Source of the DNA: Fusobacterium varium
Lineage (GTDB): Bacteria > Fusobacteriota > Fusobacteriia > Fusobacteriales > Fusobacteriaceae
Length of the DNA stretch: 64,000 nucleotides
Direction of reading: 5' to 3'
Assembly: GCA_002356455.1 (NCBI GenBank)
Contig: AP017968.1
Location: forward strand, 1,736,001 to 1,800,000
Position numbers and translations under genes: made by a program. Below the pieces are notes generated by a model that was not told the origin of the DNA, made no database searches, and worked only from the letters and a program-made list of their open reading frames with translations. Every line of letters begins with the position of its first letter. Positions within the stretch are counted from its first letter, which is position 1. Positions 1 to 64,000 of this stretch are shown piece after piece.

Positions 1-44
1 TTGAAAAAGTAGTTAAAGAATATATAAAAATGCTTGAAAAATAA
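1..44 (+). CDS. 3' end of an upstream gene (partial)
   Basis: The window opens inside a reading frame that starts before base 1. The last 13 codons are visible from base 3 and end in MLEK and a TAA stop. A strong terminator follows 26 bases later, which supports this being a real gene end. Nothing can be said about its function. Confidence 0.5.
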   Translation, partial: EKVVKEYIKMLEK

Positions 45-70
45 TTATAGAATCACAGATATGGAAAAAG

Positions 71-99
71 AGGAAGCCTGATTTCAGGTTTCCTTTTTT
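71..99 (+). terminator. Rho-independent terminator
   Basis: An 11-bp stem (AGGAAGCCTGA with TCAGGTTTCCT, one G-T pair) with a 2-nt loop runs into TTTTTT. It closes the partial upstream gene. Confidence 0.85.
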
Positions 100-189
100 A
101 TTCTAATTGAGAAAAGTATGGAAAGAAACGAAAGATAAATACTTCAAAAATAAAAATATATGAATAAGAGAAAATATTAACATTATATA

Positions 190-218
190 TTGACAAAAAT
201 GTTTTTATAGAGTATATA
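190..218 (+). promoter_or_regulatory. sigma70-type promoter
   Basis: TTGACA, a 17-nt spacer and TATATA are followed about 30 nt later by the start of the 119-aa gene. The -35 box is perfect. Confidence 0.7.
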
Positions 219-247
219 ATTATTAGAAGAATAGGAGGTATTTTAAA

Positions 248-607
248 GTGGAAGACCATATAATACTGGAGTTTATAGATTACACAGATGACCATTGGAA
301 ATACTTTATAAAATTTGAAGAAGGGGAAGAAGAATATAACTGGCATATAACCTGTAAATTCCCCAACAATAGAAAACATTTAATCAAAGTAGATTTAAGA
401 GATGAAAAAAATTTAAAAAAGTGTATGGAGCAGATATTCAGTGATAACAGCAGGTATTATGAAATAGAATGGCTGAATGGAGTGGAAATAGTAAAGAAAC
501 TCCTGAAAAAAAGATCAAGAAGAGCTATAACATTTGAAGAGCTTAAAAATGAAATGAAAATATTGGAAGAGATAATCAACAAGCATAATGAAAATGAAAT
601 TGAATAA
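248..607 (+). CDS. hypothetical protein, 119 aa
   Basis: I do not recognise this family. The start is a GTG placed 9 nt after a perfect AGGAGG, and a consensus promoter lies just upstream. The protein is acidic in its first half (EEGEEEYNW) and ends in a basic, helical segment (KKLLKKRSRR followed by an Asn/Glu-rich tail). It has no signal peptide or membrane segment, so it is probably cytoplasmic. It has its own promoter and terminator, so it is a single-gene unit to the left of the phage-like replication genes. A link to those genes is possible but not shown. Confidence 0.7.
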   Translation: MEDHIILEFIDYTDDHWKYFIKFEEGEEEYNWHITCKFPNNRKHLIKVDLRDEKNLKKCMEQIFSDNSRYYEIEWLNGVEIVKKLLKKRSRRAITFEELKNEMKILEEIINKHNENEIE

Positions 608-612
608 CTGCA

Positions 613-650
613 AAAGACATCAGAAGAAATTCTGGTGTCTTTTTATTTTT
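613..650 (+). terminator. Rho-independent terminator
   Basis: AAAGACA-CAGAA pairs with TTCTG-TGTCTTT around a short loop and is followed by a T-rich run. It lies just after the 119-aa gene. Confidence 0.85.
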
Positions 651-914
651 TCCAACCTGTGTACTCTCAAAGAAATATTATGTTATATATTTTAGTTATC
701 AAAATTTTTTAATAATAGAAAGGAATGAAAATATATTTAAAAACAGAATGTTTTAATAAAAAATTTTGAGATTTTATTTATATAGGAATTTATTTTAATC
801 ATTATTTCACTTTTTTAATTATATCTATATAAAATTATAGAATAATGTGTTAATATATATACCGTTATATTTGAAACTTAAATAATAATCTTAAAAATTA
901 GGTTATGAAGAGTA
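651..914. other. intergenic stretch, no gene seen
   Basis: Very AT-rich with stops in all frames. No convincing repeat, RNA or ORF was seen before the promoter of the HTH replication gene. Confidence 0.5.
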
Positions 915-943
915 TTGATAGCTTGAGAGTATAGCTATATTAT
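915..943 (+). promoter_or_regulatory. promoter of the replication module
   Basis: TTGATA, a 17-nt spacer and TATTAT end 22 nt before the ATG of the HTH protein, which implies a very short leader. Confidence 0.6.
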
Positions 944-965
944 TAAAAAATTATAGGAGTGAAAA

Positions 966-1844
966 ATGAATTTATCAACAGAAAAAAATGAAAAAATAAC
1001 AGATGCAATTAAAGTAAGAGGCATATACAGGGAAGGATATGGATTTATAGCAAAAAAAATAATGAAAGACAGAAATCTTAATATTATATCTAAAGCTATT
1101 TATGCCTATATATGCAGTTATGCGGGGAAAGGACATAATGCTTTTCCATCACAAAAATTGATATCAATAGATTTAGGAATAAATAAAGGAACATTGGTAA
1201 AATATATTAAAGAGCTGAAAGACAGCGGCTATATAACAGTAATACAGCACAAAGAAAAGGGAAAGTTTTCTAAAAATCTATATACTGTGAATATACTTCC
1301 GCAGGTGGTTTCACCGTATAGGGCGGGAACCGATACGGAAGCTGTCAGACATGGTCAAAGGGACACTAATAATAACAATATAAATAATAACATAAAGATA
1401 AATAATAACAGTGTAAATAATAATACACATACAGAGGAGCAGGAGGAAGTTATTGAGAAAATAGAATATAAAAAAGAAAAAATAGAAAATGCACCTGTGG
1501 AAATACAGCAGATAATAAAAAAATACATAGATTTAGAACTGCCGAATTTTGACTATAGACCAGATAACTATATTTTACTGGGAGTGTATAGGGAATTAGG
1601 AGCTGTAAAACTATTTGAAGCATTGACACTGATGTCTCAATCTGAATTTGTAAAAAATAATATGAGCATAAATACAATCTTTAAAATAGAAAATCTTAAA
1701 AAAGCTCTTAATGGCAGTTTTAAAAATAAAGTAAAAGATATTAAAAAAGAATTTAAAAAACCAGAATATGAAGATTTTACAGAGGAACTTATAGATGAAA
1801 TATTATCTGCAGAAACAGGAGGTTTAGAAAGTGAAAAAATGTAA
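966..1844 (+). CDS. phage-type replication initiator with N-terminal HTH
   Basis: Probable DNA-binding replication organiser of a phage or plasmid-like element. Residues about 25-110 form a winged-helix HTH of the kind found in phage replication proteins (HTH_36 type): SKAIYAYICSYA, then FPSQKLISIDLGINKGTLVKYI, then a wing before the SKNLYTV strand. A low-complexity Asn-rich linker follows (about 135-160). The helical C-terminus ends in an FKIENLKKAL-type segment resembling DnaB_2/DnaD-type tails. The gene overlaps the helicase-loader gene by 14 nt, the usual initiator-loader pairing in phage genomes. The start has GGAG 6-9 nt upstream and a good promoter. The HTH assignment is firm; the exact replication role is inferred from the pairing. 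Confidence 0.8.
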   Translation: MNLSTEKNEKITDAIKVRGIYREGYGFIAKKIMKDRNLNIISKAIYAYICSYAGKGHNAFPSQKLISIDLGINKGTLVKYIKELKDSGYITVIQHKEKGKFSKNLYTVNILPQVVSPYRAGTDTEAVRHGQRDTNNNNINNNIKINNNSVNNNTHTEEQEEVIEKIEYKKEKIENAPVEIQQIIKKYIDLELPNFDYRPDNYILLGVYRELGAVKLFEALTLMSQSEFVKNNMSINTIFKIENLKKALNGSFKNKVKDIKKEFKKPEYEDFTEELIDEILSAETGGLESEKM

Positions 1845-2637
1845 ATACTGCGGAAAAAGATATAAAGAAAACTCAATTGAACACATAGAGAAACTTCCTG
1901 ACTTTATAAAAGAAAAAATAAAATTTATCCCAGACTGCAGCTGTTTAGAAGAAATGTTTAAAAGAGAGATGGAAAAATTGGAAAAGGAAAGAGTATATGA
2001 GTGCATGAAAAACAGAGTAAAAAAATATAAAGATATTTCTGTTGTAGATAATAAATTTCTGGAAAGCAGATTTGAAAATGCTGATATGAGTGAAAAATAT
2101 ATGATTCTGGCAAAAAGATATGCAGATAATTTTCTTGTTAAAAATAAAAAAACAGGAATGCTGCTGTATGGAGATGTGGGAACTGGAAAAACTTTTGCAA
2201 GTGCATGTATAGGCAATTATCTGATGGAGAAAGGAAAAACTGTTATGATGATAAATCTGGGACTATATCTTAATAAATTAAGCAGAGAATTTGGAGAAGC
2301 TGAAAAAGATATTCTTGAACAGATAGAAAAGTGTGATCTGGTAATCATAGATGATTTTGGAACTGAAAAAAATTTAGATGACAATTCGACAGGCTGGAGA
2401 GCAGAAAAAATATATAATCTCATAGATACAAGATACAGAAGTGGAAAACCCTTGATTATATCTACAAATTTAATTTTTAATGATGATGAGGAGAAATGTG
2501 AAATAACAGAAAAATTTTCAATACAGGGTAAAAATAGAATCAGAGATAGAATAATTGATATGTGTTTTCCTGTGAGAGTGACAGGAAAAAGCAGGAGAGG
2601 AATAACTAAGGATAAATTTTTAGAATTTATGGCATAA
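1831..2637 (+). CDS. DnaC/IstB-like helicase-loader ATPase
   Basis: AAA+ ATPase of the DnaC/DnaI family, expected to load the replicative helicase at an origin bound by the upstream HTH protein. Visible are a Cys-rich N-terminus (CKYCGKRY, then PDCSC at about 35-39) like the zinc knuckle of some phage DnaC proteins, Walker A GDVGTGKT near residue 113, Walker B LVIIDDFG near residue 170, and a sensor-type IISTNL near 210. The length of 268 aa is normal for the family. It starts with GTG 8 nt after AGGAGG, inside the end of the initiator gene, so the two are probably translationally coupled. IstB of IS21 elements is the alternative, but no IS21 transposase is present. Confidence 0.88.
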   Translation: MKKCKYCGKRYKENSIEHIEKLPDFIKEKIKFIPDCSCLEEMFKREMEKLEKERVYECMKNRVKKYKDISVVDNKFLESRFENADMSEKYMILAKRYADNFLVKNKKTGMLLYGDVGTGKTFASACIGNYLMEKGKTVMMINLGLYLNKLSREFGEAEKDILEQIEKCDLVIIDDFGTEKNLDDNSTGWRAEKIYNLIDTRYRSGKPLIISTNLIFNDDEEKCEITEKFSIQGKNRIRDRIIDMCFPVRVTGKSRRGITKDKFLEFMA

Positions 2638-2664
2638 AAATTAATAATAAATCTGGGAGGAAAA

Positions 2665-2706
2665 ATGAAAAAGAAAGTACAGACAGGAGGAAATGTTGAT
2701 GGATAG
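2665..2706 (+). CDS. possible 13-aa leader peptide overlapping the HTH gene start
   Basis: ATG after GGGAGG encodes MKKKVQTGGNVDG. Its stop lies just inside the start of the next gene, and its own gly-gly codons supply that gene's AGGAGG. This arrangement suggests translational coupling, but such a short ORF could be chance. Confidence 0.3.
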   Translation: MKKKVQTGGNVDG

Positions 2707-2938
2707 AGAAGAGTATATTTACAGAAAACTCGAGGGGCTTTCATCTCTGAATAAAGCTCTTTCACAGGAAATGGTGGCATCTCTTGGAGAATGGGCAACA
2801 ATTGAGGAAGTGGCAAAATACTTAAAAAGACATAAAAATACCATCTATGACAAAGTGGATGGTGGAGATCTTCTCTACAGAAGAATAGGACCGAGTATTC
2901 TAATATATACCAGAAGTATAATTTTTCTGCTGGAATAA
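2699..2938 (+). CDS. excisionase-like HTH DNA-binding protein
   Basis: Small MerR/excisionase-type (HTH_17) DNA-binding protein of 79 aa. The core ATIEEVAKYLKRHKNTIYDKVDGGDLLYRR matches the helix-turn-helix and first wing of this family. Such proteins act as excisionases (Xis) or small regulators in mobile elements. I place the start at the second ATG: it lies 8 nt from AGGAGG, whereas the upstream ATG at 2693 is only 2 nt away. It follows the helicase loader in the same direction, as in phage early regions. No integrase is in the window, so a role in excision is only suggestive. Confidence 0.7.
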   Translation: MDREEYIYRKLEGLSSLNKALSQEMVASLGEWATIEEVAKYLKRHKNTIYDKVDGGDLLYRRIGPSILIYTRSIIFLLE

Positions 2939-3045
2939 TTTTGAACTTTCACAATCCATCACAAATCATAACATTGAATCACTGTTTAATCCTGTCTGAA
3001 AATAGTATCATGTATGTATGACAAAAATAAAACAGGAGGAACAAA

Positions 3046-3363
3046 ATGGCAGCAGGAGAAAATCAGGTAATTTTAACAGTGGTACAAAAAGAAATTGTAA
3101 AGGTGGAAAATGCTATCAAGAGAGAGAAAGCTATATTGAAAAATATAGATGATATCACAGCAACTCTTGAGCATATAGCAGAACAGGTGGAGGCAGGAAC
3201 AGCATTTCCGGAAAATTCAGCATATGAATCATACCAAGAGTGGCAGACAAGCGCTGAAAAAGAAATCAAGTCTTATAATACTTCATTGGAAACAATAGAC
3301 AAGTACAGAAGTCTGCTGGGAGCATATGAATTTTATGTAAAAAATAATACACCAGAAGCTTAA
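3046..3363 (+). CDS. hypothetical helical protein, 105 aa
   Basis: Not a family I recognise. The protein is almost entirely predicted helix, with heptad-like spacing (VVQKEIVKVENAIKREKAIL, later SAEKEIKSYNTSLETIDKY). It has no signal peptide or membrane segment. It has a strong AGGAGG and its own terminator immediately downstream. In position it sits between the excisionase-like gene and the small membrane proteins, so it may belong to the same mobile-element remnant. Confidence 0.7.
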   Translation: MAAGENQVILTVVQKEIVKVENAIKREKAILKNIDDITATLEHIAEQVEAGTAFPENSAYESYQEWQTSAEKEIKSYNTSLETIDKYRSLLGAYEFYVKNNTPEA

Positions 3364-3373
3364 TCAGGGAAAA

Positions 3374-3403
3374 GGCTGTGGCAGAAGCTGCAGTCTTTTT
3401 TTT
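3374..3403 (+). terminator. Rho-independent terminator
   Basis: The 9-bp stem GGCTGTGGC / GCTGCAGTC (with G-T pairs) and AGAA loop are followed by eight T. It closes the 105-aa gene. Confidence 0.85.
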
Positions 3404-3433
3404 ACCCAAAAATAAAAAAATGGAGGAACACTT

Positions 3434-3613
3434 ATGAAAATAATAATAAATTTTTTAAAATACTTTATAAGCAAATGGTTGGGAACAAAAGCTATAGAGA
3501 AGGTTTTGATAGTAGTTCTAAAAGAATTAGTGAAAAGAACAGAAAGTAAAATAGATGACAGAATATATGAGGCAGTATTTGGAAAACTGGAGGGAGAGAA
3601 AAATGAAAAGTAA
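3434..3613 (+). CDS. small protein, 59 aa
   Basis: The ATG lies 5 nt after GGAGGAAC-type ribosome-binding sequence and encodes a peptide with an amphipathic or membrane-associated N-terminus (MKIIINFLKYFISKWLG), then a short hydrophobic stretch (VLIVVLKELV) and a charged tail. The last 11 nt overlap the start of the next gene, which suggests coupled translation. Pairs of tiny overlapping proteins with membrane segments are typical of phage holin/lysis or tail-end regions, but I cannot assign it to a family. Confidence 0.6.
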   Translation: MKIIINFLKYFISKWLGTKAIEKVLIVVLKELVKRTESKIDDRIYEAVFGKLEGEKNEK

Positions 3614-3848
3614 TACAGAACTGTTTTTCAAGATAATGACTACAACAGGAACTTTTTTATTGGCATATCACAAGTATATACTTTCACTGTTTGATAAAAA
3701 ACTGGACATGAGAGATTGTGAAAAAGAAAGACTGTATGCAGAAAAATTCAGAATAGAAAATATAAAAACACTAACTGATGGAATAAAAAGAATAGAAGAG
3801 AGAATGACAAGAATAGAAAAAGAATTGATGAAACAATACAAGAATTAA
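3603..3848 (+). CDS. holin-like small membrane protein with coiled-coil tail
   Basis: 81 aa. Residues about 8-28 (FKIMTTTGTFLLAYHKYIL) form one possible membrane segment. The C-terminal half is a charged helix with heptad character (RIENIKTLTDGIKRIEERMTRIEKEL). That topology resembles XhlA/holin-associated proteins of phages. I chose the ATG after GGAGGGAGAG; an upstream in-frame ATG exists at 3555 but lacks a ribosome-binding site and would lie inside the previous gene. Function is inferred only from shape and context. Confidence 0.55.
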   Translation: MKSNTELFFKIMTTTGTFLLAYHKYILSLFDKKLDMRDCEKERLYAEKFRIENIKTLTDGIKRIEERMTRIEKELMKQYKN

Positions 3849-3891
3849 TACACTAAGTAAAATACTCTTTAAAACTATAAAAATAATAAAA

Positions 3892-3917
3892 GTTCTCTTA
3901 TATGTATAAAGGCGAAC
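3892..3917 (+). repeat. inverted repeat, left arm of segment 1
   Basis: Begins GTTCTCTT and ends GCGAAC. With its flanks it is itself an imperfect dyad (AAAAGTTC at one end, GAACTTTT at the other), as expected for a site bound by two recombinase protomers. Confidence 0.85.
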
Positions 3918-3940
3918 TTTTACATGTTTTAACTTTATCA

Positions 3941-3969
3941 ATTATAATCTCTAAAATTGATAAAGTCAA
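3941..3969 (-). promoter_or_regulatory. consensus sigma70 promoter inside invertible segment 1
   Basis: On the minus strand TTGACT is separated by exactly 17 nt from TATAAT. It points away from the autotransporter, toward the small membrane protein genes, and would currently give only antisense RNA. Confidence 0.85.
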
Positions 3970-4042
3970 GATAAAAATATTTTTAGAAAAAACATCCTTA
4001 AAAAATGACCCCCTGTAAATAAAGTAATTACAACTATTTTAT

Positions 4043-4068
4043 GTTCGCTTTTATACATTAAAGAGAAC
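4043..4068 (-). repeat. inverted repeat, right arm of segment 1
   Basis: Reverse complement of the left arm with 3 mismatches. It begins GTTCGC and ends AGAGAAC on the plus strand. Confidence 0.85.
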
Positions 4069-4155
4069 AATTGTTTATTTTTCTGAATTTGAGGTTATTA
4101 TAAATGTAAAAAAGTTGAATTTAAAGTAAAAAATATCAAAGGGGGAGAGGAAAAT

Positions 4156-7100
4156 ATGATTAAAGAAATGGAGAAAGCTTTAAAAAGATATCTAAAGGGA
4201 AAGAATAGAATAACAATGGGAGTGGTAGTAGCTTTTTTACTGGGAAGCAGTTTTGCATTTGGAGATGTTACAGTAAAATATGAAGATTCAACTATTAAAA
4301 TACTAGATAATTCAGGAACTATTACAGAAATTGGAACAGTAACAAAAAATTCTGATGATGAATTTACCTGGACATTACCAGAAGGAACAAATATAACTGA
4401 AACTGTAAAAATAGATGATACAGTAAATACAAATAATATTAAAGTAAATATAGTGAATAGTGGAACTATAAGTGGGAGCAGTACTGGTGGAGATAAATCA
4501 GGAAATGGAATTTATTCTTATGGAGCTAGTACTATAGGAAATATAACAAATGGTGGAACTATCAATGGTAGTACTACTGGTAGTGGAACTAATTCAGGAA
4601 ATGGAATTTACTCTGATGGTACTTCAAACGGTACAATAGGAAATATAACAAATAGTGGAACTATAAGTGGTAGTACTACTGGTAGTGGAAGTCATTCAGG
4701 AAATGGAATATATTCTTATTCTATGAATGGAGCTAGTACAAGTACAATAGGAAATATAACAAATAGTGGAAGTATAAGTGGCAGTACTACTGGTAGTGGA
4801 AGTTATTCAGGAAATGGAATTTATTCTTCAAGTTTTTCAAACAGTAAAATAGAAAATATAACAAATAGTGGAACTATAAGTGGAAACAGTACTGGTGGAA
4901 ATGATTCAGGAAATGGAATATTTTCTTATTCTTATTCTGCTACTTCAAGTAATATAATAGGAAATATAACAAATAGTGGAACTATAAGTGGAAATGGTAC
5001 TGGTGGAAATGAATCAGGAAATGGAATATATTCTTATTCTGGGAAAGAAGCTAGTACAATAGGAAATATAACAAATAGTGGAACTATCAATGGTAGTACT
5101 ACTGGTAGTGGAGCTAATTCAGGAAATGGAATATATTCTTATTCTTCTTCTAATGGAGCTAGTACAATAGGGGATATAACAAATAGTGGAATTATAACTG
5201 GTAGTACTACTAGTAGTGGACATTATTCAGGAAATGGAATTTATTCTTATTCTGAACCATGTAGTACAATAGGGAATATAACAAATAGTGGAACTATAAG
5301 CGGAAAGAATGGTGATGGATATTATTCAGGAAATGGAATATATTCTTCAAGTTCTCCAAATAATAGTTCAGATTCTTCAAGTAGTACAATAGGGAATATA
5401 GTGAATAGTGGAACTATAAGTGGTAGTAGTACTAGTAGTGGAAATATTCCTGGTAGTGGAGTTGAATCAGGAAATGGAATATTTTCTTATTCTAGTACTC
5501 ATGCTATTCTCTCAGAGAGCAAAATAGGAAATATAACGAATTATGGGACAATTAGTGGAAATAATACTGGAAGTGGAACTAATTCAGGAAATGGAATTTA
5601 TTCTTTTTCTTCTAATGGTCCAGCAATAATAGAATCAATTTCAAATTATGGTGTTATAATGGGAAGTCAAAATGGAATATATATTAGAGGAGATTCTAGT
5701 TCAAAGATTAATGGATATAGCAATTATGGACTTGTAATAGGACAGACACCAGTTTTGGTTGAAAAAAATTGGTCAGGACCTAATACTTTCAGTGTTCCTG
5801 AAGGGAAGGGAATGGCTATAACTCTTGAGAGTGATGGAAGTATAAAAACTAATGGTATTACCTCAGGAAATGGAGATAGCACGGGAATATATTCTATAAT
5901 AAATACAACTTCACAAAATGGTGGAGTGGATGCATACAATGAATATACAAATGGTGAAAATATTTTAGATTCTATTATCAATGGAGCTGGTGTAAGTAGT
6001 GGAACAGTAACAATAAATGCAGGTAATTTTTCACTTACTAATGGAATTATTAATGCCTATAAAACTGCTGTTACAGTTAAAGATGGAGCTTCATTTACTG
6101 GTACAGATGTAACAATCAATGGTGGTGGCTTAGATAGAACTACTCCTGTTATTTCTGGAGATTCAGGAGCTAATACAGTGAATATATCTGGAAATTCTTT
6201 TATCAATGGAAAAGTTGATTTAGGAGATGGAGATGATATTTTATTTATTGGAAATTCTACTCAAATCAATGGAGATATAGACGGTGGAACAGGTAATGGG
6301 GATATTCTTAATTTTGGTTCAGCCGTTTCCAGAGCAGTGGGAAATGATAATATAAATCTTTTCCATAAAATATCAAATGTGGAAGAAATAAATATAAATC
6401 AGAAAGTAACTGCATTTGAAACTTCTGAAATTACAGGAGCAGGCAATATTAATATTGGTAAAAATGGGGAGTTTGTATTAAGAATAGATACAAGCAAAGT
6501 GGACAACACAAGTGGGACAGATAAAATTACAGGTCATGCACTTTATGGGAATATAGGAACAATATCTTCAACAGGAGGAAAATTATTACTTGCTCTTAAT
6601 GGAGTAGGGAATGAAAGTATAATAAGTTTTGGAAATACTCAATTGGATAGCAGTTTGGTGACAGGAGATGAAGGAAAATATCAGGAAGATATAACTTTAG
6701 ATACAACATCACTGCTTCACTCAGTAGGAAAAATAGATTTATCAAACAATGAAATAAAAATTACAGCTAAATTTGATCTTCCTACAAAACCAATTAATCC
6801 AGATAATATAACATATGAAAAATTAAATAAAATATATCATGGTATTCTTTCGGTAGATAAATTAGAAAACTTTAATGTAGATACTGATGAAAAATTCTCA
6901 TCTTTCATAGGATATTTAAATGATATCTATGCAGGAAATCCATACTCATATTCTTCTGAATTATCAAGAAAATCAATGGAAATGTTCAGAGATATAGTTA
7001 CTGAAAATTCATTTAAAGCAGATACAGGAAAATGGATGATATATGGCGGACTTACTCATATAGATGGAGGAACTAAAGATACATATTATGGAAAAGGATA

Positions 7101-7926
7101 CTATACTTATGATATAGGAAGTTCTGATATAGATTCTGATACAAAAATCACAGGAGCATATATGCTTGGAGAGTATGGAGTATCTGATGACTTTAAAGCT
7201 GGAGTAGCAGTTGGAGGAAACAAGCTTAAATCTGATTTGTCTAATGACTCAAAAGTTGATGGAGATGCGCTGTATATTGGAGGATATGCTAAGAAGTATC
7301 TTGGAAATCTAAAAGTAACAGCAGGAGCAGGATTTCAATATGGAGATTATGATGCAGACAGAACAGCAGCAGGAAGAGAAATTACAGAAACAAGAAGCTA
7401 TTCTTCAAGCTACAATGATTTGACTTATGATATTTATCTGAATGGAAGATATTCATATAATATTGGAGAGAACTTATTCCTAGAACCTTATGCAACTCTA
7501 TCATATACATATGTAGATCAGGATGGAGCAGATGAGGGAAATAAAACTTTAGCAATAGAAACAGATTCAAAATCATTTGATTATACATCAGCTAAAGTGG
7601 GATTAGACCTAAAAAAAGTGATACCACATGAAAAAGGAAAGAGTACATTATCAGTTGGGGCAAGCTATACAAGACTGCTTAATGGCGCAGATGAAGAACA
7701 CATCACAGGAAGATTTAAAGGTGGAAGTGACTTTGATATATTAGTTGCCCACAAGAATGAACATAGCTTAGGACTGAATGCTAAATATACACTTGAACTG
7801 GAAAATGGAATCTTATTTGATGTAAAGGGAAGCTATGCAGTAGAAAGAGATTCACACAATAACTCAGGTAAAAACAAGACAAAAGGTGAATGGATAGTAG
7901 GAACAGGACTGGGTTATAAATTCTAA
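4156..7926 (+). CDS. type Va autotransporter with tandem-repeat passenger, 1256 aa
   Basis: Surface protein expected to be exported by Sec and to insert its own C-terminal beta-barrel in the outer membrane. The signal peptide (1-36) has the extended basic form KALKRYLKGK followed by a hydrophobic core ending FAFG. Residues about 95-500 are around ten tandem units of the type IGNITNSGTISG...SGNGIYSYS, a Ser/Thr/Gly/Asn-rich beta-helix-like passenger. A second, non-repetitive passenger part follows. The barrel occupies roughly 955-1256 and ends in the aromatic GLGYKF. The start has a GGGGGAGAGG site. The only strong promoter upstream points the wrong way (invertible segment), so expression may be phase-variable. 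Two HU-like genes follow after a terminator. The ligand is unknown. Confidence 0.93.
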   Translation: MIKEMEKALKRYLKGKNRITMGVVVAFLLGSSFAFGDVTVKYEDSTIKILDNSGTITEIGTVTKNSDDEFTWTLPEGTNITETVKIDDTVNTNNIKVNIVNSGTISGSSTGGDKSGNGIYSYGASTIGNITNGGTINGSTTGSGTNSGNGIYSDGTSNGTIGNITNSGTISGSTTGSGSHSGNGIYSYSMNGASTSTIGNITNSGSISGSTTGSGSYSGNGIYSSSFSNSKIENITNSGTISGNSTGGNDSGNGIFSYSYSATSSNIIGNITNSGTISGNGTGGNESGNGIYSYSGKEASTIGNITNSGTINGSTTGSGANSGNGIYSYSSSNGASTIGDITNSGIITGSTTSSGHYSGNGIYSYSEPCSTIGNITNSGTISGKNGDGYYSGNGIYSSSSPNNSSDSSSSTIGNIVNSGTISGSSTSSGNIPGSGVESGNGIFSYSSTHAILSESKIGNITNYGTISGNNTGSGTNSGNGIYSFSSNGPAIIESISNYGVIMGSQNGIYIRGDSSSKINGYSNYGLVIGQTPVLVEKNWSGPNTFSVPEGKGMAITLESDGSIKTNGITSGNGDSTGIYSIINTTSQNGGVDAYNEYTNGENILDSIINGAGVSSGTVTINAGNFSLTNGIINAYKTAVTVKDGASFTGTDVTINGGGLDRTTPVISGDSGANTVNISGNSFINGKVDLGDGDDILFIGNSTQINGDIDGGTGNGDILNFGSAVSRAVGNDNINLFHKISNVEEININQKVTAFETSEITGAGNINIGKNGEFVLRIDTSKVDNTSGTDKITGHALYGNIGTISSTGGKLLLALNGVGNESIISFGNTQLDSSLVTGDEGKYQEDITLDTTSLLHSVGKIDLSNNEIKITAKFDLPTKPINPDNITYEKLNKIYHGILSVDKLENFNVDTDEKFSSFIGYLNDIYAGNPYSYSSELSRKSMEMFRDIVTENSFKADTGKWMIYGGLTHIDGGTKDTYYGKGYYTYDIGSSDIDSDTKITGAYMLGEYGVSDDFKAGVAVGGNKLKSDLSNDSKVDGDALYIGGYAKKYLGNLKVTAGAGFQYGDYDADRTAAGREITETRSYSSSYNDLTYDIYLNGRYSYNIGENLFLEPYATLSYTYVDQDGADEGNKTLAIETDSKSFDYTSAKVGLDLKKVIPHEKGKSTLSVGASYTRLLNGADEEHITGRFKGGSDFDILVAHKNEHSLGLNAKYTLELENGILFDVKGSYAVERDSHNNSGKNKTKGEWIVGTGLGYKF
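4441..5650 (+). repeat. coding tandem repeats in autotransporter passenger
   Basis: Imperfect repeats of about 85-120 bp, each containing a variant of ATAGGAAATATAACAAATAG and of GGAAATGGAATTTATTCT. All keep the reading frame. Copy number could vary between strains by slippage or recombination. Confidence 0.85.
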
Positions 7927-7939
7927 AGATTAAAAAGTG

Positions 7940-7970
7940 AAAGGCTGGCTGATGAATAGCCAGCCTTTTA
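7940..7970 (+). terminator. Rho-independent terminator after autotransporter 1
   Basis: Perfect 11-bp stem AAAGGCTGGCT / AGCCAGCCTTT with a 7-nt loop and a short T run. It separates the autotransporter from the HU-like pair, so the pair may be expressed at a lower, read-through level or from its own promoter. Confidence 0.85.
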
Positions 7971-8002
7971 ACAAATAATCATGATATTTTAAGGGGGAAG
8001 TT

Positions 8003-8296
8003 ATGACAGAAGGGGAATTTATAAGATTCTATAAAAAGAGAAATGGACTAAAGAATCAGCAGGAAGTAAAAGAAAAGATAGACTTATTCTGGAATACATT
8101 GCTAAAAGTTCTGAATGAAGGTGAAAAGGTAACCTTTAAAAATTGGGGAACATTTGAAGAAAAAGAGGTAAAACCAAGAAAAATAATGATAGCCAGAATA
8201 AATAAAACTGGTTATACAAAAGCTAAAAAGAAGATAAGATTCAGGGTAGGAACAGGCTTGCAGGATATAGTAAATGGAGCTGGTACTAATGAATAA
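8003..8296 (+). CDS. HU/IHF-like DNA-binding protein (first of pair)
   Basis: 97 aa with the HU fold signature: helical N-terminus (GEFIRFYKKRNGLKNQQEVKEKIDLFWNTLLKVLNEGEKV), then the core KNWGTFEEKEVKPRK, matching the GFGTFEVRERAARKG core of HU, then the DNA-clasping beta arm and the closing strand KIRFRVGTGL. The Asn-Pro of the arm tip that HU and IHF insert into DNA is absent here (arm reads ARINKTGYTKAK). The next gene overlaps by 8 nt and does keep it, so the two may form a heterodimer as IHF alpha/beta do. The same pair recurs after the second autotransporter. The ribosome-binding site is AGGGGG. Confidence 0.85.
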   Translation: MTEGEFIRFYKKRNGLKNQQEVKEKIDLFWNTLLKVLNEGEKVTFKNWGTFEEKEVKPRKIMIARINKTGYTKAKKKIRFRVGTGLQDIVNGAGTNE

Positions 8297-8558
8297 GAGA
8301 GAATTAGCAAAAGTATACAGTGAAGTGAGTAAAGGAGAAATATCAGCAAGAAAAGCGCTGAAAGAAATAGAAGTATTTCTTGAAACAATGCAGGAGGCTT
8401 TGCAGAAAAGTCATTCATTAATATTTATAAATATAGGAATATTTGAAGTGAAGGAAAGAAAACCAAGAGTAATAGCCAATCCAGTAACTAAAGAACCTAT
8501 GAAGATTTATCCAAGAAAGACTGTGAAGTTTAGAGTATCTAAAAAAATAGAGAGATAA
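8289..8558 (+). CDS. HU/IHF-like DNA-binding protein (second of pair)
   Basis: 89 aa. The C-terminal half is a clear HU match: FINIGIFEVKERKPRVIANP, followed by the strand KIYPRKTVKFRV. The arm-tip Asn-Pro (IANP) is intact. I start it at the ATG overlapping the previous stop by 8 nt, with GGAG 9 nt upstream. An in-frame start 15 nt further upstream is possible, but the equivalent second pair has the same 8-nt overlap, which supports this choice. Overlap implies coupled, near 1:1 synthesis with the first protein. A role in local DNA architecture, perhaps at the invertible promoters, is inferred. Confidence 0.85.
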   Translation: MNKRELAKVYSEVSKGEISARKALKEIEVFLETMQEALQKSHSLIFINIGIFEVKERKPRVIANPVTKEPMKIYPRKTVKFRVSKKIER

Positions 8559-8579
8559 TAAAAATATTAAATGATCATT

Positions 8580-8616
8580 AAAGGCAGAGAAAATAAAATC
8601 TCTGTCTTTTTTTATT
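8580..8616 (+). terminator. Rho-independent terminator of module 1
   Basis: AAAGGCAGAGA pairs with TCTCTGTCTTT (one G-T) around an 8-nt loop, followed by seven T. It closes the first HU-like pair. Confidence 0.88.
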
Positions 8617-8701
8617 TAAAGAATAGTTGAATCAATAATATAGAAATCAAAAAAATGTAAAATGCTTAAAAACACTTTTAAATCAAAGTTAATTTTTTAA
8701 T

Positions 8702-8727
8702 GTACTTCTTTATATATAAAAGCGAAC
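8702..8727 (+). repeat. inverted repeat, left arm of segment 2
   Basis: Ends TATATAAAAGCGAAC, like the left arm of segment 1. Its outer end (GTACTTCTT) is the most diverged of the four arms. Confidence 0.75.
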
Positions 8728-8740
8728 TATATTTTTTTCT

Positions 8741-8769
8741 ATTATATTCTCTAAATTTTAAAAAGTCAA
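8741..8769 (-). promoter_or_regulatory. consensus sigma70 promoter inside invertible segment 2
   Basis: Minus strand TTGACT, 17-nt spacer, TATAAT. It reads toward the HU-like pair of module 1, antisense to it. Confidence 0.85.
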
Positions 8770-8842
8770 GATAAAATATATTTTAAAAATATAATATTGA
8801 AAAAATTAAGTATTAGAAATAGGGAATTTTCTCCCAATTAGT

Positions 8843-8868
8843 ATTCGCCTTTATATATATAAGAGAAC
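8843..8868 (-). repeat. inverted repeat, right arm of segment 2
   Basis: Reads ATTCGCC...AAGAGAAC on the plus strand. Its reverse complement differs from the left arm of segment 1 at only two positions. Confidence 0.8.
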
Positions 8869-8929
8869 TTTTATTTTTTTCGAATTAGAGGTTTTAATAA
8901 AAAGAAAATTAAAATGTAAAGGAGAAAAA

Positions 8930-11900
8930 ATGGTTGAAAAAATTTTGGGAAGAGCAAAGAGTAGCAATCAAAAAAGAGGTATTAATGTAGCAATTGGAGT
9001 GGTAATAGGGTGTTTTTTGATTGGGGGAATAGGATATTCACAAGAGGAAGTTATAAATAAAAAAACAGTGTATGATGAAGAAATAAAGTGGTTGTGGCCA
9101 TTTGAAAAAGGAAGCAGTAAAAAAAAATTAGAAGGAAATACAGGGGGAGAAGTATTGCCACCAGAGCCAGAAATTATTCCACCTAAAAAAGATGAAATAC
9201 CATGGCAGCATGATCCAGATGGAGTAATAGAAGATGGATTAGAACAGGATTCAACTGATATATATACAGGAATATTGAAAAGAGAATGGAATAAAGAAAA
9301 AGAAAAATGGGAAGTAGTTGGATTACAAGATGAGAATAAAGATGGAATAGCAGATATATATGATCCAGATGGAGATTTTGATGGAGATGGAATAAAAAAT
9401 AAAGATGATAAAAATTGGGCATTAAATGCTGGAAAACAAAATGATCTTTTTATATCAAGTAATGGATTAGGATATGTAGATTCTGGAAGTATAGTGAGAG
9501 TATTAAAAGAAAATGATTGGAATGCAGATAAAATAAAAAATTATTTATACAGTAAAGGACAGCTGGATTTATATAAAAATGGAATAAAAAATTTAGAAGA
9601 TACAGATATAAAAACTATTACTAAACTTAATAAGTATAATGAAAAATATAACAAAGAAAATAAAATAATTAACTCAAATGATGGTACTGGAGAGTTTGAA
9701 AATAAATTAAAAGAAATAGAGCAGAATAAGCTGGATGAATATAATAATTTTACTGGAGGAACAAATAATTTACTATATAATGATATCGCAACTGAAATCA
9801 CAGGACAAAATATAAGAGAAAAGGATAATATACAAGTTGTAAATAAAGGAAAGATTAATTTTACAAGAGTTAATCCAGGGCAATTAGGAGCCAAATCGAA
9901 TAGTTTTAAAGCATATAATTATGGTGAAATAATAGGAAGAATAGATTTAAATGGCAGCGGAGAACCTGTAAGCAATGATTCAATAGGCCAAAAAGGTATG
10001 GCAGAAAGTAATCATTTATATAATTATGGAGTAATAGATGTAGAAATAAAAATTGAAGGTGGATATATAGGAAGTGTAGGACAAAGAATAGATAATAATA
10101 TGTCATATTCTAAAAGTGTAGATAATGAAATTATAAATTATGGATATATTAAAAGTATTAATACAGGGGGAGGGGCAGCAGCAGGACAAGATGCATTGGC
10201 AACAGGTGGATTAAAAATAGAACTGATAAATTCTGGAAAAATATATGCAGAAGTAAATGGAGCTAAATCAGGAAATAATGGACCTGAAATAGTTGGACAA
10301 AGAATACATGGTTCTAATACACAATCTAGTTTTTTAGATATAAATGCAGATATTTATAACTATAATGACATTAAACTAGTGTTAAAACAAGGAGATGATG
10401 GAATCAATCAAGCTCATTATTTATATGGTCAAAAGGCTACTATAGCCTTAGTTCCTCCATCAACTGAAACTGCCTATTTGAATAGTCAGTTATATAATTA
10501 TGGTAATATAAAAATAGAGGACTTAGATGGAAAATTAGGAGAAACTGGATTCTTATATGGACAATATGCAGAAACTTTAAATCAAGGAACAGATGCTGAA
10601 AATAAAACTGCTCAAAATAATGTTTATAATTATGGAAATATAGATATTATCTCTAAAGGAACAACAACTTCGTATGGTCAAAGAGCTGCAATAAAATATA
10701 ATTCGATAAATATCAGAGAAAACCAACTATATAATTATGGGAAAATTAATATTTCTTCTGAGAATAAAAATTATGGACAATTTTTAACAACTTGGTCAAC
10801 TAAAGAATTTTTTAAATCAGATATATATAATTATGGAATAATAATTAGTGAGGGAAAGGGAACAATTGGACAATCAATAGAAGGATATAAAGGAACTGCA
10901 AATAATTATGGACAAATAAGAGTAAAAGGTGGAACAAAAGATACAGCAGGAATAAAAGTAATAGATGGTGCAATAGGGTTTAACTATGGAATGATAGAGG
11001 TAGATAACAAAGGAATTGCACCTGAAAATATGGGAACAGGAATGTGGGCTGATGGAAAAGATTCAGAAGCATTTAACTATGGAAGTATCATAGTTACTGG
11101 ATTGACAGGAACTGTTGAAAATGGAATGGATACAGCATATATGAGAGCTACTAATGGAGGAAAAGTATATAATTATGGGTGGCTTGAATTAAAAGACTCA
11201 CTAGATGCATTAACTATTGGAGAAGGAGTGAGTTCATCTACAAGAGCAGGCTATAGATCAGCAGGAGATTTTGACCTTAAAGGTGAAATGAAGATAATGG
11301 CAGAAACAGGAAAGGGAGATATCTATTCTAAAGAAAATTTCATTACAGCAGGAGGAAATGGAAAAGAAGGAAATATATCAGGACTTGAAAACCTTACATC
11401 TTCAGGAGTATATGAAATTTTTACAACAGAAAGAAAAGGGGATAATGGAGAAAATATAGTTGACCTTGTAATGAATAAAACTAAAAATATAGAGGATTTG
11501 GAAAAAGACAGTAATACAGGAAGAATGGTAAAAGAATTACAGCTTGATAATGCTGTATATGGAAAAGATTCAGAGTTTGCAAGGAATAATAAAGAGTTCT
11601 CAGAAATGATATCAAGAAAAGTATCAGAGGGAGAATCACTTGAAAATTTACTTGGACTTGAATATGCAAATTTAAATGGACAGATAATTGAATCAGGAAA
11701 GGTACTGTTAGAAAATCAGGAAAAAGTTATGAGTACAGACAGAACTTATCTAAGTGGGCAGTTTAATAAAGAAAATAATTTTGATGCAGTAGTAATCAAT
11801 CCTCAAAATGAAAGCAAAATAGGTATATTTCATTTAAATTCAGATAAAGACCTTGACTCTCAAGTTTCAGGAACATACAGATATGAATTGGAAAGTACAA

Positions 11901-12616
11901 CTCTTATACTTCAAAATAATAAAAACTATATGATTGGTATGAATTATTCAAAATTAGATTATAAAAACAGAAATAGTGATATGAAGAAAACAAGTGTATT
12001 TGCAGGTCACAATTATATAAAATCATTGAGTGATATATCAGAGTATAGAAATTATATAAATGGAACTCTGACATTTAATACTATGGATAGAAATGGAAAA
12101 AGAGATGATTTCAAATCATATGATTTAAATATGAGAAATGAATATGTAAGAGAATTAGATATAGAAGGACTCACATATTCAGAATTTACAGCAGGGGTTA
12201 AAACAACTGTATTTGGTCATGAAAAAATAAAAGAACATGGAGCAGACTTAACTTCAGACAGAAATATAGAAGTAAAGAAAAAAATAGGAATATCAAATGA
12301 AATTAACTTAGGTTTTCTTATGAATAAAAGCTATGAAATAGGAGAAAATAAAAGAAAAAATAATTTTGGTATAAGTACATACTTAGGATATAAAAAAGAA
12401 CTCATGCCAATAAATGACTGGAGAGATGAATTCACAATAGGAACAGGAAACTATGCTAAATATAATAAACCAGTAAAAGAACATGATTTAGGAGTAGGGT
12501 TGGGAGTAGTATCAGCAAGATATGAGATTAAAGATGAATTATCAGGAACATTAAGTTTTTCAGCAGATACTTTAGGTGATACAATGACAACATTTAAGAT
12601 AGAATATAAATTTTAA
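8930..12616 (+). CDS. type Va autotransporter with Asp-rich N-terminal segment, 1228 aa
   Basis: Outer-membrane surface protein. The signal peptide (1-38) has a long n-region (MVEKILGRAKSSNQKRG) and a hydrophobic core ending GIGYSQ. Residues about 70-100 are Pro-rich (LPPEPEIIPPKK). Residues about 132-160 (DENKDGIADIYDPDGDFDGD and onward) match the Asp-rich calcium-binding thrombospondin type 3 pattern. From about 300 to 750 the passenger repeats YNYG-I units, as in beta-helical adhesins. A helical linker precedes the barrel (about 935-1228), which ends FKIEYKF. AAAGGAG precedes the ATG. Seventeen bases after the stop comes an HU-like gene with no terminator between, so the three genes form one transcript, probably under the invertible promoter. 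Confidence 0.92.
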   Translation: MVEKILGRAKSSNQKRGINVAIGVVIGCFLIGGIGYSQEEVINKKTVYDEEIKWLWPFEKGSSKKKLEGNTGGEVLPPEPEIIPPKKDEIPWQHDPDGVIEDGLEQDSTDIYTGILKREWNKEKEKWEVVGLQDENKDGIADIYDPDGDFDGDGIKNKDDKNWALNAGKQNDLFISSNGLGYVDSGSIVRVLKENDWNADKIKNYLYSKGQLDLYKNGIKNLEDTDIKTITKLNKYNEKYNKENKIINSNDGTGEFENKLKEIEQNKLDEYNNFTGGTNNLLYNDIATEITGQNIREKDNIQVVNKGKINFTRVNPGQLGAKSNSFKAYNYGEIIGRIDLNGSGEPVSNDSIGQKGMAESNHLYNYGVIDVEIKIEGGYIGSVGQRIDNNMSYSKSVDNEIINYGYIKSINTGGGAAAGQDALATGGLKIELINSGKIYAEVNGAKSGNNGPEIVGQRIHGSNTQSSFLDINADIYNYNDIKLVLKQGDDGINQAHYLYGQKATIALVPPSTETAYLNSQLYNYGNIKIEDLDGKLGETGFLYGQYAETLNQGTDAENKTAQNNVYNYGNIDIISKGTTTSYGQRAAIKYNSINIRENQLYNYGKINISSENKNYGQFLTTWSTKEFFKSDIYNYGIIISEGKGTIGQSIEGYKGTANNYGQIRVKGGTKDTAGIKVIDGAIGFNYGMIEVDNKGIAPENMGTGMWADGKDSEAFNYGSIIVTGLTGTVENGMDTAYMRATNGGKVYNYGWLELKDSLDALTIGEGVSSSTRAGYRSAGDFDLKGEMKIMAETGKGDIYSKENFITAGGNGKEGNISGLENLTSSGVYEIFTTERKGDNGENIVDLVMNKTKNIEDLEKDSNTGRMVKELQLDNAVYGKDSEFARNNKEFSEMISRKVSEGESLENLLGLEYANLNGQIIESGKVLLENQEKVMSTDRTYLSGQFNKENNFDAVVINPQNESKIGIFHLNSDKDLDSQVSGTYRYELESTTLILQNNKNYMIGMNYSKLDYKNRNSDMKKTSVFAGHNYIKSLSDISEYRNYINGTLTFNTMDRNGKRDDFKSYDLNMRNEYVRELDIEGLTYSEFTAGVKTTVFGHEKIKEHGADLTSDRNIEVKKKIGISNEINLGFLMNKSYEIGENKRKNNFGISTYLGYKKELMPINDWRDEFTIGTGNYAKYNKPVKEHDLGVGLGVVSARYEIKDELSGTLSFSADTLGDTMTTFKIEYKF

Positions 12617-12633
12617 GGAAAGGCAGAGTTTAT

Positions 12634-12921
12634 ATGAAGGAAAATGATTTTATAAAATTATATCGAAACAACAGAGGTTTAAAAAATCAAAAAGAAGCTA
12701 AAGAAAAAATAGATGCTTTTTGGAATACATTATTTAAAGCTGTAGAAACTGGTGAAAAGGTAATTTTTAAAGGATGGGGAAAATTTGAAAAAAAAGATAT
12801 GAAATCTAGAAAAATAAAAATTCCTAAAAAAGATCAGCTGATTTGTACACAGCCTAAAAGTATAATAAAGTTCAGGGCAGGAAAAGTTTTTAGAAAAAGG
12901 CTGGTAGGTGCATATGAATAA
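12634..12921 (+). CDS. HU/IHF-like DNA-binding protein (first of second pair)
   Basis: 95 aa, clearly paralogous to the first protein of the earlier pair (shared GLKNQ-EAKEKID-FWNTL and GEKV-FK-WG-FE). The HU core reads FKGWGKFEKKDMKSRK. As in its paralogue, the arm-tip Asn-Pro is missing (arm IPKKDQLICTQPKS). It is co-directional with the autotransporter 17 nt upstream and so is probably co-transcribed with it. The ribosome-binding site is AAGGCAGAG, weaker than usual here. Probably a nucleoid-type architectural protein; the target is unknown. Confidence 0.85.
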   Translation: MKENDFIKLYRNNRGLKNQKEAKEKIDAFWNTLFKAVETGEKVIFKGWGKFEKKDMKSRKIKIPKKDQLICTQPKSIIKFRAGKVFRKRLVGAYE

Positions 12922-13186
12922 AAAAGAATTTATAAAATTGTATAGAAGTGTTTATGGAGAAAATATAACTGTAAAAGAATCTTTAGAAGATATAGATATA
13001 TTTTTAAAAACAGTAGAACAGGTGCTAAAAGAGAATGGAAAAGTAAAATTTACAAAAAGAGGAGTATTTGAAGTAATAGATAGAAAGCCAAGAAATATAT
13101 CAAATCCTTCAACTAGAGAGATAATGACAATTTATCCCCAGAAAACAATAAGATTTAGAATAACTAAAAATATAGCAAAATACTAA
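12914..13186 (+). CDS. HU/IHF-like DNA-binding protein (second of second pair)
   Basis: 90 aa. HU core FTKRGVFEVIDRKPRNISNP, then IYPQKTIRFRI, with the arm-tip Asn-Pro present (ISNP). The ATG start overlaps the preceding gene by 8 nt, identical to the first pair. A GTG two codons earlier is a less likely start. The presence of one arm with and one without the proline in both pairs suggests an obligate heterodimer. A terminator follows about 70 nt downstream. Confidence 0.85.
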   Translation: MNKKEFIKLYRSVYGENITVKESLEDIDIFLKTVEQVLKENGKVKFTKRGVFEVIDRKPRNISNPSTREIMTIYPQKTIRFRITKNIAKY

Positions 13187-13253
13187 AAACCAAAGTAATT
13201 AAAATTTCTACTGAACCTATTTTTTAGACAACTTATTTTAAACATTGATTAAT

Positions 13254-13296
13254 AAGGATTGATTCCTATATTTTATAGGGGTTAATCCTTTTAATT
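13254..13296 (+). terminator. Rho-independent terminator of module 2
   Basis: AAGGATT-AT-CCTATA pairs with TATAGG-GT-AATCCTT, followed by a T-rich tract. It closes autotransporter 2 and its HU-like pair. Confidence 0.75.
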
Positions 13297-13394
13297 TTAC
13301 CTTTATTCGTTTTTCTTAAAAAATAAAGTAAAATATTTATGATAAAAAATAGAAACTTTATAGAATTTAAATAAAAAAATTTACAGTTTTTATA

Positions 13395-13426
13395 AAAAAT
13401 CAGACACCATTTAAAAATAGTGTCTG
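13395..13426 (-). terminator. Rho-independent terminator (minus strand)
   Basis: CAGACAC-ATTT stem with an A run on its left, which is a T run in minus-strand RNA. It closes the dioxygenase gene. Confidence 0.85.
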
Positions 13427-13445
13427 GGGTAGTAAATAATAAAAT

Positions 13446-14213
13446 TTAATCTGCAGGATCGAATAGATAACTAGTCATAGAAATTGAGCCTAATTCATAA
13501 TAATTATTGAAAATATCTATTTTATCTGAATTATTACTTGCTCCAACAGCATAAATTAAAGGTATATAATGGTCAGGAGTTGGAACTGCAAATACTGAAT
13601 ATGGATGCTGAGAATGATTTATTAAATTATTTATATTAAAGTTTAATATATTTTCTTTTATCCAATTATCAAATTCAGCTGTTTCCTTTCTAGTTTCAGT
13701 ATATGGATTCAGTTCTCTTAAATTATGGACTATGTTACCACTAGCTAGTATAAGAATACCCTCATCTCTTAATTGTCTTAATTTTTTTCCAAGAGCATAG
13801 TGTTCTTTTAAACTTTTAGTTTTATCAATACTTAGCTGGACTACTGGTATATCAGCATTTGGATACATATGAACCAGTACTGACCATGTTCCATGGTCTA
13901 TTCCCCATTCATCATTAAGAGTGATATCTTGATCAAGTAAATCTAAAATTCTTTTAGTGAGTTCTATATTTCCTTTTACAGGATATTTGATTTTGTAAAG
14001 CTCATCAGGAAATCCATACATATCATATATTTGAGTTGGATTATTTGAACTTTGTATAAAAGTACCATTAACATACCAGTGTGCTGAAATAACTAAAATA
14101 GCTTTAGGTTTTTCTAAAATTGTTCCAATTTTTTTCCATATTACAGAAGCTTTAGAACTATTTATAGCATTCATAGGACTTCCATGTCCTACAAAAATAA
14201 CAGGCATTCTCAA
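13446..14213 (-). CDS. ygiD: 4,5-DOPA dioxygenase extradiol-like protein (YgiD/LigB family)
   Basis: Metal-dependent class III extradiol ring-cleavage family protein, about 255 aa, the normal size. The four metal-binding and catalytic histidine regions of the family are visible: GHGSP near the N-terminus, SAHWY near residue 42, GNIVHNL near 165 and PTPDHYIPL near 215. DHGTW is also typical. In bacteria the physiological substrate of YgiD is not settled; DOPA ring opening is known in vitro. I favour the TTG start 8 nt from a perfect AGGAGG. The ATG two codons later lies 14 nt away, and a GTG at 14222 overlaps the ribosome-binding site. It stands alone between terminators, with no obvious partner. 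Confidence 0.88.
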   Translation of the reverse strand: MRMPVIFVGHGSPMNAINSSKASVIWKKIGTILEKPKAILVISAHWYVNGTFIQSSNNPTQIYDMYGFPDELYKIKYPVKGNIELTKRILDLLDQDITLNDEWGIDHGTWSVLVHMYPNADIPVVQLSIDKTKSLKEHYALGKKLRQLRDEGILILASGNIVHNLRELNPYTETRKETAEFDNWIKENILNFNINNLINHSQHPYSVFAVPTPDHYIPLIYAVGASNNSDKIDIFNNYYELGSISMTSYLFDPAD

Positions 14214-14386
14214 AAAGACCACCTCCTAAAAATTATTGGAAATTAAAACTTATAATTAAATCTTACACCATATCTTCAAGTTTATCAATTAAAGAGTAAA
14301 TTATTTTTTAGTTCTTCAAAGAATTGATTTCTTTTCAAAAATAAATTAATGTATAAATTTTTAAAAAATTAACTGCTGCAGATATA

Positions 14387-15082
14387 TTATTTTTTAAGTG
14401 TTCTCAATCCTTTTTTCTTAACAATATTAAAGCTGTCATCTATCAATGAATAAATTGTTTTGAGTGACACACTGCCATCTAATTTAATAGTGAACCAATG
14501 TTTTTTATTCATATGATAACCAGGAAGATAATTAATATTATCTACAATAGAAAGTATTTTATCTGGAGCTGCTTTTAAATCAATAATTTCAATTGTTCCC
14601 TCTTCGTTTATTCCCACTTTCTTTTTTTCAACTTCTAATAAGGCAGCATACCATTTTTCACTTGCTTTTTCACGGAAAACAGCATTATTTGGAGTTTTAT
14701 CCCATAAATATTCAGGTTCATCTTTATATTTTTCAGCTATGTATTTTACAATTTTTTTTGCATAATCACTTTTAAATATTTCTTTTGCTGTACATTTATC
14801 AGCAATATCGCTTAGTATTGTTTCATATTCTTTTCTTATTTTTCCAACAAATCCTCCGCTTATATTTTGAATATAGATGGGTGTATATTCTTCATTGAGT
14901 TTTATATCTAAGACTTTTATATCTATTTCATTAGTTTCCTTGATATTTATGATTAAATTAAATGTATCATTCATTAAATTTTTTGAATAAATATATTGCT
15001 TTTCTTTTTGAATGAATCCATATGACAATAGATTCTTAATTATAAATTTTCGGTTATTAAATATTTTTCCTTGATAAAGCAT
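14387..15082 (-). CDS. MmcQ/YjbR family protein
   Basis: 231 aa. The C-terminal half carries the MmcQ/YjbR (CyaY-like fold) pattern: WYAALLEV near residue 142, then IEIIDLKAAPDKI, GYHMNKKHWFTIKLDG, and a closing LIDDSFNIV. The N-terminal 110 residues form an additional domain seen in longer members (SGGFVGKIRKEYETIL). The family is usually described as DNA-binding-like, but its biochemical role is unclear. GGAGAGGAG precedes the start. It is a monocistronic gene on the minus strand. Confidence 0.85.
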   Translation of the reverse strand: MLYQGKIFNNRKFIIKNLLSYGFIQKEKQYIYSKNLMNDTFNLIINIKETNEIDIKVLDIKLNEEYTPIYIQNISGGFVGKIRKEYETILSDIADKCTAKEIFKSDYAKKIVKYIAEKYKDEPEYLWDKTPNNAVFREKASEKWYAALLEVEKKKVGINEEGTIEIIDLKAAPDKILSIVDNINYLPGYHMNKKHWFTIKLDGSVSLKTIYSLIDDSFNIVKKKGLRTLKK

Positions 15083-15301
15083 ATGTTCTCCTCTCCTTTT
15101 TTTATATTATATCATTCATAGCATACATATCAACAAGAAATAAATATCATATGATTAAATTGTAAGGGAGAAAAAATTAGAAATAAAATTGAATTAAAAC
15201 TACAATAGATTCAAGAGGATTTGATAATCAGGTTAAAAATAAATTGAGAATTATAATAACATTAATGATAATATATTATGACAAAAGAAAAAATAATAAA
15301 A
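15083..15301. other. intergenic stretch, no gene seen
   Basis: AT-rich spacer between the MmcQ/YjbR gene and the terminator of the next minus-strand gene. Nothing recognisable. Confidence 0.4.
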
Positions 15302-15330
15302 TAAAAAAAAGCTCTCAAGAGAAGAGAGCT
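15302..15330 (-). terminator. Rho-independent terminator (minus strand)
   Basis: AGCTCTC / GAGAGCT stem followed on the minus strand by a run of eight T. It lies about 130 nt past the small exported-protein gene. Confidence 0.8.
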
Positions 15331-15459
15331 CCTTTTTCCATATTGACAGTTTGCATTATAAATTTTAATTTAATAAAATTAGAAATCTTTAACCAGATTA
15401 AAGGTTAAGCATTTTTTAATTAATAATACTACATAAAGAAAGGTTCTGAAAAGAAATCT

Positions 15460-15834
15460 TTATTTTTCATATTCCTCTGTCATGATATAAAGATTTTTTA
15501 TTTTAGTTATTGTAAAAGTTCCTTTAGCTATTTCATCAATATTTTTTCCATTAATATGAATATTATTTCCAATAGATTTATTTGTATTACCAAGAGTTAA
15601 GGTAAAAAAACCACCTAAACTTAAACATACATTATCCTTATTATAATAATATTCTCCTCTCTTTTCAAATAATGCTGAAAAAGGCATATTATACTTTGTT
15701 TCTCCTTCTTCTGGAAGTGCGGAAGCAACACTAACAGTTTCCTGAGATATTTCTTCTTTTTCTATTTCTTCACTTAACGAAAAATTGAATAAAAATAAAA
15801 AAGATAGAATTGATATAAATAGAAATTTTTTCAT
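15460..15834 (-). CDS. small exported protein, 124 aa, unknown
   Basis: A clear signal peptide (MKKFLFISILSFLFLFNFS, cleavage near LS-EE) is followed by a Glu-rich stretch and a probable beta-rich domain (YYYNKDNVCLSLGGFFTLTL, then HINGKNIDEIAKGTFTITKIKN). One cysteine. It is probably periplasmic or surface-associated. I do not recognise the family. AAAAGGAGAG precedes the ATG. It is monocistronic on the minus strand. Confidence 0.7.
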   Translation of the reverse strand: MKKFLFISILSFLFLFNFSLSEEIEKEEISQETVSVASALPEEGETKYNMPFSALFEKRGEYYYNKDNVCLSLGGFFTLTLGNTNKSIGNNIHINGKNIDEIAKGTFTITKIKNLYIMTEEYEK

Positions 15835-16419
15835 AAATTCTCTCCTTTTAGGTTTTATATAATATGATAACCTATTTTAATAAAAAATACTATACTGTAA
15901 AAAATAAAGTTTTAAAAAAATAAATAACAACTAATAATTAAATTGTTAAAAACTATTTTTTAATGTTAACAAAGAGTGATTTTAGTTTTATTTATATCAT
16001 TTAGCTAGGAATATATAAGAAAAATAGGGAATATAAATTATAAAATAGCATAGGATTTACTTTCGAAATATGCTACAACCTATTCTTAATACTTAAATAA
16101 AAAAAGCAATTTATGAAGAGAAAATTGTTTAGTATACATCAGAATTAAAAGCAAAAGGCTGGAATAATTTCCAGCTTTTTTGTATTAAAATGTAAATTTC
16201 TAAAATATGCTAAATATTTCTTTTTAAGATTTTTATTATAGCAAACTTTTATTTTAGTAAAAAAAATTTAATTTTTTTAAATATAATACAAAAAATTATT
16301 AAAATTTTAAAAGTTGTTAAGTGTCTTTAATTATAAAAAAAATTATACTTTAATAATATTTATATATCTGCTATTTATTTTTTATGTCAACAATTATAAA
16401 CTATATAATTGTTTTTTAA
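15835..16419. other. long intergenic region with a terminator and possible small RNA
   Basis: No ORF with a ribosome-binding site was found. It contains a plus-strand terminator (16153-16182) without an obvious gene in front of it, and a 7-bp stem TAGCATA/TATGCTA at 16046-16075. A small RNA ending at that terminator is possible but unsupported by a clear promoter. Confidence 0.35.
16153..16182 (+). terminator. orphan Rho-independent terminator
   Basis: AAAGGCTGG / CCAGCTTTTTT stem with a T run on the plus strand. The nearest upstream plus-strand gene is about 3 kb away, so it may end an unannotated small transcript. Confidence 0.7.
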
Positions 16420-16448
16420 TTGTGTGTAAAAAAATATTATGTTATAAT
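16420..16448 (+). promoter_or_regulatory. promoter of giant autotransporter operon 1
   Basis: TTGTGT, 17-nt spacer and TATAAT, with about 175 nt of leader before the FadA-like start. The motif AATTGTGTGT plus an A-rich run is also found upstream of the paralogous operon at 47.1 kb. Confidence 0.6.
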
Positions 16449-16503
16449 TTCATTAATTAAAGAATAGTGTAAACTTATAAAATTGACTAAACTACAAATA
16501 AAT

Positions 16504-16532
16504 ATATTCTAAAAATCTTAATTTTAGAATAT
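16504..16532. repeat. perfect 11-bp inverted repeat in the operon leader
   Basis: ATATTCTAAAA and TTTTAGAATAT are separated by 7 nt, between the promoter and the ribosome-binding site. It could be an operator or an mRNA hairpin. Confidence 0.6.
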
Positions 16533-16629
16533 TTGTTTGTCATTTTTTATTAAAAACAAGAAATTTTACTGCTATTTTTACAAAACAAGAATGTCAAAAA
16601 TAAAATTTATTTTTAAGGAGGAAGGAAAT

Positions 16630-17211
16630 ATGAAAAAACTTTTGGGGATATTTCTTTTACTATCTTGTTTAACAACAGCTCTTTATTCACAGGAAGTAAG
16701 TGAAAAAGAGGGAAGAAAAGTTCTTGAACAGATAAGAAGAGAGATACAGGCTGAAGAAAAAGCTAAACAGAAAGCTATCGAAGATGCTGAAAAAGCTAAA
16801 GAAGCTGAAGAAAAAGCAAGAATTGCTGCTGAAAAGGCAGAGGAGAAAAAAGGAAAGAAAATAATTGAAGACATCAGAAGGGATATGAATGAATCTCTTG
16901 AGGAAAAAGTATTCAGAAGTGAAAATACTCCTGAAGGAAGAATTGCAGCAGCAGGAGCAGCTTTTGAAATAGGAAGGGAAAGAATGGCTTTCCTGAAAAT
17001 AGAAGAGGAAGAAATTATGAAACTTGAAGAAGTTTTGGGGATGGAAGCAGATGAAAACAGAGTATTTTTAAGTCAGAAATTTGATGAAGTATATGACAAG
17101 TTCAAAACTAATAATAATGAAATTGAACTTTTATTACTTGAAAATGAAAAGCTTAATGAATACTTGAGCAGATTAGATAAGATGGAACAGAAAGTAAGAG
17201 CAGGAAATTAA
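16630..17211 (+). CDS. long FadA-like coiled-coil exported protein
   Basis: 193 aa. Signal peptide MKKLLGIFLLLSCLTTALYS, cleaved before QEVSEKEG. The mature part is nearly all helix: an Ala/Lys/Glu coiled coil (EKAKEAEEKARIAAEKAEEK), a middle segment with MNESLEEKVFRSE, and a C-terminal helix ending in RAGN, the same terminal motif as the FadA adhesin. It is longer than FadA (about 129 aa). The start is set by AAGGAGG 8 nt upstream; a longer reading from 16537 has no ribosome-binding site. It lies 16 nt before the 3429-aa autotransporter gene, so co-production with it is likely. It may be a surface filament or chaperone for the autotransporter; this role is inferred. A close paralogue sits at 47.2 kb. 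Confidence 0.85.
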   Translation: MKKLLGIFLLLSCLTTALYSQEVSEKEGRKVLEQIRREIQAEEKAKQKAIEDAEKAKEAEEKARIAAEKAEEKKGKKIIEDIRRDMNESLEEKVFRSENTPEGRIAAAGAAFEIGRERMAFLKIEEEEIMKLEEVLGMEADENRVFLSQKFDEVYDKFKTNNNEIELLLLENEKLNEYLSRLDKMEQKVRAGN

Positions 17212-17227
17212 ATAGGGGGAAGATTTT

Positions 17228-20200
17228 ATGAGAAAAAATGACATTGAAAAATCTCTAAAGAGATTTTTGAAGAGAAAAGTCAGTTATTCTCTTTCGCTTT
17301 TGATAGCCTTCATGATAACAGGAGGAATATCTTTAGGTGCAGGAATAACAGCAGAGGAAATACAGGAAACTAAAAGCGATCTTTTAACTAGAATTCAGAC
17401 AGAGCGCGAAGAAATAAGAAGAAAAATAGAAGAAAATGAAAGATTGATAAAAGAATACAACTCAGATTTTGTGGAACTTGTAAGGAAGGGAGATTTTTAT
17501 TCTAAACCTTTATTCAACAGTACACAGATATTTTTTACTTACCAGTATTTAGATAATGGGAAAATGAAAGACAGAACAGATAAAGAGTTTGCAGAAACAA
17601 TAGATGCGATAAATAAGCATTATGGAACAAAGAGCGGAAGAAGTCTGCTTAGATCTACAGGAAATATTGGAAAAGATAAGATAATGGCTGGAAATGGAGT
17701 AGCTGTTGATAATACAGTTTTTAGAGAAGAAATAAATCTGGGAGCAAATATAATACCAATAGAACCAGATTTACCGGTTGTTAATCCAGAAATTTCAATA
17801 AATATTTCTGAACCTACTGTTAATTTAGGAGTACTGCCAGGAACTGTAAGTATTTCTCCTATTACTATATCAACAATAACTCCACCAACAGTAATACCTC
17901 CATCAGCACCTGTTGGAATATCACTGACAGTATCAACACCAGATGCTGTAGATAAAATAGCAGTGACAACACCAGTGATAGTACCTCCAGCAACACCAAG
18001 TGATAAGCAGATAACAGTAACAGCACCAACAGCACCAGGAGGGTATGATCCAAGTTATATTTCAGTACCTGAAGCACCAAGCAGTCCTGTAATAAATTTA
18101 CCTAATATACCTTCAATAAATTTTGTTTCTATGTCTAATGGTAATGGAGCATATGTAGAAGTAGATGCAGTTCCAGGAGGAGCAGGAAGCAGTGCAAGAA
18201 TACAAAATGGAATAATTTCAGCAGTGTCTGTAATAGATGGAACTTTTATGGTGAAGAGAGAAATTCTTACTCCTTATGGAATAACAACAGCAGGGGGATC
18301 CTATGGATCAGCTACTACTACAGCTAATAACTCATATAGATACAGCTACAGTAATTATAAAGCCTATGCTTTTGCAACAGTAGGATCAATAGGAGTGGGA
18401 GCAGGATCAGCTGCTGGAAGTATAGTAAATGCTGGAACTGTAGGAGATAAATATGCTATTTCTTATGCTAATGCTTATGCTGATAGTGCATCAGTGCAGA
18501 GAATAGTTGCAGGACAAGCTCTTACTTTTAATAATGGAAAATTCAGGGTTGCCAGAGAAAGTGACTCTTCTTCTGTATATCTGGGAGAATTTCTTCATAT
18601 GGATATACATGGGTCAATAGCTCATACAACTGTAAGAACACATCTAGCTAATACTGTGGCAAAAATAGCATCGGATGGGGCTGGAGCTACAACAGCCACA
18701 GCAGCTGTATTGCCAGCATGGGATGATGTAATAGCAAACTATACAACAAATACACCAAGAGTAATAGCTTGGGTAAACAGTAATGATATAGCTTTGGAAG
18801 GTGGAAATCTAAGTCTGACAAATATGTATCATCATACAAGTGGTATAACAAGTGGAATTGTTATAAATACAGGAAAAATACAGATTAGACCATATAAAAA
18901 TGCAGGAACAATATATGATGGATATAACTCTGTCTTTGTAGTTTCTTCTGAACAACAGGCTAATAGAGCTCAATATGTTATGTATAATAAAGGAGAAATA
19001 AATACTTCTACACAAAACACAGGAGTATTTACTGTTAATAATGGTTGGTATAGAAGAGGTGGAGCAGTAACTTATTGTAATTCTTCAGATAATTTTGTAG
19101 TAAATAAAGGTGTCATTGAAATGACAGGAAAACATTCAATAGGCGTATATGGGCAGTTTTTATCATGGAATGTTACAGGGGCTAGTAGAGGTGTTCTGCA
19201 GATGGATTTTATGGATGGAGCAGATAGAAAGCCTATACAGCTATATGGTGATGAAAGTATTGGATTATATGTACTGCCAGAATTTAATGCATCTAACATT
19301 ACAGGAAACTTCCATGTAGATATTGGAGGAATAAATACAGGTAATAAAAGTATAAGTGTAACAGGAAGTGATACTAATGGTGGAGAAACAATAACTGACT
19401 ATTGGAGTGGGAATACTTCTACAAATACTGTCGATGGAAGTGTAGGTATTTTATCATATAGAGATATAAATCTTACTTCACATGGAATAGTTATACATGA
19501 TAAAACTACTGGGAATATTGGAGTAGCACCACAAAAAAAAGCTGCTTATACATGGTCATTTACTGGAGGAGGTCAAACAAGTAACTGGAATATAACTGCT
19601 GCTAATCCAAGTTTAAATCTGGGATCTGGATATATAAAAATAAATGGTGGAACGGATAATATTGGTATATTTGCAAGAGAAGGAAATGTTACAACTACAG
19701 GAAGTGTTGATCTTACTGATGGAACTGGAAACTTAGCTATCTATGCCAAAGATTATACTGCAGGAGTAGGAAAAGTTACAACTACAGGGAATACAGCAAA
19801 TACAGTTGTACTTTTTGCTGATAATGGAAATATAAATGTAACTGATAGTGTAAAATTATTAGGATTAAAATTAACAGGAGCAACAACTGGAAATCAAAAT
19901 AATATATTAGCGGCATATGCATCTAATAGCGGAACAATAACTATGAATAATTCTGGAACTATTGGAACTTTAAGTTCTCCTGATATAGAAGTAACAGGAA
20001 TGGAACTGGGAGATGCTTCTGGTCAATACAGAGGTCTTGCATTAATGGCTGATAATGGAGTTATCAATGGAAAAAATAATTATATTAAGGTAATAAATGG
20101 AGCAGCAGGGGTAGCTTCGATAAATTCTGGAAATATAGATATTACAGGATCAACTGTTTATGTAAATAATGGTTATGCAGTTTATTCAGATGGGACAGGA

Positions 20201-23200
20201 ACAGTTGATTTAACAAATGGAAAACTTGTATTAGATGGAAATTCTGTTGCTTTTGACTTGGACTTTAGCTTAACAAATCCGCTGACATTAACTGGATCAG
20301 AAATACATGTAGTTTCTGATGATGTTACTGCTGTAAATTTAAAAAATGTATCAGCAGCATTATCAGTTAACAGTTTAAAAAGCAGTATAATTGCTGCTCT
20401 AGGTGGAACTATAAATATAACTGATGATGGACATGATAAGTACAAGATAGCTGCAGTTGATGGCGGAACTTTGAATATTGATACTAATATAGACAAAGCT
20501 GATCCAGACCCAGATTCAAAAGGTTATTTTTATTATAAAAGATTTTTAGGACAAAGACTTAAATTAAATGTGACTAGCGGAGTAGAAGTAAATGCAGCAA
20601 TTGATACTTCTGATGCAAATTCATATTTTAAAGGGCAGGTAGTAGGACTTGAAATGAATTCCAGCTCATCAGCTTCTGGTGTAAGTGACACGCAGATTAA
20701 TCTGGCAAATAATTCTAAAGTAATAGCAGACAGGACAGACAATGGTGCTGGAGCTATTGGTTTATATATGAACTTTGGAGAAATTAAGCTTGATGCAGGT
20801 TCTAAAGTAGAAGTAGAAAAAGGGGCTAATATTGTAAATAATCAAGCAGTTGGAATATATGCTGTTAATGGAAGTAAAGTTAACAATGCTGGAACTATTG
20901 AAGTAGGAGGAGATCAATCTATAGGGATTTTAGGAATGGCATATAGAGAAGCTCCTATAGGAACTGTGATAGTAAAAGAATTTGGAGCTGGGCTTACTGA
21001 TCAGGGAAAAGTTAATATTATTAATGATAAAAATATAACACTTAATGGAGTAGGAACAATAGGTATTTATGCTCATAACAATAATACTTCTGCATCAAAT
21101 AATGATACTGTTGTAACAAATACTATTAATGGAGTAATAACAGTTGGTTCTTCAGATAGTTCAAATGCTGCTGTAGGTATTTATGGAAAAAAAGCTAGCA
21201 TTTCAAATCTTGGAAAAATATCTGTAGGAGATGGTGGAGTAGCAATTTATGCAACAGAAGGAAGTAGAATAACTGACCTTGGAATTCTTGATTTAGGAGC
21301 AGATGGAGTAGGAGTTATGGCTGATGGCACTTCAGATATAACAGCGACTTCAGTTACTCTTACTTCAAATAATACAGGAACTCTTGGAAAAACTGGTATT
21401 TTCTATAAGGGAACTTTAGGGACAGAAAGCAAAACTATAGGTGTAACTGTAAATGCTTCAGCTCTTGATAAAGGAACAGCTATATATATAGAAAATATGA
21501 ATATTACTTCTTCTGGAACTTTAAATGTAGGTAAGGATGGAGTAGGTATTTTTGTAAAAGGAAATTCAACTCAAACAGGAACAAATACAGGAACTATTGA
21601 TCTTACATCTGGAAAAACAGGTGCAGTAGGTATGTATACAAAAACTGCTAATATAGTTAATGATACAGCTGGAATTATTGAAGTAAGAGATTCTTCTCAG
21701 ATAGGTATGTATGCAGAGGGAATTAATAACAAAGCTGCAAATATGGGAGCGATTAAACTAAATGTAGATGGATCTACAGGTATCTATGTAAAATCTGGTG
21801 CAATAGCTGAACTTAATACTGGAAATAACATAGCATTTGCTGGGAAGTCAAGTGTTGGAGTTTTTGCAGAAAATGCAGCAGTAAACTTTAAAAATAATTT
21901 GACTTTTACAAATAATAATGAAAATAAAAATATTTATGTTTATGGTAAAGGTGCTGTTGTAGGAATAGATGCAGGTAAAATAATAACTGTAAATGGAGTA
22001 GCTGCTCCAATAACAACAGGAAATAAAACTGTTGGAATATATCTTGAAAATGCTGGTACTGCAAGCACATTTACAAGTAATACAACAGGACAACTTGTTG
22101 TTACAAATGAAGCAGTGGGTATTTATTCTAAAGGAAATAATACTTTAAATGTAAATGTAACAGCTGATGGAGTAAAAACAACAGGAGTATTTATAGATGG
22201 AGCTTCTAACATAACAGGAACAGTAACTGCCAGAGGAACAGCAGCAGCAGGTGCAGTAGGAGTATATGGAAGTGGAGGAGCTGTAACTATAGGTGCTGGA
22301 GGGCTTACTCTTAATACTGATACAGATAAAGGAACTGGAATGTACCTTGCTGATGGAGCCTATGCAGCAGGAGGAAAAATTACTGTAAACAATACAGCTG
22401 CTGTTGATAACATAGGAGTATATTACAGTAAGGGAACTGCTTCAGGAATTATAACAAATGAGGCTGAAATTGAACTTGCAGGGGTTAAAAGCATAGGAAT
22501 ATATGCAGCTGATGGAATAAATCTTGTTAATACTAAAAATATAAATTCAACTACTTCAAATAATATAGCTTCATATGTGGGAGGTAATTCAACACTTACC
22601 TCAAATGGAAATATAACTATGACTGGGACAGATAGCATAGGAATATATACTGGAAAAGGAACTGGAGTAAATGCTGGAACTATTAACTTAACTGGAGCAG
22701 CAGGAACATCATCAGCAGGAATGGTAGCTAAAACTGATGCTGCAGGAGATACAGCTGCTGTGGAAAATAAAAATATAATCACTGTAGGAAATAATCTTGG
22801 AATGTATATAGCAGGGGCAGGAACAAGTTCTGGAAAGAATAGTGGAACTATAACTGCAACAACAGGAACAGGAGTATATGTAGATGGTTCAGGAAATAGT
22901 TTTAATGGAACTGGAGGAACTATTACAGCAGATACAGTTGGAATTTATCTAAAAAATACAGACGCTAATAAAATAACTGCTGGAGCATTAAATATAGGTT
23001 CAGGAGGGGTTGGAGTATTTGGTGAAAATGCCAAAATAGATTTTGCAGTAAATGCTGCGGGAACAGGAGCAGTAGGAGTTGCAGCTAAAACTAATTCTAT
23101 AATCTCAGGAAATGTAACAACAGGACAGGATTCAGTTGGAGTATATCTTCTTGATGATACTGTTACTTTTAATGGAGCGAATATAACAACTGGAACAAAT

Positions 23201-26200
23201 AATTCAGGAACATCAGTAGGAATATTATTTGATTCAGGAATAACAGGTTCATATACTATGAGCAATGTAAGTGTAAATGCAAAAAATGGAGTAGGAATAT
23301 ATCTTGGTGGAGCTGGAATGACTCTTAACCACAATGGAAATATAACTACTGAAGGTGGAATAGGAATATATGTAAAAAATGGAACTACCTTGACAACAGG
23401 AACATCTACACTTAATATAAGCAGTGGAGGAACTGGAGTATATATAGAACAGGGAACAGCAAATTTAGGATTAACTGGAAACTTAACATTTAATTTTGGA
23501 ACTGGTGGAGGAATAGGAATTTTCAATAATGGCGGAACTTTAAATATTGGAAGCAATATAACTGTAACAGGTTCAGGATCACTTGCTGCAACAACAGATG
23601 GAAGTTTTAATTCATCAGGAAATATCAGTGTAGGAGATGGAGGGATTGGACTTCTTGGACAATACAGCAGTGCTTTAATTACAGCACAAAATATAACAAA
23701 CAGTGGAGTAATTACAGCAGATGATGGAGGAATTGGTTTAGCAGCAGTTAAAACAGGAGCTGGAATACCAGGAGCACCTGTAACATTGAATAACTTTAAT
23801 ACTATCATCGTTTCTGGAAAATCATTAGGAACATCGGAACCATCAATAGGAATATATACAGATATTGCTGATGTAGTAAATACAGGAAATATTAATGTAG
23901 GAACAGATGGAATAGGAATATACTCTAGCTATAATGGAGTTATGACATCAGTACAAAATGATGATATGACTATGACAGGAACAGATGGAATAGGAGTATA
24001 TATTAAAGGAGTAACAAATGGACTTGTATCAAATAATATAAATTCCACAGGTTCAAAAAATACAGGAGTAGTTCTTGAAGATATAGGAAGTACTGCAATA
24101 AATGTTGGAGCTGTTGCACTTGGTGAAGCAAGTGTAGGAGTAGTTGCAACAGGAACTACAACTTCAGCAATAACAGGAACAATTTCAGTAGGTAATGGAA
24201 TTGCTTCTAAAAGTGCTATAGGAATTGTGGCAGACAATGGAGCAAATGTAACTCTTGCCAGTACAACAACAATTTCTGCAGGAACAAATGGAATTGGAGT
24301 TTATGCCAATGGAACAGGGACAACAGTTACAGTTCCTAATGCAGCAAATATAACTGTTGGAAGCAAAGGGGTATATATGTACTCTAAAGATGCTAATTTA
24401 AATTTTGCAGGAAATATTACTGCAAATGATCAAATAGGATTAGTAGCTGATGGAGGAACAGTAACTAGTACTGGAGCAACAATAACTGTACAAAATGGAG
24501 GACTGGGAGTATTTGTTAAAAATGCAGCTCCAGTATTTACAGGAACAACAATAAATGTACAGGCAGGAAATTCATCGCAGTACTCAATAGGAGCATATTA
24601 TGATGGAGTAGCTTCTATAGGAAGTGCTCCAGTGATTACACAGACAGGAAGTTATACAATAGGATTGGTACTGAACAATTCAACAGGAACAACAACTAGT
24701 GGAATCTCAATTGGAAGCTCTGGAAGTGACCAGGTAGGAGTGATGGCAAAAGGAAACTCTAATCTAACTATAGCAGGAAATGTTTCAGTAGCTGGAGATG
24801 AAAACATAGGTGTATATGGAGAAAATAGTATTGTTATTGTAAATGGAGATACAATAGTTGGAAACTCTTCATTCTGTGTAAATAAAACGACATCATCAAT
24901 AGGAGTTTCAATAAATGGAGCTTCATATACAGGAAATGGAAATCTTTCAGTAGGAGACTATAGTATAGGTGTCTTTGGAAAGGGAATGGCAGCTGGAAGT
25001 GTAATTAAACAGGGAACTGGAACAGAAACAATGACTGTTGGAAAGGATGGTCTTGGAATCTATGGAGAAGGAACTGGAGGAACAATAACTGCTGATATGT
25101 CAAACATTACAGTAGGAACAGACAATGCAATAGGAGTATATGCTAAAGGAATGAACTCAATAGTGACAGGAAATATGGGTATAGGAGCAAATACAAGTAT
25201 AGGTATTGCAAGTGAAGGTAATGGAAATGTGACATATACAGGAGCTATGACAATAGATGATAAGGGAACTGGAATAAATGACACAGCATCAGTAGGAATC
25301 TATAAAAAAGATGGAACAGGAACAATTTCAACATTAGCAGGAAGCTGGTCTGTTGGAAAAAATGGGTATGGAATCTATTTGAAACAAACAACAGGAGAAT
25401 CAGCTGCAATTGAAAATAATGCTGATATGAATTTAGGTATGGCAGCAGTAGGTATATTCTCATCTGGAAAAAATACAGTAAAAAATTCTGGAAATATAGT
25501 AGTTGGAGCTACAAATATTCTAAATGGAGATCATGCTGATTTAGAAAATCATGAAAATTCAATAGGAATGTATCTAATTGGAGGAAGTACAGGACTAAAT
25601 ACTTCATCAGGTGTTATAACTATAAATCATGATCATTCTGTTGGAGTATATGTTACAGGATCAGAAACATCATTTACAAATGAAGGAACTATTAATGTAG
25701 ATAATGGTGGAATAGGAATCTTAGTTCAAGATAAAGGAACTGCTGAAAATAAAGGAATTATCAATTTAGGAAACAATATAGCAGTATGCCAAAGTCCAAC
25801 AGTAGGAATGGCAGCATATGGAGGTGCAAAAATAATTAATGCCAGCTCTGGAATCATTAATGTAAATGAAGGAACAGGAATGTATGTAAATGAAGGAGCA
25901 GAGCTTGTAAACAGAGGAATAATAAATGTACTTAATGGTATAGGAATAGAAGGAAATGGAAAAGTAACAAATAGTGGATTTATAAGCGTTACTGGAACTG
26001 GAGCTGATAGAAGTACTTCTGGAGTGGGAGCAGCAAATGTTGGAGCAATAGAAATAGATTCAGAAGGAAACATAAAAATAAATGATAAATATGTATCTGT
26101 TGGAGGAACTTTAAGCACTGATGGAATATTGATAATAGATGGTGCTTATGCAGATGTTACAACAGGAATACCATTATTCAGTGCTTCAAGTGTAAGCGGA

Positions 26201-27517
26201 GAAGTTAAAATTATGTCTAACTTTGCTACAACTGGAAATGGGATAACATATTTAATTAAAAACTTTGTTAATACAGCTGCTGGAACAGTTACAGGAAATA
26301 AACTTACTGCTGTAACATCTCCTTTATTTATAGCTAAAATGACAAGCAATGGTGATCTTGCTATTGCTAAAAGGCCATATGCAGATATAGTCATAGGAGA
26401 ACAGTTTGATGCTCTGCATAAAGGATTGGATAATATTCTTGAAAATAGTGGTGGAAATGGAAGAGATGCTGAAATCTTAAAGAAACTAAATGCATACTTA
26501 AATGATCTTTCAGGTGAGGACTTTGAAAGGGAAGCTTCCAGAACACTTGCAGAAACAAGAGGAGATATCTATGCAACTATTCAAGGAAGAATGCAGGATA
26601 TCAACAGAGCTTTTGACAACTCTTTCTATGAACTGGAATCATCGTACAATTTGACTAAAGACAGCAGTAAATACAGTGTTATATATACTGATGGAAACTA
26701 CAAGGATTCTACTTTAGGAATAGATGACTATGATTACAAAGTAATGGGACTTTTGTATATGAAAGAAAAAGAAGGAACAGAATATGGAAGTAAATATGGA
26801 TATACATTAGGATTTGCTGGGTCTAAGTTTGACTTTGATGATGGTGGATCAAAAGAGGATGTATATTCATTAAGAGTAGGAGCACACAGAGTTAAAAATC
26901 TAAGTGATGAACATAAAGTATCATGGCTGTCAAGAATAGAACTAGGATATAACAGACACATTGCTAAGAGAAAACTTGAACTGGATAAAACTTATGAAAA
27001 TAAAGGAGAGTATAATACTTACTCTGTAGCATTTGACAACAGACTTACTAAAGTTATATATACAGACCTTTCCAGACAATTGGATGTATATGCAGATTTA
27101 GATTTAGAATATGGAAAAATAGATGACTTTAAAGAAAGTGCTGGAAGCAAAGGCGGACTGGAAGTACAAATTAAAGATAATGACTACTTCAGCGCACAGG
27201 CAGGAGCAGGAGTGAAAGCATCACAAAGAATCTATGCAGGAAATGATATATCTGTAAAAGTAACAGCAGATGTAAAATATGCATATGAATTTGGAGATAA
27301 CTATGATGGAAATAAAGCTAGACTTAAAAATGGAGGAGAGGGATATTACAGCTTAATCACTCCAGAAGAAAGAGAAGGTAAATTAAGTGGAAAAGTTGGA
27401 CTTACAATAGAAAAAGCCAACCACATGGGAGTAACATTTGAAGTGGAAGCGGCAGATGAAAACCATAAAAAAGACTCATCAATTAAATATGGTGTAAGAT
27501 TCAATTATAAGTTCTAA
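17228..27517 (+). CDS. giant type V autotransporter, 3429 aa
   Basis: Very large outer-membrane adhesin of the kind typified by RadD/Fap2 in Fusobacterium. Extended signal peptide 1-38 (EKSLKRFLKRK, then a hydrophobic core ending SLGAG). A coiled-coil segment at 39-85 (EEIQETKSDLLTRIQTEREE) belongs to the autotransporter-associated N-terminal domain. Residues about 178-298 are Pro/Thr/Val-rich. Some 2700 residues of Gly/Asn/Thr-rich beta-helix repeats follow (recurring GIGVY, GIYAKG and NSGNI units). The C-terminal barrel begins near 3110 (GDIYATIQGRMQDINRAFD) and ends VRFNYKF. The ribosome-binding site is GGGGGA. Only 16 nt separate it from the FadA-like gene. The last 960 bp are nearly identical to those of the 3320-aa paralogue. 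The ligand is unknown. Confidence 0.93.
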   Translation: MRKNDIEKSLKRFLKRKVSYSLSLLIAFMITGGISLGAGITAEEIQETKSDLLTRIQTEREEIRRKIEENERLIKEYNSDFVELVRKGDFYSKPLFNSTQIFFTYQYLDNGKMKDRTDKEFAETIDAINKHYGTKSGRSLLRSTGNIGKDKIMAGNGVAVDNTVFREEINLGANIIPIEPDLPVVNPEISINISEPTVNLGVLPGTVSISPITISTITPPTVIPPSAPVGISLTVSTPDAVDKIAVTTPVIVPPATPSDKQITVTAPTAPGGYDPSYISVPEAPSSPVINLPNIPSINFVSMSNGNGAYVEVDAVPGGAGSSARIQNGIISAVSVIDGTFMVKREILTPYGITTAGGSYGSATTTANNSYRYSYSNYKAYAFATVGSIGVGAGSAAGSIVNAGTVGDKYAISYANAYADSASVQRIVAGQALTFNNGKFRVARESDSSSVYLGEFLHMDIHGSIAHTTVRTHLANTVAKIASDGAGATTATAAVLPAWDDVIANYTTNTPRVIAWVNSNDIALEGGNLSLTNMYHHTSGITSGIVINTGKIQIRPYKNAGTIYDGYNSVFVVSSEQQANRAQYVMYNKGEINTSTQNTGVFTVNNGWYRRGGAVTYCNSSDNFVVNKGVIEMTGKHSIGVYGQFLSWNVTGASRGVLQMDFMDGADRKPIQLYGDESIGLYVLPEFNASNITGNFHVDIGGINTGNKSISVTGSDTNGGETITDYWSGNTSTNTVDGSVGILSYRDINLTSHGIVIHDKTTGNIGVAPQKKAAYTWSFTGGGQTSNWNITAANPSLNLGSGYIKINGGTDNIGIFAREGNVTTTGSVDLTDGTGNLAIYAKDYTAGVGKVTTTGNTANTVVLFADNGNINVTDSVKLLGLKLTGATTGNQNNILAAYASNSGTITMNNSGTIGTLSSPDIEVTGMELGDASGQYRGLALMADNGVINGKNNYIKVINGAAGVASINSGNIDITGSTVYVNNGYAVYSDGTGTVDLTNGKLVLDGNSVAFDLDFSLTNPLTLTGSEIHVVSDDVTAVNLKNVSAALSVNSLKSSIIAALGGTINITDDGHDKYKIAAVDGGTLNIDTNIDKADPDPDSKGYFYYKRFLGQRLKLNVTSGVEVNAAIDTSDANSYFKGQVVGLEMNSSSSASGVSDTQINLANNSKVIADRTDNGAGAIGLYMNFGEIKLDAGSKVEVEKGANIVNNQAVGIYAVNGSKVNNAGTIEVGGDQSIGILGMAYREAPIGTVIVKEFGAGLTDQGKVNIINDKNITLNGVGTIGIYAHNNNTSASNNDTVVTNTINGVITVGSSDSSNAAVGIYGKKASISNLGKISVGDGGVAIYATEGSRITDLGILDLGADGVGVMADGTSDITATSVTLTSNNTGTLGKTGIFYKGTLGTESKTIGVTVNASALDKGTAIYIENMNITSSGTLNVGKDGVGIFVKGNSTQTGTNTGTIDLTSGKTGAVGMYTKTANIVNDTAGIIEVRDSSQIGMYAEGINNKAANMGAIKLNVDGSTGIYVKSGAIAELNTGNNIAFAGKSSVGVFAENAAVNFKNNLTFTNNNENKNIYVYGKGAVVGIDAGKIITVNGVAAPITTGNKTVGIYLENAGTASTFTSNTTGQLVVTNEAVGIYSKGNNTLNVNVTADGVKTTGVFIDGASNITGTVTARGTAAAGAVGVYGSGGAVTIGAGGLTLNTDTDKGTGMYLADGAYAAGGKITVNNTAAVDNIGVYYSKGTASGIITNEAEIELAGVKSIGIYAADGINLVNTKNINSTTSNNIASYVGGNSTLTSNGNITMTGTDSIGIYTGKGTGVNAGTINLTGAAGTSSAGMVAKTDAAGDTAAVENKNIITVGNNLGMYIAGAGTSSGKNSGTITATTGTGVYVDGSGNSFNGTGGTITADTVGIYLKNTDANKITAGALNIGSGGVGVFGENAKIDFAVNAAGTGAVGVAAKTNSIISGNVTTGQDSVGVYLLDDTVTFNGANITTGTNNSGTSVGILFDSGITGSYTMSNVSVNAKNGVGIYLGGAGMTLNHNGNITTEGGIGIYVKNGTTLTTGTSTLNISSGGTGVYIEQGTANLGLTGNLTFNFGTGGGIGIFNNGGTLNIGSNITVTGSGSLAATTDGSFNSSGNISVGDGGIGLLGQYSSALITAQNITNSGVITADDGGIGLAAVKTGAGIPGAPVTLNNFNTIIVSGKSLGTSEPSIGIYTDIADVVNTGNINVGTDGIGIYSSYNGVMTSVQNDDMTMTGTDGIGVYIKGVTNGLVSNNINSTGSKNTGVVLEDIGSTAINVGAVALGEASVGVVATGTTTSAITGTISVGNGIASKSAIGIVADNGANVTLASTTTISAGTNGIGVYANGTGTTVTVPNAANITVGSKGVYMYSKDANLNFAGNITANDQIGLVADGGTVTSTGATITVQNGGLGVFVKNAAPVFTGTTINVQAGNSSQYSIGAYYDGVASIGSAPVITQTGSYTIGLVLNNSTGTTTSGISIGSSGSDQVGVMAKGNSNLTIAGNVSVAGDENIGVYGENSIVIVNGDTIVGNSSFCVNKTTSSIGVSINGASYTGNGNLSVGDYSIGVFGKGMAAGSVIKQGTGTETMTVGKDGLGIYGEGTGGTITADMSNITVGTDNAIGVYAKGMNSIVTGNMGIGANTSIGIASEGNGNVTYTGAMTIDDKGTGINDTASVGIYKKDGTGTISTLAGSWSVGKNGYGIYLKQTTGESAAIENNADMNLGMAAVGIFSSGKNTVKNSGNIVVGATNILNGDHADLENHENSIGMYLIGGSTGLNTSSGVITINHDHSVGVYVTGSETSFTNEGTINVDNGGIGILVQDKGTAENKGIINLGNNIAVCQSPTVGMAAYGGAKIINASSGIINVNEGTGMYVNEGAELVNRGIINVLNGIGIEGNGKVTNSGFISVTGTGADRSTSGVGAANVGAIEIDSEGNIKINDKYVSVGGTLSTDGILIIDGAYADVTTGIPLFSASSVSGEVKIMSNFATTGNGITYLIKNFVNTAAGTVTGNKLTAVTSPLFIAKMTSNGDLAIAKRPYADIVIGEQFDALHKGLDNILENSGGNGRDAEILKKLNAYLNDLSGEDFEREASRTLAETRGDIYATIQGRMQDINRAFDNSFYELESSYNLTKDSSKYSVIYTDGNYKDSTLGIDDYDYKVMGLLYMKEKEGTEYGSKYGYTLGFAGSKFDFDDGGSKEDVYSLRVGAHRVKNLSDEHKVSWLSRIELGYNRHIAKRKLELDKTYENKGEYNTYSVAFDNRLTKVIYTDLSRQLDVYADLDLEYGKIDDFKESAGSKGGLEVQIKDNDYFSAQAGAGVKASQRIYAGNDISVKVTADVKYAYEFGDNYDGNKARLKNGGEGYYSLITPEEREGKLSGKVGLTIEKANHMGVTFEVEAADENHKKDSSIKYGVRFNYKF
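26558..27517 (+). repeat. 960-bp direct repeat, copy 1 (barrel-coding)
   Basis: Encodes the autotransporter barrel. It matches bases 56843-57802 without indels (constant offset 30,285) and with only scattered substitutions, including identical runs of over 50 bp. Confidence 0.9.
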
Positions 27518-27528
27518 TCAATAATTAA

Positions 27529-27567
27529 AATATTAGGCTGCCCTTATTTTAGGGGCAGTTTAATATT
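27529..27567 (+). terminator. hairpin between autotransporter and RGRP gene
   Basis: AATATTA-CTGCCC pairs with GGGCAG-AATATT (G-T pairs in the middle), 15 bp in all, but with little T run. It may be a weak terminator or a processing/stability hairpin that lowers expression of the next gene. A similar hairpin occupies the same place in the paralogous operon. Confidence 0.7.
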
Positions 27568-27585
27568 GCTAAAGGAGGTCAAAAT

Positions 27586-27828
27586 ATGATAGAAAGAAGA
27601 AAGAGAGGCCGCCCTTTAGGAAGTGGAGTAAAGAATTACTGCGCTCTTGGGTGTCGATTTACTGAAAAAGAATACTTATTAATCCAGGAAAGCTTAAAAA
27701 AATTAAAAGAGGAATATGGAGCAAATAATAAGATAATTTTAAATCTTTTTAAAAAATATGGAAATTCTTTAGATGAAAAAATAATAAAAAAAAATAAAAG
27801 CCATAGTAAATCAAAAGAAGATAAATAA
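27586..27828 (+). CDS. small AT-hook / RHH-like DNA-binding protein
   Basis: 80 aa, basic. The N-terminus KRGRPLGSG contains the RGRP core of an AT-hook, which binds the minor groove of AT-rich DNA. The middle (LGCRFTEKEYLLIQESLKKL, then NNKIILNLFKKY) fits a strand-helix-helix layout like ribbon-helix-helix repressors. The tail is Lys/Ser-rich. AAAGGAGG precedes the ATG. Close relatives follow the 3320-aa autotransporter (113 aa with RGRP; 66 aa without). Position suggests an operon-linked regulator of the giant autotransporters. That is inference; no binding site is identified. Confidence 0.75.
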   Translation: MIERRKRGRPLGSGVKNYCALGCRFTEKEYLLIQESLKKLKEEYGANNKIILNLFKKYGNSLDEKIIKKNKSHSKSKEDK

Positions 27829-28617
27829 GAAAATTAATAAAAAAAATTGAAATAGAGATAATAAAATAATAAAAAATTATTAATATATTTGAAATGATAA
27901 AGTAAAAAGTAATGTTATAAAAAATAGAAAAACTTATAGAATACCAGTTATAATTCGTTAAAAAAATTTTCAAATATATTAAACAAAAAATTGTAAAGTA
28001 TTATGAAATATTAAATAAGATAGTACTTTTAGAATTATTTGAAGAATATAATAAAAGTTTATAATTATTAAGGATGTAAATAATAAATTTATTTACATCT
28101 TTTTTGTTATACTTTTTAAACTAGATAAAATAAGATTAATTTAAAAAATGATAATATTACTTGAGTAAAAGATTATTAAAATTGGAAAAATGAAAAAATT
28201 ATAATTAAATATTTTATTAAAAAAGAATAATAAAAGAATTTAAAACAATACAATATAAAAAAATCCATAAAAATGGTTAGAACAATGAGCAGAAAAATTC
28301 AAATTATAAATATGAATATTAAATTTAATGAAAATTAATAGAAAGAATGAAAAAGAAAAAACTCTTATGGTTGTTTTTTTAAAATATAAAATATATATAA
28401 TAGAAAAATAAGCAAATTAAAATTTTTTTAAAAGTAAATATATAGATTATAAAATTAAGATTTAGAGATTATATAAATAGATAATTATTGTTTTGGTAAA
28501 TACATATAATATAAATAATATATGTTACATATTTATGCTATTTATTTGATATTGATGTCTTTTTCTGATAGACTTATCTAAATTGAAAGAAAAATAAAAC
28601 ATACAGGGGGAATAATT
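27829..28617. other. long AT-rich intergenic region
   Basis: About 790 bp with no ORF that has a ribosome-binding site. The paralogous operon has four more genes at this position, but I see no clear remnants of them here. A strong plus-strand terminator sits at 28072-28106. Confidence 0.5.
28072..28106 (+). terminator. Rho-independent terminator
   Basis: GATGTAAATA pairs with TATTTACATC, followed by seven T with a G. It is probably the end of the giant operon transcript, about 240 nt past the RGRP gene. Confidence 0.8.
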
Positions 28618-30123
28618 ATGAAGAAAGTATTGTGGATACTATTACCACTCTTACTGCTTATTGGCTGTGGTAAAGAAAAAACGCCTGAAGCTGGGAAGCC
28701 AAAAGAAAATAAATTAATATACAGTCAAAGCAGTGAATCAGTAACACTTCATCCACATGAGGCAACTGATGTATATTCAAGAAGAGTAATATCAAATATT
28801 TTTGACAGACTTATAGAAACTAATGAAAAATTAGAAATAGTTCCTGGATTGGCAGAAAGTTGGGAACAGGTAGATCCTTTAACTCTAAAATTCAATTTAA
28901 GAAAGGGAGTTAAATTTCAAAATGGAGATGAACTTACATCTGAAGATGTAAAATATACATTTGAAAATGCTAAAAAATCTGCAAAAGTAGGAACTTTATA
29001 TGCAATGATTGATACTGTAGAAACTCCTGATAAATATACAGCTGTATTTAAAACAAGTACACCATCAGGGTCTCTTATGCATCACTTAACTCATATAACA
29101 GCTTCTATTCTTAATAAAAAATATTATGAAGCAACAGAAAATACTAATCATAATCCAATGGGAACAGGAGCATATTCTCTTGCAGAGTGGAAACCAGGAG
29201 ATTATATGACTCTTAAGAGAAATGATGATTACTTCAGAGGAAAACCAGCTATAGAAATAGTTGAAGTAAGAGCAGTTCCTGAAGAGAACAGCAGAGTTAT
29301 CGCTATCGAGACAGGAGAGCATCATATAACAGGGGATATAGATTCAATAGGTAGAAAGATACTGGCAGGAAGAGAAGACGTAAAAATAGATGAAATAAGC
29401 TCTCTGGGGGTTGCTTATTTAGGAATCAATACTGCTAAAGGTGCATTGCAGGATGTAAGAGTAAGAAAAGCTATTGCTATGGGGGTAAACAGAGATATTA
29501 TTATAGACTCAGTTCTGATGGGAGCAGTAGAAAAAGCTAACAGTCTTCTTGGACCAGGAGTAGTAGGTTATTCAAAAGATACAAGGCCATTTGAATATAA
29601 TCCAGAAGAGGCTAAAAAATTACTTAATGAGGCAGGATATGAAACTCTTGATCTTACTTTAGTAACAAGTAATAATGATTTAAGAAAGCAAATGGCAGAA
29701 ATTATGCAGGCTCAATTAAAAGAAATAGGAATAAATATAAAAATAGAAATACTAGAATGGGCAACTTTCCTGAATACTACTGGAAGTGGAAAGAGTGATT
29801 TATTCATGATAGGGTGGTCTAATTCATCAGGAGATGCTGATTATGGACTTACTCCTATGCTGCACAGCAGTATGAAGGGAAATTCTGGAAATAGAAGCTT
29901 CTTTGATAATAAAGAATTTGATACATTGTTAGAAGAAGGAAAAGTAGAATTAAATCCTGAAAAAAGAGCAGAGATTTATGCAAAAGCTCAAGATGTTATG
30001 AACAGAGAAGTGCCAATTCTTCCAATTTACTTTATGCCAGCAAGTGCAGGAATAAGAAAAGAAGTAAAAGGATTTGTACAATCTCCAATAAATAATCCTA
30101 CATTCTATAAATTATCATTCTAA
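28618..30123 (+). CDS. ABC transporter peptide-binding lipoprotein (SBP family 5)
   Basis: Solute-binding lipoprotein of the DppA/OppA/GsiB group, 501 aa, normal size. The signal peptide ends in the lipobox LLIGCGKE. Family hallmarks are VTLHPHEATDVYSRRVISNI near the mature N-terminus, LAESWEQVDPLTLKFNLRKG, VKFQNGDELTSEDVKYTFE and a C-terminal PILPIYFMPA. It should sit in the periplasm, anchored to the inner membrane, and deliver oligopeptides or similar solutes to an ABC permease. No permease or ATPase genes are adjacent, so it is an orphan receptor here. CAGGGGGAAT precedes the ATG and a terminator follows at once. Confidence 0.93.
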   Translation: MKKVLWILLPLLLLIGCGKEKTPEAGKPKENKLIYSQSSESVTLHPHEATDVYSRRVISNIFDRLIETNEKLEIVPGLAESWEQVDPLTLKFNLRKGVKFQNGDELTSEDVKYTFENAKKSAKVGTLYAMIDTVETPDKYTAVFKTSTPSGSLMHHLTHITASILNKKYYEATENTNHNPMGTGAYSLAEWKPGDYMTLKRNDDYFRGKPAIEIVEVRAVPEENSRVIAIETGEHHITGDIDSIGRKILAGREDVKIDEISSLGVAYLGINTAKGALQDVRVRKAIAMGVNRDIIIDSVLMGAVEKANSLLGPGVVGYSKDTRPFEYNPEEAKKLLNEAGYETLDLTLVTSNNDLRKQMAEIMQAQLKEIGINIKIEILEWATFLNTTGSGKSDLFMIGWSNSSGDADYGLTPMLHSSMKGNSGNRSFFDNKEFDTLLEEGKVELNPEKRAEIYAKAQDVMNREVPILPIYFMPASAGIRKEVKGFVQSPINNPTFYKLSF

Positions 30124-30130
30124 GATAATA

Positions 30131-30163
30131 AAAAAACTCCCTTGAAATAGAGGGAGTTTTTTT
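30131..30163. terminator. bidirectional terminator
   Basis: AAAAAACTCCCT / AGGGAGTTTTTTT stem between convergent genes, with T runs in both directions. Confidence 0.9.
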
Positions 30164-30695
30164 ATCTGTTAATAAATTTATTATAAATTTTTACTGAAAT
30201 TATTCCTAGTATACAGCCAATAACAGCTCCTATTATAACATCACTAGGGAAATGTACAAATAGATATAATCGCGAAAATCCTATTAAAAAAGCAAGAATA
30301 AATGCATATATTCCCCATTTTTTATTTTGAGAAATTATTACAGCTGCTGAAGCAAAAGAAGCCATTGTATGCCCAGAAGGAAAAGAAAAGTCTTTTGGAG
30401 CTGAAATTAATAATTGAGTGAAATGGACTAAATCAAATGGTCTTATTCTTTTGACTAAAGGTTTAAGAATAATATTTCCAGTTAATGCACATAAAAAGAT
30501 TGCTATAAACATCATTATTCCTATTTTTCTATATTTTTTTATAAGTATAAAAAAACAGGCAAGTATTATCCAAAAAACACCAATATTACCCAACTTGGTT
30601 ATTAGTGGCATAATTTTATCAAGAAAAGAATTTCTATAATGTTCTTGAATAAAAAATAAAATCTGAATATCAATTGGTTCAAAAAGATGAAGCAT
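30162..30695 (-). CDS. PAP2-family membrane phosphatase
   Basis: 177 aa with about five membrane segments. All three acid-phosphatase motifs are present: KPLVKRIRP near residue 77, FPSGHTMASF near 104 with the catalytic His, and SRLYLFVHFPSDV near 141 with the second His and Asp. This class dephosphorylates lipid phosphates; undecaprenyl diphosphate (BcrC/PgpB-like, cell-wall recycling) is the likely substrate at this size. AGGAGG precedes the ATG. It is followed upstream on the same strand by a degenerate sigma-factor paralogue, only 23 nt away, so the two may be co-transcribed. Confidence 0.9.
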   Translation of the reverse strand: MLHLFEPIDIQILFFIQEHYRNSFLDKIMPLITKLGNIGVFWIILACFFILIKKYRKIGIMMFIAIFLCALTGNIILKPLVKRIRPFDLVHFTQLLISAPKDFSFPSGHTMASFASAAVIISQNKKWGIYAFILAFLIGFSRLYLFVHFPSDVIIGAVIGCILGIISVKIYNKFINR

Positions 30696-30718
30696 TTGTC
30701 CTCCTAGATATTAAAAAA

Positions 30719-31207
30719 TTATAAAATACAATTTTTTAAATCATAATTTTTAGTTTCTATAAATTTTTCAATTTTTCTTCTTATTCCTTCAATTCTTTTA
30801 TTAATAAAAATAATATCCATTCCAGTTTCTTCATAAATTCTGGCTGTATCAATATCAAGCAGAAGAAACTTTAAAAGCTGATTTTCCATTTTTGTTAAAT
30901 GAGCTTTAAGAAAATATTCAAATAGCTTATTATTGAAATTTTTATTATAGAATTCTATATCAGAATCTTTAAAAATTATATTTAGTATTTTGGATTTTTT
31001 ATTTGTTTTATTAGCAAATTTTAGTTGAAGATAAATATAGTAAAAAATAATTTCAGAAAAAATATTAATTGATTTAGAAGAAAATATATTGAAATAATTT
31101 TTTAAAACCTTGGCATTTTTTTCATAAAAAAGAAAATCACTAACTTTAAAAGTAATAATAATAGAGGATGCAGGTTTTATATTAGATGAAGCTAATAATT
31201 TTTCCAT
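30719..31207 (-). CDS. degenerate sigma-factor paralogue
   Basis: 162 aa. The last 60 residues align with region 4 of the intact sigma factor encoded just upstream (KAHLTKMENQLLKFLLLDID versus KTHLSPMENEIFEYMLAEMT, then RIEGIRRKIEKFIE versus SIQRIKKKLKNFIE). The region 2 part is strongly diverged and the usual -10 recognition signature is not visible. It could be an anti-sigma-like or accessory regulator evolved from a duplicated sigma gene, or a decaying copy. A good ribosome-binding site (AGGAGG) and an intact frame argue that it is expressed. Confidence 0.65.
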   Translation of the reverse strand: MEKLLASSNIKPASSIIITFKVSDFLFYEKNAKVLKNYFNIFSSKSINIFSEIIFYYIYLQLKFANKTNKKSKILNIIFKDSDIEFYNKNFNNKLFEYFLKAHLTKMENQLLKFLLLDIDTARIYEETGMDIIFINKRIEGIRRKIEKFIETKNYDLKNCIL

Positions 31208-31476
31208 AAAATAACCTCCTGTTAATGTAAGCCAAGTATTATTATAATATTATAGCATAAGAAATATTTTAAGTAAATCCAGAGTAATAATAATATTAAA
31301 ACAAGGAATAAAAAAAGAATTAAAGAATTTAATAAAACTAAAAAAAGAAAAATATTAAAAATAAATAAAATTAAAAACTTAATAAAGCACAATAAAATTT
31401 AATTTTTATTAAAAATATGATATAATATTAAAAATTCAATTTAGTTATTTTTAACATATATAAGGGAAGTGAGTAA

Positions 31477-31572
31477 TTGAAAGTAAAATTATTTTTAATT
31501 ATGTTAGGAATAGGGTTAATAGGAGTAGTAGTAGCTGAACTCCTGTTTTTAGAAAAATTAATTGTAATTTAA
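31477..31572 (+). CDS. possible 31-aa single-span membrane peptide
   Basis: A TTG start after GGGAAGTGAG would encode a nearly pure membrane helix (LFLIMLGIGLIGVVVAELLF) with a short tail, ending just before a terminator. The terminator directly downstream supports a real small gene; the weak start signals keep confidence low. Confidence 0.4.
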   Translation: MKVKLFLIMLGIGLIGVVVAELLFLEKLIVI

Positions 31573-31581
31573 AAATGTATT

Positions 31582-31624
31582 AATCCCTTTACACAGTTCT
31601 GCAGCACTATGCAAAGGGATTTTT
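31582..31624. terminator. bidirectional terminator
   Basis: AATCCCTTT / AAAGGGATT stem with a 22-nt loop and T run on the plus strand. It separates the small plus-strand ORF from the sigma factor gene. Confidence 0.75.
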
Positions 31625-31629
31625 GTTGA

Positions 31630-32223
31630 CTACTCTTTTTCATATTCTTCAATAAAGTTTTTTAGTTTTTTCTTTATTCTTTGAATACTGTTATCTACAG
31701 ATTTCAGTTCTCTTCCAGTTTTTTCTGCTATTTCAGTATAAGTCATTTCAGCAAGCATATATTCAAAAATTTCATTTTCCATAGGGCTTAAATGTGTTTT
31801 TAAATATTTGTTCAGATACTTCATTTTTTCCTTACTTAGATAGATTTCTTCTGGATTGTAAAAATTAAATGATTTATTGTCATATGTAAGGTCTGCTTCA
31901 TCTTCATCATCTGAAGAAGTAGAAACTGCCATATTTAATATTCTATTTTTTCCAGAATTGGAATTTTTTAATGCAGTTATAATTTGACGTTTAATACATA
32001 ATAATGCAAAAGTTGTAAAAGAAGCATTTTTACTTTCATCATAAGCATTGATAGCTTTTAAAAGTCCAATCATGGCTTCCTGCATAACATCTTCTCTGTC
32101 ACCACCATGAAAGAAGTATTTTTTAGTTTTGAAAATCATAAGTTGTTTGAAACTTTCAAAGATTTGTTGTATGGCGTCTTCGTCACCCTCTTGAGCGGCA
32201 TGAATAGTGTGAATATTTATCAT
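31630..32223 (-). CDS. sigma-70 family RNA polymerase sigma factor (SigH-like)
   Basis: 197 aa, the size of group 3/4 factors. Region 2 is clear: GDREDVMQEAMIGLLKAINA, then FTTFALLCIKRQIITALK (residues about 40-90). An acidic Ser/Asp linker follows (SSDDEDEADL). Region 4 is complete (LSPMENEIFEYMLAEMTYTE, then SVDNSIQRIKKKL). The pattern is closest to SigH/RpsF-like sigma factors of Firmicutes, here in a non-sporulating organism. AGGAGG precedes the ATG. A degenerate paralogue lies downstream on the same strand. Target promoters are unknown. Confidence 0.88.
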   Translation of the reverse strand: MINIHTIHAAQEGDEDAIQQIFESFKQLMIFKTKKYFFHGGDREDVMQEAMIGLLKAINAYDESKNASFTTFALLCIKRQIITALKNSNSGKNRILNMAVSTSSDDEDEADLTYDNKSFNFYNPEEIYLSKEKMKYLNKYLKTHLSPMENEIFEYMLAEMTYTEIAEKTGRELKSVDNSIQRIKKKLKNFIEEYEKE

Positions 32224-32944
32224 TTTTTTCCTCCTTAAGTAAATTAAGTTTATGTATAAAATGATAAAATCTTCTCCCAGTATTAATATAGAAACATTTA
32301 ACGACTATATTATATAGAAAAATAATTTTTTTTCAATAGAAAAATAAAAAAATATAGAAAAATATAAAATTACTTTTGTAATATTATTGACATGAAAATA
32401 CTAAAAAAACAGACAACGAGATGGTTTGTGAACGAAAGTATATAAAAAGTATCATCTATTTTTCGTATACAAAAAAAATTTTTAATTTTTTTGAAAATAG
32501 TTTTATATGTTTTAAAAAATAACAAAATATATTAGTATAAAAGTACGTTCATTAACAAGGAAAAGAAAATAGATATCATAAATAGACTAAGCAGAGATAT
32601 TTTTTAAAAAATTAAATATTATTTATTAAAATAAAAGGATTTTTACAAAAATTTAGAATAGAATTTATAGGAATAATCTACAAATTAAATTAAAAATGAT
32701 ATATTTAATTAATTTATTTCAAATAATGAAATACTTAGCTAATTTAAAAACAAAAAAATAAAATATACATAATAAAAAAACAAAATTATTTTATTATAAA
32801 AATATAAATTAGCTTTTATGATTCTTTAATATTAAAATTAGAAAGAATGAGAAGTTCTATATAGTTAAAATATATTTTAAAAGTTAAAAACAGATGATAT
32901 AATAAAAAATATAAAGAGATAATGAAATGGGATGGGGATAGAAA
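32224..32944. other. long intergenic region, no gene seen
   Basis: About 720 bp, extremely AT-rich. No ORF with start signals, no strong hairpin. The right end holds TGATATAAT, an extended -10 box, at 32895-32903, about 40 nt before the next gene; the same box precedes its paralogue at 63 kb. Confidence 0.5.
32895..32903 (+). promoter_or_regulatory. extended -10 promoter element
   Basis: TGATATAAT with a poor -35, shared with the promoter of the paralogous gene at 63066. Confidence 0.5.
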
Positions 32945-33304
32945 ATGAAAAGAATTGTTAAGAATAATTTAGATCAACAGTTAATAAATTCTATGGTATT
33001 GTATCATGAACTCTTGAAGGAGTCTTTTAAGAAAAAGGAAAGAGTAAAGAGTAAAATTATTGTTCCTGAATTTAAATATTCAGAGTTGTTATATTATACA
33101 GAGTTAAAAAATACTTTGGAATGTCTAAAACATAATTATAAAGAATTGTTGAAATATATTAAAAGTGAAAATTATTCTCCTTTATTGAAAGTAATATTTT
33201 TATATGATTATGAATATTGTGTCCCTGCAGTGGTGAATATGACTTTAAAAGAATTTTTATCAAGTGATTTATACATTGGAAAAGATGAAATCAAAATAAA
33301 ATAA
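32945..33304 (+). CDS. hypothetical protein, 119 aa, paralogue of 121-aa protein at 63 kb
   Basis: No known domain recognised. It is soluble and mixed alpha/beta. About half its residues match the protein encoded at 63066-63431: QLINSMV near the start, VPEFKYSEL, LECLK-NY-ELL-Y-KSENYSPLLKV-FLYD in the centre, and FL-SDL-(I/V)GK at the end. The conserved SENYSPLLKVxFLYD core is likely functional. Both genes are single-gene units with the same extended -10 promoter. The start follows GGGATGGGGA. It could be a small regulator; nothing shows this directly. Confidence 0.75.
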   Translation: MKRIVKNNLDQQLINSMVLYHELLKESFKKKERVKSKIIVPEFKYSELLYYTELKNTLECLKHNYKELLKYIKSENYSPLLKVIFLYDYEYCVPAVVNMTLKEFLSSDLYIGKDEIKIK

Positions 33305-33320
33305 TTAAAATAGCAATAAA

Positions 33321-33357
33321 AAACACCTTAAATATAAAAAGAAGGTGTTTTTTTTAT
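33321..33357. terminator. bidirectional terminator
   Basis: AAACACCTT / AAGGTGTTT stem with a T run on the plus strand, between convergent genes. Confidence 0.85.
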
Positions 33358-33364
33358 TAATAAA

Positions 33365-34030
33365 TTATTTATTTTCATATTTAATCAGTGAAGCTAAGAA
33401 TAATAGTATAATACAGCAGAACCAAATTGCATATATACCACATAGAGTACTTAAAAGTCCTCCAAAGAATATTCCTACTGGAAATGAAAATACTAATATA
33501 AAATATTTAGAAGCTATTTTAAAAGATTCAACATCTTTTTTTATTAAAACATCTCCAATATGTGCTCCAAGGCTTCTTAAATTTCCTGTTGCAATAGTGC
33601 TGTTATGTACATTGCCATTATATTTTCTAAAATTGCTTAATTGAAAAGTTGTAATAACAGAGAGTAAGAAATTTACTATATTATTAGAAAAAGAAGTAGA
33701 AATGAACCCAACTCCCAGTAGAATAATAAGTTCTGTCAGTAAGAGAGCTTTTTGTAATTTTGGTATTTCATATTCTTTTAAAGTAAATTTTAACAGTTGA
33801 GCAAATATGGCTCCTAAAAGACATCCTGAAATAGGAACAATACTGGATATAAGCATATTAAAATCATTCTGATATAAAGATAATCCTATTTTAGCCATAT
33901 TTCCTGTATGCATACTGACAAAAGCCTGTCCTCTTGTAAAAAATGCATAGGCATTAATAAATCCCCCAATGAAAGTAAGAAGACCCATAAAAATCAAACT
34001 TTCATCTACCTTGTTTTTTTTCACTTCCAT
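33365..34030 (-). CDS. YoaK/DUF1275 family membrane protein
   Basis: 221 aa with about six membrane segments. The family opening is plain: GLLTFIGGFINAYAFFTRGQAFVSMHTGNMAKIG, where the GGFxNAY and HTGNM motifs are diagnostic, followed by a conserved NGNVHNSTIATGNLRSLG segment. DUF1275 proteins are inner-membrane proteins of unknown transport role. GGGGGA precedes the ATG. It is monocistronic, convergent with the 119-aa gene. Confidence 0.9.
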   Translation of the reverse strand: MEVKKNKVDESLIFMGLLTFIGGFINAYAFFTRGQAFVSMHTGNMAKIGLSLYQNDFNMLISSIVPISGCLLGAIFAQLLKFTLKEYEIPKLQKALLLTELIILLGVGFISTSFSNNIVNFLLSVITTFQLSNFRKYNGNVHNSTIATGNLRSLGAHIGDVLIKKDVESFKIASKYFILVFSFPVGIFFGGLLSTLCGIYAIWFCCIILLFLASLIKYENK

Positions 34031-34470
34031 AATAAAATCCCCCTTAGTTGTTCATATAGAGACTATAACATAATCAAAAACTATTTTCAATAAAAAATAT
34101 CTGTAAAAATAAGAATAAAACTTAAAAATAAAGGAAAAGAGAATATTAAAGATAAGAACATAAATAAAGAAAAATAATTTGTTTTTTAAATAATAGTATA
34201 TTGTATACTATTATTTAAGTGAAGAAATTATTAAAAAATATTTTGGCAAATAAAATATACAGAATAAAAGTAAGAAAAAATTTTATTAAATTCTATATTG
34301 CAGTAAAAATACTTTAAAATCGAGAGAATAAAGAAATAAATCTAAAAAGTGTGGTATAATGTATTATAGGAAATTAAAATTTGACTATCAAAATTTATAT
34401 ATAATAAAAATAAATTTTAAACTAATAATTTTATATTATATATTGATGCCATGGAAAAAGGAGGAGAGTT
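34031..34470. other. intergenic region with a long perfect palindrome
   Basis: No ORF. It holds a 33-bp palindrome (34186-34218) described separately. No convincing promoter for the next gene, although TTGACT occurs at 34381 with poorly spaced TATAAT. Confidence 0.5.
34186..34218. repeat. perfect 15-bp inverted repeat with 3-nt loop
   Basis: TTAAATAATAGTATA and TATACTATTATTTAA around TTG. It is not followed by a T run, so an operator or cruciform is more likely than a terminator. Confidence 0.8.
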
Positions 34471-34989
34471 ATGGAAGATAGATTCATTATTTTTACAGGG
34501 ACAATTTGCAGCACTTATTTAAGCAGAATGAGAGATTATGCTTTAAGGGATTTAGAAAATGAAACTAAAAAGGGAAAGACTAATTTTTTAAAATTTTCTA
34601 AAATAGTAGAAAAAATCTATAAAGAAAATAAAATAGATTATTTAAATTTTTCTTATGGTGAAATAAAAAAAATAGTAGAAAAGAATAAAATAATTTTTTC
34701 ACTGCCTTTTTCTGGGAGTGGGGAATTATTAAAAGTATCACCCAATTCAATAGAAGGACTGAAACTGCCTGTAATGAGAAGAGAAGAAGAAATTATATTT
34801 TCTTTAAAAGAAACTGAATTTAAAAATGAACATGAAATAAAAGAGGAACTTATAAATCTTTTAGACAAAATAAATGAGATTTGCAGCTTTTTAAAGAAAG
34901 AAATTGAAGGTTATAATAAAGAACTTGCTGATATGCTGAAAGAAAAGAGTGTAGAATTATATGAAAAAATTTCATTTAGAAGCTGGTAA
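34471..34989 (+). CDS. hypothetical protein, 172 aa
   Basis: Family not recognised. The protein is soluble and predominantly helical. It has a Lys/Glu-rich middle and a C-terminal helix (EIKEELINLLDKINEICSFL). A GSGELLKVSPNS loop sits near residue 82. AAAGGAGGAG precedes the ATG, a strong site. It is monocistronic, with an upstream palindrome that may be its operator. Confidence 0.7.
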   Translation: MEDRFIIFTGTICSTYLSRMRDYALRDLENETKKGKTNFLKFSKIVEKIYKENKIDYLNFSYGEIKKIVEKNKIIFSLPFSGSGELLKVSPNSIEGLKLPVMRREEEIIFSLKETEFKNEHEIKEELINLLDKINEICSFLKKEIEGYNKELADMLKEKSVELYEKISFRSW

Positions 34990-35197
34990 GATTTTATTAT
35001 AAAATTTTTTACAGTTATTTTGAATATTCAAAGGGATGTATAAAAAGAATTTTGAATTATAAATAAAAATTTAAAGATTGATTATTGATGAAAAATTTTA
35101 TTTTTAATTTAGAAGAAAATTATTATATACAGATAAAATGATAAGAGTCTCATGGAAATGACAGGTAATATTGAAATTTTTAAAATATATAAAAAAT

Positions 35198-35250
35198 AAA
35201 AGAGATATTTATAAGCAGTTTAAAAATAAACTATTATAATATCTCTTTTT
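35198..35250. terminator. bidirectional terminator
   Basis: AAAAGAGATATT / AATATCTCTTTT stem with T run, between convergent genes. Confidence 0.75.
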
Positions 35251-35272
35251 ATTTTACTAGAATAAAAAATAT

Positions 35273-35647
35273 TTATTCTAAATCATTATTTATAGTAGGC
35301 AGAGCAAAACCAATACGTCTGGCTGGTTTTGTTTTATCTTCTCTTTCAACAAAAGTAATTAAAAAATTAAGTTGGCTGATATGTTGTATAAGTTGTGCTT
35401 CTTTTCCTTCAACAAATCCATAAAAATATAATATATCAGGATTTTGATAACCAATATCTGTAACAGACATTACAACTGAAGATCCAAAAGAAGCAAGTTT
35501 TAAAGCAATTTCATGATCATCATCTAATATTTCTTCAAATTCTTTAATCTGCTCAACTAATTTTTCATATTTCCAATCAGCCATATTATAATCACGTGGT
35601 AATGAATCAATAATATCTGGTAATTCCTTTTTTTTATGTTTACTCAT
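35273..35647 (-). CDS. DUF6173-like protein, 124 aa
   Basis: A small soluble protein with LPRDYNMADWKYEKLVEQIKEFEEIL at the N-terminus, then DHEIALKLASFGSSVVMSVTDIGYQNPDILYFYG, LIQHISQLNFLI and a closing ARRIGF. I associate this pattern (ADW-YE, GYxNPD, IQHxSQL, RRIGF) with DUF6173, from memory. Function is unknown. I start it at the second ATG, 8 nt from GGGGGA; the ATG two codons earlier is adjacent to the ribosome-binding site. Confidence 0.7.
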   Translation of the reverse strand: MSKHKKKELPDIIDSLPRDYNMADWKYEKLVEQIKEFEEILDDDHEIALKLASFGSSVVMSVTDIGYQNPDILYFYGFVEGKEAQLIQHISQLNFLITFVEREDKTKPARRIGFALPTINNDLE

Positions 35648-36040
35648 AAACATTCCCCCAATATATCCGAATTAATAAAATCCAGAATTTCTAAGCTAAT
35701 TAAAAGAAAGGATATTAAGAATATATTTTTAAGGTATTTTAATTAGTTTAGATTAAAAAGTAAATATTTGTTCTATAGTAATATTATAGCATAATTTTTT
35801 ATCAAATAATTCATTAAATATTGATTTAAGGGGAATATATATAAATTAATGCTTAACCATAAATAAAAAATTATAATTTTATTATGAAGAATGCATCATA
35901 AGTATATTAGATATAAAAATTTATTGCATAGAGAATGAAAAGATTAATTTTAATCAATTATATATAAAAGCAAAAAATAATTAATACTTTAGCTATTGGA
36001 TTAATTAAGATATTTTGTTAAAGACAGCAGTTTTAAAGTT
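35648..36040. other. intergenic stretch, no gene seen
   Basis: About 390 bp, AT-rich, no ORF, repeat or hairpin that stands out. Confidence 0.45.
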
Positions 36041-36250
36041 TTACTTTTTATAAGTTTCAGGACAGCAGTGGGGACAGCCACAGGCACAAGGATAACCATG
36101 TTTTTTAGCATACTCTATAGCTTCTATTTCATTCGGAAACCATCCTAATGAATAAGTATAAACATTTCTTTGTCCAAAGCTACATTCAATAGTATGTATT
36201 TGATTATTTCCAGCATTATCTTTATTTTGGCTTATTATATAGATTGGCAT
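36041..36250 (-). CDS. small Cys-rich protein, 69 aa
   Basis: Unknown family. The N-terminal half looks like a small beta-alpha unit (TIECSFGQRNVYTYSLGWFP, then EAIEYAKKHG). The C-terminus YPCACGCPHCCPE clusters five cysteines and a histidine, suggesting metal binding. GGAGAG precedes the ATG. It lies just downstream of copy 1 of a structured RNA with its own terminator, so expression may depend on read-through of that terminator. Confidence 0.7.
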   Translation of the reverse strand: MPIYIISQNKDNAGNNQIHTIECSFGQRNVYTYSLGWFPNEIEAIEYAKKHGYPCACGCPHCCPETYKK

Positions 36251-36291
36251 AAAAATACTCTCCTTTTAAAGTTTATTATTTAAATTAGTAA

Positions 36292-36391
36292 ATAAAAAAG
36301 CCCATACGGGCTTTAACTAGGTGTTTTTCAGAAATGTCCGTTTCTGAAAATGATTAATAAATTATAAAGAACCATCGAGGGAACGATGTTC
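36292..36391 (-). ncRNA. structured RNA copy 1 (leader or small RNA)
   Basis: On the minus strand, a consensus promoter is followed by three hairpins: CATCG/CGATG with loop TTCCCT, TTTTCAGAAA/TTTCTGAAAA, and AAAGCCC/GGGCTTT ending in a T run. A second copy 480 bp away keeps all three, with compensatory changes in the first stem and the conserved single-stranded block CACCTA-GTTAAAGCCC. About 95-100 nt. It is either an independent small RNA or a terminator-controlled leader of the Cys-rich gene. No known riboswitch class matched from memory. Confidence 0.65.
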
Positions 36392-36397
36392 ATATTT

Positions 36398-36426
36398 ATT
36401 CTATCAAAAGATATAAAATATGTCAA
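36398..36426 (-). promoter_or_regulatory. promoter of structured RNA copy 1
   Basis: Minus strand TTGACA, 17-nt spacer, TAGAAT, directly before the first hairpin. Confidence 0.8.
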
Positions 36427-36497
36427 TATATTCTCAAAATCTATTTTTATATTTCAAAGACACTAGTTAAAGAAGCTTATATTAACTTATAAAAAAA

Positions 36498-36731
36498 TTA
36501 TGAAATTGATTTTTCAAATTTATAACATGTAATTTTTTTATAAGGAACAAATATTTGTATTTTATTTAAATCAAAATATATTCCATTTTTTTGCAGAAGA
36601 AAATAATTTTTATTAGGTTTTAGTACAAGATTAATATTACAGTAAGGTTCATAGGAGGAGTTAAAAAAAATAGAGTAATTAACTTTAATATCAAAGCCTT
36701 CATTTAATTTTTTTTCAAATATTTCTTTCAT
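36498..36731 (-). CDS. hypothetical protein, 77 aa
   Basis: Unknown. Small, basic and beta-rich (NLVLKPNKNYFLLQKNGIYF, then KIQIFVPYKKITCYKF). GAGGAG precedes the ATG. It lies downstream of structured RNA copy 2, as the Cys-rich gene lies downstream of copy 1. The two proteins are unrelated in sequence, so the RNA element is the shared part. Confidence 0.6.
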   Translation of the reverse strand: MKEIFEKKLNEGFDIKVNYSIFFNSSYEPYCNINLVLKPNKNYFLLQKNGIYFDLNKIQIFVPYKKITCYKFEKSIS

Positions 36732-36767
36732 ACTAAACTCCTCTTGAAGAATATCGTTTTATATAGT

Positions 36768-36869
36768 TAAAAAAGCCCATGTGGGCTTTAACATAGGTGA
36801 TCTTCAGAAAATATTTTTTCTGAAAAATGAATGATTAGTTTGTAAAGAACTGTCGAGGGAACGACGCTC
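36768..36869 (-). ncRNA. structured RNA copy 2 (leader or small RNA)
   Basis: Same layout as copy 1: a stem with the TTCCCT loop (GTCG/CGAC, where copy 1 has ATCG/CGAT, a paired substitution), a TTCAGAAAA-type stem, and the terminator AAAGCCC/GGGCTTT with T run. Loop sequence and the CACCTA block are kept while much of the linker has drifted. Confidence 0.65.
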
Positions 36870-36875
36870 AAATTT

Positions 36876-36904
36876 ATTCTACCAAAAGATATAAAATATG
36901 TCAA
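36876..36904 (-). promoter_or_regulatory. promoter of structured RNA copy 2
   Basis: Minus strand TTGACA, 17-nt spacer, TAGAAT, as in copy 1. Confidence 0.8.
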
Positions 36905-37123
36905 TATTACCTTAAAATCTATTTTTAAGTTTAAAAATGACTGGTTAGAGATATTCATTTCAATTTTATTTGATGAAAAATAAAAAAAATTTATAAAATA
37001 AAATAGAATTAAGTTAATTATTTTAAGTATTATTCATATTTATAAAATAAAAAATCCTATTTATAAAAAGACGTAATAAAGATAAGACAGAAGTATTAAA
37101 AAAATAATTTAAAGAATAGTATG

Positions 37124-37151
37124 CTGTCATAACTATATTTCATGCTATAAT
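37124..37151 (+). promoter_or_regulatory. promoter
   Basis: CTGTCA, 16-nt spacer, TATAAT, about 30 nt before the start of the next gene. Confidence 0.5.
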
Positions 37152-37183
37152 AGAAAACAAAGATATTTATGGAGGAAAGGTTT

Positions 37184-37504
37184 ATGAAAAAAATAGTGAT
37201 GGGGTTGGTTATATTCATGTTTTCTTTGAATATTTATGCCTCTGTTGCAGGAACAACATTGGAAGGATATATTTTTGCAAGAACTAAAGAAGAGATGATT
37301 AAATTAGTAGGATATGTGAGAAATGGAAATAAAGAAGCCTTTACCGACTATATAAAAGAACTTCAAACAACAGGAGAAGGGGGAGCATTGGATGATGGTT
37401 TAAAAGTTGAAATTGTAAATAGCGACTTAGGTTTAGTAGAAATTAGATTAGTTGGAAGAACAGAAACAGTTTGGACTGTTACTGAAGCTATAAAAAGAGA
37501 TTAA
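37184..37504 (+). CDS. small exported protein, 106 aa
   Basis: Signal peptide MKKIVMGLVIFMFSLNIYAS, then a short domain of mixed secondary structure (ARTKEEMIKLVGYVRNGNKE, DYIKELQTTGEGG, then VEIVNSDLGLVEIRLVGRTETVW). Likely periplasmic; family not recognised. An upstream in-frame ATG (37169) lies within the GGAGG and cannot be used; the chosen ATG is 8-9 nt from it. The next gene follows 35 nt later, and the two may be co-transcribed. Confidence 0.75.
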   Translation: MKKIVMGLVIFMFSLNIYASVAGTTLEGYIFARTKEEMIKLVGYVRNGNKEAFTDYIKELQTTGEGGALDDGLKVEIVNSDLGLVEIRLVGRTETVWTVTEAIKRD

Positions 37505-37539
37505 ATTTAATATTATATAGATAATTAAGGAGAAATTTC

Positions 37540-38259
37540 ATGAAAATAGGAAAATTTAAAATATTTAAAATATTTATTACAGCTTTATTATGTATAGTTT
37601 ACTATAATAGATATTCACTTTATCAATTTCTGCCTGCTCAATCTGATGAAAATTATAGTATTATAAATGAAGTTATGGCCAATAATGATAGTCAAAAACC
37701 ATATACAGGAAGACTTAAAACTGATTTTGGAGATAGAATTGAAATTTATTCTTATAAAAATGGATTATTAAATGGGCTGAATGTAGCATATCAAAATGGT
37801 AAAATTAAGGAAATTGGTCATTGGAAAAATAATTTACAGAATGGAGTATTTAAACTTTATACTGACAAAGGAATTTTAGTTGATGATACAGTTTTTAAAG
37901 ACGGGAATAGAAATGGCATTACTAAACAATATTACAATGATACTGGAAATTTACGTGTAGAAGCCTACTATATAGATGGACTCCTAGATGGAAAGATAAA
38001 AGAATATTATCAAAATAAAAAATTATTGAGTGAAATTACTTATAGTCATGGAAAAATGAATGGATTAGCCAAAGAATATTATGAAAATGGCCAAAAAAAA
38101 GTAGAGATGTATTATGAAAATAATATACCTAAGGGTTCTTATAAAATGTATGATTCTGCTGGTCAAATTCAATTGGAAGGAACATTTGAAAATGGAAAAT
38201 TCACTCCTGTAAGTGAAACTGATACTGATGAAATAACCTTAGAAGAAGTTGAAGAATAA
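37540..38259 (+). CDS. MORN-like repeat protein (YwqK-type)
   Basis: 239 aa. A single N-terminal membrane segment (FKIFITALLCIVYYNRYSLY) acts as signal anchor. From residue about 60 on there are six or seven units of about 22-24 residues of the MORN_2 type, e.g. DGLLDGKIKEYYQNKKLLSE and HGKMNGLAKEYYENGQKKVE. The C-terminus is acidic. Such proteins are annotated as YwqK-family antitoxins, but no toxin gene is adjacent, so a simple envelope protein is as likely. AAGGAG precedes the ATG; a terminator follows about 100 nt after the stop. Confidence 0.85.
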   Translation: MKIGKFKIFKIFITALLCIVYYNRYSLYQFLPAQSDENYSIINEVMANNDSQKPYTGRLKTDFGDRIEIYSYKNGLLNGLNVAYQNGKIKEIGHWKNNLQNGVFKLYTDKGILVDDTVFKDGNRNGITKQYYNDTGNLRVEAYYIDGLLDGKIKEYYQNKKLLSEITYSHGKMNGLAKEYYENGQKKVEMYYENNIPKGSYKMYDSAGQIQLEGTFENGKFTPVSETDTDEITLEEVEE

Positions 38260-38363
38260 ATATATTATAAAAAATATATAAATTAAAGTGTAGAGTTTAA
38301 ACAAAGATATTTCAAAAAAATAAATTTTTACCAGAAAAGAATTAATTATAAAAATTAAAATAT

Positions 38364-38395
38364 AAAGCAGGAAAATTATTTTCTGCTTTTTTATT
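38364..38395 (+). terminator. Rho-independent terminator
   Basis: AAAGCAG / CTGCTTT stem with an AT-rich loop and T run, after the MORN-repeat gene. Confidence 0.7.
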
Positions 38396-38500
38396 TCTTA
38401 GGAAATTATAATTTGATAAATTTGTTGAAAAAATAAAAAATGTTAATTATTTTGTATTCATATTAGATATATTAATTGAATAAGATTAAAATTGACAGCA

Positions 38501-38525
38501 CAAAAAAGCTGATTGTTAATCAGCT
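38501..38525 (-). terminator. terminator of the transposase gene
   Basis: Stem AGCTGATT/AATCAGCT with 3-nt loop, followed by six T on the minus strand, 3 nt past the transposase stop codon. Confidence 0.8.
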
Positions 38526-38527
38526 GT

Positions 38528-39736
38528 TTAGCGATATTCTTTCCAGCAAATGGAGCCTGTATGTATATTAAAATATGATATTTTTTTAACTTTCATTCTG
38601 GCATTACATTTAAAACAATAAAAAGGATTTACTCCAAAAGCTTTCCATATTTCAAGTTGATAAAAAGTAAAATTGGAATATTTAGAGACATATTTTCTCA
38701 TGAATTTCATGATATTTTTAAGTTCTGATTTAATATTTCTAGAATAGATTCCAAAGCGCCTAATCATTTTGAAATGTTTAGGGGGAATGTGAATAATTAA
38801 TTTGGAAAGAAATGTTTCCGCATCTAAAGTAAGCTCAATTCTTTGTTTATTATCAGCAAGACTTTCATAATAGAAAGTAACCTTATTATCATAGAAATCA
38901 ATAATTTTATATTCTGCGATGGGAGCTCTTGACAGATATCTGCCAATATATTTAATTGCATAAATATTATTATTTAAATCATTTTTTGCAACATTGAAAA
39001 AGAATCTTGTATTTTTGCGATAAAGGTAGTTAGCAGCAGCATAAGCTTTAGCTTTAATTTCAGGCTTGTCATAATTTCCAGATTTAACAATATCAATAAC
39101 CATTTTTTTCCATTGTCCAGCAATGGAATTGACATGAAAATATTTTTTTTCAAGAAATTGGTAGTTTTTATTGAATCCACCTAAAGTAACAATAGCATGA
39201 ATATGAGGATTCCATTTAAGATCGCGTCCAAAGGTATGAATAACAGTAATCAATCCATAATGAATGATATCTGAGTTAGTAAAGTATTTAGAGGAATATT
39301 TTGAAATTTTATGAATTCTTTGATTTTTTGCTTTAATGTTATGAAATTGATATTTAAAAATATCATTAACAGCATAAGCAAGCTTAGTTAAAAGGTCTCT
39401 ATCATAGAAGAAAAACATTCTAAGTTCTTCAGGAATAGTAAAAAGGACACTTCTATGTTTAACATCAATAAGAGAAGTGGAAGTTTTTTCAGTTCAAACA
39501 GCAGAATAACGTTTACCGCAGGAAGGACAAAATCTAGATTTACAAGTAACTTTAATTTTATGCGCCTCATGACACTTAGGGCATTGAAGAGAGAGAAAAG
39601 ATTTATCAATAGAACAAGCTAAGAATTTTTGAATAGTCTGTTTAACATCCTCAAAATGCTCATTTTTAAAATATTTCTTGATTTTACCTAAAAGATTTGT
39701 TATATTGATTTTAGAGATAATATGTTTGATTTGCAT
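38528..39736 (-). pseudogene. IS91-family transposase with one in-frame stop
   Basis: 402 codons. The N-terminal zinc-binding domain has CPKCHEAHK and CKSRFCPSCGKR (residues about 52-75). The catalytic Y2/HUH-type domain has WNPHIHAIVTLGG and the conserved KYIGRYLSRAPIAEYKI. The C-terminus carries FYCFKCNARM. Twenty-five codons after an otherwise perfect frame the protein restarts; reading through shows a single TGA (bases 39494-39496) in the sequence RYSAV-stop-TEK, where relatives have Trp (TGG). No frameshift is present. So this is either a very recently inactivated gene or one made by read-through. AAGGAGAC precedes the ATG. Confidence 0.88.
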
Positions 39737-39786
39737 GAATGTCTCCTTTGTATAATTAGGGTGGTAACTATATTATACAAAAAAGA

Positions 39787-39834
39787 GAGCTGAGTAAAAC
39801 ATTTTTTTTAAATGTTACTCAGCTTTTTTTATAT
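39787..39834 (+). terminator. long hairpin with T run upstream of the transposase
   Basis: GCTGAGTAA-ACATTT pairs with AAATGT-TTACTCAGC, followed by seven T on the plus strand. It may block transcription entering the element, or form part of its terminus. Confidence 0.75.
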
Positions 39835-39994
39835 AAAGAAAACTATTTATAATTATGACTTTATAGTAAGAAATTATAAAAATAAGTATTGTATATTATA
39901 TTGTATATTTATAAAAATTAAAATATTTTTTAGTTTATAAAAAAACAAAAAAATGTTAGAATTGAAATATAAATTTCAATATTAAGGAGGAAAA

Positions 39995-40744
39995 ATGTAC
40001 AGATACTTATTTTATTTTTTGATTTACTCTTTTTTAGGGTGGTGTGTAGAGGTATGCTATGCAACTCTTAATACTAGAAAATTTATTAATAGAGGTTTTT
40101 TAAATGGGCCTTACTGTCCAATATATGGTGTGGGAGTTATGACTATTATATATTTTGTTTTTCCATTAAAAAATAATATGTTTGTACTCTTTATAGCTTC
40201 TATGATATTAACTTCTATACTGGAATTTCTTACAGGATTTGTTCTTGAAAAAATATTTCATTATAGATGGTGGGATTATTCAGATGTACCTTTTAATATA
40301 TGTGGTTATATTTGTTTAAAGTTTTCAATTATATGGGGGCTTGCTTGCGTTTTGGTAGTAGATATTATCCATCCTGTTGTAGAAAGTGTTATATCATGGC
40401 TTCCTTTATTAGCAGGAAAAATAATTTTGGGAGTAGCTGGAACATTTATATTGATAGATTTTATTGTCACAGTAAAAACTGTATTAAAACTTAATGCCAA
40501 ATTAGAAAAACTGGAAAAAATAGCTGGAGATATTCATAAGTTTTCTGACAGAATAGGAGGCAAGGTATCATCAGATTTTATGACAGCACAGGATAAAATA
40601 GAAGAATTAAAAAGAAAAAGAGAAGAATTGCTGAAAAATATTCCATGGCTGGAAAAACGTATTATGAAATCATTTCCAGATATGAAATCTACAAAATATG
40701 ATCAAGATACATTATCTACTATGAAAGAAGTAGATAGTAAATAA
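39995..40744 (+). CDS. CmpB-family (putative ABC-transporter type IV) membrane protein
   Basis: 249 aa. The opening YLFYFLIYSFLGWCVEVCYA, followed by NRGFLNGPYCPIYGVGV, is diagnostic for the CmpB/PF06541 family. About five membrane segments are followed by a cytoplasmic helix with coiled-coil character (KLNAKLEKLEKIAGDIHKFS, then KIEELKRKREELL). FHYRWWDYSDVPFNICGYI is a further conserved block. The transport role is only putative in the family. AAGGAGG precedes the ATG. It stands alone, between the IS element and a bidirectional terminator. Confidence 0.9.
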   Translation: MYRYLFYFLIYSFLGWCVEVCYATLNTRKFINRGFLNGPYCPIYGVGVMTIIYFVFPLKNNMFVLFIASMILTSILEFLTGFVLEKIFHYRWWDYSDVPFNICGYICLKFSIIWGLACVLVVDIIHPVVESVISWLPLLAGKIILGVAGTFILIDFIVTVKTVLKLNAKLEKLEKIAGDIHKFSDRIGGKVSSDFMTAQDKIEELKRKREELLKNIPWLEKRIMKSFPDMKSTKYDQDTLSTMKEVDSK

Positions 40745-40817
40745 CTGAGTTATCTGTTATAAATATTTAGTGAATAAGTTAATTTTTATTAATTAAGAAA
40801 AAGAAATATATATAAAA

Positions 40818-40857
40818 TAGTCTTCTAAGATAAAATACCATAGAAGACTATTTTTTT
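40818..40857. terminator. bidirectional terminator
   Basis: TAGTCTTCTA / TAGAAGACTA perfect 10-bp stem with T run. It ends both the CmpB gene and the metallophore operon. Confidence 0.88.
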
Positions 40858-40864
40858 GACTTTA

Positions 40865-42151
40865 TTATTTTAAAGATGAATAAATTATTTCAGCTTCATA
40901 ATTCCTATCTGTAAGTTTGCAGCTTTCTTTAATATTTTTTTCACCAACTGTTTTAATAAAATTAAAATAATACTCTTTATAAATTTTTATTAATTCAAAA
41001 ATCTGATCTGATCTAGTTCCATATAATTTGGTAAGATACCAGATTAGATTCAATTTATTATAATCTTCTAGAGGTCTTCTTGGAATATTCCATAAATTTT
41101 CTTTATCCTTATAAATTTTTGAATAACTGACTCTGGAAAAATCAAAATATCTGCCATCTTCATCTGGAGTAGAAAATGGATCAATGAGAATAGAAGCATA
41201 TCTCACATACAGCAAATATTCTTTTTTTAATTGAGGAAATCCTAAATAATCTTCTATATCACTTTTTGAAATAGAATCTTCTGGTACAGGATAACTATCA
41301 TTTAAAAATTTTAAAAGATTAAATTCAGGAAGGTTTACTGCGCTATATAATTCTAATATTTCTTGATAGAGATTAACCATTTTATGAATTACAGTCATAG
41401 TTATTGGACCTTCAGGATAAAGTTTATACAAAAATCTCTTTGTTTTATCAATATCAAAAACTTGCTCTAAACTTACTTTATTTAATAAAAATGGAGAATG
41501 TACAAATAAAGTAATATTTTTTGATTCAGCTTCTAATTGATTTTTACAGCAGATGCTGTTTATTTTAAATTCACCAAGAAAATCTGCTATTTTTTTAACA
41601 AACAAACTATTTTCGTGGGTACTTCCTATATATACATTTTTTTTAAGAGCATTGGTTATAACTAAACAATGATTATCACCAGAAAAATTACTTGCTCCAA
41701 AGTAATTTGAAAAACTTATGAATTCAATTGTTTTATCATCTTTAAGAAAGCTTTTTAATATTAGACTTGAACCAAATTCAGGAGAAATTAATACTATTTT
41801 TTTTATTCGGGTTAATTTTTTTAAGTTTAAATCTTTCAATACTGAAAGGTAGGCATCACAGGGAGTACAGAGAATCAGAACATCCCATTCATTAATGAGT
41901 TCTTCAGAATTTATATATAAGTTTTCTAAAAGGCATTTACCACTTATTGAATTGATTTCATTAACTGAAGCAGTACTTTCTATAAAATTGTTATTACTTT
42001 TTAAATTTTTTAAAAATAATTCGCTATTTTTACTATTCCTGATTTTTAGCCCTACTTTTTGAGCATATCCTTTATTTAAATTTATATATAAGTTGACTCC
42101 TACTGGGCCAGAGCCTGCAATCAGTACATTATCAAAGTAGTTTTTTAACAT
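40865..42151 (-). CDS. cntM: opine metallophore dehydrogenase (CntM-like)
   Basis: 428 aa, the size of staphylopine/pseudopaline dehydrogenase. The Rossmann motif GSGPVGVNLY opens the protein; LCTPCDAYLSVL, LISPEFGSSLIL and IEFISFSNYFGASN are typical of the family, as is LYPEGPITM. The enzyme reductively condenses the CntL product with a 2-oxo acid (pyruvate or 2-oxoglutarate in known systems) using NAD(P)H to give the finished opine-type metal chelator, in the cytoplasm. It is last in the six-gene operon, 1 nt after the CntL-like gene; its AAAGGATG lies in the end of that gene, so translation is coupled. The co-substrate cannot be told from sequence alone. Confidence 0.88.
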   Translation of the reverse strand: MLKNYFDNVLIAGSGPVGVNLYINLNKGYAQKVGLKIRNSKNSELFLKNLKSNNNFIESTASVNEINSISGKCLLENLYINSEELINEWDVLILCTPCDAYLSVLKDLNLKKLTRIKKIVLISPEFGSSLILKSFLKDDKTIEFISFSNYFGASNFSGDNHCLVITNALKKNVYIGSTHENSLFVKKIADFLGEFKINSICCKNQLEAESKNITLFVHSPFLLNKVSLEQVFDIDKTKRFLYKLYPEGPITMTVIHKMVNLYQEILELYSAVNLPEFNLLKFLNDSYPVPEDSISKSDIEDYLGFPQLKKEYLLYVRYASILIDPFSTPDEDGRYFDFSRVSYSKIYKDKENLWNIPRRPLEDYNKLNLIWYLTKLYGTRSDQIFELIKIYKEYYFNFIKTVGEKNIKESCKLTDRNYEAEIIYSSLK

Positions 42152-42152
42152 T

Positions 42153-42923
42153 TTACATCCTTTCTAGCAATAAAGTATCATATATAAAGCTTTTATCTCT
42201 AATTACAGTCTTGGTAAAATCGTTTATCTCTTTTATACACAGTGGAAAATTAAAAGCTTCCTTGATTTCATTACCATATCTCAAAATAATTTTTGCATCA
42301 TTATTTATTTTTTGAGATACATAATCTACTAATTCACATTTTTTTTGAACTAAAGAAGCTATAATTATATGAGAAAAATTTTCTATTTCTACAGCCTCTA
42401 TATCTCCTTCAAAATAGACTCCTTGAATCCCCAATTTGTTTGTAACTTTTTTAGATAAATTAAGAGCTTCTGAATCTATATCAACACATGTAATGTGAGC
42501 TGCTGTTTCCTTAAAAATAGTATAAGCTGTTATGGGCATTGCACCAGAACCTATTAATAAAACTTTTGAAGATTTTAAAATTTTGTAATCTTCAATCTCA
42601 CGTTTTACAGCTAAAGCCAGTTCATCTCCATATTTAAATGCAGTATTTTCTTCATTTAAAATATTTCTTGCCTCTATTTTTTCCAAAATTCCCAAAGCCT
42701 CAGCTGCTCTATCTCTGATATCTCTTATGAGGTTTTTTATTAAATTGTTTTCAGAACTTAAAATAAAATCCATGTAATTTTTTTCATTTAAGATGAAAGA
42801 ACACAGCTCTTCAATACATTCTTTTAAAAAATTATCCTTCTCTCCAGTCTTTTCATATAATTTTAAGGCCTCTGATATTTTAAATCTTATAACTTTTAAT
42901 TGAAATATTAAATTATTATTCAT
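42153..42923 (-). CDS. cntL: nicotianamine synthase-like enzyme (CntL-like)
   Basis: 256 aa. The SAM-binding motif VLLIGSGAMPITAYTIF followed by ITCVDIDSEAL is the nicotianamine-synthase/CntL signature, and IIIASLVQKK matches the next conserved block. It should transfer one aminobutanoate unit from S-adenosylmethionine to histidine, giving the intermediate used by the dehydrogenase. I start it at the ATG 9 nt after AAAGGA; a TTG ten codons upstream lies before this site. No histidine racemase (CntK) gene is present in the operon, so L-histidine is the likely substrate, as in Pseudomonas; that is inference. Confidence 0.88.
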   Translation of the reverse strand: MNNNLIFQLKVIRFKISEALKLYEKTGEKDNFLKECIEELCSFILNEKNYMDFILSSENNLIKNLIRDIRDRAAEALGILEKIEARNILNEENTAFKYGDELALAVKREIEDYKILKSSKVLLIGSGAMPITAYTIFKETAAHITCVDIDSEALNLSKKVTNKLGIQGVYFEGDIEAVEIENFSHIIIASLVQKKCELVDYVSQKINNDAKIILRYGNEIKEAFNFPLCIKEINDFTKTVIRDKSFIYDTLLLERM

Positions 42924-42966
42924 GTTCTTTTTTCCTTTCTGTACAATTCTCAAATAATAAAATATA

Positions 42967-43812
42967 TTATTTATCTTTTTGTGTTTTTGATAATAAGATT
43001 GTTGATATTACTATAATGGTACCTCCAATAATAGATTGCAGTGTAATTGTTTCTTTAAAAATAATAAATCCCCATAAATTATTTATAAAAATTCCTATAT
43101 ATCTTACAAATTCAACAATAATTGCATTTTGATGTGAGAACGCACCTGTTAAAAATATTTGTGCAATAAAAGAAACACCCCCAATTATGATTAAAATAAT
43201 AAGTTCTTTGGTATTGGGAATTATAAAATTTGAGTACATCAATGGAATAGCAACTATTGTTGATATAAAGAGGAAAAAAAACATAATTTCATAATTATGG
43301 TGCAATCCTGATCTAGCTAAATATCTTATTGTAATAGATGCCGCTCCGGAAAAAGCTGCTGCTAGTACACCAAATATTGCATATTGGGAATATGAAGAAA
43401 ATTTTAAAGGATTTATAATTATACAGGTTCCAATAATTATAGCAAGAATAAAAATATATGTTTTAGGCTGTAGCTTTTCTTTAAGAAAAATTGAAGAAAA
43501 GATTACAACAAAAACTCCAGATAATTGTACCAGTATAGATACATCTCCTAATTTCAATTTTGATATGGCATAGAAATATGTCAGCATATAAATTCCACCT
43601 AGTAATCCTCGTAAATATAATATTTTATTTTCTTTATTTGAAAATTTTACCTTTTGAACTTTCATAAATATTAAAACAAGAATAGTACCAATTAGACCTC
43701 TAAAAAATGTAATCTCAGAAGATGGAATTCTTGTACTTACTAATTTTACCAAAACATTCATAATACTGAAAGTAAGTGATGACATAACTGCCATTGTTAT
43801 TCCTTTATTCAT
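42967..43812 (-). CDS. EamA/DMT-family exporter, probable metallophore efflux (CntI-like)
   Basis: 281 aa with about ten membrane segments in two homologous halves, typical of EamA drug/metabolite transporters (N-half FSIMNVLVKLVSTRIPSSEI and FFRGLIGTILVLIF; C-half FLTGAFSHQNA, ending IGGTIIVISTILL). An EamA exporter next to CntL and CntM genes is known from the pseudopaline system, where it releases the chelator. So the likely role is export across the inner membrane. GGAGG precedes the ATG. It lies between the ABC importer genes and the biosynthesis genes. Confidence 0.88.
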   Translation of the reverse strand: MNKGITMAVMSSLTFSIMNVLVKLVSTRIPSSEITFFRGLIGTILVLIFMKVQKVKFSNKENKILYLRGLLGGIYMLTYFYAISKLKLGDVSILVQLSGVFVVIFSSIFLKEKLQPKTYIFILAIIIGTCIIINPLKFSSYSQYAIFGVLAAAFSGAASITIRYLARSGLHHNYEIMFFFLFISTIVAIPLMYSNFIIPNTKELIILIIIGGVSFIAQIFLTGAFSHQNAIIVEFVRYIGIFINNLWGFIIFKETITLQSIIGGTIIVISTILLSKTQKDK

Positions 43813-43825
43813 TGTATTCCTCCAT

Positions 43826-44584
43826 TCACTTTGTTTTTATTGGGGTTATAGAAATAAAACCTCTGGAGCTTTTGGAAATATCAAGTTCAACTCCATATAT
43901 ATCCTCTAACAATTCTTCCTTCAAAACTTCTTCAGGAATTCCCTGCTGTATAGAATAGCCATCATGTAAAAGCAGAATTTCATCACTATATCTAGCTGCT
44001 AATGCTATATCATGCAGAACAATAACTGTTATAGAGCCTGTTTTTTTTGTATATTTTTTTGCTGTTTCCATAATCTGGAGCTGATGTTTTAAATCCAAGG
44101 CACTTGTAGGTTCATCTAATAATAAAATTTTGGGTTTTGAAACCATTGCCTGTGCCATTATGACCATTTGTTTCTGTCCACCACTTAAACTTGAGAATTT
44201 ACTGCAGCTTAAATGGCTTAAATTTAATTCATCAAGTATTTCAGCTACAGCATTTAAATGAATTTTTTCAATTTTCCATGTTAAATCTCTTACTCTTCCC
44301 AATAAAACTATTTCAAAAACAGTTAGATTAATATTATTAACAGACATCTGGGGAACATATGTAAAACTATCTCTAAAATTTTTATAACCAGTTTCTCCAA
44401 TAACACCGATATCTCCTTCATATTTTATTAAGTGGGCAATAGCTTTCAGCAATGTAGTTTTTCCAGTTCCATTAGGTCCAATTAGTGAAACAACATTTCC
44501 ACCATAAAATTCAGCTTTTATATTTTTTATAATATTATTTTTACCATAGCTTATTTTAATATCTGTAAGATTCATTTTTAGCAT
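43826..44584 (-). CDS. FecE/BtuD-type ABC transporter ATPase
   Basis: 252 aa. Walker A GPNGTGKTT near residue 38, Q-loop within FTYVPQMS, signature LSGGQKQ near 135, Walker B ILLLDEPTSALD, and H-loop VLHD. The family is that of metal-chelate importers (FecE/FhuC/BtuD). It pairs with the FecCD permease immediately upstream (3 nt gap). It should power uptake of the metal-loaded chelator across the inner membrane. Confidence 0.94.
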   Translation of the reverse strand: MLKMNLTDIKISYGKNNIIKNIKAEFYGGNVVSLIGPNGTGKTTLLKAIAHLIKYEGDIGVIGETGYKNFRDSFTYVPQMSVNNINLTVFEIVLLGRVRDLTWKIEKIHLNAVAEILDELNLSHLSCSKFSSLSGGQKQMVIMAQAMVSKPKILLLDEPTSALDLKHQLQIMETAKKYTKKTGSITVIVLHDIALAARYSDEILLLHDGYSIQQGIPEEVLKEELLEDIYGVELDISKSSRGFISITPIKTK

Positions 44585-44587
44585 ATA

Positions 44588-45625
44588 TCATACCCCTTTC
44601 TTTAGAATTAAGAAAATTAAGAATGGAACACCAATAAGAGATGTTACTATTCCAATAGGAATAATTATTCCGGGAATAATTATTTTAGCTAAAATTGAAG
44701 CACATGCAATTAATAATACTCCAAAAAGAGAAGCCATAGGTGCTAGATATCTTTGATCCTCTCCTGCAAAATATCTTGAAAAGTGTGGAGCTACCAGTCC
44801 TATAAAGCCTATAGTTCCAACAAATGCTACGGCACCAGCTGTAAGCAGTGAACTTAGTAAAAATACATGCAGCCTTACTTTATCTGTATCTATTCCCAGG
44901 CTTTTAGCTCTTTCTTCTCCAGCAGCTATTGCAGTTAATTTCCAGGCATATCTGGATAACAATATACTGCAGATTAAAAATATAACTCCGCTTACTATAA
45001 CTCCTGTCCAGGTTGATTTAAGCAGACTTCCAAACATCCAGTAAACAATTTGACCTGCCACCTCAGGAGTAGAACGAAATTGTACTAAAGATAATAATGC
45101 CTGAAAAAAGAAATGTGTTACTATTCCAAAGAGTACCATAGATTGTGCTTTCATACCTTTTAGTTTTCCTAAAAAGTAAATAGCCATTGTACCCAGCAAA
45201 GTCATGGCAAATGCCATAAAAGGAGCATTTAACCATGGTATTCCTTTAAATGGAAATCCAGATATAAAAGCTATTGCTGCTCCAAAACCAGCAGCTGAGG
45301 ATACTCCTAAAGTATATGGACTTGCCAGCGGATTAGAAAGTATAGTTTGCATCTGTGTACCTGCTAAACCTAATGATGCACCAACTGTCAGACATATTAG
45401 AGTCATAGGAAGTCTGATATTCCATATAATAGCAGCTTCTATACTTTCAGAAGACGGGCCTGCTAAAAGAGCTTTTATTGTATCTTCTAAAGTCATCCCT
45501 GAAGAACCTGTCATGAGGTCAAAGAGCAGCATTATAATTATTGCAGCTAAAGAAATATAAAAGGCCATTTGCCGTTTTTTATTTATTTTTTTATATACTT
45601 CTTCTCCATTAATTTTTTTATTCAT
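44588..45625 (-). CDS. FecCD-type ABC permease
   Basis: 346 aa with about ten membrane segments. FecCD hallmarks: IWNIRLPMTLICLTVGASLG, LAGTQMQTILSNPLASPYTLG, SSAAGFGAA, and the C-terminal FVGLVAPH-like block FIGLVAPHFSRY followed by an ATPase-contact region. I chose the ATG 8 nt from AAGGAG; two further in-frame starts (GTG 45634, ATG 45631) overlap or abut the ribosome-binding site. Inner-membrane channel of the chelate importer, working as a homodimer in this family. Confidence 0.94.
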   Translation of the reverse strand: MNKKINGEEVYKKINKKRQMAFYISLAAIIIMLLFDLMTGSSGMTLEDTIKALLAGPSSESIEAAIIWNIRLPMTLICLTVGASLGLAGTQMQTILSNPLASPYTLGVSSAAGFGAAIAFISGFPFKGIPWLNAPFMAFAMTLLGTMAIYFLGKLKGMKAQSMVLFGIVTHFFFQALLSLVQFRSTPEVAGQIVYWMFGSLLKSTWTGVIVSGVIFLICSILLSRYAWKLTAIAAGEERAKSLGIDTDKVRLHVFLLSSLLTAGAVAFVGTIGFIGLVAPHFSRYFAGEDQRYLAPMASLFGVLLIACASILAKIIIPGIIIPIGIVTSLIGVPFLIFLILKKGV

Positions 45626-45648
45626 TTTCATCACTCCTTAGGCAACTG

Positions 45649-46788
45649 CTATTTTTCATTGTATTTTGTCATAAAAGTTCCTTCTGGAGTGATTGGAAGA
45701 TATTTTTTATAAAAATTCTCTAAATTTTCTTTAGGTTCAATATCTTTAAACAATTCAGGATATAAGGACTTTGCTATATACTGCACATATACATAATCAT
45801 AAATAGAACGAAGTCCACCATGATTTACAGCATATATCTCACCATTTTTTATAGCATTTAATTTTTTCCAGCCAGTTCTTTTTGTATATGGAGCAAGCCT
45901 TTTCCATGTTTGCTCAGGAGAAACATTAAATCCAATTAAAACTCTGTCACCAGCGTCATTAGCCCAGTTTGCTCCAGCAAAGAATATTGCATCAGGGTTA
46001 GATGTTAAAATATATTCTGGACTTAATGGGCCATAACTGTCAATTTTATTTTCTGCTATATTATTTCCTCCAGCTAGTTTTACAAGACTTCCCCATAAGT
46101 AATTACCATAACTGTTACCTATTTGATCAGCACCCAGATTTCCTAATTCTACATATACTTTTTTTCTGTTTTTAATATTTTCTACTCTTTCTTTTACTTC
46201 ATTTAAAGCATTTTCATAATTTCTTATTAGTTCTTCAGCTCTGTTTTTATTTCCAGTAATTTTTCCTAAAATTTTTGTACTTTTTATATGATTTTCTAAA
46301 GTCTGAGAATTATAGTCAATTACAATAACTTTTATTCCTGACTTTTCTAATTTATCTATATTTTCAGCCAGAGTTTCATATTGAAAAGGAGCAACTATAG
46401 CCACCTGTGGCTTAGAGTTTAATAAAGTTTCCATACTGAAAGATCCTTTATATATAGAACCTGTATCTATGATTTTATCTAATTCAGGCATCTGTTTTTC
46501 ATAGGCATTGTACTGGTCATTAAAAAAATCTGCCCATTCTCCTTTAGATATACTTACCACTTTATTAAAATTTTCTGCAACTGCCAAATAAGATTCTTCA
46601 TAAAAACCTAAAAAAATTCTATTAATAGGGCCATCAATTTCAATTTTCCTATTAGAAAGATCAGTAAAGGTGATTTTGTTATTCTTTTCCTGCTGTTGAA
46701 GTTCATTAGAATATGTATTTTTTTCTAAGAGAACCAGGCTAAAAAATAAGCATATTATAAATAATCTAAAAAATTTTTTAAAAATCAT
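45649..46788 (-). CDS. periplasmic metal-chelate-binding protein (FepB/BtuF-type)
   Basis: About 379 aa. Signal peptide MIFKKFFRLFIICLFFSLVL; no lipobox cysteine, so a soluble periplasmic protein is likely. The TroA/FepB-like fold is shown by ITFTDLSNRKIEIDGPINRI at the mature N-terminus, then LLNSKPQVAIVAPF, KVIVIDYNSQTL and PEYILTSNPDAIFFAG. The start is set by GGAGG 7 nt upstream; a longer reading adds 30 residues without a ribosome-binding site. It is the first gene of the operon and the promoter lies just upstream. Presumed ligand: the metal complex of the operon's own chelator. Confidence 0.92.
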   Translation of the reverse strand: MIFKKFFRLFIICLFFSLVLLEKNTYSNELQQQEKNNKITFTDLSNRKIEIDGPINRIFLGFYEESYLAVAENFNKVVSISKGEWADFFNDQYNAYEKQMPELDKIIDTGSIYKGSFSMETLLNSKPQVAIVAPFQYETLAENIDKLEKSGIKVIVIDYNSQTLENHIKSTKILGKITGNKNRAEELIRNYENALNEVKERVENIKNRKKVYVELGNLGADQIGNSYGNYLWGSLVKLAGGNNIAENKIDSYGPLSPEYILTSNPDAIFFAGANWANDAGDRVLIGFNVSPEQTWKRLAPYTKRTGWKKLNAIKNGEIYAVNHGGLRSIYDYVYVQYIAKSLYPELFKDIEPKENLENFYKKYLPITPEGTFMTKYNEK

Positions 46789-46834
46789 TTTTTTACCTCC
46801 ATCAATTATTTTTTTATAAAAGCGCTTTGAAGTT

Positions 46835-46862
46835 ATTATACTCTTTTTAAATTTAATATCAA
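46835..46862 (-). promoter_or_regulatory. promoter of the metallophore operon
   Basis: Minus strand TTGATA, 16-nt spacer, TATAAT, about 45 nt before the binding-protein ATG. The -10 region lies inside an inverted repeat. Confidence 0.65.
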
Positions 46863-46981
46863 AATATTTTTTAATCAAAATTTATTCAAATTATAAATAT
46901 AAAATATTAAGTTTAAATATTTTAAAGTAATTTATGCTTAAAACTTGAAGTTACATAAAAATTAAATTTAAAGAGTATAAT
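46835..46981. repeat. inverted repeat pair spanning a divergent promoter region
   Basis: The 23-bp block 46835-46857 (ATTATACTCTT...AAATTTAAT) recurs inverted at 46961-46981 with a 2-nt deletion; 103 bp lie between. Each copy carries a TATAAT reading outward. It may be a shared operator (for example for a metal-responsive repressor) acting on the metallophore operon and the FadA-like/autotransporter operon. Confidence 0.65.
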
Positions 46982-47082
46982 TTTATGGGATAATCATATT
47001 TTTATAATTTTTTTTATAAAAAAATGAGCTAAAAATAATAAAAATTTTAAAGTAATAATTTATATTAACGTATTTCAAGAAA

Positions 47083-47130
47083 TTGTGTGTGTAAAATCAC
47101 ATTTTGTGTATATAATATCAGAATTTGTGT
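47083..47130 (+). promoter_or_regulatory. three TTGTGT direct repeats with 21-bp period
   Basis: TTGTGT starts at 47083, 47104 and 47125, exactly two helical turns apart. A TATAAT (47111-47116) lies between the second and third, with only a poor -35 (TGTGTA). This suggests activator or repressor sites at the promoter of giant operon 2. The first giant operon has one TTGTGT at its -35. Confidence 0.55.
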
Positions 47131-47227
47131 ATATACAAAAAATAAAGAAAAAAATTAATTATATTATTTATATGGACGAAAAGTTCTATTTAAAGATTAT
47201 ATAAAAATAAAAAAGGAGAGATTGTTT

Positions 47228-47821
47228 ATGAAACAAAAAAATTTGCTGCTTGTATTTCTTTTTTTTAGTTTCTCTGTTTTTTTTGTTTCTGCTTATTCAC
47301 AGGAAATAAGTGAAAAAGAAGGAAAAAAAGTTCTTGAACAGATAAGAAAAGAAATTCAGAGAGAAGAGAAAGAAAAGCAAAAAGCTGCTAAAGAAGCACA
47401 AAAGGCTAAAGAAGCAGAAGAAAAAGCTAGAATAGCAGCTGAAAAAGCAGAAGAAAAAAAAGGAAAGAAAGTAATTGAGGAAATCAGAAGAGATATGAAT
47501 GAATCTCTTGAGGAAAAAGTATTCAGAAGTGAAAATGCTCCTGAAGCCAGAATAGCAGCAATAAATGCAGCATTTGAAACAGGAAGGGAAAGAATGACTT
47601 TTTTGAGAGCAGAAGAAGAGGAAATTATGGAGCTTGAAAAAACTCTGGGGATAGAAGACAGTGACAGAAATGTTTTTCTAAGTCAGAAATTTGATGAAGT
47701 ATATGACGAGTTCAAATCTAATAATAATGAAATTGAAATTCTTTTGCTTGAAAATGAAAAGCTTAATGAATACTTGAGTAGATTAGATAGGATGGAGCAG
47801 AAAGTAAGAGCAGGAAATTAA
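47228..47821 (+). CDS. long FadA-like coiled-coil exported protein (paralogue 2)
   Basis: 197 aa. Signal peptide MKQKNLLLVFLFFSFSVFF with cleavage near AYS-QEIS. The mature protein is about three-quarters identical to the 193-aa protein at 16.6 kb, with the same Ala/Lys/Glu coiled coil, MNESLEEKVFRSEN block and RAGN ending. The ATG is 9 nt after AAAGGAG; a TTG two codons earlier is too close to it. It lies 18 nt before the 3320-aa autotransporter gene. The strict pairing of this protein with a giant autotransporter, twice, argues for a joint role at the surface. Confidence 0.85.
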   Translation: MKQKNLLLVFLFFSFSVFFVSAYSQEISEKEGKKVLEQIRKEIQREEKEKQKAAKEAQKAKEAEEKARIAAEKAEEKKGKKVIEEIRRDMNESLEEKVFRSENAPEARIAAINAAFETGRERMTFLRAEEEEIMELEKTLGIEDSDRNVFLSQKFDEVYDEFKSNNNEIEILLLENEKLNEYLSRLDRMEQKVRAGN

Positions 47822-47839
47822 AAGGGGGAAAAGATATTT

Positions 47840-50800
47840 ATGAAAAAAAGTGATATTGAAAAATCTTTAAAAAGGTTTTTAAAAAGAAAAATTGGTTATT
47901 CTTTATCACTGTTAATAGCCTTTTTGATAACAGGAGAAATATCATTAAGTGCAGGAATAACAGCAGAGGAGATACAGGAAACAAAAAGTGATCTGTTGAT
48001 AAAAATACAAACAGAAAGAGAAGAAATAAAAAGAAAGATAGCGGAAAATGAAAAATTAATAAAAGAATATAACTCAAATTTTGTGGAACTGTTAAGGAAA
48101 GGCAATTTTTATTCCAAGCCAACATTTAAGAGTACACAGCTTTTTTTCACTTATCAGTATTTAGATAATGGAAAGATGAAAAATAGAACTAATAAAGAGT
48201 TTTCAGAAACAATAAATGCGGTTAATAAGTATTATAAAACGGGTAAAAATTCAGGAACTGATAAAATATTGGAAGGAAATGGTTTTGCTGTAGATGATAC
48301 TGTATTTAGAGAGACAATAGAAGTAGGAGCAAATATAAAACTAATACAGCCAGATTTACCAATAGTAAATCCAAATATATCAGTAACAGCATCGGCACCA
48401 GAAGTTAATCTGGGAGTCTTGCCTAAAACAATAAATCCAGCGATAGCTTCAGTGCCGACAGTAACAGCGCCGGTAATTGCAGCTCCAGTACCGCCAGGTG
48501 GAGTATCAGTAACTGTATCAACACCAAGTGCAGTGGAAAAAATAACAGTGACAGCACCTGTTATTGCAGCACCAACAGCACCAACAGAAAAGAATGTGAA
48601 AATAAGTAATCCAACTTTGCCTGAAGGGTATGATCCAACAATAATAAAGCTTCCAGCAGCACCTTCACTACCAGTAGTAGTGCCAGTGAATGTCTCATCT
48701 CCATCAATAGCTGGAAGCGGAGCAAATCCTACTACTGCTTATTACTGGTGGAATGGGAATAAGGGAGCTATTTCTCAAATAAGTCTAGTTTCTGGAACAT
48801 ATATTGTGAATGGATCTTCTAATAATTACAATATAAATGTAACAAATTATAATGCTGAAGCTTTTAATGGAATAACACCACAAGGTAGTAAACCAACAGA
48901 AAATAAGATTTATAATGTTTCTCAACAATTTTTTCATACTTTATTAAATGTACCATATTCATATTATGGAGAAAATACAAAAATAGTTTTTAATTCAAAT
49001 AATGCTATGCTTATAAACTTGGAAACTGAAGGAACAGTTAATGGAAATTTAAATGATAGGTTAACAGAGAATCTTATAACATCTGACACTTATAACAGGC
49101 TTAGACAATATCAAACATACACAGGTATTAAAGGTGCAGATAGTACAGAACTTTTGTTCACTAATAAGGGTAAAGTTGAAATAAATGGAAATAAATCAGC
49201 ATATCTATTTACAACAACTCATAGTAATGGAAGACTCAGAACTAACTATCTTGATAATGAAGGAACAATTACTGTTAATGGAAATAATTCTGTTGTATAT
49301 ATGCACTCTCCTGATACGACTGAAAAAACAGCATATATTTATTCAAATGGCCCAACTGGAAAAATATATGTAGATGGTGTGGGAGCTTCTCTAATGCAAT
49401 GGGTATATCATAATTTGGCTCATAACAAAGCAGCATTTGTAAATGATGGAACTGTTGAAATTAGAGGAGCTGAAGCTATTGCATTATATATGTCAGATGA
49501 TGTAAATAATGCAACGTTTAATAATGAACATGCAGCATATATAAAAAAACCAATCGAATTATTAGGAGATAAGAGTGTTGGTTTAGTTGCACAAAATACC
49601 AATATAACAAATGAAAAAAATATTGTGAAGTTTAATATTGGAAATAAAAAACAAACTATAGCAAAAGGAAATTCTGTAAATAATATTTTTACAGGAAGAA
49701 CTAATGATCCTAATTTAGTAGAGCAAGCTATTGGAATACTGATGGACAATTCAAGTACAACAAAAACAGCAGCTCAAATAGAAATAGGAGAGTATTCATA
49801 TGGTGGAATAGGAATATTTGGAAAAAATGGAACAATTGAAATTTTAAAACCATATGGAGCTCCAGCAGAAAACAGCAGTATAAAAATATCTGGTGGAGAA
49901 GGAAATATTGGAATAATTGCTCAAGGAGGAGATGTAAAGTTTGATGGAGATATTTCAATAGAAAGTGGAAAAAACAACCAGATAGCAATTGCCCAAAATG
50001 GAAAAACAATAACAATAAATGGTAATGTGACAGCTGGAGATAATACTAAGAAAATTGAGAATAGTGTTGCTCTATATGCTAAAGACAGCGGAACAGTGAT
50101 AAATATAGCAAAAGATAAGTTGAATTTGAATTTATCAGGAAATAGCACAGGTATATTTGCAACAAGTCAGGGAAGTATTACAGCAGACAGAACTTCTTTG
50201 ACACTTTCTCAGCCTGATGGTAATGGGAATATTCCAGAGCCAACTACTCCAGCAAATATATATATAGAAGGAAAAATACAAGCTGATGGAAGTACATCAG
50301 GTTTAGGAATTTATGCAAGTGATGGCGGAAAAATCAGTGTTAAAAATACTTATGTTAAAGTAAAAGATGGAACAGTAGGAGCAGTAGCAACAGGAGCTAA
50401 TTCAAATATAGACTTGTCAGGAGGTATAGTTGATTATAGTGGAGATGGATATGCTGTTTATACTTCAAATGGAGGAACTGTTAATTTATCAAATGGAGAA
50501 ATAATTCTGAGAGGAAAGGCCACAGCTCTTGAATTGGATTTAAGCACTCCTTCTTCTAATCCAATAACATTAACAGGGGCTAAAATTGTAGTAATGTCTA
50601 ATGATGCAGTAGGTGTTAATCTTAAGAATATAGGAACTTTAAATATAGGAACACTTAAAACAGATATAGAAAATAAGTTAGGTGGAGTAAATATAGTTGC
50701 TGGAACAGATGGAACTCAAGTATTTGACAAGTATAAGATAGCAGCTGTAGATGGAGGAATTTTAAACATTAATGCCAATATGGATAAATCAGATACTTCT

Positions 50801-53800
50801 ACTACCTCACCAGGATTTTTCTATTATAGAAGATTTTTAGGTCAGAGACTTAATCTTAATGTTCTTAATGGAATAAAAGTAAAATCAGAAATCAATAGTT
50901 CTGATGCAGCAGCATATTTTAAAGGACAGGTAGTAGGACTTGAAATGAGTTCAAGTAAAGCAGCAGCAAGTGCATCAGATGCTCAGATAAATCTTGCAGC
51001 AGGTTCTAAAGTAATAGCAGACAGAACAGATGCAGGGGCAGGAGCAATTGGTCTATATATGAACTTTGGTAAAATAGATATTGCAGCAACTGCTGGAGTG
51101 GAAGTTGAAAAAGGTGCTAATACTGTTAATGATAAAGCAGTAGGAGTATATGCAGTAAATGGAAGTACAGTGTCAAATGCTGGAAATATAGAAGTAAAAG
51201 GAAATCAGGCTATAGGTATTTTAGGAATGGCATATAGAGAACAGCCTGCAGGAACACCTGTTGTTAATGAGTTTGGAACAGGAGGAATTTTTGCAGATCA
51301 AGGAAAAATAAATATTACTAACAGTGGATATGTGGCTTTAGGTGGAACTGGAACTATAGGAATATATGCATATAATAACAATGCAGCTGGAACAAGAGCA
51401 GATGCTAAAGTTACTAATAATGCAGCTGGAATAGTTGATGTAGGAAATTCGACAGCTGCAAATGCAGCTATTGGAATATATGGTGAAAAAACTACAATAT
51501 CTAACCTTGGAATAATTTCAGTAGGAAGTAATGGAATTGCAATATATGCTAAAAATAATTCTGAAGTGACAAATCTTGGAACTCTTAATCTTGGAGCAGA
51601 TGGAATTGGAGTAATGCTTGACAGTACATCAGATCTTACAGCACCAAATGTATCAGTTACTTCAAATGGTACTGGAACATCTGGAAAAACTGTGATCTTC
51701 TATAAAGGAACAGGAGCAGGGCATAAAATAATAAATACAGCTATTGATGCATCAGCTTTAAATAAAGGAACAGCTGTATATGCTGAAGATATGAGCATCA
51801 CTTCACAAGGAGCATTAAATATTGGAGCTTCTGGAATTGGTATATTTGTTAAAGGAACAGGAGTTAATCTTGGATATAATGAGGGAAACATTATCTTAGG
51901 TGCAGGTAAAACTGGAGCTGTTGGTATGTATACTAAAACAGCTAATATTGTTAATAAGACAACTGGGGTTATTAACGTAAATGATTCTTCTCAAATAGGA
52001 ATGTATGCTGAAGGAACTGATAATCAGGCTATAAATAGAGGAACTATTAACCTTAATGTAGATGGAGCTACAGGAATCTATCTAAAATCAGGCGCATATA
52101 CTGAACTTGATAGTACAAGTAATATTGTATTCGGTGGAAAATCAAGTATAGGAGTATTTGCTGAAAAAGCTAGAGTAGAATTTGGGGATAATATGACTCT
52201 ATCAAATACAAATGAAAATAAAAATATATTTGTATATGGAAAAGATAGTAAAGTAGAAATTGCTGCTGGTAAAACAGTAACTGTAGATGGAGTAACAGCA
52301 GCAGTAACTCCTGGAAATAAAGCAGTGGGAATCTATCTTGAAAATGCCGGAACAGGAAGCAGATTTGTAAGTAATACAACAGGAAAGCTGGATGTTGTAA
52401 ATGAGGCAGTGGGACTTTATTCTAAAGGAAATAATAATCTGAATGTGAATGTAACAGCAACTGGAGATAAGACTACAGGGGTATTTATAGATGGTGCTTC
52501 TGAAATAACAGGAACTGTAACAGCAAGAGGAAATGCAGTAGGAGTATATGGAAGCGGAGGGGCTGTAACTGTAGGTGCAGCTGGACTTACTCTTAATACT
52601 GACACAGCAAGAGGAACAGGAATGTATCTGACAGATGGAGCTTCAGCAACTGGAGGAATAATAACTGTAAATAATACAGCAGCAGGAACTAAAAATATAG
52701 GAGTATATTACAGCAAAGGAACTGCATCAGGTACTGTAACAAATAGCTCAGATATTTCTCTGGCTGGAAGTGAAAGCATTGGAATATATGCAGCAGATGG
52801 AATAAATTTAGTAAATAATTCTAATATTACATCAACAGCAGGAAAATCAGAGAATATTGGTTCATATGTAGGAGGAGGTTCCCAGTTAACTTCAGCAGGA
52901 ACTATCACAATGAATGACAGTGACAGCATAGGAATGTATACAGAAGAAGGTAAGGGAATCAATTCAGGAAATATTTTAATGAATGGAGCATCAAGCGCAC
53001 CAAATAAATCAGTTGTAGGTATGGTGGCTGAAGCTCAAGCTGGAAAAACTGCAGCAGTAGAAAATAGTGGAACAATATCAGCAGGGGCTAATCTTGGAAT
53101 GTATATAGGAGGATTAGGTACAAGCTCAGGTAAAAATGCAGGAACAATAACAACGACTACAGGAACTGGAGTATATGTAGATGGTGCAGCAAATACTTTT
53201 GATGGAACAGGTGGAACTATCAATTCAAATAAGGTTGGAATATACCTTAAAAATACTGGAGCAAATAAAATAACAACAGGAACTTTAAATATAGCTTCAG
53301 GAGGAGTTGGAGTATTTGGAGAAAATGCTAATATAGATTTCACAGTTGATACATCAAATTCTGCAGAAGCAGTGGGAGTTGCAGCTAAAGGTACTTCAGT
53401 AATATCTGGAAATATAACAACAGGACAGGATTCAGTTGGAGTATATGTTCTTGATAATAATGTATCATTTAATGGGGCAAATATAACAACAGGTTCAAGA
53501 TCAGGAGCTCCATTAAAGTCTTCAATAGGAATACTTTTAAATAAAGCATTAGGTGCATATACAATGAGCAATGTTACAGTAAATGCACAAAACGGAGTGG
53601 GAATCTATTTAGATGGAACTGCACCAGGAACACATTTGACACACAATGGAACTGTAAATACAGTTGGAGGAATAGGTATCTATGTAGATAATGGAACTAC
53701 TCTTACAACTGGAACAACAGTTCTTAATATAAATGGTGGAACAGGGGTATATATAAAAGGAGGAACAGCCAACTTAGGAACTGGAGGAAACCTTACATTC

Positions 53801-56800
53801 AACTTCCTTGCAGGTGGTGGAATAGGAGTATTCAATAATGGCGGTACAATGAATCTTGGAGCAAATATAACTGTAACAGGATCAGGTTCACTTGCAGCAA
53901 CAACAAATGGAAGTTTGAGCTCTTCTGGAAATCTAAATATAGGAGAAGGCGGAACAGGGCTTATGGGTCTGTATGATGCTGGACTTACTGCAGCACACAG
54001 CGTAAATAACTCTGGAACAATAACAGCTGTATCAGGAGGAATAGGATTAGCAGCAGTAAAAGGAACAACTAATCCTGCATTCTCAGTGACAGTAAATAAT
54101 ACAGGAATAATTAATGCATCTGGAGTATCAACTACTGATACACCATCAATAGGAATCTATACAAATGCAGCTGATACGGTAAATACTGGAAACATTAATG
54201 TAGGAAATAAAGGAATAGGAATATATTCTGCTCACAGTGGAATACTTACTTCTGTACAAAATAATAATATGACTATGACGGGAACAGATGGAATAGGAGT
54301 ATATATTAAAGGTGCAACTAATGGACTTACTGCAAATAATATAACTTCAACAGGTTCAAGAAATACTGGAGTAGTTCTTGAAGGAACAGCAGGAAATATA
54401 AATGTAGGAGCAATTACTCTAGGAAATGAAAGTGTAGGAACATTTGTGACAGGAGCAGCAGCTTCAACAATAGATGGAACAATAACAGTAGGAAATGGAA
54501 GCACATCTAAGAGTGCAATAGGAATAGTAGCTCAAAATGGAGCTAATACGACTCTTGCAGGAACAGCTGCAGTTACAACAGGTGCTAAAGGAATAGGAGT
54601 ATATGCTGAGGGAGCAGGAACAACAGTAACAGTTGGCAATACAGCTAATATTACAGTAGGAGCAGAAGGAATATATATGTATTCTAAAGATGCTGCATTA
54701 TATTTCAGTGGAAATATTACAGCTGATAATCAAATAGGAATAGTAGCAGATGGTGGAAGTATCAATGTTGTAGGAGCATCAGCTATAACAGTTCAAAATG
54801 GTGGAATAGGAGCATATGTAAAAAATGCAGCGCCAGCATTTGGAGCAACTGCAATAAATGTACAGGCAGGAACATCATCTAAATATTCTATGGGAGTTTA
54901 CTATGATGGAGTGGCAGCACTTGGGGCAGCACCAGTAGTAACTCAAACAGGAAGCTATACAATAGGAATGGTACTTAATAACTCAACAGGAACTACAGCA
55001 GGAGGAATTTCTTTAGGAAGTGCTGCTGATAATAACCAAGTGGGAGTAATGGCAAAAGGAAATTCTAATCTTACTATAGCTGGAAACATCTCAGTAGATG
55101 GTGATAAAAATATTGGTGTATATGGAGAGAGCAGTCAGATTACAGCAAATGGTAATCTTTCAGTTGGAAATTCTTCAGCATCAGGAAATAAATCAACTTC
55201 ATCAATAGGAGTTTCTTTAAATGGCAGAACATATACAGGAGCTGGAGATATTTCAGTAGGTGATTACAGTATAGGAGTATTTGGAAAGGGAATGACAGCT
55301 GGAAGTACAATTACTCAGGGAACAGGGGCTCAAACAATGACTGTTGGAAAAGATGGTCTTGGAATCTATGGAGCAGGAACTGGAGGAACTATATCTGCTG
55401 CTATGTCAAGTATTACAGTAGGAACAGACAATGCAATAGGAGTATATGCGAAAGGAATGGACTCAATAGTAACAGGAAATATGAATATCGGCGCAAATAC
55501 AAGTATAGGTATTGTAAGTGAAGGTAATGGAGATGTAACATATACAGGAGCCATGGCAGTAGCAAATAAGGCTTCAACAGCATCAGTAGGAATCTATAAG
55601 GCAAATGGAGCAGGAACAATTTCAACATCAGCAGGGAACTGGTCTGTGGGAAACAGTGGATATGGAATATTCCTGAATCAAAATGCAGGACAGTCAGCTG
55701 CAATAAATAACAATGCTGATATGAATCTTGGAATGTCAGCAGTAGGAATCTACTCAAATGGAAATAACACAGTGGCAAATTCAGGAAATATAACTGTAGG
55801 AAGTACAAATGTAAATGGAGATCATAATGATACAACAAAACATGAAAACTCAATAGGAATGTATTTGTCAGGAGGAACTGCAGCAACAAATTCTGGAATG
55901 ATAACAGTAAATCATGATCACTCAGTAGGAGTATATGGAGCAGGAGCTGGAACAAGATTTACAAATACTGGAACAATGAATATAGATAATGGAGGAGTAG
56001 GAGTTCTGGTAAGAGATGGAGCTGTAGCAATAAATGAAGCTGGAGGTAATATTAATTTAGGTGGAACACTGGCATCTAGCGGAGGAAAAACAGTAGGAAT
56101 GGCAGCTTATACAGGAGCTACAATAGAAAACAGAGGAACAATAACTGTTAATGAAGGTATAGGTATGCTGGTAGGAAACCAGGCAAATTTAATTAACAGA
56201 GGAACAATACATGTAAATAATGGAACTGGTATTGAAGGAACAGGAAATATAACAAATACAGGAAATATAGTAGTAACAGGAAGTGGGAAAAAAGAGGAAA
56301 CAAGCGGACTTACAGCAGCAAGAGTGGGAGCAGTAATAATACAGCCAGATGGAACAATAAAGATAAATGATAAGTATACAGCAATAGGAGGAACACTATC
56401 AACAGCAGGAAATATAGTTGTTAATGGAGCCTATGTAGATGCAACAACAAAAACACCGCTGTTTAATGCACATAGTGTAAGTGGAGATGTAAGAATACTG
56501 CCTAATTTTGCGTTGACAGGAAATGGTATTTCATATAAGATAAAAGGATTTGTAAATACCGCTGCCAGCACAATAACAGGAACAAAACTTACTCCAGTGA
56601 CATCCCCGTTATTTATAGCAAAAGTAACAAATAAAGGAGATCTTGTAATAGCTAAGAGACCATATGCTGACCTGACTATAGGAAAGCAGTTTGATGCAAT
56701 GGATAAAGGGCTTGACAATATTTTAAAAAATAGTGGAGGAAAAGGCAGAGATGCAGATATACTGAAAGGCTTAAACCACTATTTAGAAGGAACAGCAAAA

Positions 56801-57802
56801 AATAAATTTACAGGAGAAGCTTCAAAAAAACTAGCAGAATTCAGAGGAGATATCTATGCAACTATTCAAGGAAGAATGCAGGATATCAACAGAGCATTTG
56901 ATAACTCTTTCTATGAACTGGAAACATCATACAATCTGACTAAAGACAGCAGTAAATACAGTGTTATCTATACTGATGGAAACTATAGAGATTCTACTTT
57001 AGGAATAGATGATTATGATTACAAAGTAATGGGACTTCTGTATATGAAAGAAAAAGAAGGAATAGAATACGGAAGTAAATATGGATATACATTAGGATTT
57101 GCCGGATCTAAGTTTGACTTTGATGATGGTGGATCAAAAGAGGATGTATACTCATTAAGAGCAGGAGTACACAGAGTTAAAAATCTAAGTGATGAGCATA
57201 AAGTATCATGGCTGTCAAGAATAGAACTAGGATACAACAGACATATCGCTAAGAGAAAACTAAATCTTCATAAAACTTATGAAAATAAAGGAGAGTATAA
57301 TACTTACTCTGTAGCATTTGACAACAGACTTACTAAAGTTATCTATACAGACCTTTCCAGACAACTGGATGTATATGCTGATTTAGACTTAGAATATGGA
57401 AAAGTGGATGATTTTAAAGAAAGCGCTGGAAGCAAAGGTGGACTTGAAGTACAAATTAAAGATAATGACTACTTCAGCGCACAGGCAGGAGCAGGAGTGA
57501 AAGCATCACAAAGAATCTATGCAGGAAATGATGTATCAGTAAAGGTAACAGCAGATGTAAAATATGCATATGAACTTGGAGATAACTATGATGGAAACAA
57601 AGCAAGACTAAAAAATGGAGGAGAAGGATATTACAGTTTAATCACTCCAGAAGAAAAAGAAGGAAAACTTACAGGAAAAATTGGACTTACAGTGGAGAAA
57701 GCCAACCATATGGGAGTAACATTTGAAGTAGAGGCAGCAGATGAAGGAAATAGAAAAGATTCATCAATTAAATATGGTGTAAGATTCAATTATAAATTTT
57801 AA
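47840..57802 (+). CDS. giant type V autotransporter, 3320 aa (paralogue 2)
   Basis: Paralogue of the 3429-aa protein, with the same order: extended signal (EKSLKRFLKRK, core ending SLSAG), N-terminal coiled coil, Pro/Thr-rich segment (about 167-293), a long Gly/Asn/Thr-rich beta-helix and a barrel ending VRFNYKF. Divergence is highest at about residues 290-700, directly after the Pro-rich segment, where the two share little; this is the likely ligand-binding or immune-exposed part. The barrel is nearly identical at DNA level. The ribosome-binding site is GGGGGAAAAG. It is followed by a hairpin and a five-gene tail, unlike the first copy, which has only one gene. Expected at the outer membrane as an adhesin. 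Confidence 0.93.
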   Translation: MKKSDIEKSLKRFLKRKIGYSLSLLIAFLITGEISLSAGITAEEIQETKSDLLIKIQTEREEIKRKIAENEKLIKEYNSNFVELLRKGNFYSKPTFKSTQLFFTYQYLDNGKMKNRTNKEFSETINAVNKYYKTGKNSGTDKILEGNGFAVDDTVFRETIEVGANIKLIQPDLPIVNPNISVTASAPEVNLGVLPKTINPAIASVPTVTAPVIAAPVPPGGVSVTVSTPSAVEKITVTAPVIAAPTAPTEKNVKISNPTLPEGYDPTIIKLPAAPSLPVVVPVNVSSPSIAGSGANPTTAYYWWNGNKGAISQISLVSGTYIVNGSSNNYNINVTNYNAEAFNGITPQGSKPTENKIYNVSQQFFHTLLNVPYSYYGENTKIVFNSNNAMLINLETEGTVNGNLNDRLTENLITSDTYNRLRQYQTYTGIKGADSTELLFTNKGKVEINGNKSAYLFTTTHSNGRLRTNYLDNEGTITVNGNNSVVYMHSPDTTEKTAYIYSNGPTGKIYVDGVGASLMQWVYHNLAHNKAAFVNDGTVEIRGAEAIALYMSDDVNNATFNNEHAAYIKKPIELLGDKSVGLVAQNTNITNEKNIVKFNIGNKKQTIAKGNSVNNIFTGRTNDPNLVEQAIGILMDNSSTTKTAAQIEIGEYSYGGIGIFGKNGTIEILKPYGAPAENSSIKISGGEGNIGIIAQGGDVKFDGDISIESGKNNQIAIAQNGKTITINGNVTAGDNTKKIENSVALYAKDSGTVINIAKDKLNLNLSGNSTGIFATSQGSITADRTSLTLSQPDGNGNIPEPTTPANIYIEGKIQADGSTSGLGIYASDGGKISVKNTYVKVKDGTVGAVATGANSNIDLSGGIVDYSGDGYAVYTSNGGTVNLSNGEIILRGKATALELDLSTPSSNPITLTGAKIVVMSNDAVGVNLKNIGTLNIGTLKTDIENKLGGVNIVAGTDGTQVFDKYKIAAVDGGILNINANMDKSDTSTTSPGFFYYRRFLGQRLNLNVLNGIKVKSEINSSDAAAYFKGQVVGLEMSSSKAAASASDAQINLAAGSKVIADRTDAGAGAIGLYMNFGKIDIAATAGVEVEKGANTVNDKAVGVYAVNGSTVSNAGNIEVKGNQAIGILGMAYREQPAGTPVVNEFGTGGIFADQGKINITNSGYVALGGTGTIGIYAYNNNAAGTRADAKVTNNAAGIVDVGNSTAANAAIGIYGEKTTISNLGIISVGSNGIAIYAKNNSEVTNLGTLNLGADGIGVMLDSTSDLTAPNVSVTSNGTGTSGKTVIFYKGTGAGHKIINTAIDASALNKGTAVYAEDMSITSQGALNIGASGIGIFVKGTGVNLGYNEGNIILGAGKTGAVGMYTKTANIVNKTTGVINVNDSSQIGMYAEGTDNQAINRGTINLNVDGATGIYLKSGAYTELDSTSNIVFGGKSSIGVFAEKARVEFGDNMTLSNTNENKNIFVYGKDSKVEIAAGKTVTVDGVTAAVTPGNKAVGIYLENAGTGSRFVSNTTGKLDVVNEAVGLYSKGNNNLNVNVTATGDKTTGVFIDGASEITGTVTARGNAVGVYGSGGAVTVGAAGLTLNTDTARGTGMYLTDGASATGGIITVNNTAAGTKNIGVYYSKGTASGTVTNSSDISLAGSESIGIYAADGINLVNNSNITSTAGKSENIGSYVGGGSQLTSAGTITMNDSDSIGMYTEEGKGINSGNILMNGASSAPNKSVVGMVAEAQAGKTAAVENSGTISAGANLGMYIGGLGTSSGKNAGTITTTTGTGVYVDGAANTFDGTGGTINSNKVGIYLKNTGANKITTGTLNIASGGVGVFGENANIDFTVDTSNSAEAVGVAAKGTSVISGNITTGQDSVGVYVLDNNVSFNGANITTGSRSGAPLKSSIGILLNKALGAYTMSNVTVNAQNGVGIYLDGTAPGTHLTHNGTVNTVGGIGIYVDNGTTLTTGTTVLNINGGTGVYIKGGTANLGTGGNLTFNFLAGGGIGVFNNGGTMNLGANITVTGSGSLAATTNGSLSSSGNLNIGEGGTGLMGLYDAGLTAAHSVNNSGTITAVSGGIGLAAVKGTTNPAFSVTVNNTGIINASGVSTTDTPSIGIYTNAADTVNTGNINVGNKGIGIYSAHSGILTSVQNNNMTMTGTDGIGVYIKGATNGLTANNITSTGSRNTGVVLEGTAGNINVGAITLGNESVGTFVTGAAASTIDGTITVGNGSTSKSAIGIVAQNGANTTLAGTAAVTTGAKGIGVYAEGAGTTVTVGNTANITVGAEGIYMYSKDAALYFSGNITADNQIGIVADGGSINVVGASAITVQNGGIGAYVKNAAPAFGATAINVQAGTSSKYSMGVYYDGVAALGAAPVVTQTGSYTIGMVLNNSTGTTAGGISLGSAADNNQVGVMAKGNSNLTIAGNISVDGDKNIGVYGESSQITANGNLSVGNSSASGNKSTSSIGVSLNGRTYTGAGDISVGDYSIGVFGKGMTAGSTITQGTGAQTMTVGKDGLGIYGAGTGGTISAAMSSITVGTDNAIGVYAKGMDSIVTGNMNIGANTSIGIVSEGNGDVTYTGAMAVANKASTASVGIYKANGAGTISTSAGNWSVGNSGYGIFLNQNAGQSAAINNNADMNLGMSAVGIYSNGNNTVANSGNITVGSTNVNGDHNDTTKHENSIGMYLSGGTAATNSGMITVNHDHSVGVYGAGAGTRFTNTGTMNIDNGGVGVLVRDGAVAINEAGGNINLGGTLASSGGKTVGMAAYTGATIENRGTITVNEGIGMLVGNQANLINRGTIHVNNGTGIEGTGNITNTGNIVVTGSGKKEETSGLTAARVGAVIIQPDGTIKINDKYTAIGGTLSTAGNIVVNGAYVDATTKTPLFNAHSVSGDVRILPNFALTGNGISYKIKGFVNTAASTITGTKLTPVTSPLFIAKVTNKGDLVIAKRPYADLTIGKQFDAMDKGLDNILKNSGGKGRDADILKGLNHYLEGTAKNKFTGEASKKLAEFRGDIYATIQGRMQDINRAFDNSFYELETSYNLTKDSSKYSVIYTDGNYRDSTLGIDDYDYKVMGLLYMKEKEGIEYGSKYGYTLGFAGSKFDFDDGGSKEDVYSLRAGVHRVKNLSDEHKVSWLSRIELGYNRHIAKRKLNLHKTYENKGEYNTYSVAFDNRLTKVIYTDLSRQLDVYADLDLEYGKVDDFKESAGSKGGLEVQIKDNDYFSAQAGAGVKASQRIYAGNDVSVKVTADVKYAYELGDNYDGNKARLKNGGEGYYSLITPEEKEGKLTGKIGLTVEKANHMGVTFEVEAADEGNRKDSSIKYGVRFNYKF
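56843..57802 (+). repeat. 960-bp direct repeat, copy 2 (barrel-coding)
   Basis: Counterpart of 26558-27517. Same orientation, constant 30,285-bp offset, only scattered substitutions. Confidence 0.9.
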
Positions 57803-57805
57803 ATT

Positions 57806-57838
57806 GAATAAACTGTCCCTTATATAGGGACAGTTTAT
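57806..57838 (+). terminator. hairpin between autotransporter and RGRP gene
   Basis: Perfect 13-bp stem AATAAACTGTCCC / GGGACAGTTTATT, 7-nt loop, starting 4 nt after the stop codon. With only a weak T run it is probably a partial terminator or mRNA-stabilising hairpin. Confidence 0.75.
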
Positions 57839-57856
57839 TATCTAAAGGTGAAAAAT

Positions 57857-58198
57857 ATGAGTACAAAAATAGAAAAAAGAGGAAGACCTTTAGGAAGCGG
57901 AAACAAAGTTAAGACTATATTAGGAATAAGAGTCAGTTGTGAAGAATACGATATAATAGAAAAAGGCCTTGCTAAATTAAAGCCTAAATTTAAAACTAAT
58001 AAAAAAATAATTATATATCTTTTTGAAAAGTATAATAAATTTCACATAGGAGATAAAGCAGGATTAGATGAATTGCTTCTTAAATTAATAAGTAAAGAAT
58101 TGAATAAAGACATTTACAGCAAAGAGGAGAAAAAACAATTAAAAGAATTTTATAAAAAAATTCAAAGTAAGGGATTAAAAAATATTTTTAATATTTGA
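57857..58198 (+). CDS. AT-hook / RHH-like DNA-binding protein, 113 aa
   Basis: Same family as the 80-aa protein after the first giant autotransporter. KRGRPLGSGNK carries the RGRP AT-hook core. The GIRVSCEEYDIIEKGLAKLK and NKKIIIYLFEKY segments fit a ribbon-helix-helix layout. The longer tail is helical and charged. I start it at the ATG 8 nt from AAAGG; a GTG three codons earlier overlaps that site. Likely a regulator tied to the giant operon; targets unknown. Confidence 0.75.
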   Translation: MSTKIEKRGRPLGSGNKVKTILGIRVSCEEYDIIEKGLAKLKPKFKTNKKIIIYLFEKYNKFHIGDKAGLDELLLKLISKELNKDIYSKEEKKQLKEFYKKIQSKGLKNIFNI

Positions 58199-58220
58199 AA
58201 TATTGAAACAAGGAGAGAAT

Positions 58221-58655
58221 ATGCAGATAAAATTAACAAAAGAAGAATTGAAAAAATTAAATGGGAATAAAGATGGGATAGCTCAACTTTTAGTGAGGAA
58301 AGCTATACTTACTGAAATGGAGAATAAAGAATATACAGAAGAAGAGAAGAAATATCTAGAGGAAATGAGGCTTAATATGGAGATAGAATATTATCTTAAT
58401 TCAATAGCCCAGAAAACAGTTCAAATATATGATTATGAGCTTTTGGAAGTATATAAAAACAATGCCGAATTCTTAAAAGATAAAAATACAATGGATATAT
58501 ATCCTCAGCTTCAGCAAGCTTTATTTAATCAGAAGCTTGGAGAGGAAAAAGTAAAAGTAATAAATGGAATAGTTGAAAAATATAAAATAAATGATTTGTT
58601 GAAAGAATATACGCCTATATCAACAGAAGAAGTAAAAAAAGAAGAAAATAAATAG
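58221..58655 (+). CDS. helical protein, 144 aa, unknown
   Basis: No signal peptide. The sequence is rich in helices: LTKEELKKLNGNKDGIAQLL, EMRLNMEIEYYLNSIAQKTV, YDYELLEVYKNNAEFLKDKN and QLQQALFNQKLGEEKVKVIN. This pattern loosely resembles the helical chaperone part of SurA/PpiC-type foldases but lacks the isomerase domain and any export signal, so that is only a weak resemblance. AAGGAGAG precedes the ATG. It sits between the RGRP gene and the FadA-family gene in one transcript. Confidence 0.65.
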   Translation: MQIKLTKEELKKLNGNKDGIAQLLVRKAILTEMENKEYTEEEKKYLEEMRLNMEIEYYLNSIAQKTVQIYDYELLEVYKNNAEFLKDKNTMDIYPQLQQALFNQKLGEEKVKVINGIVEKYKINDLLKEYTPISTEEVKKEENK

Positions 58656-58665
58656 GAGGGAAGTT

Positions 58666-59028
58666 ATGAAAAAAATTCTGATAGGATGTATGTTAGTAAT
58701 ATCAACTGTGTCATATTCTGCAATAGAAGCAGCATCAACATTTGAACAGCTTGAACTTACTTTTCAGCAGTTGGAAGCAGAAGAAGCAGCTATGTATAAT
58801 CAAAGAAAAACTGAAGCAGAAGAAGCTGAAAAAGCATTGATATCATTAAGAGCAAAATACCAGAAAATTTTAGAAACAGAAAAATATATAATTGAAGTAG
58901 AGCAATATAGATATTATCAAGAGGATTATAAAGAACTTTTAAAGAAATGCAGGACTATGAAAGGGGAATTAGAAGCAGAAATTGTTGCTAAAGAAGAAAT
59001 AATAGATATTTACAAAGCAATTATGTAG
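58666..59028 (+). CDS. FadA-family adhesin protein, 120 aa
   Basis: Signal peptide MKKILIGCMLVISTVSYSA, then a two-helix hairpin of FadA size: ASTFEQLELTFQQLEAEEAA, then a loop near EKYIIEVEQYRYY, then EDYKELLKKCRTMKGELEAE. The pattern of FadA (leading Leu-rich helix, short turn, YYxxDYxxLLKK) is kept, but the C-terminal RAGN is replaced by YKAIM. FadA proteins form surface filaments that bind host cadherins. Whether this member does so is unknown. AGGAGGG precedes the ATG. It lies in the tail of giant operon 2. Confidence 0.88.
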   Translation: MKKILIGCMLVISTVSYSAIEAASTFEQLELTFQQLEAEEAAMYNQRKTEAEEAEKALISLRAKYQKILETEKYIIEVEQYRYYQEDYKELLKKCRTMKGELEAEIVAKEEIIDIYKAIM

Positions 59029-59037
59029 GGAAAATAT

Positions 59038-59238
59038 ATGAAAATAAAAAAAAGTAAAAGTAATGAACTGCAGAAATATCGTTTGTATGGTTGCTGGTTT
59101 ACAAAAGAAGAATATATTTTTATCAAAAATAAACTAAAAGAATTACGAGAAATTAATGGAGAAAAAAGAAATAATACAGAAATATTAATAGAACTTTTTA
59201 AGCTTGCATTAGAAGATGAAAATGATATGAAAGGATAG
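59038..59238 (+). CDS. small RHH-like protein, 66 aa (no AT-hook)
   Basis: Basic protein related to the two RGRP proteins in its core: YGCWFTKEEYIFIKNKLKEL compared with LGCRFTEKEYLLIQESLKKL of the 80-aa protein, then a second helix (NTEILIELFKLAL). It lacks the RGRP motif. Layout suggests a ribbon-helix-helix DNA-binding protein. AGGGAAAA precedes the ATG, 9 nt after the FadA-family stop; the HU-like gene follows 5 nt after its stop. Probably one operon. Confidence 0.7.
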   Translation: MKIKKSKSNELQKYRLYGCWFTKEEYIFIKNKLKELREINGEKRNNTEILIELFKLALEDENDMKG

Positions 59239-59243
59239 AGCTT

Positions 59244-59522
59244 ATGAAAGAAGTAGATTTTATAAAAGAATTGAAAGAAAAAAGGGATTTAAAAAATATA
59301 AAAACAGCAAAAGAGAAAGTAGAAGTTTTTTGGGAATCAATAATTGATGTTTTAAAAAAAGATGGGAAACTTGAACTTAAAGGCTGGGGAAAATTTGAAG
59401 TGAAAGAAACAAATGAAAGAATATTTAATAATCCAAGAACAAAAAAGACAGGGAAAATACCAGCACAAAAAAAGATAGTATTCAAGCAGGGAAAAAATCT
59501 AAAGGAAAATTTTAACATGTAA
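59244..59522 (+). CDS. HU/IHF-like DNA-binding protein, single
   Basis: 92 aa. The N-terminal helices (DFIKELKEKRDLKNIKTAKEKVEVFWESI) resemble the first protein of the HU-like pairs, and LELKGWGKFEVKETNERIFN followed by NPRTKKTGKIPAQKKIVFKQ is a full HU core with the arm-tip Asn-Pro intact. So it combines features that are split between the two members in the pairs and could act as a homodimer. It ends giant operon 2. Confidence 0.87.
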   Translation: MKEVDFIKELKEKRDLKNIKTAKEKVEVFWESIIDVLKKDGKLELKGWGKFEVKETNERIFNNPRTKKTGKIPAQKKIVFKQGKNLKENFNM

Positions 59523-59609
59523 AAAAATAATATGTCTATTTACTAATAATGGTAGAAAATACTTTTAAAAGAAAAAAATGATTTCTTATCCAAAAATAAG
59601 GAGGTAAAA

Positions 59610-59681
59610 ATGGAAAGAATATTAATAGGATGTATTTTACTACTAATTGGGTGTATCTTGGCAATGACAATTACATCATAA
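59610..59681 (+). CDS. 23-aa membrane peptide
   Basis: A perfect AAGGAGG 6 nt before an ATG starts MERILIGCILLLIGCILAMT plus three residues, then TAA. It is a single hydrophobic helix with two cysteines. The strong ribosome-binding site supports translation; a toxin-like or regulatory membrane peptide is possible. Confidence 0.5.
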   Translation: MERILIGCILLLIGCILAMTITS

Positions 59682-60033
59682 AATAATATCAATATGTTCA
59701 AAGGAGAAATAAAAATTGTGATTATTATTAAACATATTTGTTATTTGAAAATTGAAAATATATTATGAATACAATATTAAATATATCTTTACTAAATTTC
59801 TGAAAAATGTTATCCTTGAAATAAAAACAAAGTTTGAAAATAATATATTTAGTTTTTAATTAAATTTATTATTCTTTTTTCAATTTTAAAATAAAAATCA
59901 AGAAGAAGTTATGAAAATTTTTTCTTGATTTTTTTATAAAAATAAAGACTTTTATTTATTTCTAAAAATTAAAAAAAGAGAATGATAATTAGGATAAAAC
60001 TTATATTATTAAAAATAATATTAAGGAGATAAA
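59682..60033. other. intergenic region with terminator
   Basis: AT-rich, with one terminator (59895-59936). GAATGATAATTAGGATAA at 59981-59999 is loosely Fur-box-like, too weak to call. Confidence 0.4.
59895..59936 (+). terminator. Rho-independent terminator
   Basis: AAAATCAAGAA pairs with TTCTTGATTTT, followed by more T. It probably ends the transcript of the 23-aa peptide and giant operon 2. Confidence 0.75.
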
Positions 60034-61593
60034 ATGAATAAAAAAATATTATTATGTATTGGGGTTATAAGTATTTTTTTAGTTTTAATATTAAAATATG
60101 ATTCTAGAAATGAAAATAATTTTGTTTATATTATTCCTCAAATAAAGTATACTGAAGTTTTAGATAGAAATATTGGAGAATATTCAATTTTTACTTTAAA
60201 TGGAACTCATTTAGATTTTAAAACAAAAAATTTTATAAGTGGTAAACTATTTTTTAATGTTCCTAATGGTGAATATTTACTGAAAATTGATTATGATAAT
60301 AAAGTTAAATATGTTCCTTTTGTAAAAAATGATACATGGAAAAAAATAATAATACATCTTCAAGGAGATATATTTTCACGAAATCAAAAAATTGTTCTTA
60401 ATGCAGTGACTTTAGCACTTATTATTTTGAATTTTAATGTTTATATAAAAATAAAAGATCACATAAAAAAGGATAAAGTCCTTAACATCTCTTTTTTTCT
60501 TTTAATGGCAAAGTTATTTTTTTCTATTAAAGGTGATATTCAAAATAATTTTATGGTAATTACAGATTTTTCAATTTCATTTATTTTAGGATGTATTCTT
60601 ATATTATATGTTTTAAATCATATGTTAGATAAAAAATTTAAAAAAATGAGAATTTTTGTTTATATATTGCTTACTTTAACTTTATTTCATTATGTAATAA
60701 TTTGTGTAAATCTGATTTTTCCAAAAGTTTATGCACATTTATCTCATCATCATGAAATGATTTTAATCTTTTTACAAGGACTTTACAAATTTATTAATTT
60801 AAGAAGAATAATTTTGATCATACTGTTATTTAATTTAATTATAAATAAAAAATTTGCTGAATTTGCTAATAAATTTTATTGGATTGCAATTATTGCTGTA
60901 TATTTTTTCTTAGAATTTTTTTATTTATTATTTCCAAAAGCTATAAATTTATATTATTTTATAAGATTAATTGAATATATGTGTATTTACTGGGGAATTT
61001 GCTTTGTTAATTTAAGGATTTACAATCAGAATATAAATAGGGTAGTACGATATATATTGGGATTTACCATTTCATATATTGTTCTTTTCTATTTCAAGAC
61101 TCTGAAAGAACCTTTTTTAATTTTATTTACTATTTTTATATTAGATTTTTATACTGAAGCATTAAAGAAAATTATGGTATTTAAAGATAAAAATATTGAG
61201 AAAGCATATAATAAATTATGTCTAGCTCAAAATGAACTTGAGTTTAAGGAGGAATTGAAAAAAGAAATTCAGAAAAATATTAATATAAAATCTGTTAATA
61301 TAAAATTATTTTTTAATAATGAGGCAATTAAAGAATATATATACGAACTTGACTTCCCAGAAGATGATTTATATATAGAAAAAGATAATATAAAAGATGA
61401 AAAGTATTCCTTTGGAATAAGATTAGCTTTTAATAAAAATCCCTGTGTTGGAATTATATTTATTGAGGAAGGTTCAACATCACTAAATGTAGAGGAAATA
61501 AGATATTTATTTAAATTAGCCGAAAATATTTCAAGTATAGCAAGCAATATTAGACTCAACTCTATTTATAAGGAGATAAGTTTTTATGATTAA
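60034..61593 (+). CDS. membrane sensor-like protein lacking a kinase domain
   Basis: 519 aa. An N-terminal signal anchor (ILLCIGVISIFLVLIL) and an extracytoplasmic beta-rich domain of about 100 residues are followed by eight or so membrane segments (about 120-370). The cytoplasmic tail has a helical linker (KAYNKLCLAQNELEFKEELKKE) and a GAF-like domain (about 410-519: VNIKLFFNNEA through FGIRLAFN and VGIIFIEEGSTSLNVEEIRYLFKLAENISSIAS). This is the layout of ComP-like histidine kinases cut off where DHp and ATPase domains should begin. The stop overlaps the LytTR regulator by 8 nt. A kinase-independent signalling pair is likely. AAGGAG precedes the ATG. Confidence 0.75.
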   Translation: MNKKILLCIGVISIFLVLILKYDSRNENNFVYIIPQIKYTEVLDRNIGEYSIFTLNGTHLDFKTKNFISGKLFFNVPNGEYLLKIDYDNKVKYVPFVKNDTWKKIIIHLQGDIFSRNQKIVLNAVTLALIILNFNVYIKIKDHIKKDKVLNISFFLLMAKLFFSIKGDIQNNFMVITDFSISFILGCILILYVLNHMLDKKFKKMRIFVYILLTLTLFHYVIICVNLIFPKVYAHLSHHHEMILIFLQGLYKFINLRRIILIILLFNLIINKKFAEFANKFYWIAIIAVYFFLEFFYLLFPKAINLYYFIRLIEYMCIYWGICFVNLRIYNQNINRVVRYILGFTISYIVLFYFKTLKEPFLILFTIFILDFYTEALKKIMVFKDKNIEKAYNKLCLAQNELEFKEELKKEIQKNINIKSVNIKLFFNNEAIKEYIYELDFPEDDLYIEKDNIKDEKYSFGIRLAFNKNPCVGIIFIEEGSTSLNVEEIRYLFKLAENISSIASNIRLNSIYKEISFYD

Positions 61594-62266
61594 GATAGGA
61601 ACGGACATTCAGGAGAATTTGCTTATTCTTTTAAGAGAAGTTTTAGATTATGAGTTTGTAGAATATAATGGAAGTGATGCAGATTTTCAAATTTTTATAA
61701 TAGATATTACTTCTAAGGAAGCAGATTTAAAAATAAGGGATATTTTTTTAAGAGGAATTCCAATTATTGTTGTTTTGGGAAAAAATGATATTCAAAAAAT
61801 GCGGACTTTATTTTTAAATAAACAGGTTACAGACTGTATTTTAAGGCAGGATATCTATGAAATTGAAAAAAGTATAGAAAAACTAAAAAATACTCAAACT
61901 GAATATACCCAATTTTATTTGAGTGATATTTATCAGAAAGGAATTCTTGAATTTTCTGAAGTAACTTATATAAATTACTGCAGAGTATCCAGAAGAGTAC
62001 AATTCAATATTTTAAATAAAGAGATTTTTACATTAAAAATTAATTTTTCTACTGTTGAAACTAGTTTAATTGAATTTGCTAATTTCTATAAAGTTGAGCG
62101 AGGAACTATAGTAAATATTAATTTAATAAAATATCTTGATTACAAAGAAGAAAAAATATTATTTAAAGATCTATCAGAATTGTATATAAGCAAGATAAAG
62201 CTGAAAGAGATAGAGGAAAATACATCCATAACCAAAAATAAATTATATTTAAAAAATACACAATAA
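61586..62266 (+). CDS. LytTR-family response regulator with degenerate receiver
   Basis: 226 aa. Residues about 1-110 have receiver topology: DFQIFIIDITSKE keeps an Asp at the phosphoacceptor position, but the Thr/Ser is absent from PIIVVLGKND and the conserved Lys-Pro is replaced (CILRQDI). Residues about 125-212 are a LytTR DNA-binding domain: FSEVTYINYCRVSRRVQFNI, FYKVERGTIVNINLIKYLDY, ILFKDLSELYISKIKLKEIE. The gene overlaps the membrane sensor-like gene by 8 nt. Its partner has no kinase domain, so control may be by direct binding at the membrane. LytTR proteins bind direct repeats about 21-22 bp apart; compare the TTGTGT repeats at 47.1 kb. Confidence 0.85.
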   Translation: MIKIGTDIQENLLILLREVLDYEFVEYNGSDADFQIFIIDITSKEADLKIRDIFLRGIPIIVVLGKNDIQKMRTLFLNKQVTDCILRQDIYEIEKSIEKLKNTQTEYTQFYLSDIYQKGILEFSEVTYINYCRVSRRVQFNILNKEIFTLKINFSTVETSLIEFANFYKVERGTIVNINLIKYLDYKEEKILFKDLSELYISKIKLKEIEENTSITKNKLYLKNTQ

Positions 62267-62527
62267 AAGCTAACTCTAAATATTTTAATAACAATATCAT
62301 ATGATAAAAAATGAAATGAAATTTTTTCATCTGTTTTATTTTTTATTTGGATAAAAATAAATATTATTTATGATAGTTAAAAAGTAATATTATTTTTTAA
62401 TTATGAGTAAAAAAGTACGGAAAATAGATGGAAAACAACATATAAAATAAAAAAAATTTTTTAATCGAAAAAATTAATATTAGAGATAATTATAATGGAA
62501 AATAAAAACATACAAAATTTAATTTAA
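62267..62527. other. intergenic stretch, no gene seen
   Basis: AT-rich. A weak hairpin with a T-rich flank near 62305-62350 might terminate the regulator operon. Confidence 0.4.
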
Positions 62528-62555
62528 TTGACTTTAAAAGTTATTAATATATAAT
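62528..62555 (+). promoter_or_regulatory. promoter
   Basis: TTGACT, 16-nt spacer, TATAAT, 50 nt before the small exported protein gene. Confidence 0.65.
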
Positions 62556-62604
62556 TTTAATTAGACAATCAAATTAAATATAAAAATCAAAGGAGGATAG
62601 ATTT

Positions 62605-62943
62605 ATGAGAAAAAGATTAATAGTCATTTTAGGATTAGTTTTTTTTAATTTTATTTATGCATGTGAGTATGATGAAGAAGTAAATAATCTTTTAAAAAAT
62701 GAAGTTGTAGTAATAGAAGACAGAGAAATATTAATAGATTTAAAAGATTGGGACAAGCTTTCTGAGATAGAAAAGAAAGAATTACTAGGAATGATGAATA
62801 GATATACAAGAAAACATACTAAAAAATCAGCATATAAAATAGTTGAAAAGGAAAGCAGAACTAAATTAGCTGAAATAGGTGTTACAGATGTAGTATTATA
62901 TGAATATGTTTTACCAGAAGATAAATCACAGGAAAAGGAATAA
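62605..62943 (+). CDS. small exported protein, 112 aa
   Basis: The hydrophobic leader MRKRLIVILGLVFFNFIYAC could be a signal peptide or, with IYAC, a poor lipobox. The mature protein is charged and helical (IDLKDWDKLSEIEKKELLGM, then RKHTKKSAYKIVEKESRTKL) and ends in an acidic tail. Family not recognised. AAAGGAGG precedes the ATG. It has its own promoter. Confidence 0.7.
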   Translation: MRKRLIVILGLVFFNFIYACEYDEEVNNLLKNEVVVIEDREILIDLKDWDKLSEIEKKELLGMMNRYTRKHTKKSAYKIVEKESRTKLAEIGVTDVVLYEYVLPEDKSQEKE

Positions 62944-63013
62944 ATTTAAAGTTTAAAAGTTTATTGGAGAGAGAACTTAAAAAAATTAATTAAATAATTA
63001 ATAATCATAAATA

Positions 63014-63042
63014 TTTAGATTTTTCACTAATGGTGATATAAT
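63014..63042 (+). promoter_or_regulatory. extended -10 promoter
   Basis: TTTAGA, 17-nt spacer, TATAAT preceded by TGA. The TGATATAAT box is the same as before the paralogous gene at 32945. Confidence 0.65.
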
Positions 63043-63065
63043 TTAAATAAAAAGGAGTATCTCAT

Positions 63066-63431
63066 ATGGAAAGAGTAGTAAAAAATAAACTCGAACAAAG
63101 ACTGATAAATTCTATGGTAAAAGTTCACAGCCTCTTAAGAGAAAGTTTTATGACAAGAAAAAAAGCTTCTTTTAAAGTAGAAGTTCCAGAATTTAAATAT
63201 TCTGAACTGACGCATCATGATGAACTTAAATTGGCTTTAGAATGTCTTAAATGGAATTATAGAGAACTCCTCAGATATTTAAAGAGTGAAAATTACTCTC
63301 CTTTATTAAAAGTAGTATTTTTATATGATTGTGAAAATTCTGTTCCAGTACCTTTAAATATAACCATAGAGAAATTTTTAGAAAGCGATTTATTTGTAGG
63401 TAAAGAAATATTGAATATAAAGAAAGTATGA
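63066..63431 (+). CDS. hypothetical protein, 121 aa, paralogue of 119-aa protein at 33 kb
   Basis: Unknown family, strongly similar to the protein at 32945-33304. Shared blocks are RLINSMV, VPEFKYSELTHHDELKLALE (compare SELLYYTELKNTLE), NYRELLRYLKSENYSPLLKV, FLYDCEN and FLESDLFVGKE. It has no membrane segment or signal. The ribosome-binding site is AAAGGAG. Two copies with the same promoter box, about 30 kb apart, may belong to a larger paralogous set of the genome. Confidence 0.75.
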   Translation: MERVVKNKLEQRLINSMVKVHSLLRESFMTRKKASFKVEVPEFKYSELTHHDELKLALECLKWNYRELLRYLKSENYSPLLKVVFLYDCENSVPVPLNITIEKFLESDLFVGKEILNIKKV

Positions 63432-63452
63432 AAAGAGAAAATTAAATTGAAG

Positions 63453-63558
63453 TGAACCCAAAAAGTTGGACAATATGTCTAATGAAAAGGGTTCATTTTT
63501 TATGAATAAATATACTTTAGAATTTAAATTAGAAGTAATTAAAAATATTTTGAATTAA
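63453..63558 (+). mobile_element. IS3-type element end (fragment)
   Basis: TGAACCCAAAAAGTTGGACA is the kind of terminal repeat found in IS150-like IS3 elements. It is followed by the start of an OrfA-like frame. Everything beyond codon 18 is missing, so only a scar remains. A TGAACCC/GGGTTCA stem with T run at 63453-63501 could also act as terminator for the preceding gene. Confidence 0.7.
63502..63558 (+). pseudogene. truncated IS3-type OrfA transposase
   Basis: Encodes MNKYTLEFKLEVIKNILN and stops. The first 14 residues are the normal opening of an IS3-family OrfA helix-turn-helix protein; the rest is lost. Confidence 0.65.
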
Positions 63559-63671
63559 TAAAAATATAAAAAGTTTGTATAAAAACTAAAAAGGAAATTA
63601 ATTTTAAAGCAGTATAGATTTAAATATAAGATATTTTATTAAAAATTATATATACTATTAGGAGGATACTG

Positions 63672-64000
63672 ATGAGAACTAAAATTGTGATACTATTAAT
63701 GTTAATTATTTCTACATTATCTTTTGCTGATGAAAAATTTACTCTTTTTGAAGAAAATATGGAGTTAAATCATGAGTATATTACAGATGGAAATCATAAA
63801 TTAAAAATAACTGATATTGATATTGGAATAACTGATGGAGTTCCTTTTGTCATTTTAAAAACAGAAAGTACTTTTAATGAGAGAGATTGGAAAAAATTTG
63901 ATAAAAAAATCTATAATCAAATTGCTGGAGAAATAGCAGATGAAGTTAGAGGATATTTAAATACAGATGTTGATGTAAATATAATTTTAATTCTTAATAA
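63672..64000 (+). CDS. exported protein, 5' part (runs off the window)
   Basis: AGGAGGATACTG precedes the ATG. Signal peptide MRTKIVILLMLIISTLSFA, cleaved before DEKFTLFEEN. At least 109 codons are visible without a stop, up to the last base. The visible part has short beta-type segments (LKITDIDIGITDGVPFVILK) and a helix (DWKKFDKKIYNQIAGEIADE). Probably periplasmic; family not recognised. Confidence 0.75.
   Translation, partial: MRTKIVILLMLIISTLSFADEKFTLFEENMELNHEYITDGNHKLKITDIDIGITDGVPFVILKTESTFNERDWKKFDKKIYNQIAGEIADEVRGYLNTDVDVNIILILN

Follow-up and report, generated by a model that had tools for sequence, protein, structure and literature searches.

The question raised by positions 3892-4068 of the analyzed window, a stretch of 64,000 nucleotides from Fusobacterium varium Fv113-g1, is whether these 177 bp form an invertible promoter switch, assembled in its OFF orientation upstream of a large autotransporter gene. 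Autotransporters number in the dozens in F. varium and F. ulcerans. The genome paper of strain Fv113-g1 lists 44, of which two were significantly induced and six relatively highly expressed; the low number with notable expression was left unexplained, and the paper makes no mention of inversion, recombinases, or promoters (PMC5720691). An earlier note, made from the sequence of the window alone, had proposed such a switch. Following the analysis described here, the region was judged, with a probability of about 0.9, to be an invertible promoter switch that belongs to a genome-wide family and would be worked by a candidate 198-aa tyrosine recombinase.

The features of the locus and of a second cassette in the same window are given in Table 1. 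The 26-bp inverted repeats of the earlier note (3892-3917/4043-4068) were recovered, with 23/26 positions identical and 125 bp between them, where shuffled windows gave an expectation of 0. The 26-bp pattern occurs three times in the window, at both sites of cassette 3892-4068 and at one site of cassette 8702-8868. The repeats had been described as dyads, a description that was refined to 10-bp arms flanking a 6-bp exchange region. The flipping segment had been put at 125 bp, which is the distance between the repeats; the invertible unit reaches into the exchange regions (3902-3907/4053-4058) and measures about 151 bp. Inversion of 3918-4042 itself is a prediction drawn from sequence comparison with other loci.

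A promoter was found between the inverted repeats and upstream of a gene, an arrangement expected of an inverton. The minus-strand TTGACT-N17-TATAAT (3969-3941) was present and directed away from gene 4156-7926, as the note had stated, and the product of this gene matched the autotransporter beta-domain (PF03797). The further claim of the note, that no comparable promoter faces the gene, held only in part: a plus-strand TTTACA-N18-TATAAT scoring 11/12 shares its palindromic -10 with the away-facing promoter, and this match is not kept in diverged paralogues. Promoter-like matches in the region total 11, against 10.6 by chance, so that the case for the away-facing promoter lies in its conservation among paralogues and not in a single match. 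In the OFF form the autotransporter would be silent.

Table 1. Coordinates of the two cassettes and their associated genes in the F. varium Fv113-g1 window.
Feature	Position	Strand	Basis or detail
Left recombination site GTTCTCTTATATGTATAAAGGCGAAC	3892-3917	+	10-bp arm, exchange region ATGTAT at 3902-3907, 10-bp arm
Right recombination site GTTCTCTTTAATGTATAAAAGCGAAC, inverted	4043-4068	-	ATGTAT exchange region at 4058-4053
Inter-site segment, predicted to invert	3918-4042	.	inversion at paralogous loci in G008, G009
OFF promoter TTGACT-N17-TATAAT, directed away from autotransporter gene	3941-3969	-	promoter matching and conservation
Weaker overlapping promoter-like match TTTACA-N18-TATAAT, gene-facing	3919-3948	+	diverged paralogues lack it
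1256-aa autotransporter, predicted switch target	4156-7926	+	PF03797 1.6e-30
IHF/HU-like protein, first of overlapping pair after 4156-7926	8003-8296	+	PF00216 4e-12
IHF/HU-like protein, second of pair	8274-8558	+	PF00216 7e-18; PDB HU/IHF matches
Second cassette, left site, exchange region ATATAT at 8712-8717	8702-8727	+	inverted-repeat partner of 8843-8868
Second cassette, right site	8843-8868	-	inverted-repeat partner of 8702-8727
Second-cassette promoter TTGACT-N17-TATAAT, also directed away from its gene	8741-8769	-	promoter scoring
1228-aa large protein downstream of second cassette	8930-12616	+	Pfam search: 0 domains matched
IHF/HU-like protein, first of second pair (after 8930-12616)	12634-12921	+	PF00216 1.7e-14; IHF-alpha in PDB 2.8e-10
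IHF/HU-like protein, second of second pair	12908-13186	+	PF00216 1e-15

Site matches were counted in F. varium Fv113-g1 (G000) and in other genomes. G000 holds 48 matches at up to three mismatches, compared with 0 for a reversed-pattern control, and most of these pair as inverted repeats about 141-233 bp apart. Among 12 Fusobacterium genomes searched, three other site-rich genomes of the F. varium/ulcerans group (G008, G009, and G010) hold 38-66 matches each, one further genome (G011) has a single match, and the remaining genomes have none. When 61 Fusobacteriaceae were searched at two mismatches, matches were obtained in G000, G008, G009, and G010 only. More than 80 inverted pairs are present in these four genomes, and the site is nearly absent from 57 other Fusobacteriaceae. 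Outside the F. varium/ulcerans group no close match was found among plasmids, among viral contigs, or in the GTDB collection of genomes, which possibly lacks near relatives. Promoter and target were scored in 86 cassettes from loci around site matches. Cassettes with matching cores, the core being the central 6 bp of the site, number at least 85 (at least 26 in G000, at least 14 in G008, at least 24 in G009, and at least 21 in G010), these counts being lower bounds because only part of the site matches was fetched. The one related cassette of G011 (L051, 1500-1690) has the core ATACAA and the promoter TTGACA-17-TATTCT, in a genome without the recombinase. Two cassettes in G000 (L023, 6767-6978 and 12463-12674) have no clear promoter and lie 8-20 bp upstream of 242- and 252-aa genes without a known family.

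Over 79 pairs from the four genomes, the site consensus is GTTCNNNTTT-6 bp-AAANNNGAAC, with 10-bp arms around the core. Core positions 11-16 were identical within the pair in 78/79 pairs, against a mean of 17.6 and a maximum of 28 for shuffled partners (2000 shuffles); the fetching pattern for the loci covered part of the core, a bias toward common cores that does not by itself force the partners to match. At positions 5-7, 9-10, and 20-22 of the same 79 pairs, the difference within pairs was much like that between pairs. This identity of the core beside non-matching neighbours is what characterizes the strand-exchange region of a tyrosine recombinase, and it fits the requirement of an enzyme with a 6-bp exchange region. 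Dyad arms and a partner-matched exchange region, expected to measure 6-8 bp in the core sites of tyrosine recombinases, were both found.

A core that varies between pairs and matches within each pair also bears on the explanation that 3892-4068 is a miniature inverted-repeat transposable element (MITE), situated upstream of surface genes by chance, since transposition needs no such match. Near-identical copies with terminal inverted repeats are scattered round the chromosome, as a MITE would have it. However, the similarity extends past the repeats, by about 40 bp on the left and into the signal-peptide region on the right, so that whole promoter-gene regions were duplicated and not the 177-bp unit alone; moreover, the promoter is retained, and its cassette lies the same way round relative to the gene from copy to copy. 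A MITE origin was considered extremely improbable.

At least 10 distinct cores were distinguished, strand disregarded, and the sole palindromic one is that of the second cassette of the window. Cassettes within 10 kb of each other shared a core in 1/10 cases, compared with 4.4 expected (P = 0.015), which is suggestive, on small numbers, of distinct cores insulating neighbouring switches from one another. One cassette in G010 (L117, 8674-8850) has mismatched cores (ATACAT/ATCTAT), lies between an ATCTAT cassette and an ATACAT cassette, and is perhaps a chimaera unable to flip. Polymorphic arm positions that occur in pairs (9-10 and 20) were also tried as markers of the phase of each cassette; they are shuffled with respect to the segment and allowed no clear assignment.

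Promoters and orientation were then compared across cassettes upstream of large genes, defined as ORFs of at least 700 aa. An away-facing TTGAct-17-TATaaT promoter scoring 10-11/12 was present in 48/51 of these cassettes. The gene-facing strand mostly scored about as high as shuffled sequence does, the exceptions being L138 and the subfamily of 3892-4068, in which the palindromic -10 also yields a gene-facing TTTACA-18-TATAAT. The autotransporter domain was found in 8/8 large genes tested and in 4156-7926 as well, and 8930-12616 has no Pfam match. Scored automatically, cassettes before large genes are OFF in 15/15 cases in G000 and in 7/7, 10/11, and 15/15 cases in the other three genomes (47/48 overall), although the uniform orientation of the 15 in G000 would also be given by a rarely used or inactive switch. 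The ON state was assigned to 7/9 scored cassettes with the core ATATAA, against 1/61 of the rest, with L080 (ON) and L074 (OFF) set by hand. Among the ATATAA-core cassettes L081, L102:3944, L106:11359, L123:3957, L138, L140, and L145, the ON state prevails, and the genes they face are for the most part IHF-like.

Two comparisons of paralogous loci bear on inversion. In G008, L074 and L080 have collinear flanks with 87-89% identity, and the inner segments match (148/170) only when one of them is inverted. In G009, L138, which lies upstream of a 1265-aa autotransporter, has the opposite orientation to six paralogues of that genome, with its promoter facing the gene. By these comparisons inversion has occurred in nature over evolutionary time; as they set different loci side by side, they are no measure of a present inversion rate. 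The note had suggested looking for the flipped form in assemblies of relatives, and flipped forms were found at these paralogous loci in G008 and G009, whereas any one GTTC-site locus was seen in one state only.

If the repeats were instead the binding sites of a regulator in a fixed region that does not invert, with expression from the plus-strand TTTACA-18-TATAAT, the orientation shared by the 15 large-gene cassettes scored in G000 would be accounted for, as would the 11/12 score of that plus-strand match in the subfamily of 3892-4068. Such a region is nevertheless very unlikely: diverged subfamilies lose the plus-strand match and keep the away-facing promoter, paralogous loci show inverted forms, and an exact pairwise match of the central 6 bp is unexpected for operators. 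The OFF state of every scored large-gene cassette in G000 could also mean that a family of switches, once active, is now decayed or locked OFF in Fv113-g1, and the relative G010 does have a mismatched-core cassette (L117:8674) and a pseudogene of one recombinase. Against this, neither the sites and cores nor the promoters and reading frames are damaged, identical-core pairs have been retained across diverged copies, and the recombinase is intact and duplicated in G000; decay or locking was thus rated unlikely, with a higher chance than a fixed region.

The candidate enzyme, a first kind of short tyrosine recombinase of 198 aa, is encoded at G000:C1:3156432-3157025, about 1.4 Mb from cassette 3892-4068, with an identical copy at 3237238, and has no flanking sites. 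It scores above the PF00589 cut-off and has the conserved R, H-x-x-R, H, and Y of tyrosine recombinases; R44, H146, R149, H172, and Y181 are invariant in the family, which is 80-100% identical among the four site-rich genomes and at most about 51% elsewhere in the genus. More distant relatives occur over a wide range that includes other Fusobacteriaceae, Gastranaerophilales, and Bacilli, and a search for dyad-bearing inverted repeats near the relatives in other Fusobacteriaceae found nothing convincing. From its co-occurrence with the 26-bp sites, we infer that the first-kind recombinase acts on them. A small serine invertase was considered as the enzyme and rejected, being not common to the site-bearing genomes; G008, G009, and G010 have large serine recombinases only.

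A second kind of short recombinase (G000:C1:1631168) is 76% identical to the first and intact in three of the four genomes, and could be the acting enzyme instead. We regard this as rather unlikely, though less so than a locked family. Its gene is a pseudogene in G010, a genome which still has 21 cassettes, and it lies between inverted repeats of a different type, ATGGTTAATATAA...TTATATTAACCAT (L151, 2300-4300, in G000; also L152, L153, and L154). Between collinear flanks, the segment of about 805 bp that carries it has one orientation in G000 and G008 and the opposite one in G009. Judged by this arrangement, the second kind probably serves its own local, self-flipping switch; for both reasons, the pseudogene and the repeats of other sequence, the first kind is the better candidate for the GTTC sites. 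With more than 80 similar pairs, matched cores, flips between paralogues, a conserved promoter, and a co-occurring recombinase, the invertible promoter in its OFF state that the earlier note proposed is the best-supported reading of 3892-4068.

In the proposed mechanism, the 198-aa recombinase would bind the 10-bp arms of both 26-bp sites, and strand cutting around the shared 6-bp ATGTAT would be followed by inversion of the segment of about 151 bp. The assembled OFF state would have the promoter reading away from the autotransporter; after inversion, transcription would begin near 4026 and give a leader of about 130 nt, and the ON state would express an operon of the autotransporter and its IHF/HU-like pair.

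The pairs themselves were examined further. All four IHF/HU-like proteins of the window score above the curated PF00216 cut-off. The NP motif of the DNA-bending arm is present in 8274-8558 and 12908-13186 and absent in 8003-8296 and 12634-12921. The arrangement of an autotransporter followed by an IHF/HU-like pair recurs at many paralogous loci, and some cassettes directly precede such a pair; in L011, L013, L020, L025, and L027, no pair was found downstream of the large gene. The four site-rich genomes have 51, 53, 42, and 46 members of the IHF/HU family (E <= 1e-8), compared with 14 in G011 and 1-8 in other Fusobacteriaceae, so that the expansion, like the recombinase, co-occurs with the sites. 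We know of no precedent for such a roughly tenfold expansion linked to switches, and the linkage of switched autotransporters to IHF/HU-like pairs is apparently unreported so far. A role of the pairs as accessory DNA-bending factors or switch regulators is speculative; the accessory function of IHF at the fim switch (PMC6083910) makes it natural to hypothesize that the pairs assist inversion or feed back on it. It is possible, if doubtful, that the IHF-like heterodimer of each operon feeds back on inversion by promoting, locking, or excluding it, and that distinct cores keep the switches separate, giving separately addressed and possibly mutually exclusive surface proteins.

Two further parts of the window were annotated. 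A block at 966-3363 has HTH_36 and DnaC-like genes (292, 268, and 105 aa), with ORFs of similar size near other cassettes (L010, L017, and L026), and perhaps consists of remnants of an integrated element. At 47840-59522, a 3320-aa gene precedes a FadA gene at 58666-59028 and an HU-like gene at 59244-59522, a gene order that points to the D-MEM-induced FV113-G1_15670/15700 of PMC5720691. The D-MEM-induced T5SS gene FV113-G1_15670 had been considered as gene 4156-7926; FadA lies three genes on, which led to 47840-57802 instead.

Genome-wide promoter switches could explain why few autotransporters are notably expressed. If so, surface make-up would vary among the cells of one culture, with consequences for adhesion, immune recognition, and strain typing, and the data suggest that F. 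varium has a large, individually switchable set of surface proteins. The IHF/HU-like expansion makes it a testable question whether individual switches can be addressed by dedicated DNA-bending proteins. The note knew of no described switch of this sequence in Fusobacterium; in the openly licensed literature on Fusobacterium invertons, invertible promoters, and phase variation, no description of such switches was found. Within the known kind of invertible promoters, the number of switches, the diversity of cores, and the IHF/HU-like linkage are remarkable.

Known systems share parts of this arrangement. Bacteroides fragilis has genome-wide invertible promoters of capsule and surface genes worked by few recombinases, and its master invertase, Mpi, is a serine recombinase; the two systems are alike in their many invertible promoters, whereas the Fusobacterium genomes with sites have no shared small serine invertase. 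To our knowledge, no expansion of IHF-like genes is linked to the B. fragilis promoters. In the Xer/dif system, two arms of roughly 11 bp flank a 6-bp centre, and a tyrosine recombinase acts at one chromosomal site; the arm-centre-arm layout is similar, but the F. varium/ulcerans group has many inverted pairs. The nearest named families of the 198-aa recombinase are XerA, XerC, and XerD, and the nearest PDB entries 4a8e and 5hxy, although it falls far below the cut-offs of the XerC, XerD, and XerA families and has no N-terminal domain. A further likeness is to fimS of Escherichia coli with FimB and FimE and to ipuS of UpaE in UPEC, in which a promoter on a short invertible element stands before an adhesin or autotransporter gene and is turned by tyrosine recombinases (PMC6083910). 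Those genomes have one or few such switches, compared with at least 26 cassettes in F. varium Fv113-g1, and the 7-bp inverted repeats of ipuS (PMC6083910) contrast with the 10+6+10-bp site and at least 10 exchange sequences of the F. varium/ulcerans group. The recombinases of fimS and ipuS mostly adjoin their switch, whereas the F. varium candidate is distant, and where fimS uses IHF as an accessory factor (PMC6083910), many of the F. varium cassettes have IHF/HU-like pairs inside the switched operons.

What the first reader, a model, noticed from the sequence alone, without database searches (positions are those of the whole stretch)
8702..8868. Second promoter switch of the same design in front of the next autotransporter
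The arms, the internal minus-strand TTGACT-N17-TATAAT and the sequence downstream of the right arm are all related to switch 1, although the autotransporters behind them are quite different in sequence. Both promoters point away from their genes. Independent retention of promoter, spacing and arms in two copies argues for function and for one shared recombinase acting at several sites, as in Bacteroides multi-switch systems.
Basis: partly seen in the sequence, partly recalled or inferred. Interest (0 to 1): 0.88.

Follow-up and report, generated by a model that had tools for sequence, protein, structure and literature searches.

The report
Flippable promoters control Fusobacterium surface genes
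The reported stretch is one of about 27 small DNA segments in this Fusobacterium varium genome that carry a promoter and appear to be flipped by a recombinase, so that each cell can switch individual surface-adhesin and surface-sugar genes on or off at random.

Summary
At window 8702-8868 two 26-bp arms enclose a minus-strand TTGACT-N17-TATAAT promoter pointing away from a 1,228-aa autotransporter-like gene. The chromosome length (3,965,155 bp) equals that of F. varium Fv113-g1.

The arm is not an isolated repeat: it forms about 27 inverted pairs in this genome and at least 72 in four related genomes, and none elsewhere in the genus.

The arm has the 10-6-10 layout of a tyrosine-recombinase site. 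The central hexamer matches between the two arms in 52 of 53 distinct pairs (re-paired mean 7.9, maximum 19) but differs between loci. Orthologues of this very switch carry ATATAT, ATGTAT and ATCTAT, each on both arms.

Paralogous operons with about 87-97% identical flanks hold the segment in opposite orientations, so inversion between the arms has happened.

Two 198-aa tyrosine recombinases with intact catalytic residues track the sites; one type is in all four site-bearing genomes, and no relative above 57% identity was found in 57 others.

Reservations: autotransporter switches are almost all OFF in the assemblies, this switch was OFF in all three species seen, and no reads, transcripts or recombinase assays were available.

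The parts
8702..8727 (+). Switch 2, gene-distal arm: 10-bp half-site, hexamer ATATAT, 10-bp half-site
8843..8868 (-). Switch 2, gene-proximal arm, same hexamer ATATAT
8741..8769 (-). Promoter TTGACT-N17-TATAAT inside switch 2, pointing away from the gene (OFF); 13 bp between -10 and the distal arm
8728..8842 (.). Invertible interior of switch 2
   Evidence: inversion between such arms shown at paralogous loci
8930..12616 (+). Target gene: 1,228-aa autotransporter-like surface protein; orthologues 73% (G025) and 63% (G027) identical over the N-terminal region also sit behind a switch
   Evidence: no Pfam match, so the autotransporter assignment rests on length, signal-like start and a C-terminus ending in F
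12634..12921 (+). IHF/HU-like gene behind the target gene (same order as behind switch 1)
   Evidence: assigned by similarity to the PF00216 pair at 8003-8558
12908..13186 (+). Second IHF/HU-like gene
3892..3917 (+). Switch 1, distal arm, hexamer ATGTAT
4043..4068 (-). Switch 1, proximal arm, hexamer ATGTAT
3941..3969 (-). Switch 1 promoter TTGACT-N17-TATAAT, pointing away from the gene (OFF)
4156..7926 (+). Switch 1 target: autotransporter (PF03797), one of 12 paralogues with the same N-terminus behind such switches in this genome
8003..8558 (+). Two overlapping IHF/HU-like genes (PF00216) behind the switch 1 target

Best explanation
The element is an invertible promoter (inverton). A small tyrosine recombinase binds the two 10-bp half-sites of each 26-bp arm, brings the two arms together and exchanges strands across the shared central hexamer. 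This flips the 115-bp interior (8728-8842) and its sigma-70-type promoter. In the orientation seen here the promoter points away from the autotransporter-like gene (OFF). After inversion transcription would start just inside the proximal arm and read into the surface gene and the two IHF/HU-like genes behind it (ON). One or two chromosomal recombinases (198 aa, encoded at C1:1631168 and C1:3156432, the latter duplicated at C1:3237238) act in trans on about 27 such switches. These precede autotransporters, IHF-like/FadA-like operons, surface-polysaccharide genes and OmpW-like genes. Shown here: arms, promoter, family, hexamer identity, both orientations at paralogous loci, co-occurrence with the recombinase, intact catalytic residues. 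Inferred: that this particular switch flips today, that transcription follows orientation, which recombinase acts, and that the IHF-like proteins assist.
For: (1) Paired arms, not scattered sites: 12 exact inverted pairs against 0 control; 72 pairs in four genomes. (2) Hexamer at arm positions 11-16 identical within 52/53 distinct pairs, re-paired mean 7.9, maximum 19; no other 6-bp window does as well. (3) Orthologues of this switch in three species have different hexamers, each matched on both arms. (4) In G025, loci L143 and L144 (switch, HU-like gene, autotransporter) have about 87-90% identical flanks; their interiors match 88% only when one is inverted, against 61%. In G026, L163 and L170 have 95-97% identical flanks and opposite interiors, most clearly at the ends next to the arms. 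In G026, L155 is ON while paralogues with the same promoter are OFF. (5) A promoter scoring at least 10/12 is found in 61/72 interiors against 2% of shuffles. (6) The recombinase tracks the sites: the type-2 orthologue is in all four site-bearing genomes, type 1 in three; no relative above 57% among 57 other family genomes. The R-K-H-R-H-Y residues are present.
Against: Autotransporter switches are nearly all OFF in assemblies (40 OFF, 1 ON, 3 unscored) and this switch is OFF in all three species where an orthologue was found. No switch of the same strain has been seen in both states. State is read from a predicted promoter. The interiors of L163 and L170 are partly self-complementary (84% inverted against 77% direct), and the L170 promoter looks decayed. 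Neither recombinase sits next to this switch, so the assignment is by co-occurrence only. Switch-2 arms each carry one change in an otherwise conserved end base.
Confidence: 0.9

Rival explanations
1. The arms are operators: a dimeric repressor or nucleoid protein binds two palindromic sites and loops out the promoter; nothing inverts.
For: Each arm is an imperfect palindrome (GTTCnCnTT...AAnnnGAAC), arm spacing is regular (141-154 bp for most) and nearly all autotransporter copies have the same orientation.
Against: Near-identical paralogous operons hold opposite interiors. An operator model does not predict that the variable central hexamer changes in step on both arms. A matching tyrosine recombinase family co-occurs.
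Confidence: 0.05
2. Fossil or locked switches: the family inverted in the past, but this copy and most autotransporter copies are now fixed OFF (arm decay, recombinase preference for OFF, or selection).
For: OFF in all three orthologues of switch 2; one end base lost in each arm; 40 OFF against 1 ON among scored autotransporter loci.
Against: The hexamers on the two arms still match after changing between species, which implies continuing exchange between arms. Promoter and arms are retained in distant copies. A strong OFF bias in cultured cells is known for invertons: B. fragilis IVp-I is mostly OFF in culture and in most tested faeces (PMC4747536).
Confidence: 0.15
3. The inverted repeats are the ends of small mobile elements (MITE-like) that carry a promoter and insert in either orientation.
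For: Many copies in one genome with conserved ends and interior.
Against: Copies share gene-side and distal flanks with their paralogues, so whole loci were duplicated rather than the element alone. Hexamer identity within pairs but not between copies is not a transposon-end pattern. Copies lie immediately upstream of surface genes rather than scattered.
Confidence: 0.03

Closest known systems
ipuS/UpaE switch of uropathogenic E. coli (with fimS and hyxS; FimB, FimE, FimX, IpuA, IpuB)
   Same: Invertible promoter in front of an autotransporter operon; tyrosine recombinases; several recombinases and several switches (PMC6083910). FimB and FimE are about 200 aa, as are the enzymes here
   Different: ipuS is 260 bp with 7-bp repeats and lies next to its recombinase genes; here the arms are 26 bp in 10-6-10 layout, most elements are about 167-179 bp, there are about 27 in one genome, and the recombinase is mostly remote. 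Protein identity to FimB/FimE is only 15-22%
Bacteroides fragilis master-invertase regulons (Mpi; Tsr0667; Tsr19)
   Same: One trans-acting enzyme flips many distant promoters of surface genes; strong OFF bias at some (PMC4747536)
   Different: Mpi is a serine recombinase; Bacteroides promoters have a different consensus; the surface genes here are mainly autotransporters and FadA-like operons
RecV-dependent switches of Clostridioides difficile
   Same: Recombinase acting at a switch upstream of a surface/motility operon; multiple genome sequences invert (PMC7446863, PMC9286219)
   Different: Different targets; the flagellar switch acts through Rho (PMC7446863 title) rather than by carrying a promoter (general knowledge)
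Xer/dif-type tyrosine recombinase sites
   Same: Two about 11-bp inverted half-sites around a 6-bp exchange region (general knowledge); Xer models are the best NCBIfam matches to the recombinase
   Different: Paired inverted sites causing promoter inversion rather than chromosome dimer resolution; scores far below the XerC/XerD cut-offs

Membership tests
Invertible promoter (inverton) switched by site-specific recombination | Inverted repeats flanking a promoter upstream of a regulated gene | tested here: met
Invertible promoter (inverton) switched by site-specific recombination | Segment exists in both orientations between the same flanks | tested here: met
   Met at paralogous loci (G025 L143/L144; G026 L163/L170); not observed for switch 2 itself, OFF in 3 of 3 orthologues
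Invertible promoter (inverton) switched by site-specific recombination | Mixed orientations within one clonal population | not testable with these tools
   No reads available
Invertible promoter (inverton) switched by site-specific recombination | Transcription of the gene depends on orientation | not testable with these tools
   RNA-seq exists for Fv113-g1 (PMC5720691) but the per-gene tables could not be read
Tyrosine-recombinase crossover site | Inverted half-sites around a 6-8 bp overlap that must match between partners | tested here: met
   10-6-10; positions 11-16 identical in 52/53 pairs, best of all 6-bp windows
Tyrosine recombinase (PF00589) | Family match and catalytic R, K, H-x-x-R, H, Y | tested here: met
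   PF00589 E = 5e-21 and 1e-21; R44, K68, H146, R149, H172, Y181 invariant and conserved in orthologues
FimB/FimE subgroup | About 200 aa, catalytic domain only, close sequence relation to FimB/FimE | tested here: inconclusive
   Size fits (198 against 200 and 198 aa), identity only 15-22%. Works like it; membership not claimed
Mpi-type serine-invertase multi-switch system | Serine recombinase as master invertase | tested here: inconclusive
   Six PF00239 genes exist in the genome and their distribution was not compared, but the site anatomy and the co-occurring enzyme are tyrosine-type
Type V autotransporter (target of switch 2) | C-terminal beta-domain PF03797 | tested here: not met
   No Pfam match for 8930-12616 at E 0.001, while the switch 1 target matches at 1.6e-30; therefore called autotransporter-like

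The most novel reading that the evidence does not exclude
One recombinase serves about 27 promoters in one genome, and the locus-specific hexamer works as an address: it confines exchange to the two arms of one switch and limits rearrangement between loci. IHF/HU-like proteins encoded in many of the switched operons feed back on inversion. Switch 2 is the only one with a self-complementary hexamer (ATATAT) and might lose directional control, allowing deletion as well as inversion.
Probability: 0.3. Interest if true: 0.82.

Novelty: new variant of a known kind. Interest (0 to 1): 0.7.

Why it matters
F. varium Fv113-g1 carries unusually many autotransporter and FadA genes (44 and 13, PMC5720691). 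If many of them sit behind independent flip switches, a culture is a mixture of surface types. Bulk expression or adhesion results from one colony would not represent the species, and the reported clustering of T5SS and FadA genes would have a regulatory reason. The searches of held literature found no description of promoter inversion in Fusobacterium. The set of natural sites with matched hexamers also gives a ready test of how tyrosine recombinases choose partners.

Tried and rejected
A collection-wide scan for the arm pair in genome contigs and viral contigs found nothing, but records near this genome may be left out there, so this says nothing about close relatives. A scan for named relatives of the recombinase also returned none. 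Plasmids hold no switch-1-like DNA; their recombinase relatives reach only 57%, and the best one (F. polymorphum plasmid) has no arm-like repeat beside it. The single site at L042 was considered as an excision scar left by recombination between arms; alignment with L055 supports decay rather than a clean deletion. Recombinase relatives in other genera have no obvious long inverted repeats nearby. No paper in the held library was found that describes Fusobacterium invertons.

Full report
What is there. The window is C1:1736001-1800000 of a genome whose largest contig is 3,965,155 bp. This is exactly the chromosome length published for Fusobacterium varium Fv113-g1 (PMC5720691, Table 1). At 8702-8868 two 26-bp arms in inverted orientation enclose a minus-strand TTGACT-N17-TATAAT; the downstream gene on the plus strand starts at 8930. 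The same layout occurs at 3892-4068 in front of a PF03797 autotransporter. The interiors of the two switches are related beyond chance (score 109 against a shuffle maximum of 88.5), while the gene-side flanks are only marginally so.

A genome-wide family. Searching the arm consensus with up to two mismatches gives 41 forward and 33 reverse matches, against 3 and 4 for the reversed pattern. An exact two-arm pattern gives 12 pairs against 0 for the control. Reading the loci gives 24 pairs assigned to a target in this genome, plus three with one degenerate arm that still shares the hexamer (L036, L052, L055) and one orphan (L042); L045 holds a further weak pair that was not assigned. Targets: 12 autotransporter paralogues with the N-terminus MIKE(M/I)EK(A/T)LKRYLKGKNRI, other autotransporter-like genes, IHF/HU-like gene pairs (L038 is followed by a small-protein cluster; its relatives in G026 carry FadA-like genes there), surface-polysaccharide genes and two OmpW-like genes. 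Assignments other than the Pfam-tested ones are by reading the sequence. Within the genus the arms exceed control level clearly in G000, G025, G026 and G027. The other eight are at or near control level; G024, a 71% complete draft, has 5/1 against 0/2, all two-mismatch hits without the arm's AT-rich core, and none of the eight has an exact pair.

Site anatomy. Over 53 distinct arm pairs from four genomes, positions 11-16 are identical between the two arms in 52 pairs, while re-pairing arms at random gives 7.9 on average and never more than 19. No other 6-bp window reaches this. The outer ten bases on each side form imperfect inverted half-sites (GTTCnCnTT / AAnnnGAAC) and differ more freely between the arms of a pair. 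This is the layout of a tyrosine-recombinase core site with a 6-bp exchange region. The orthologue of the switch-2 gene (73% and 63% identical over the N-terminal region) has a switch in G025 and in G027. The hexamers are ATATAT, ATGTAT and ATCTAT in the three species, each the same on both arms. A change in step on both arms is expected if the arms recombine with each other and is not expected of an operator pair.

Direct sign of inversion. Two operons of G025 (L143, L144: switch, one HU-like gene, autotransporter) are about 87-90% identical outside the arms. Their interiors match at 88% only when one is inverted, and at 61% otherwise. In G026, L163 and L170 (switch, IHF-like genes, FadA-like cluster) have 95-97% identical flanks and interiors in opposite orientation, clearest at the ends next to the arms; part of the L170 interior, including the promoter, has diverged. 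In G026, L155 has its promoter toward the autotransporter, whereas L157 and others with the same promoter have it away; at the place in G000 that shares 3.2 kb of upstream flank with L155 the switch (L043) is OFF. In this genome three of the close paralogues (switch 1, L041, L044) have arm-specific marker bases exchanged reciprocally between the two arms, which fits repeated exchange but could also come from mutation.

State. By predicted promoter, autotransporter-size targets are 40 OFF, 1 ON and 3 unscored; IHF-like targets are 6 ON, 6 OFF and 1 unscored. L143 and L144 are among the three unscored: their common candidate promoter (TTGATT-N17-TATATA) is too weak for the scoring, and by it L143 would be ON and L144 OFF. 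An assembly shows the majority state, so a strong OFF bias is likely for autotransporters in culture. A similar bias is described for the IVp-I promoter of B. fragilis (PMC4747536).

Recombinase. The genome has 13 PF00589 matches. Two types of 198-aa enzyme stand out: type 1 at C1:1631168 and type 2 at C1:3156432 with an identical copy at C1:3237238. Type 2 has orthologues of 80-90% identity in G025, G026 and G027; type 1 has 96-97% orthologues in G025 and G026, and in G027 only broken fragments were found besides the type-2 gene and a distant 35% relative. In the other 57 family genomes no relative exceeds 57%. R44, K68, H146, R149, H172 and Y181 are conserved. They match the E. coli FimB/FimE in size but share only 15-22% identity. 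Type 2 is the best candidate because it is the one present in all four site-bearing genomes. This is correlation across four related genomes, not proof.

How it most likely works. A tyrosine recombinase aligns the two arms, exchanges strands across the shared hexamer and flips the interior. In the other orientation the promoter lies just inside the proximal arm and would transcribe through the arm into the surface gene and, where present, the IHF/HU-like pair behind it. IHF is needed for fimS inversion in E. coli (general knowledge); IHF-like proteins encoded in switched operons could therefore influence inversion. That last step is speculation here.

Novelty. Promoter inversion of surface genes, including an autotransporter (ipuS/UpaE, PMC6083910) and multi-promoter regulons (B. 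fragilis, PMC4747536), is known. No report for Fusobacterium was found in the held library, which lacks most subscription papers. Distinct features are the number of switches, the locus-specific hexamer and the linked IHF-like genes.

Noticed in passing
window 8702-8868: Switch 2 is the only one of 53 distinct arm pairs whose hexamer (ATATAT) is self-complementary; such a site may lack directional control and could allow deletion as well as inversion.
   Followed up: partly
window 966-3848: A block with an HTH_36 replication-like gene, an IstB/DnaC-like ATPase and small genes lies upstream of switch 1 and is repeated upstream of other switches in this and related genomes (2-3 kb matches), suggesting plasmid- or phage-derived carriers of these loci.
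   Followed up: partly
L059 and L060 (C1:3154959-3158483 and C1:3235765-3239289): The recombinase type 2 gene and its neighbours occur in two copies whose listed proteins look identical, about 81 kb apart; one copy lies about 4 kb upstream of the switch at C1:3160572.
   Followed up: no
L124:8674 (G027): The only pair with unmatched hexamers (ATCTAT and ATACAT); predicted to be unable to invert, a natural negative control.
   Followed up: no
L053 (C1:3885766 and C1:3891462); also L137, L164: OmpW-like outer-membrane protein genes behind arm pairs spaced 186-187 bp, without a clear sigma-70 promoter in the interior.
   Followed up: no
window 17228-27517 and 47840-57802: Two very large autotransporter-like genes (3,429 and 3,320 aa) have no arm pair in front of them, so not every surface gene is switched.
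   Followed up: no
L031, C1:268521: A switch of the 142-bp subtype lies 340 bp upstream of a 449-aa membrane-anchored protein between metabolic genes; its role is unclear.
   Followed up: no
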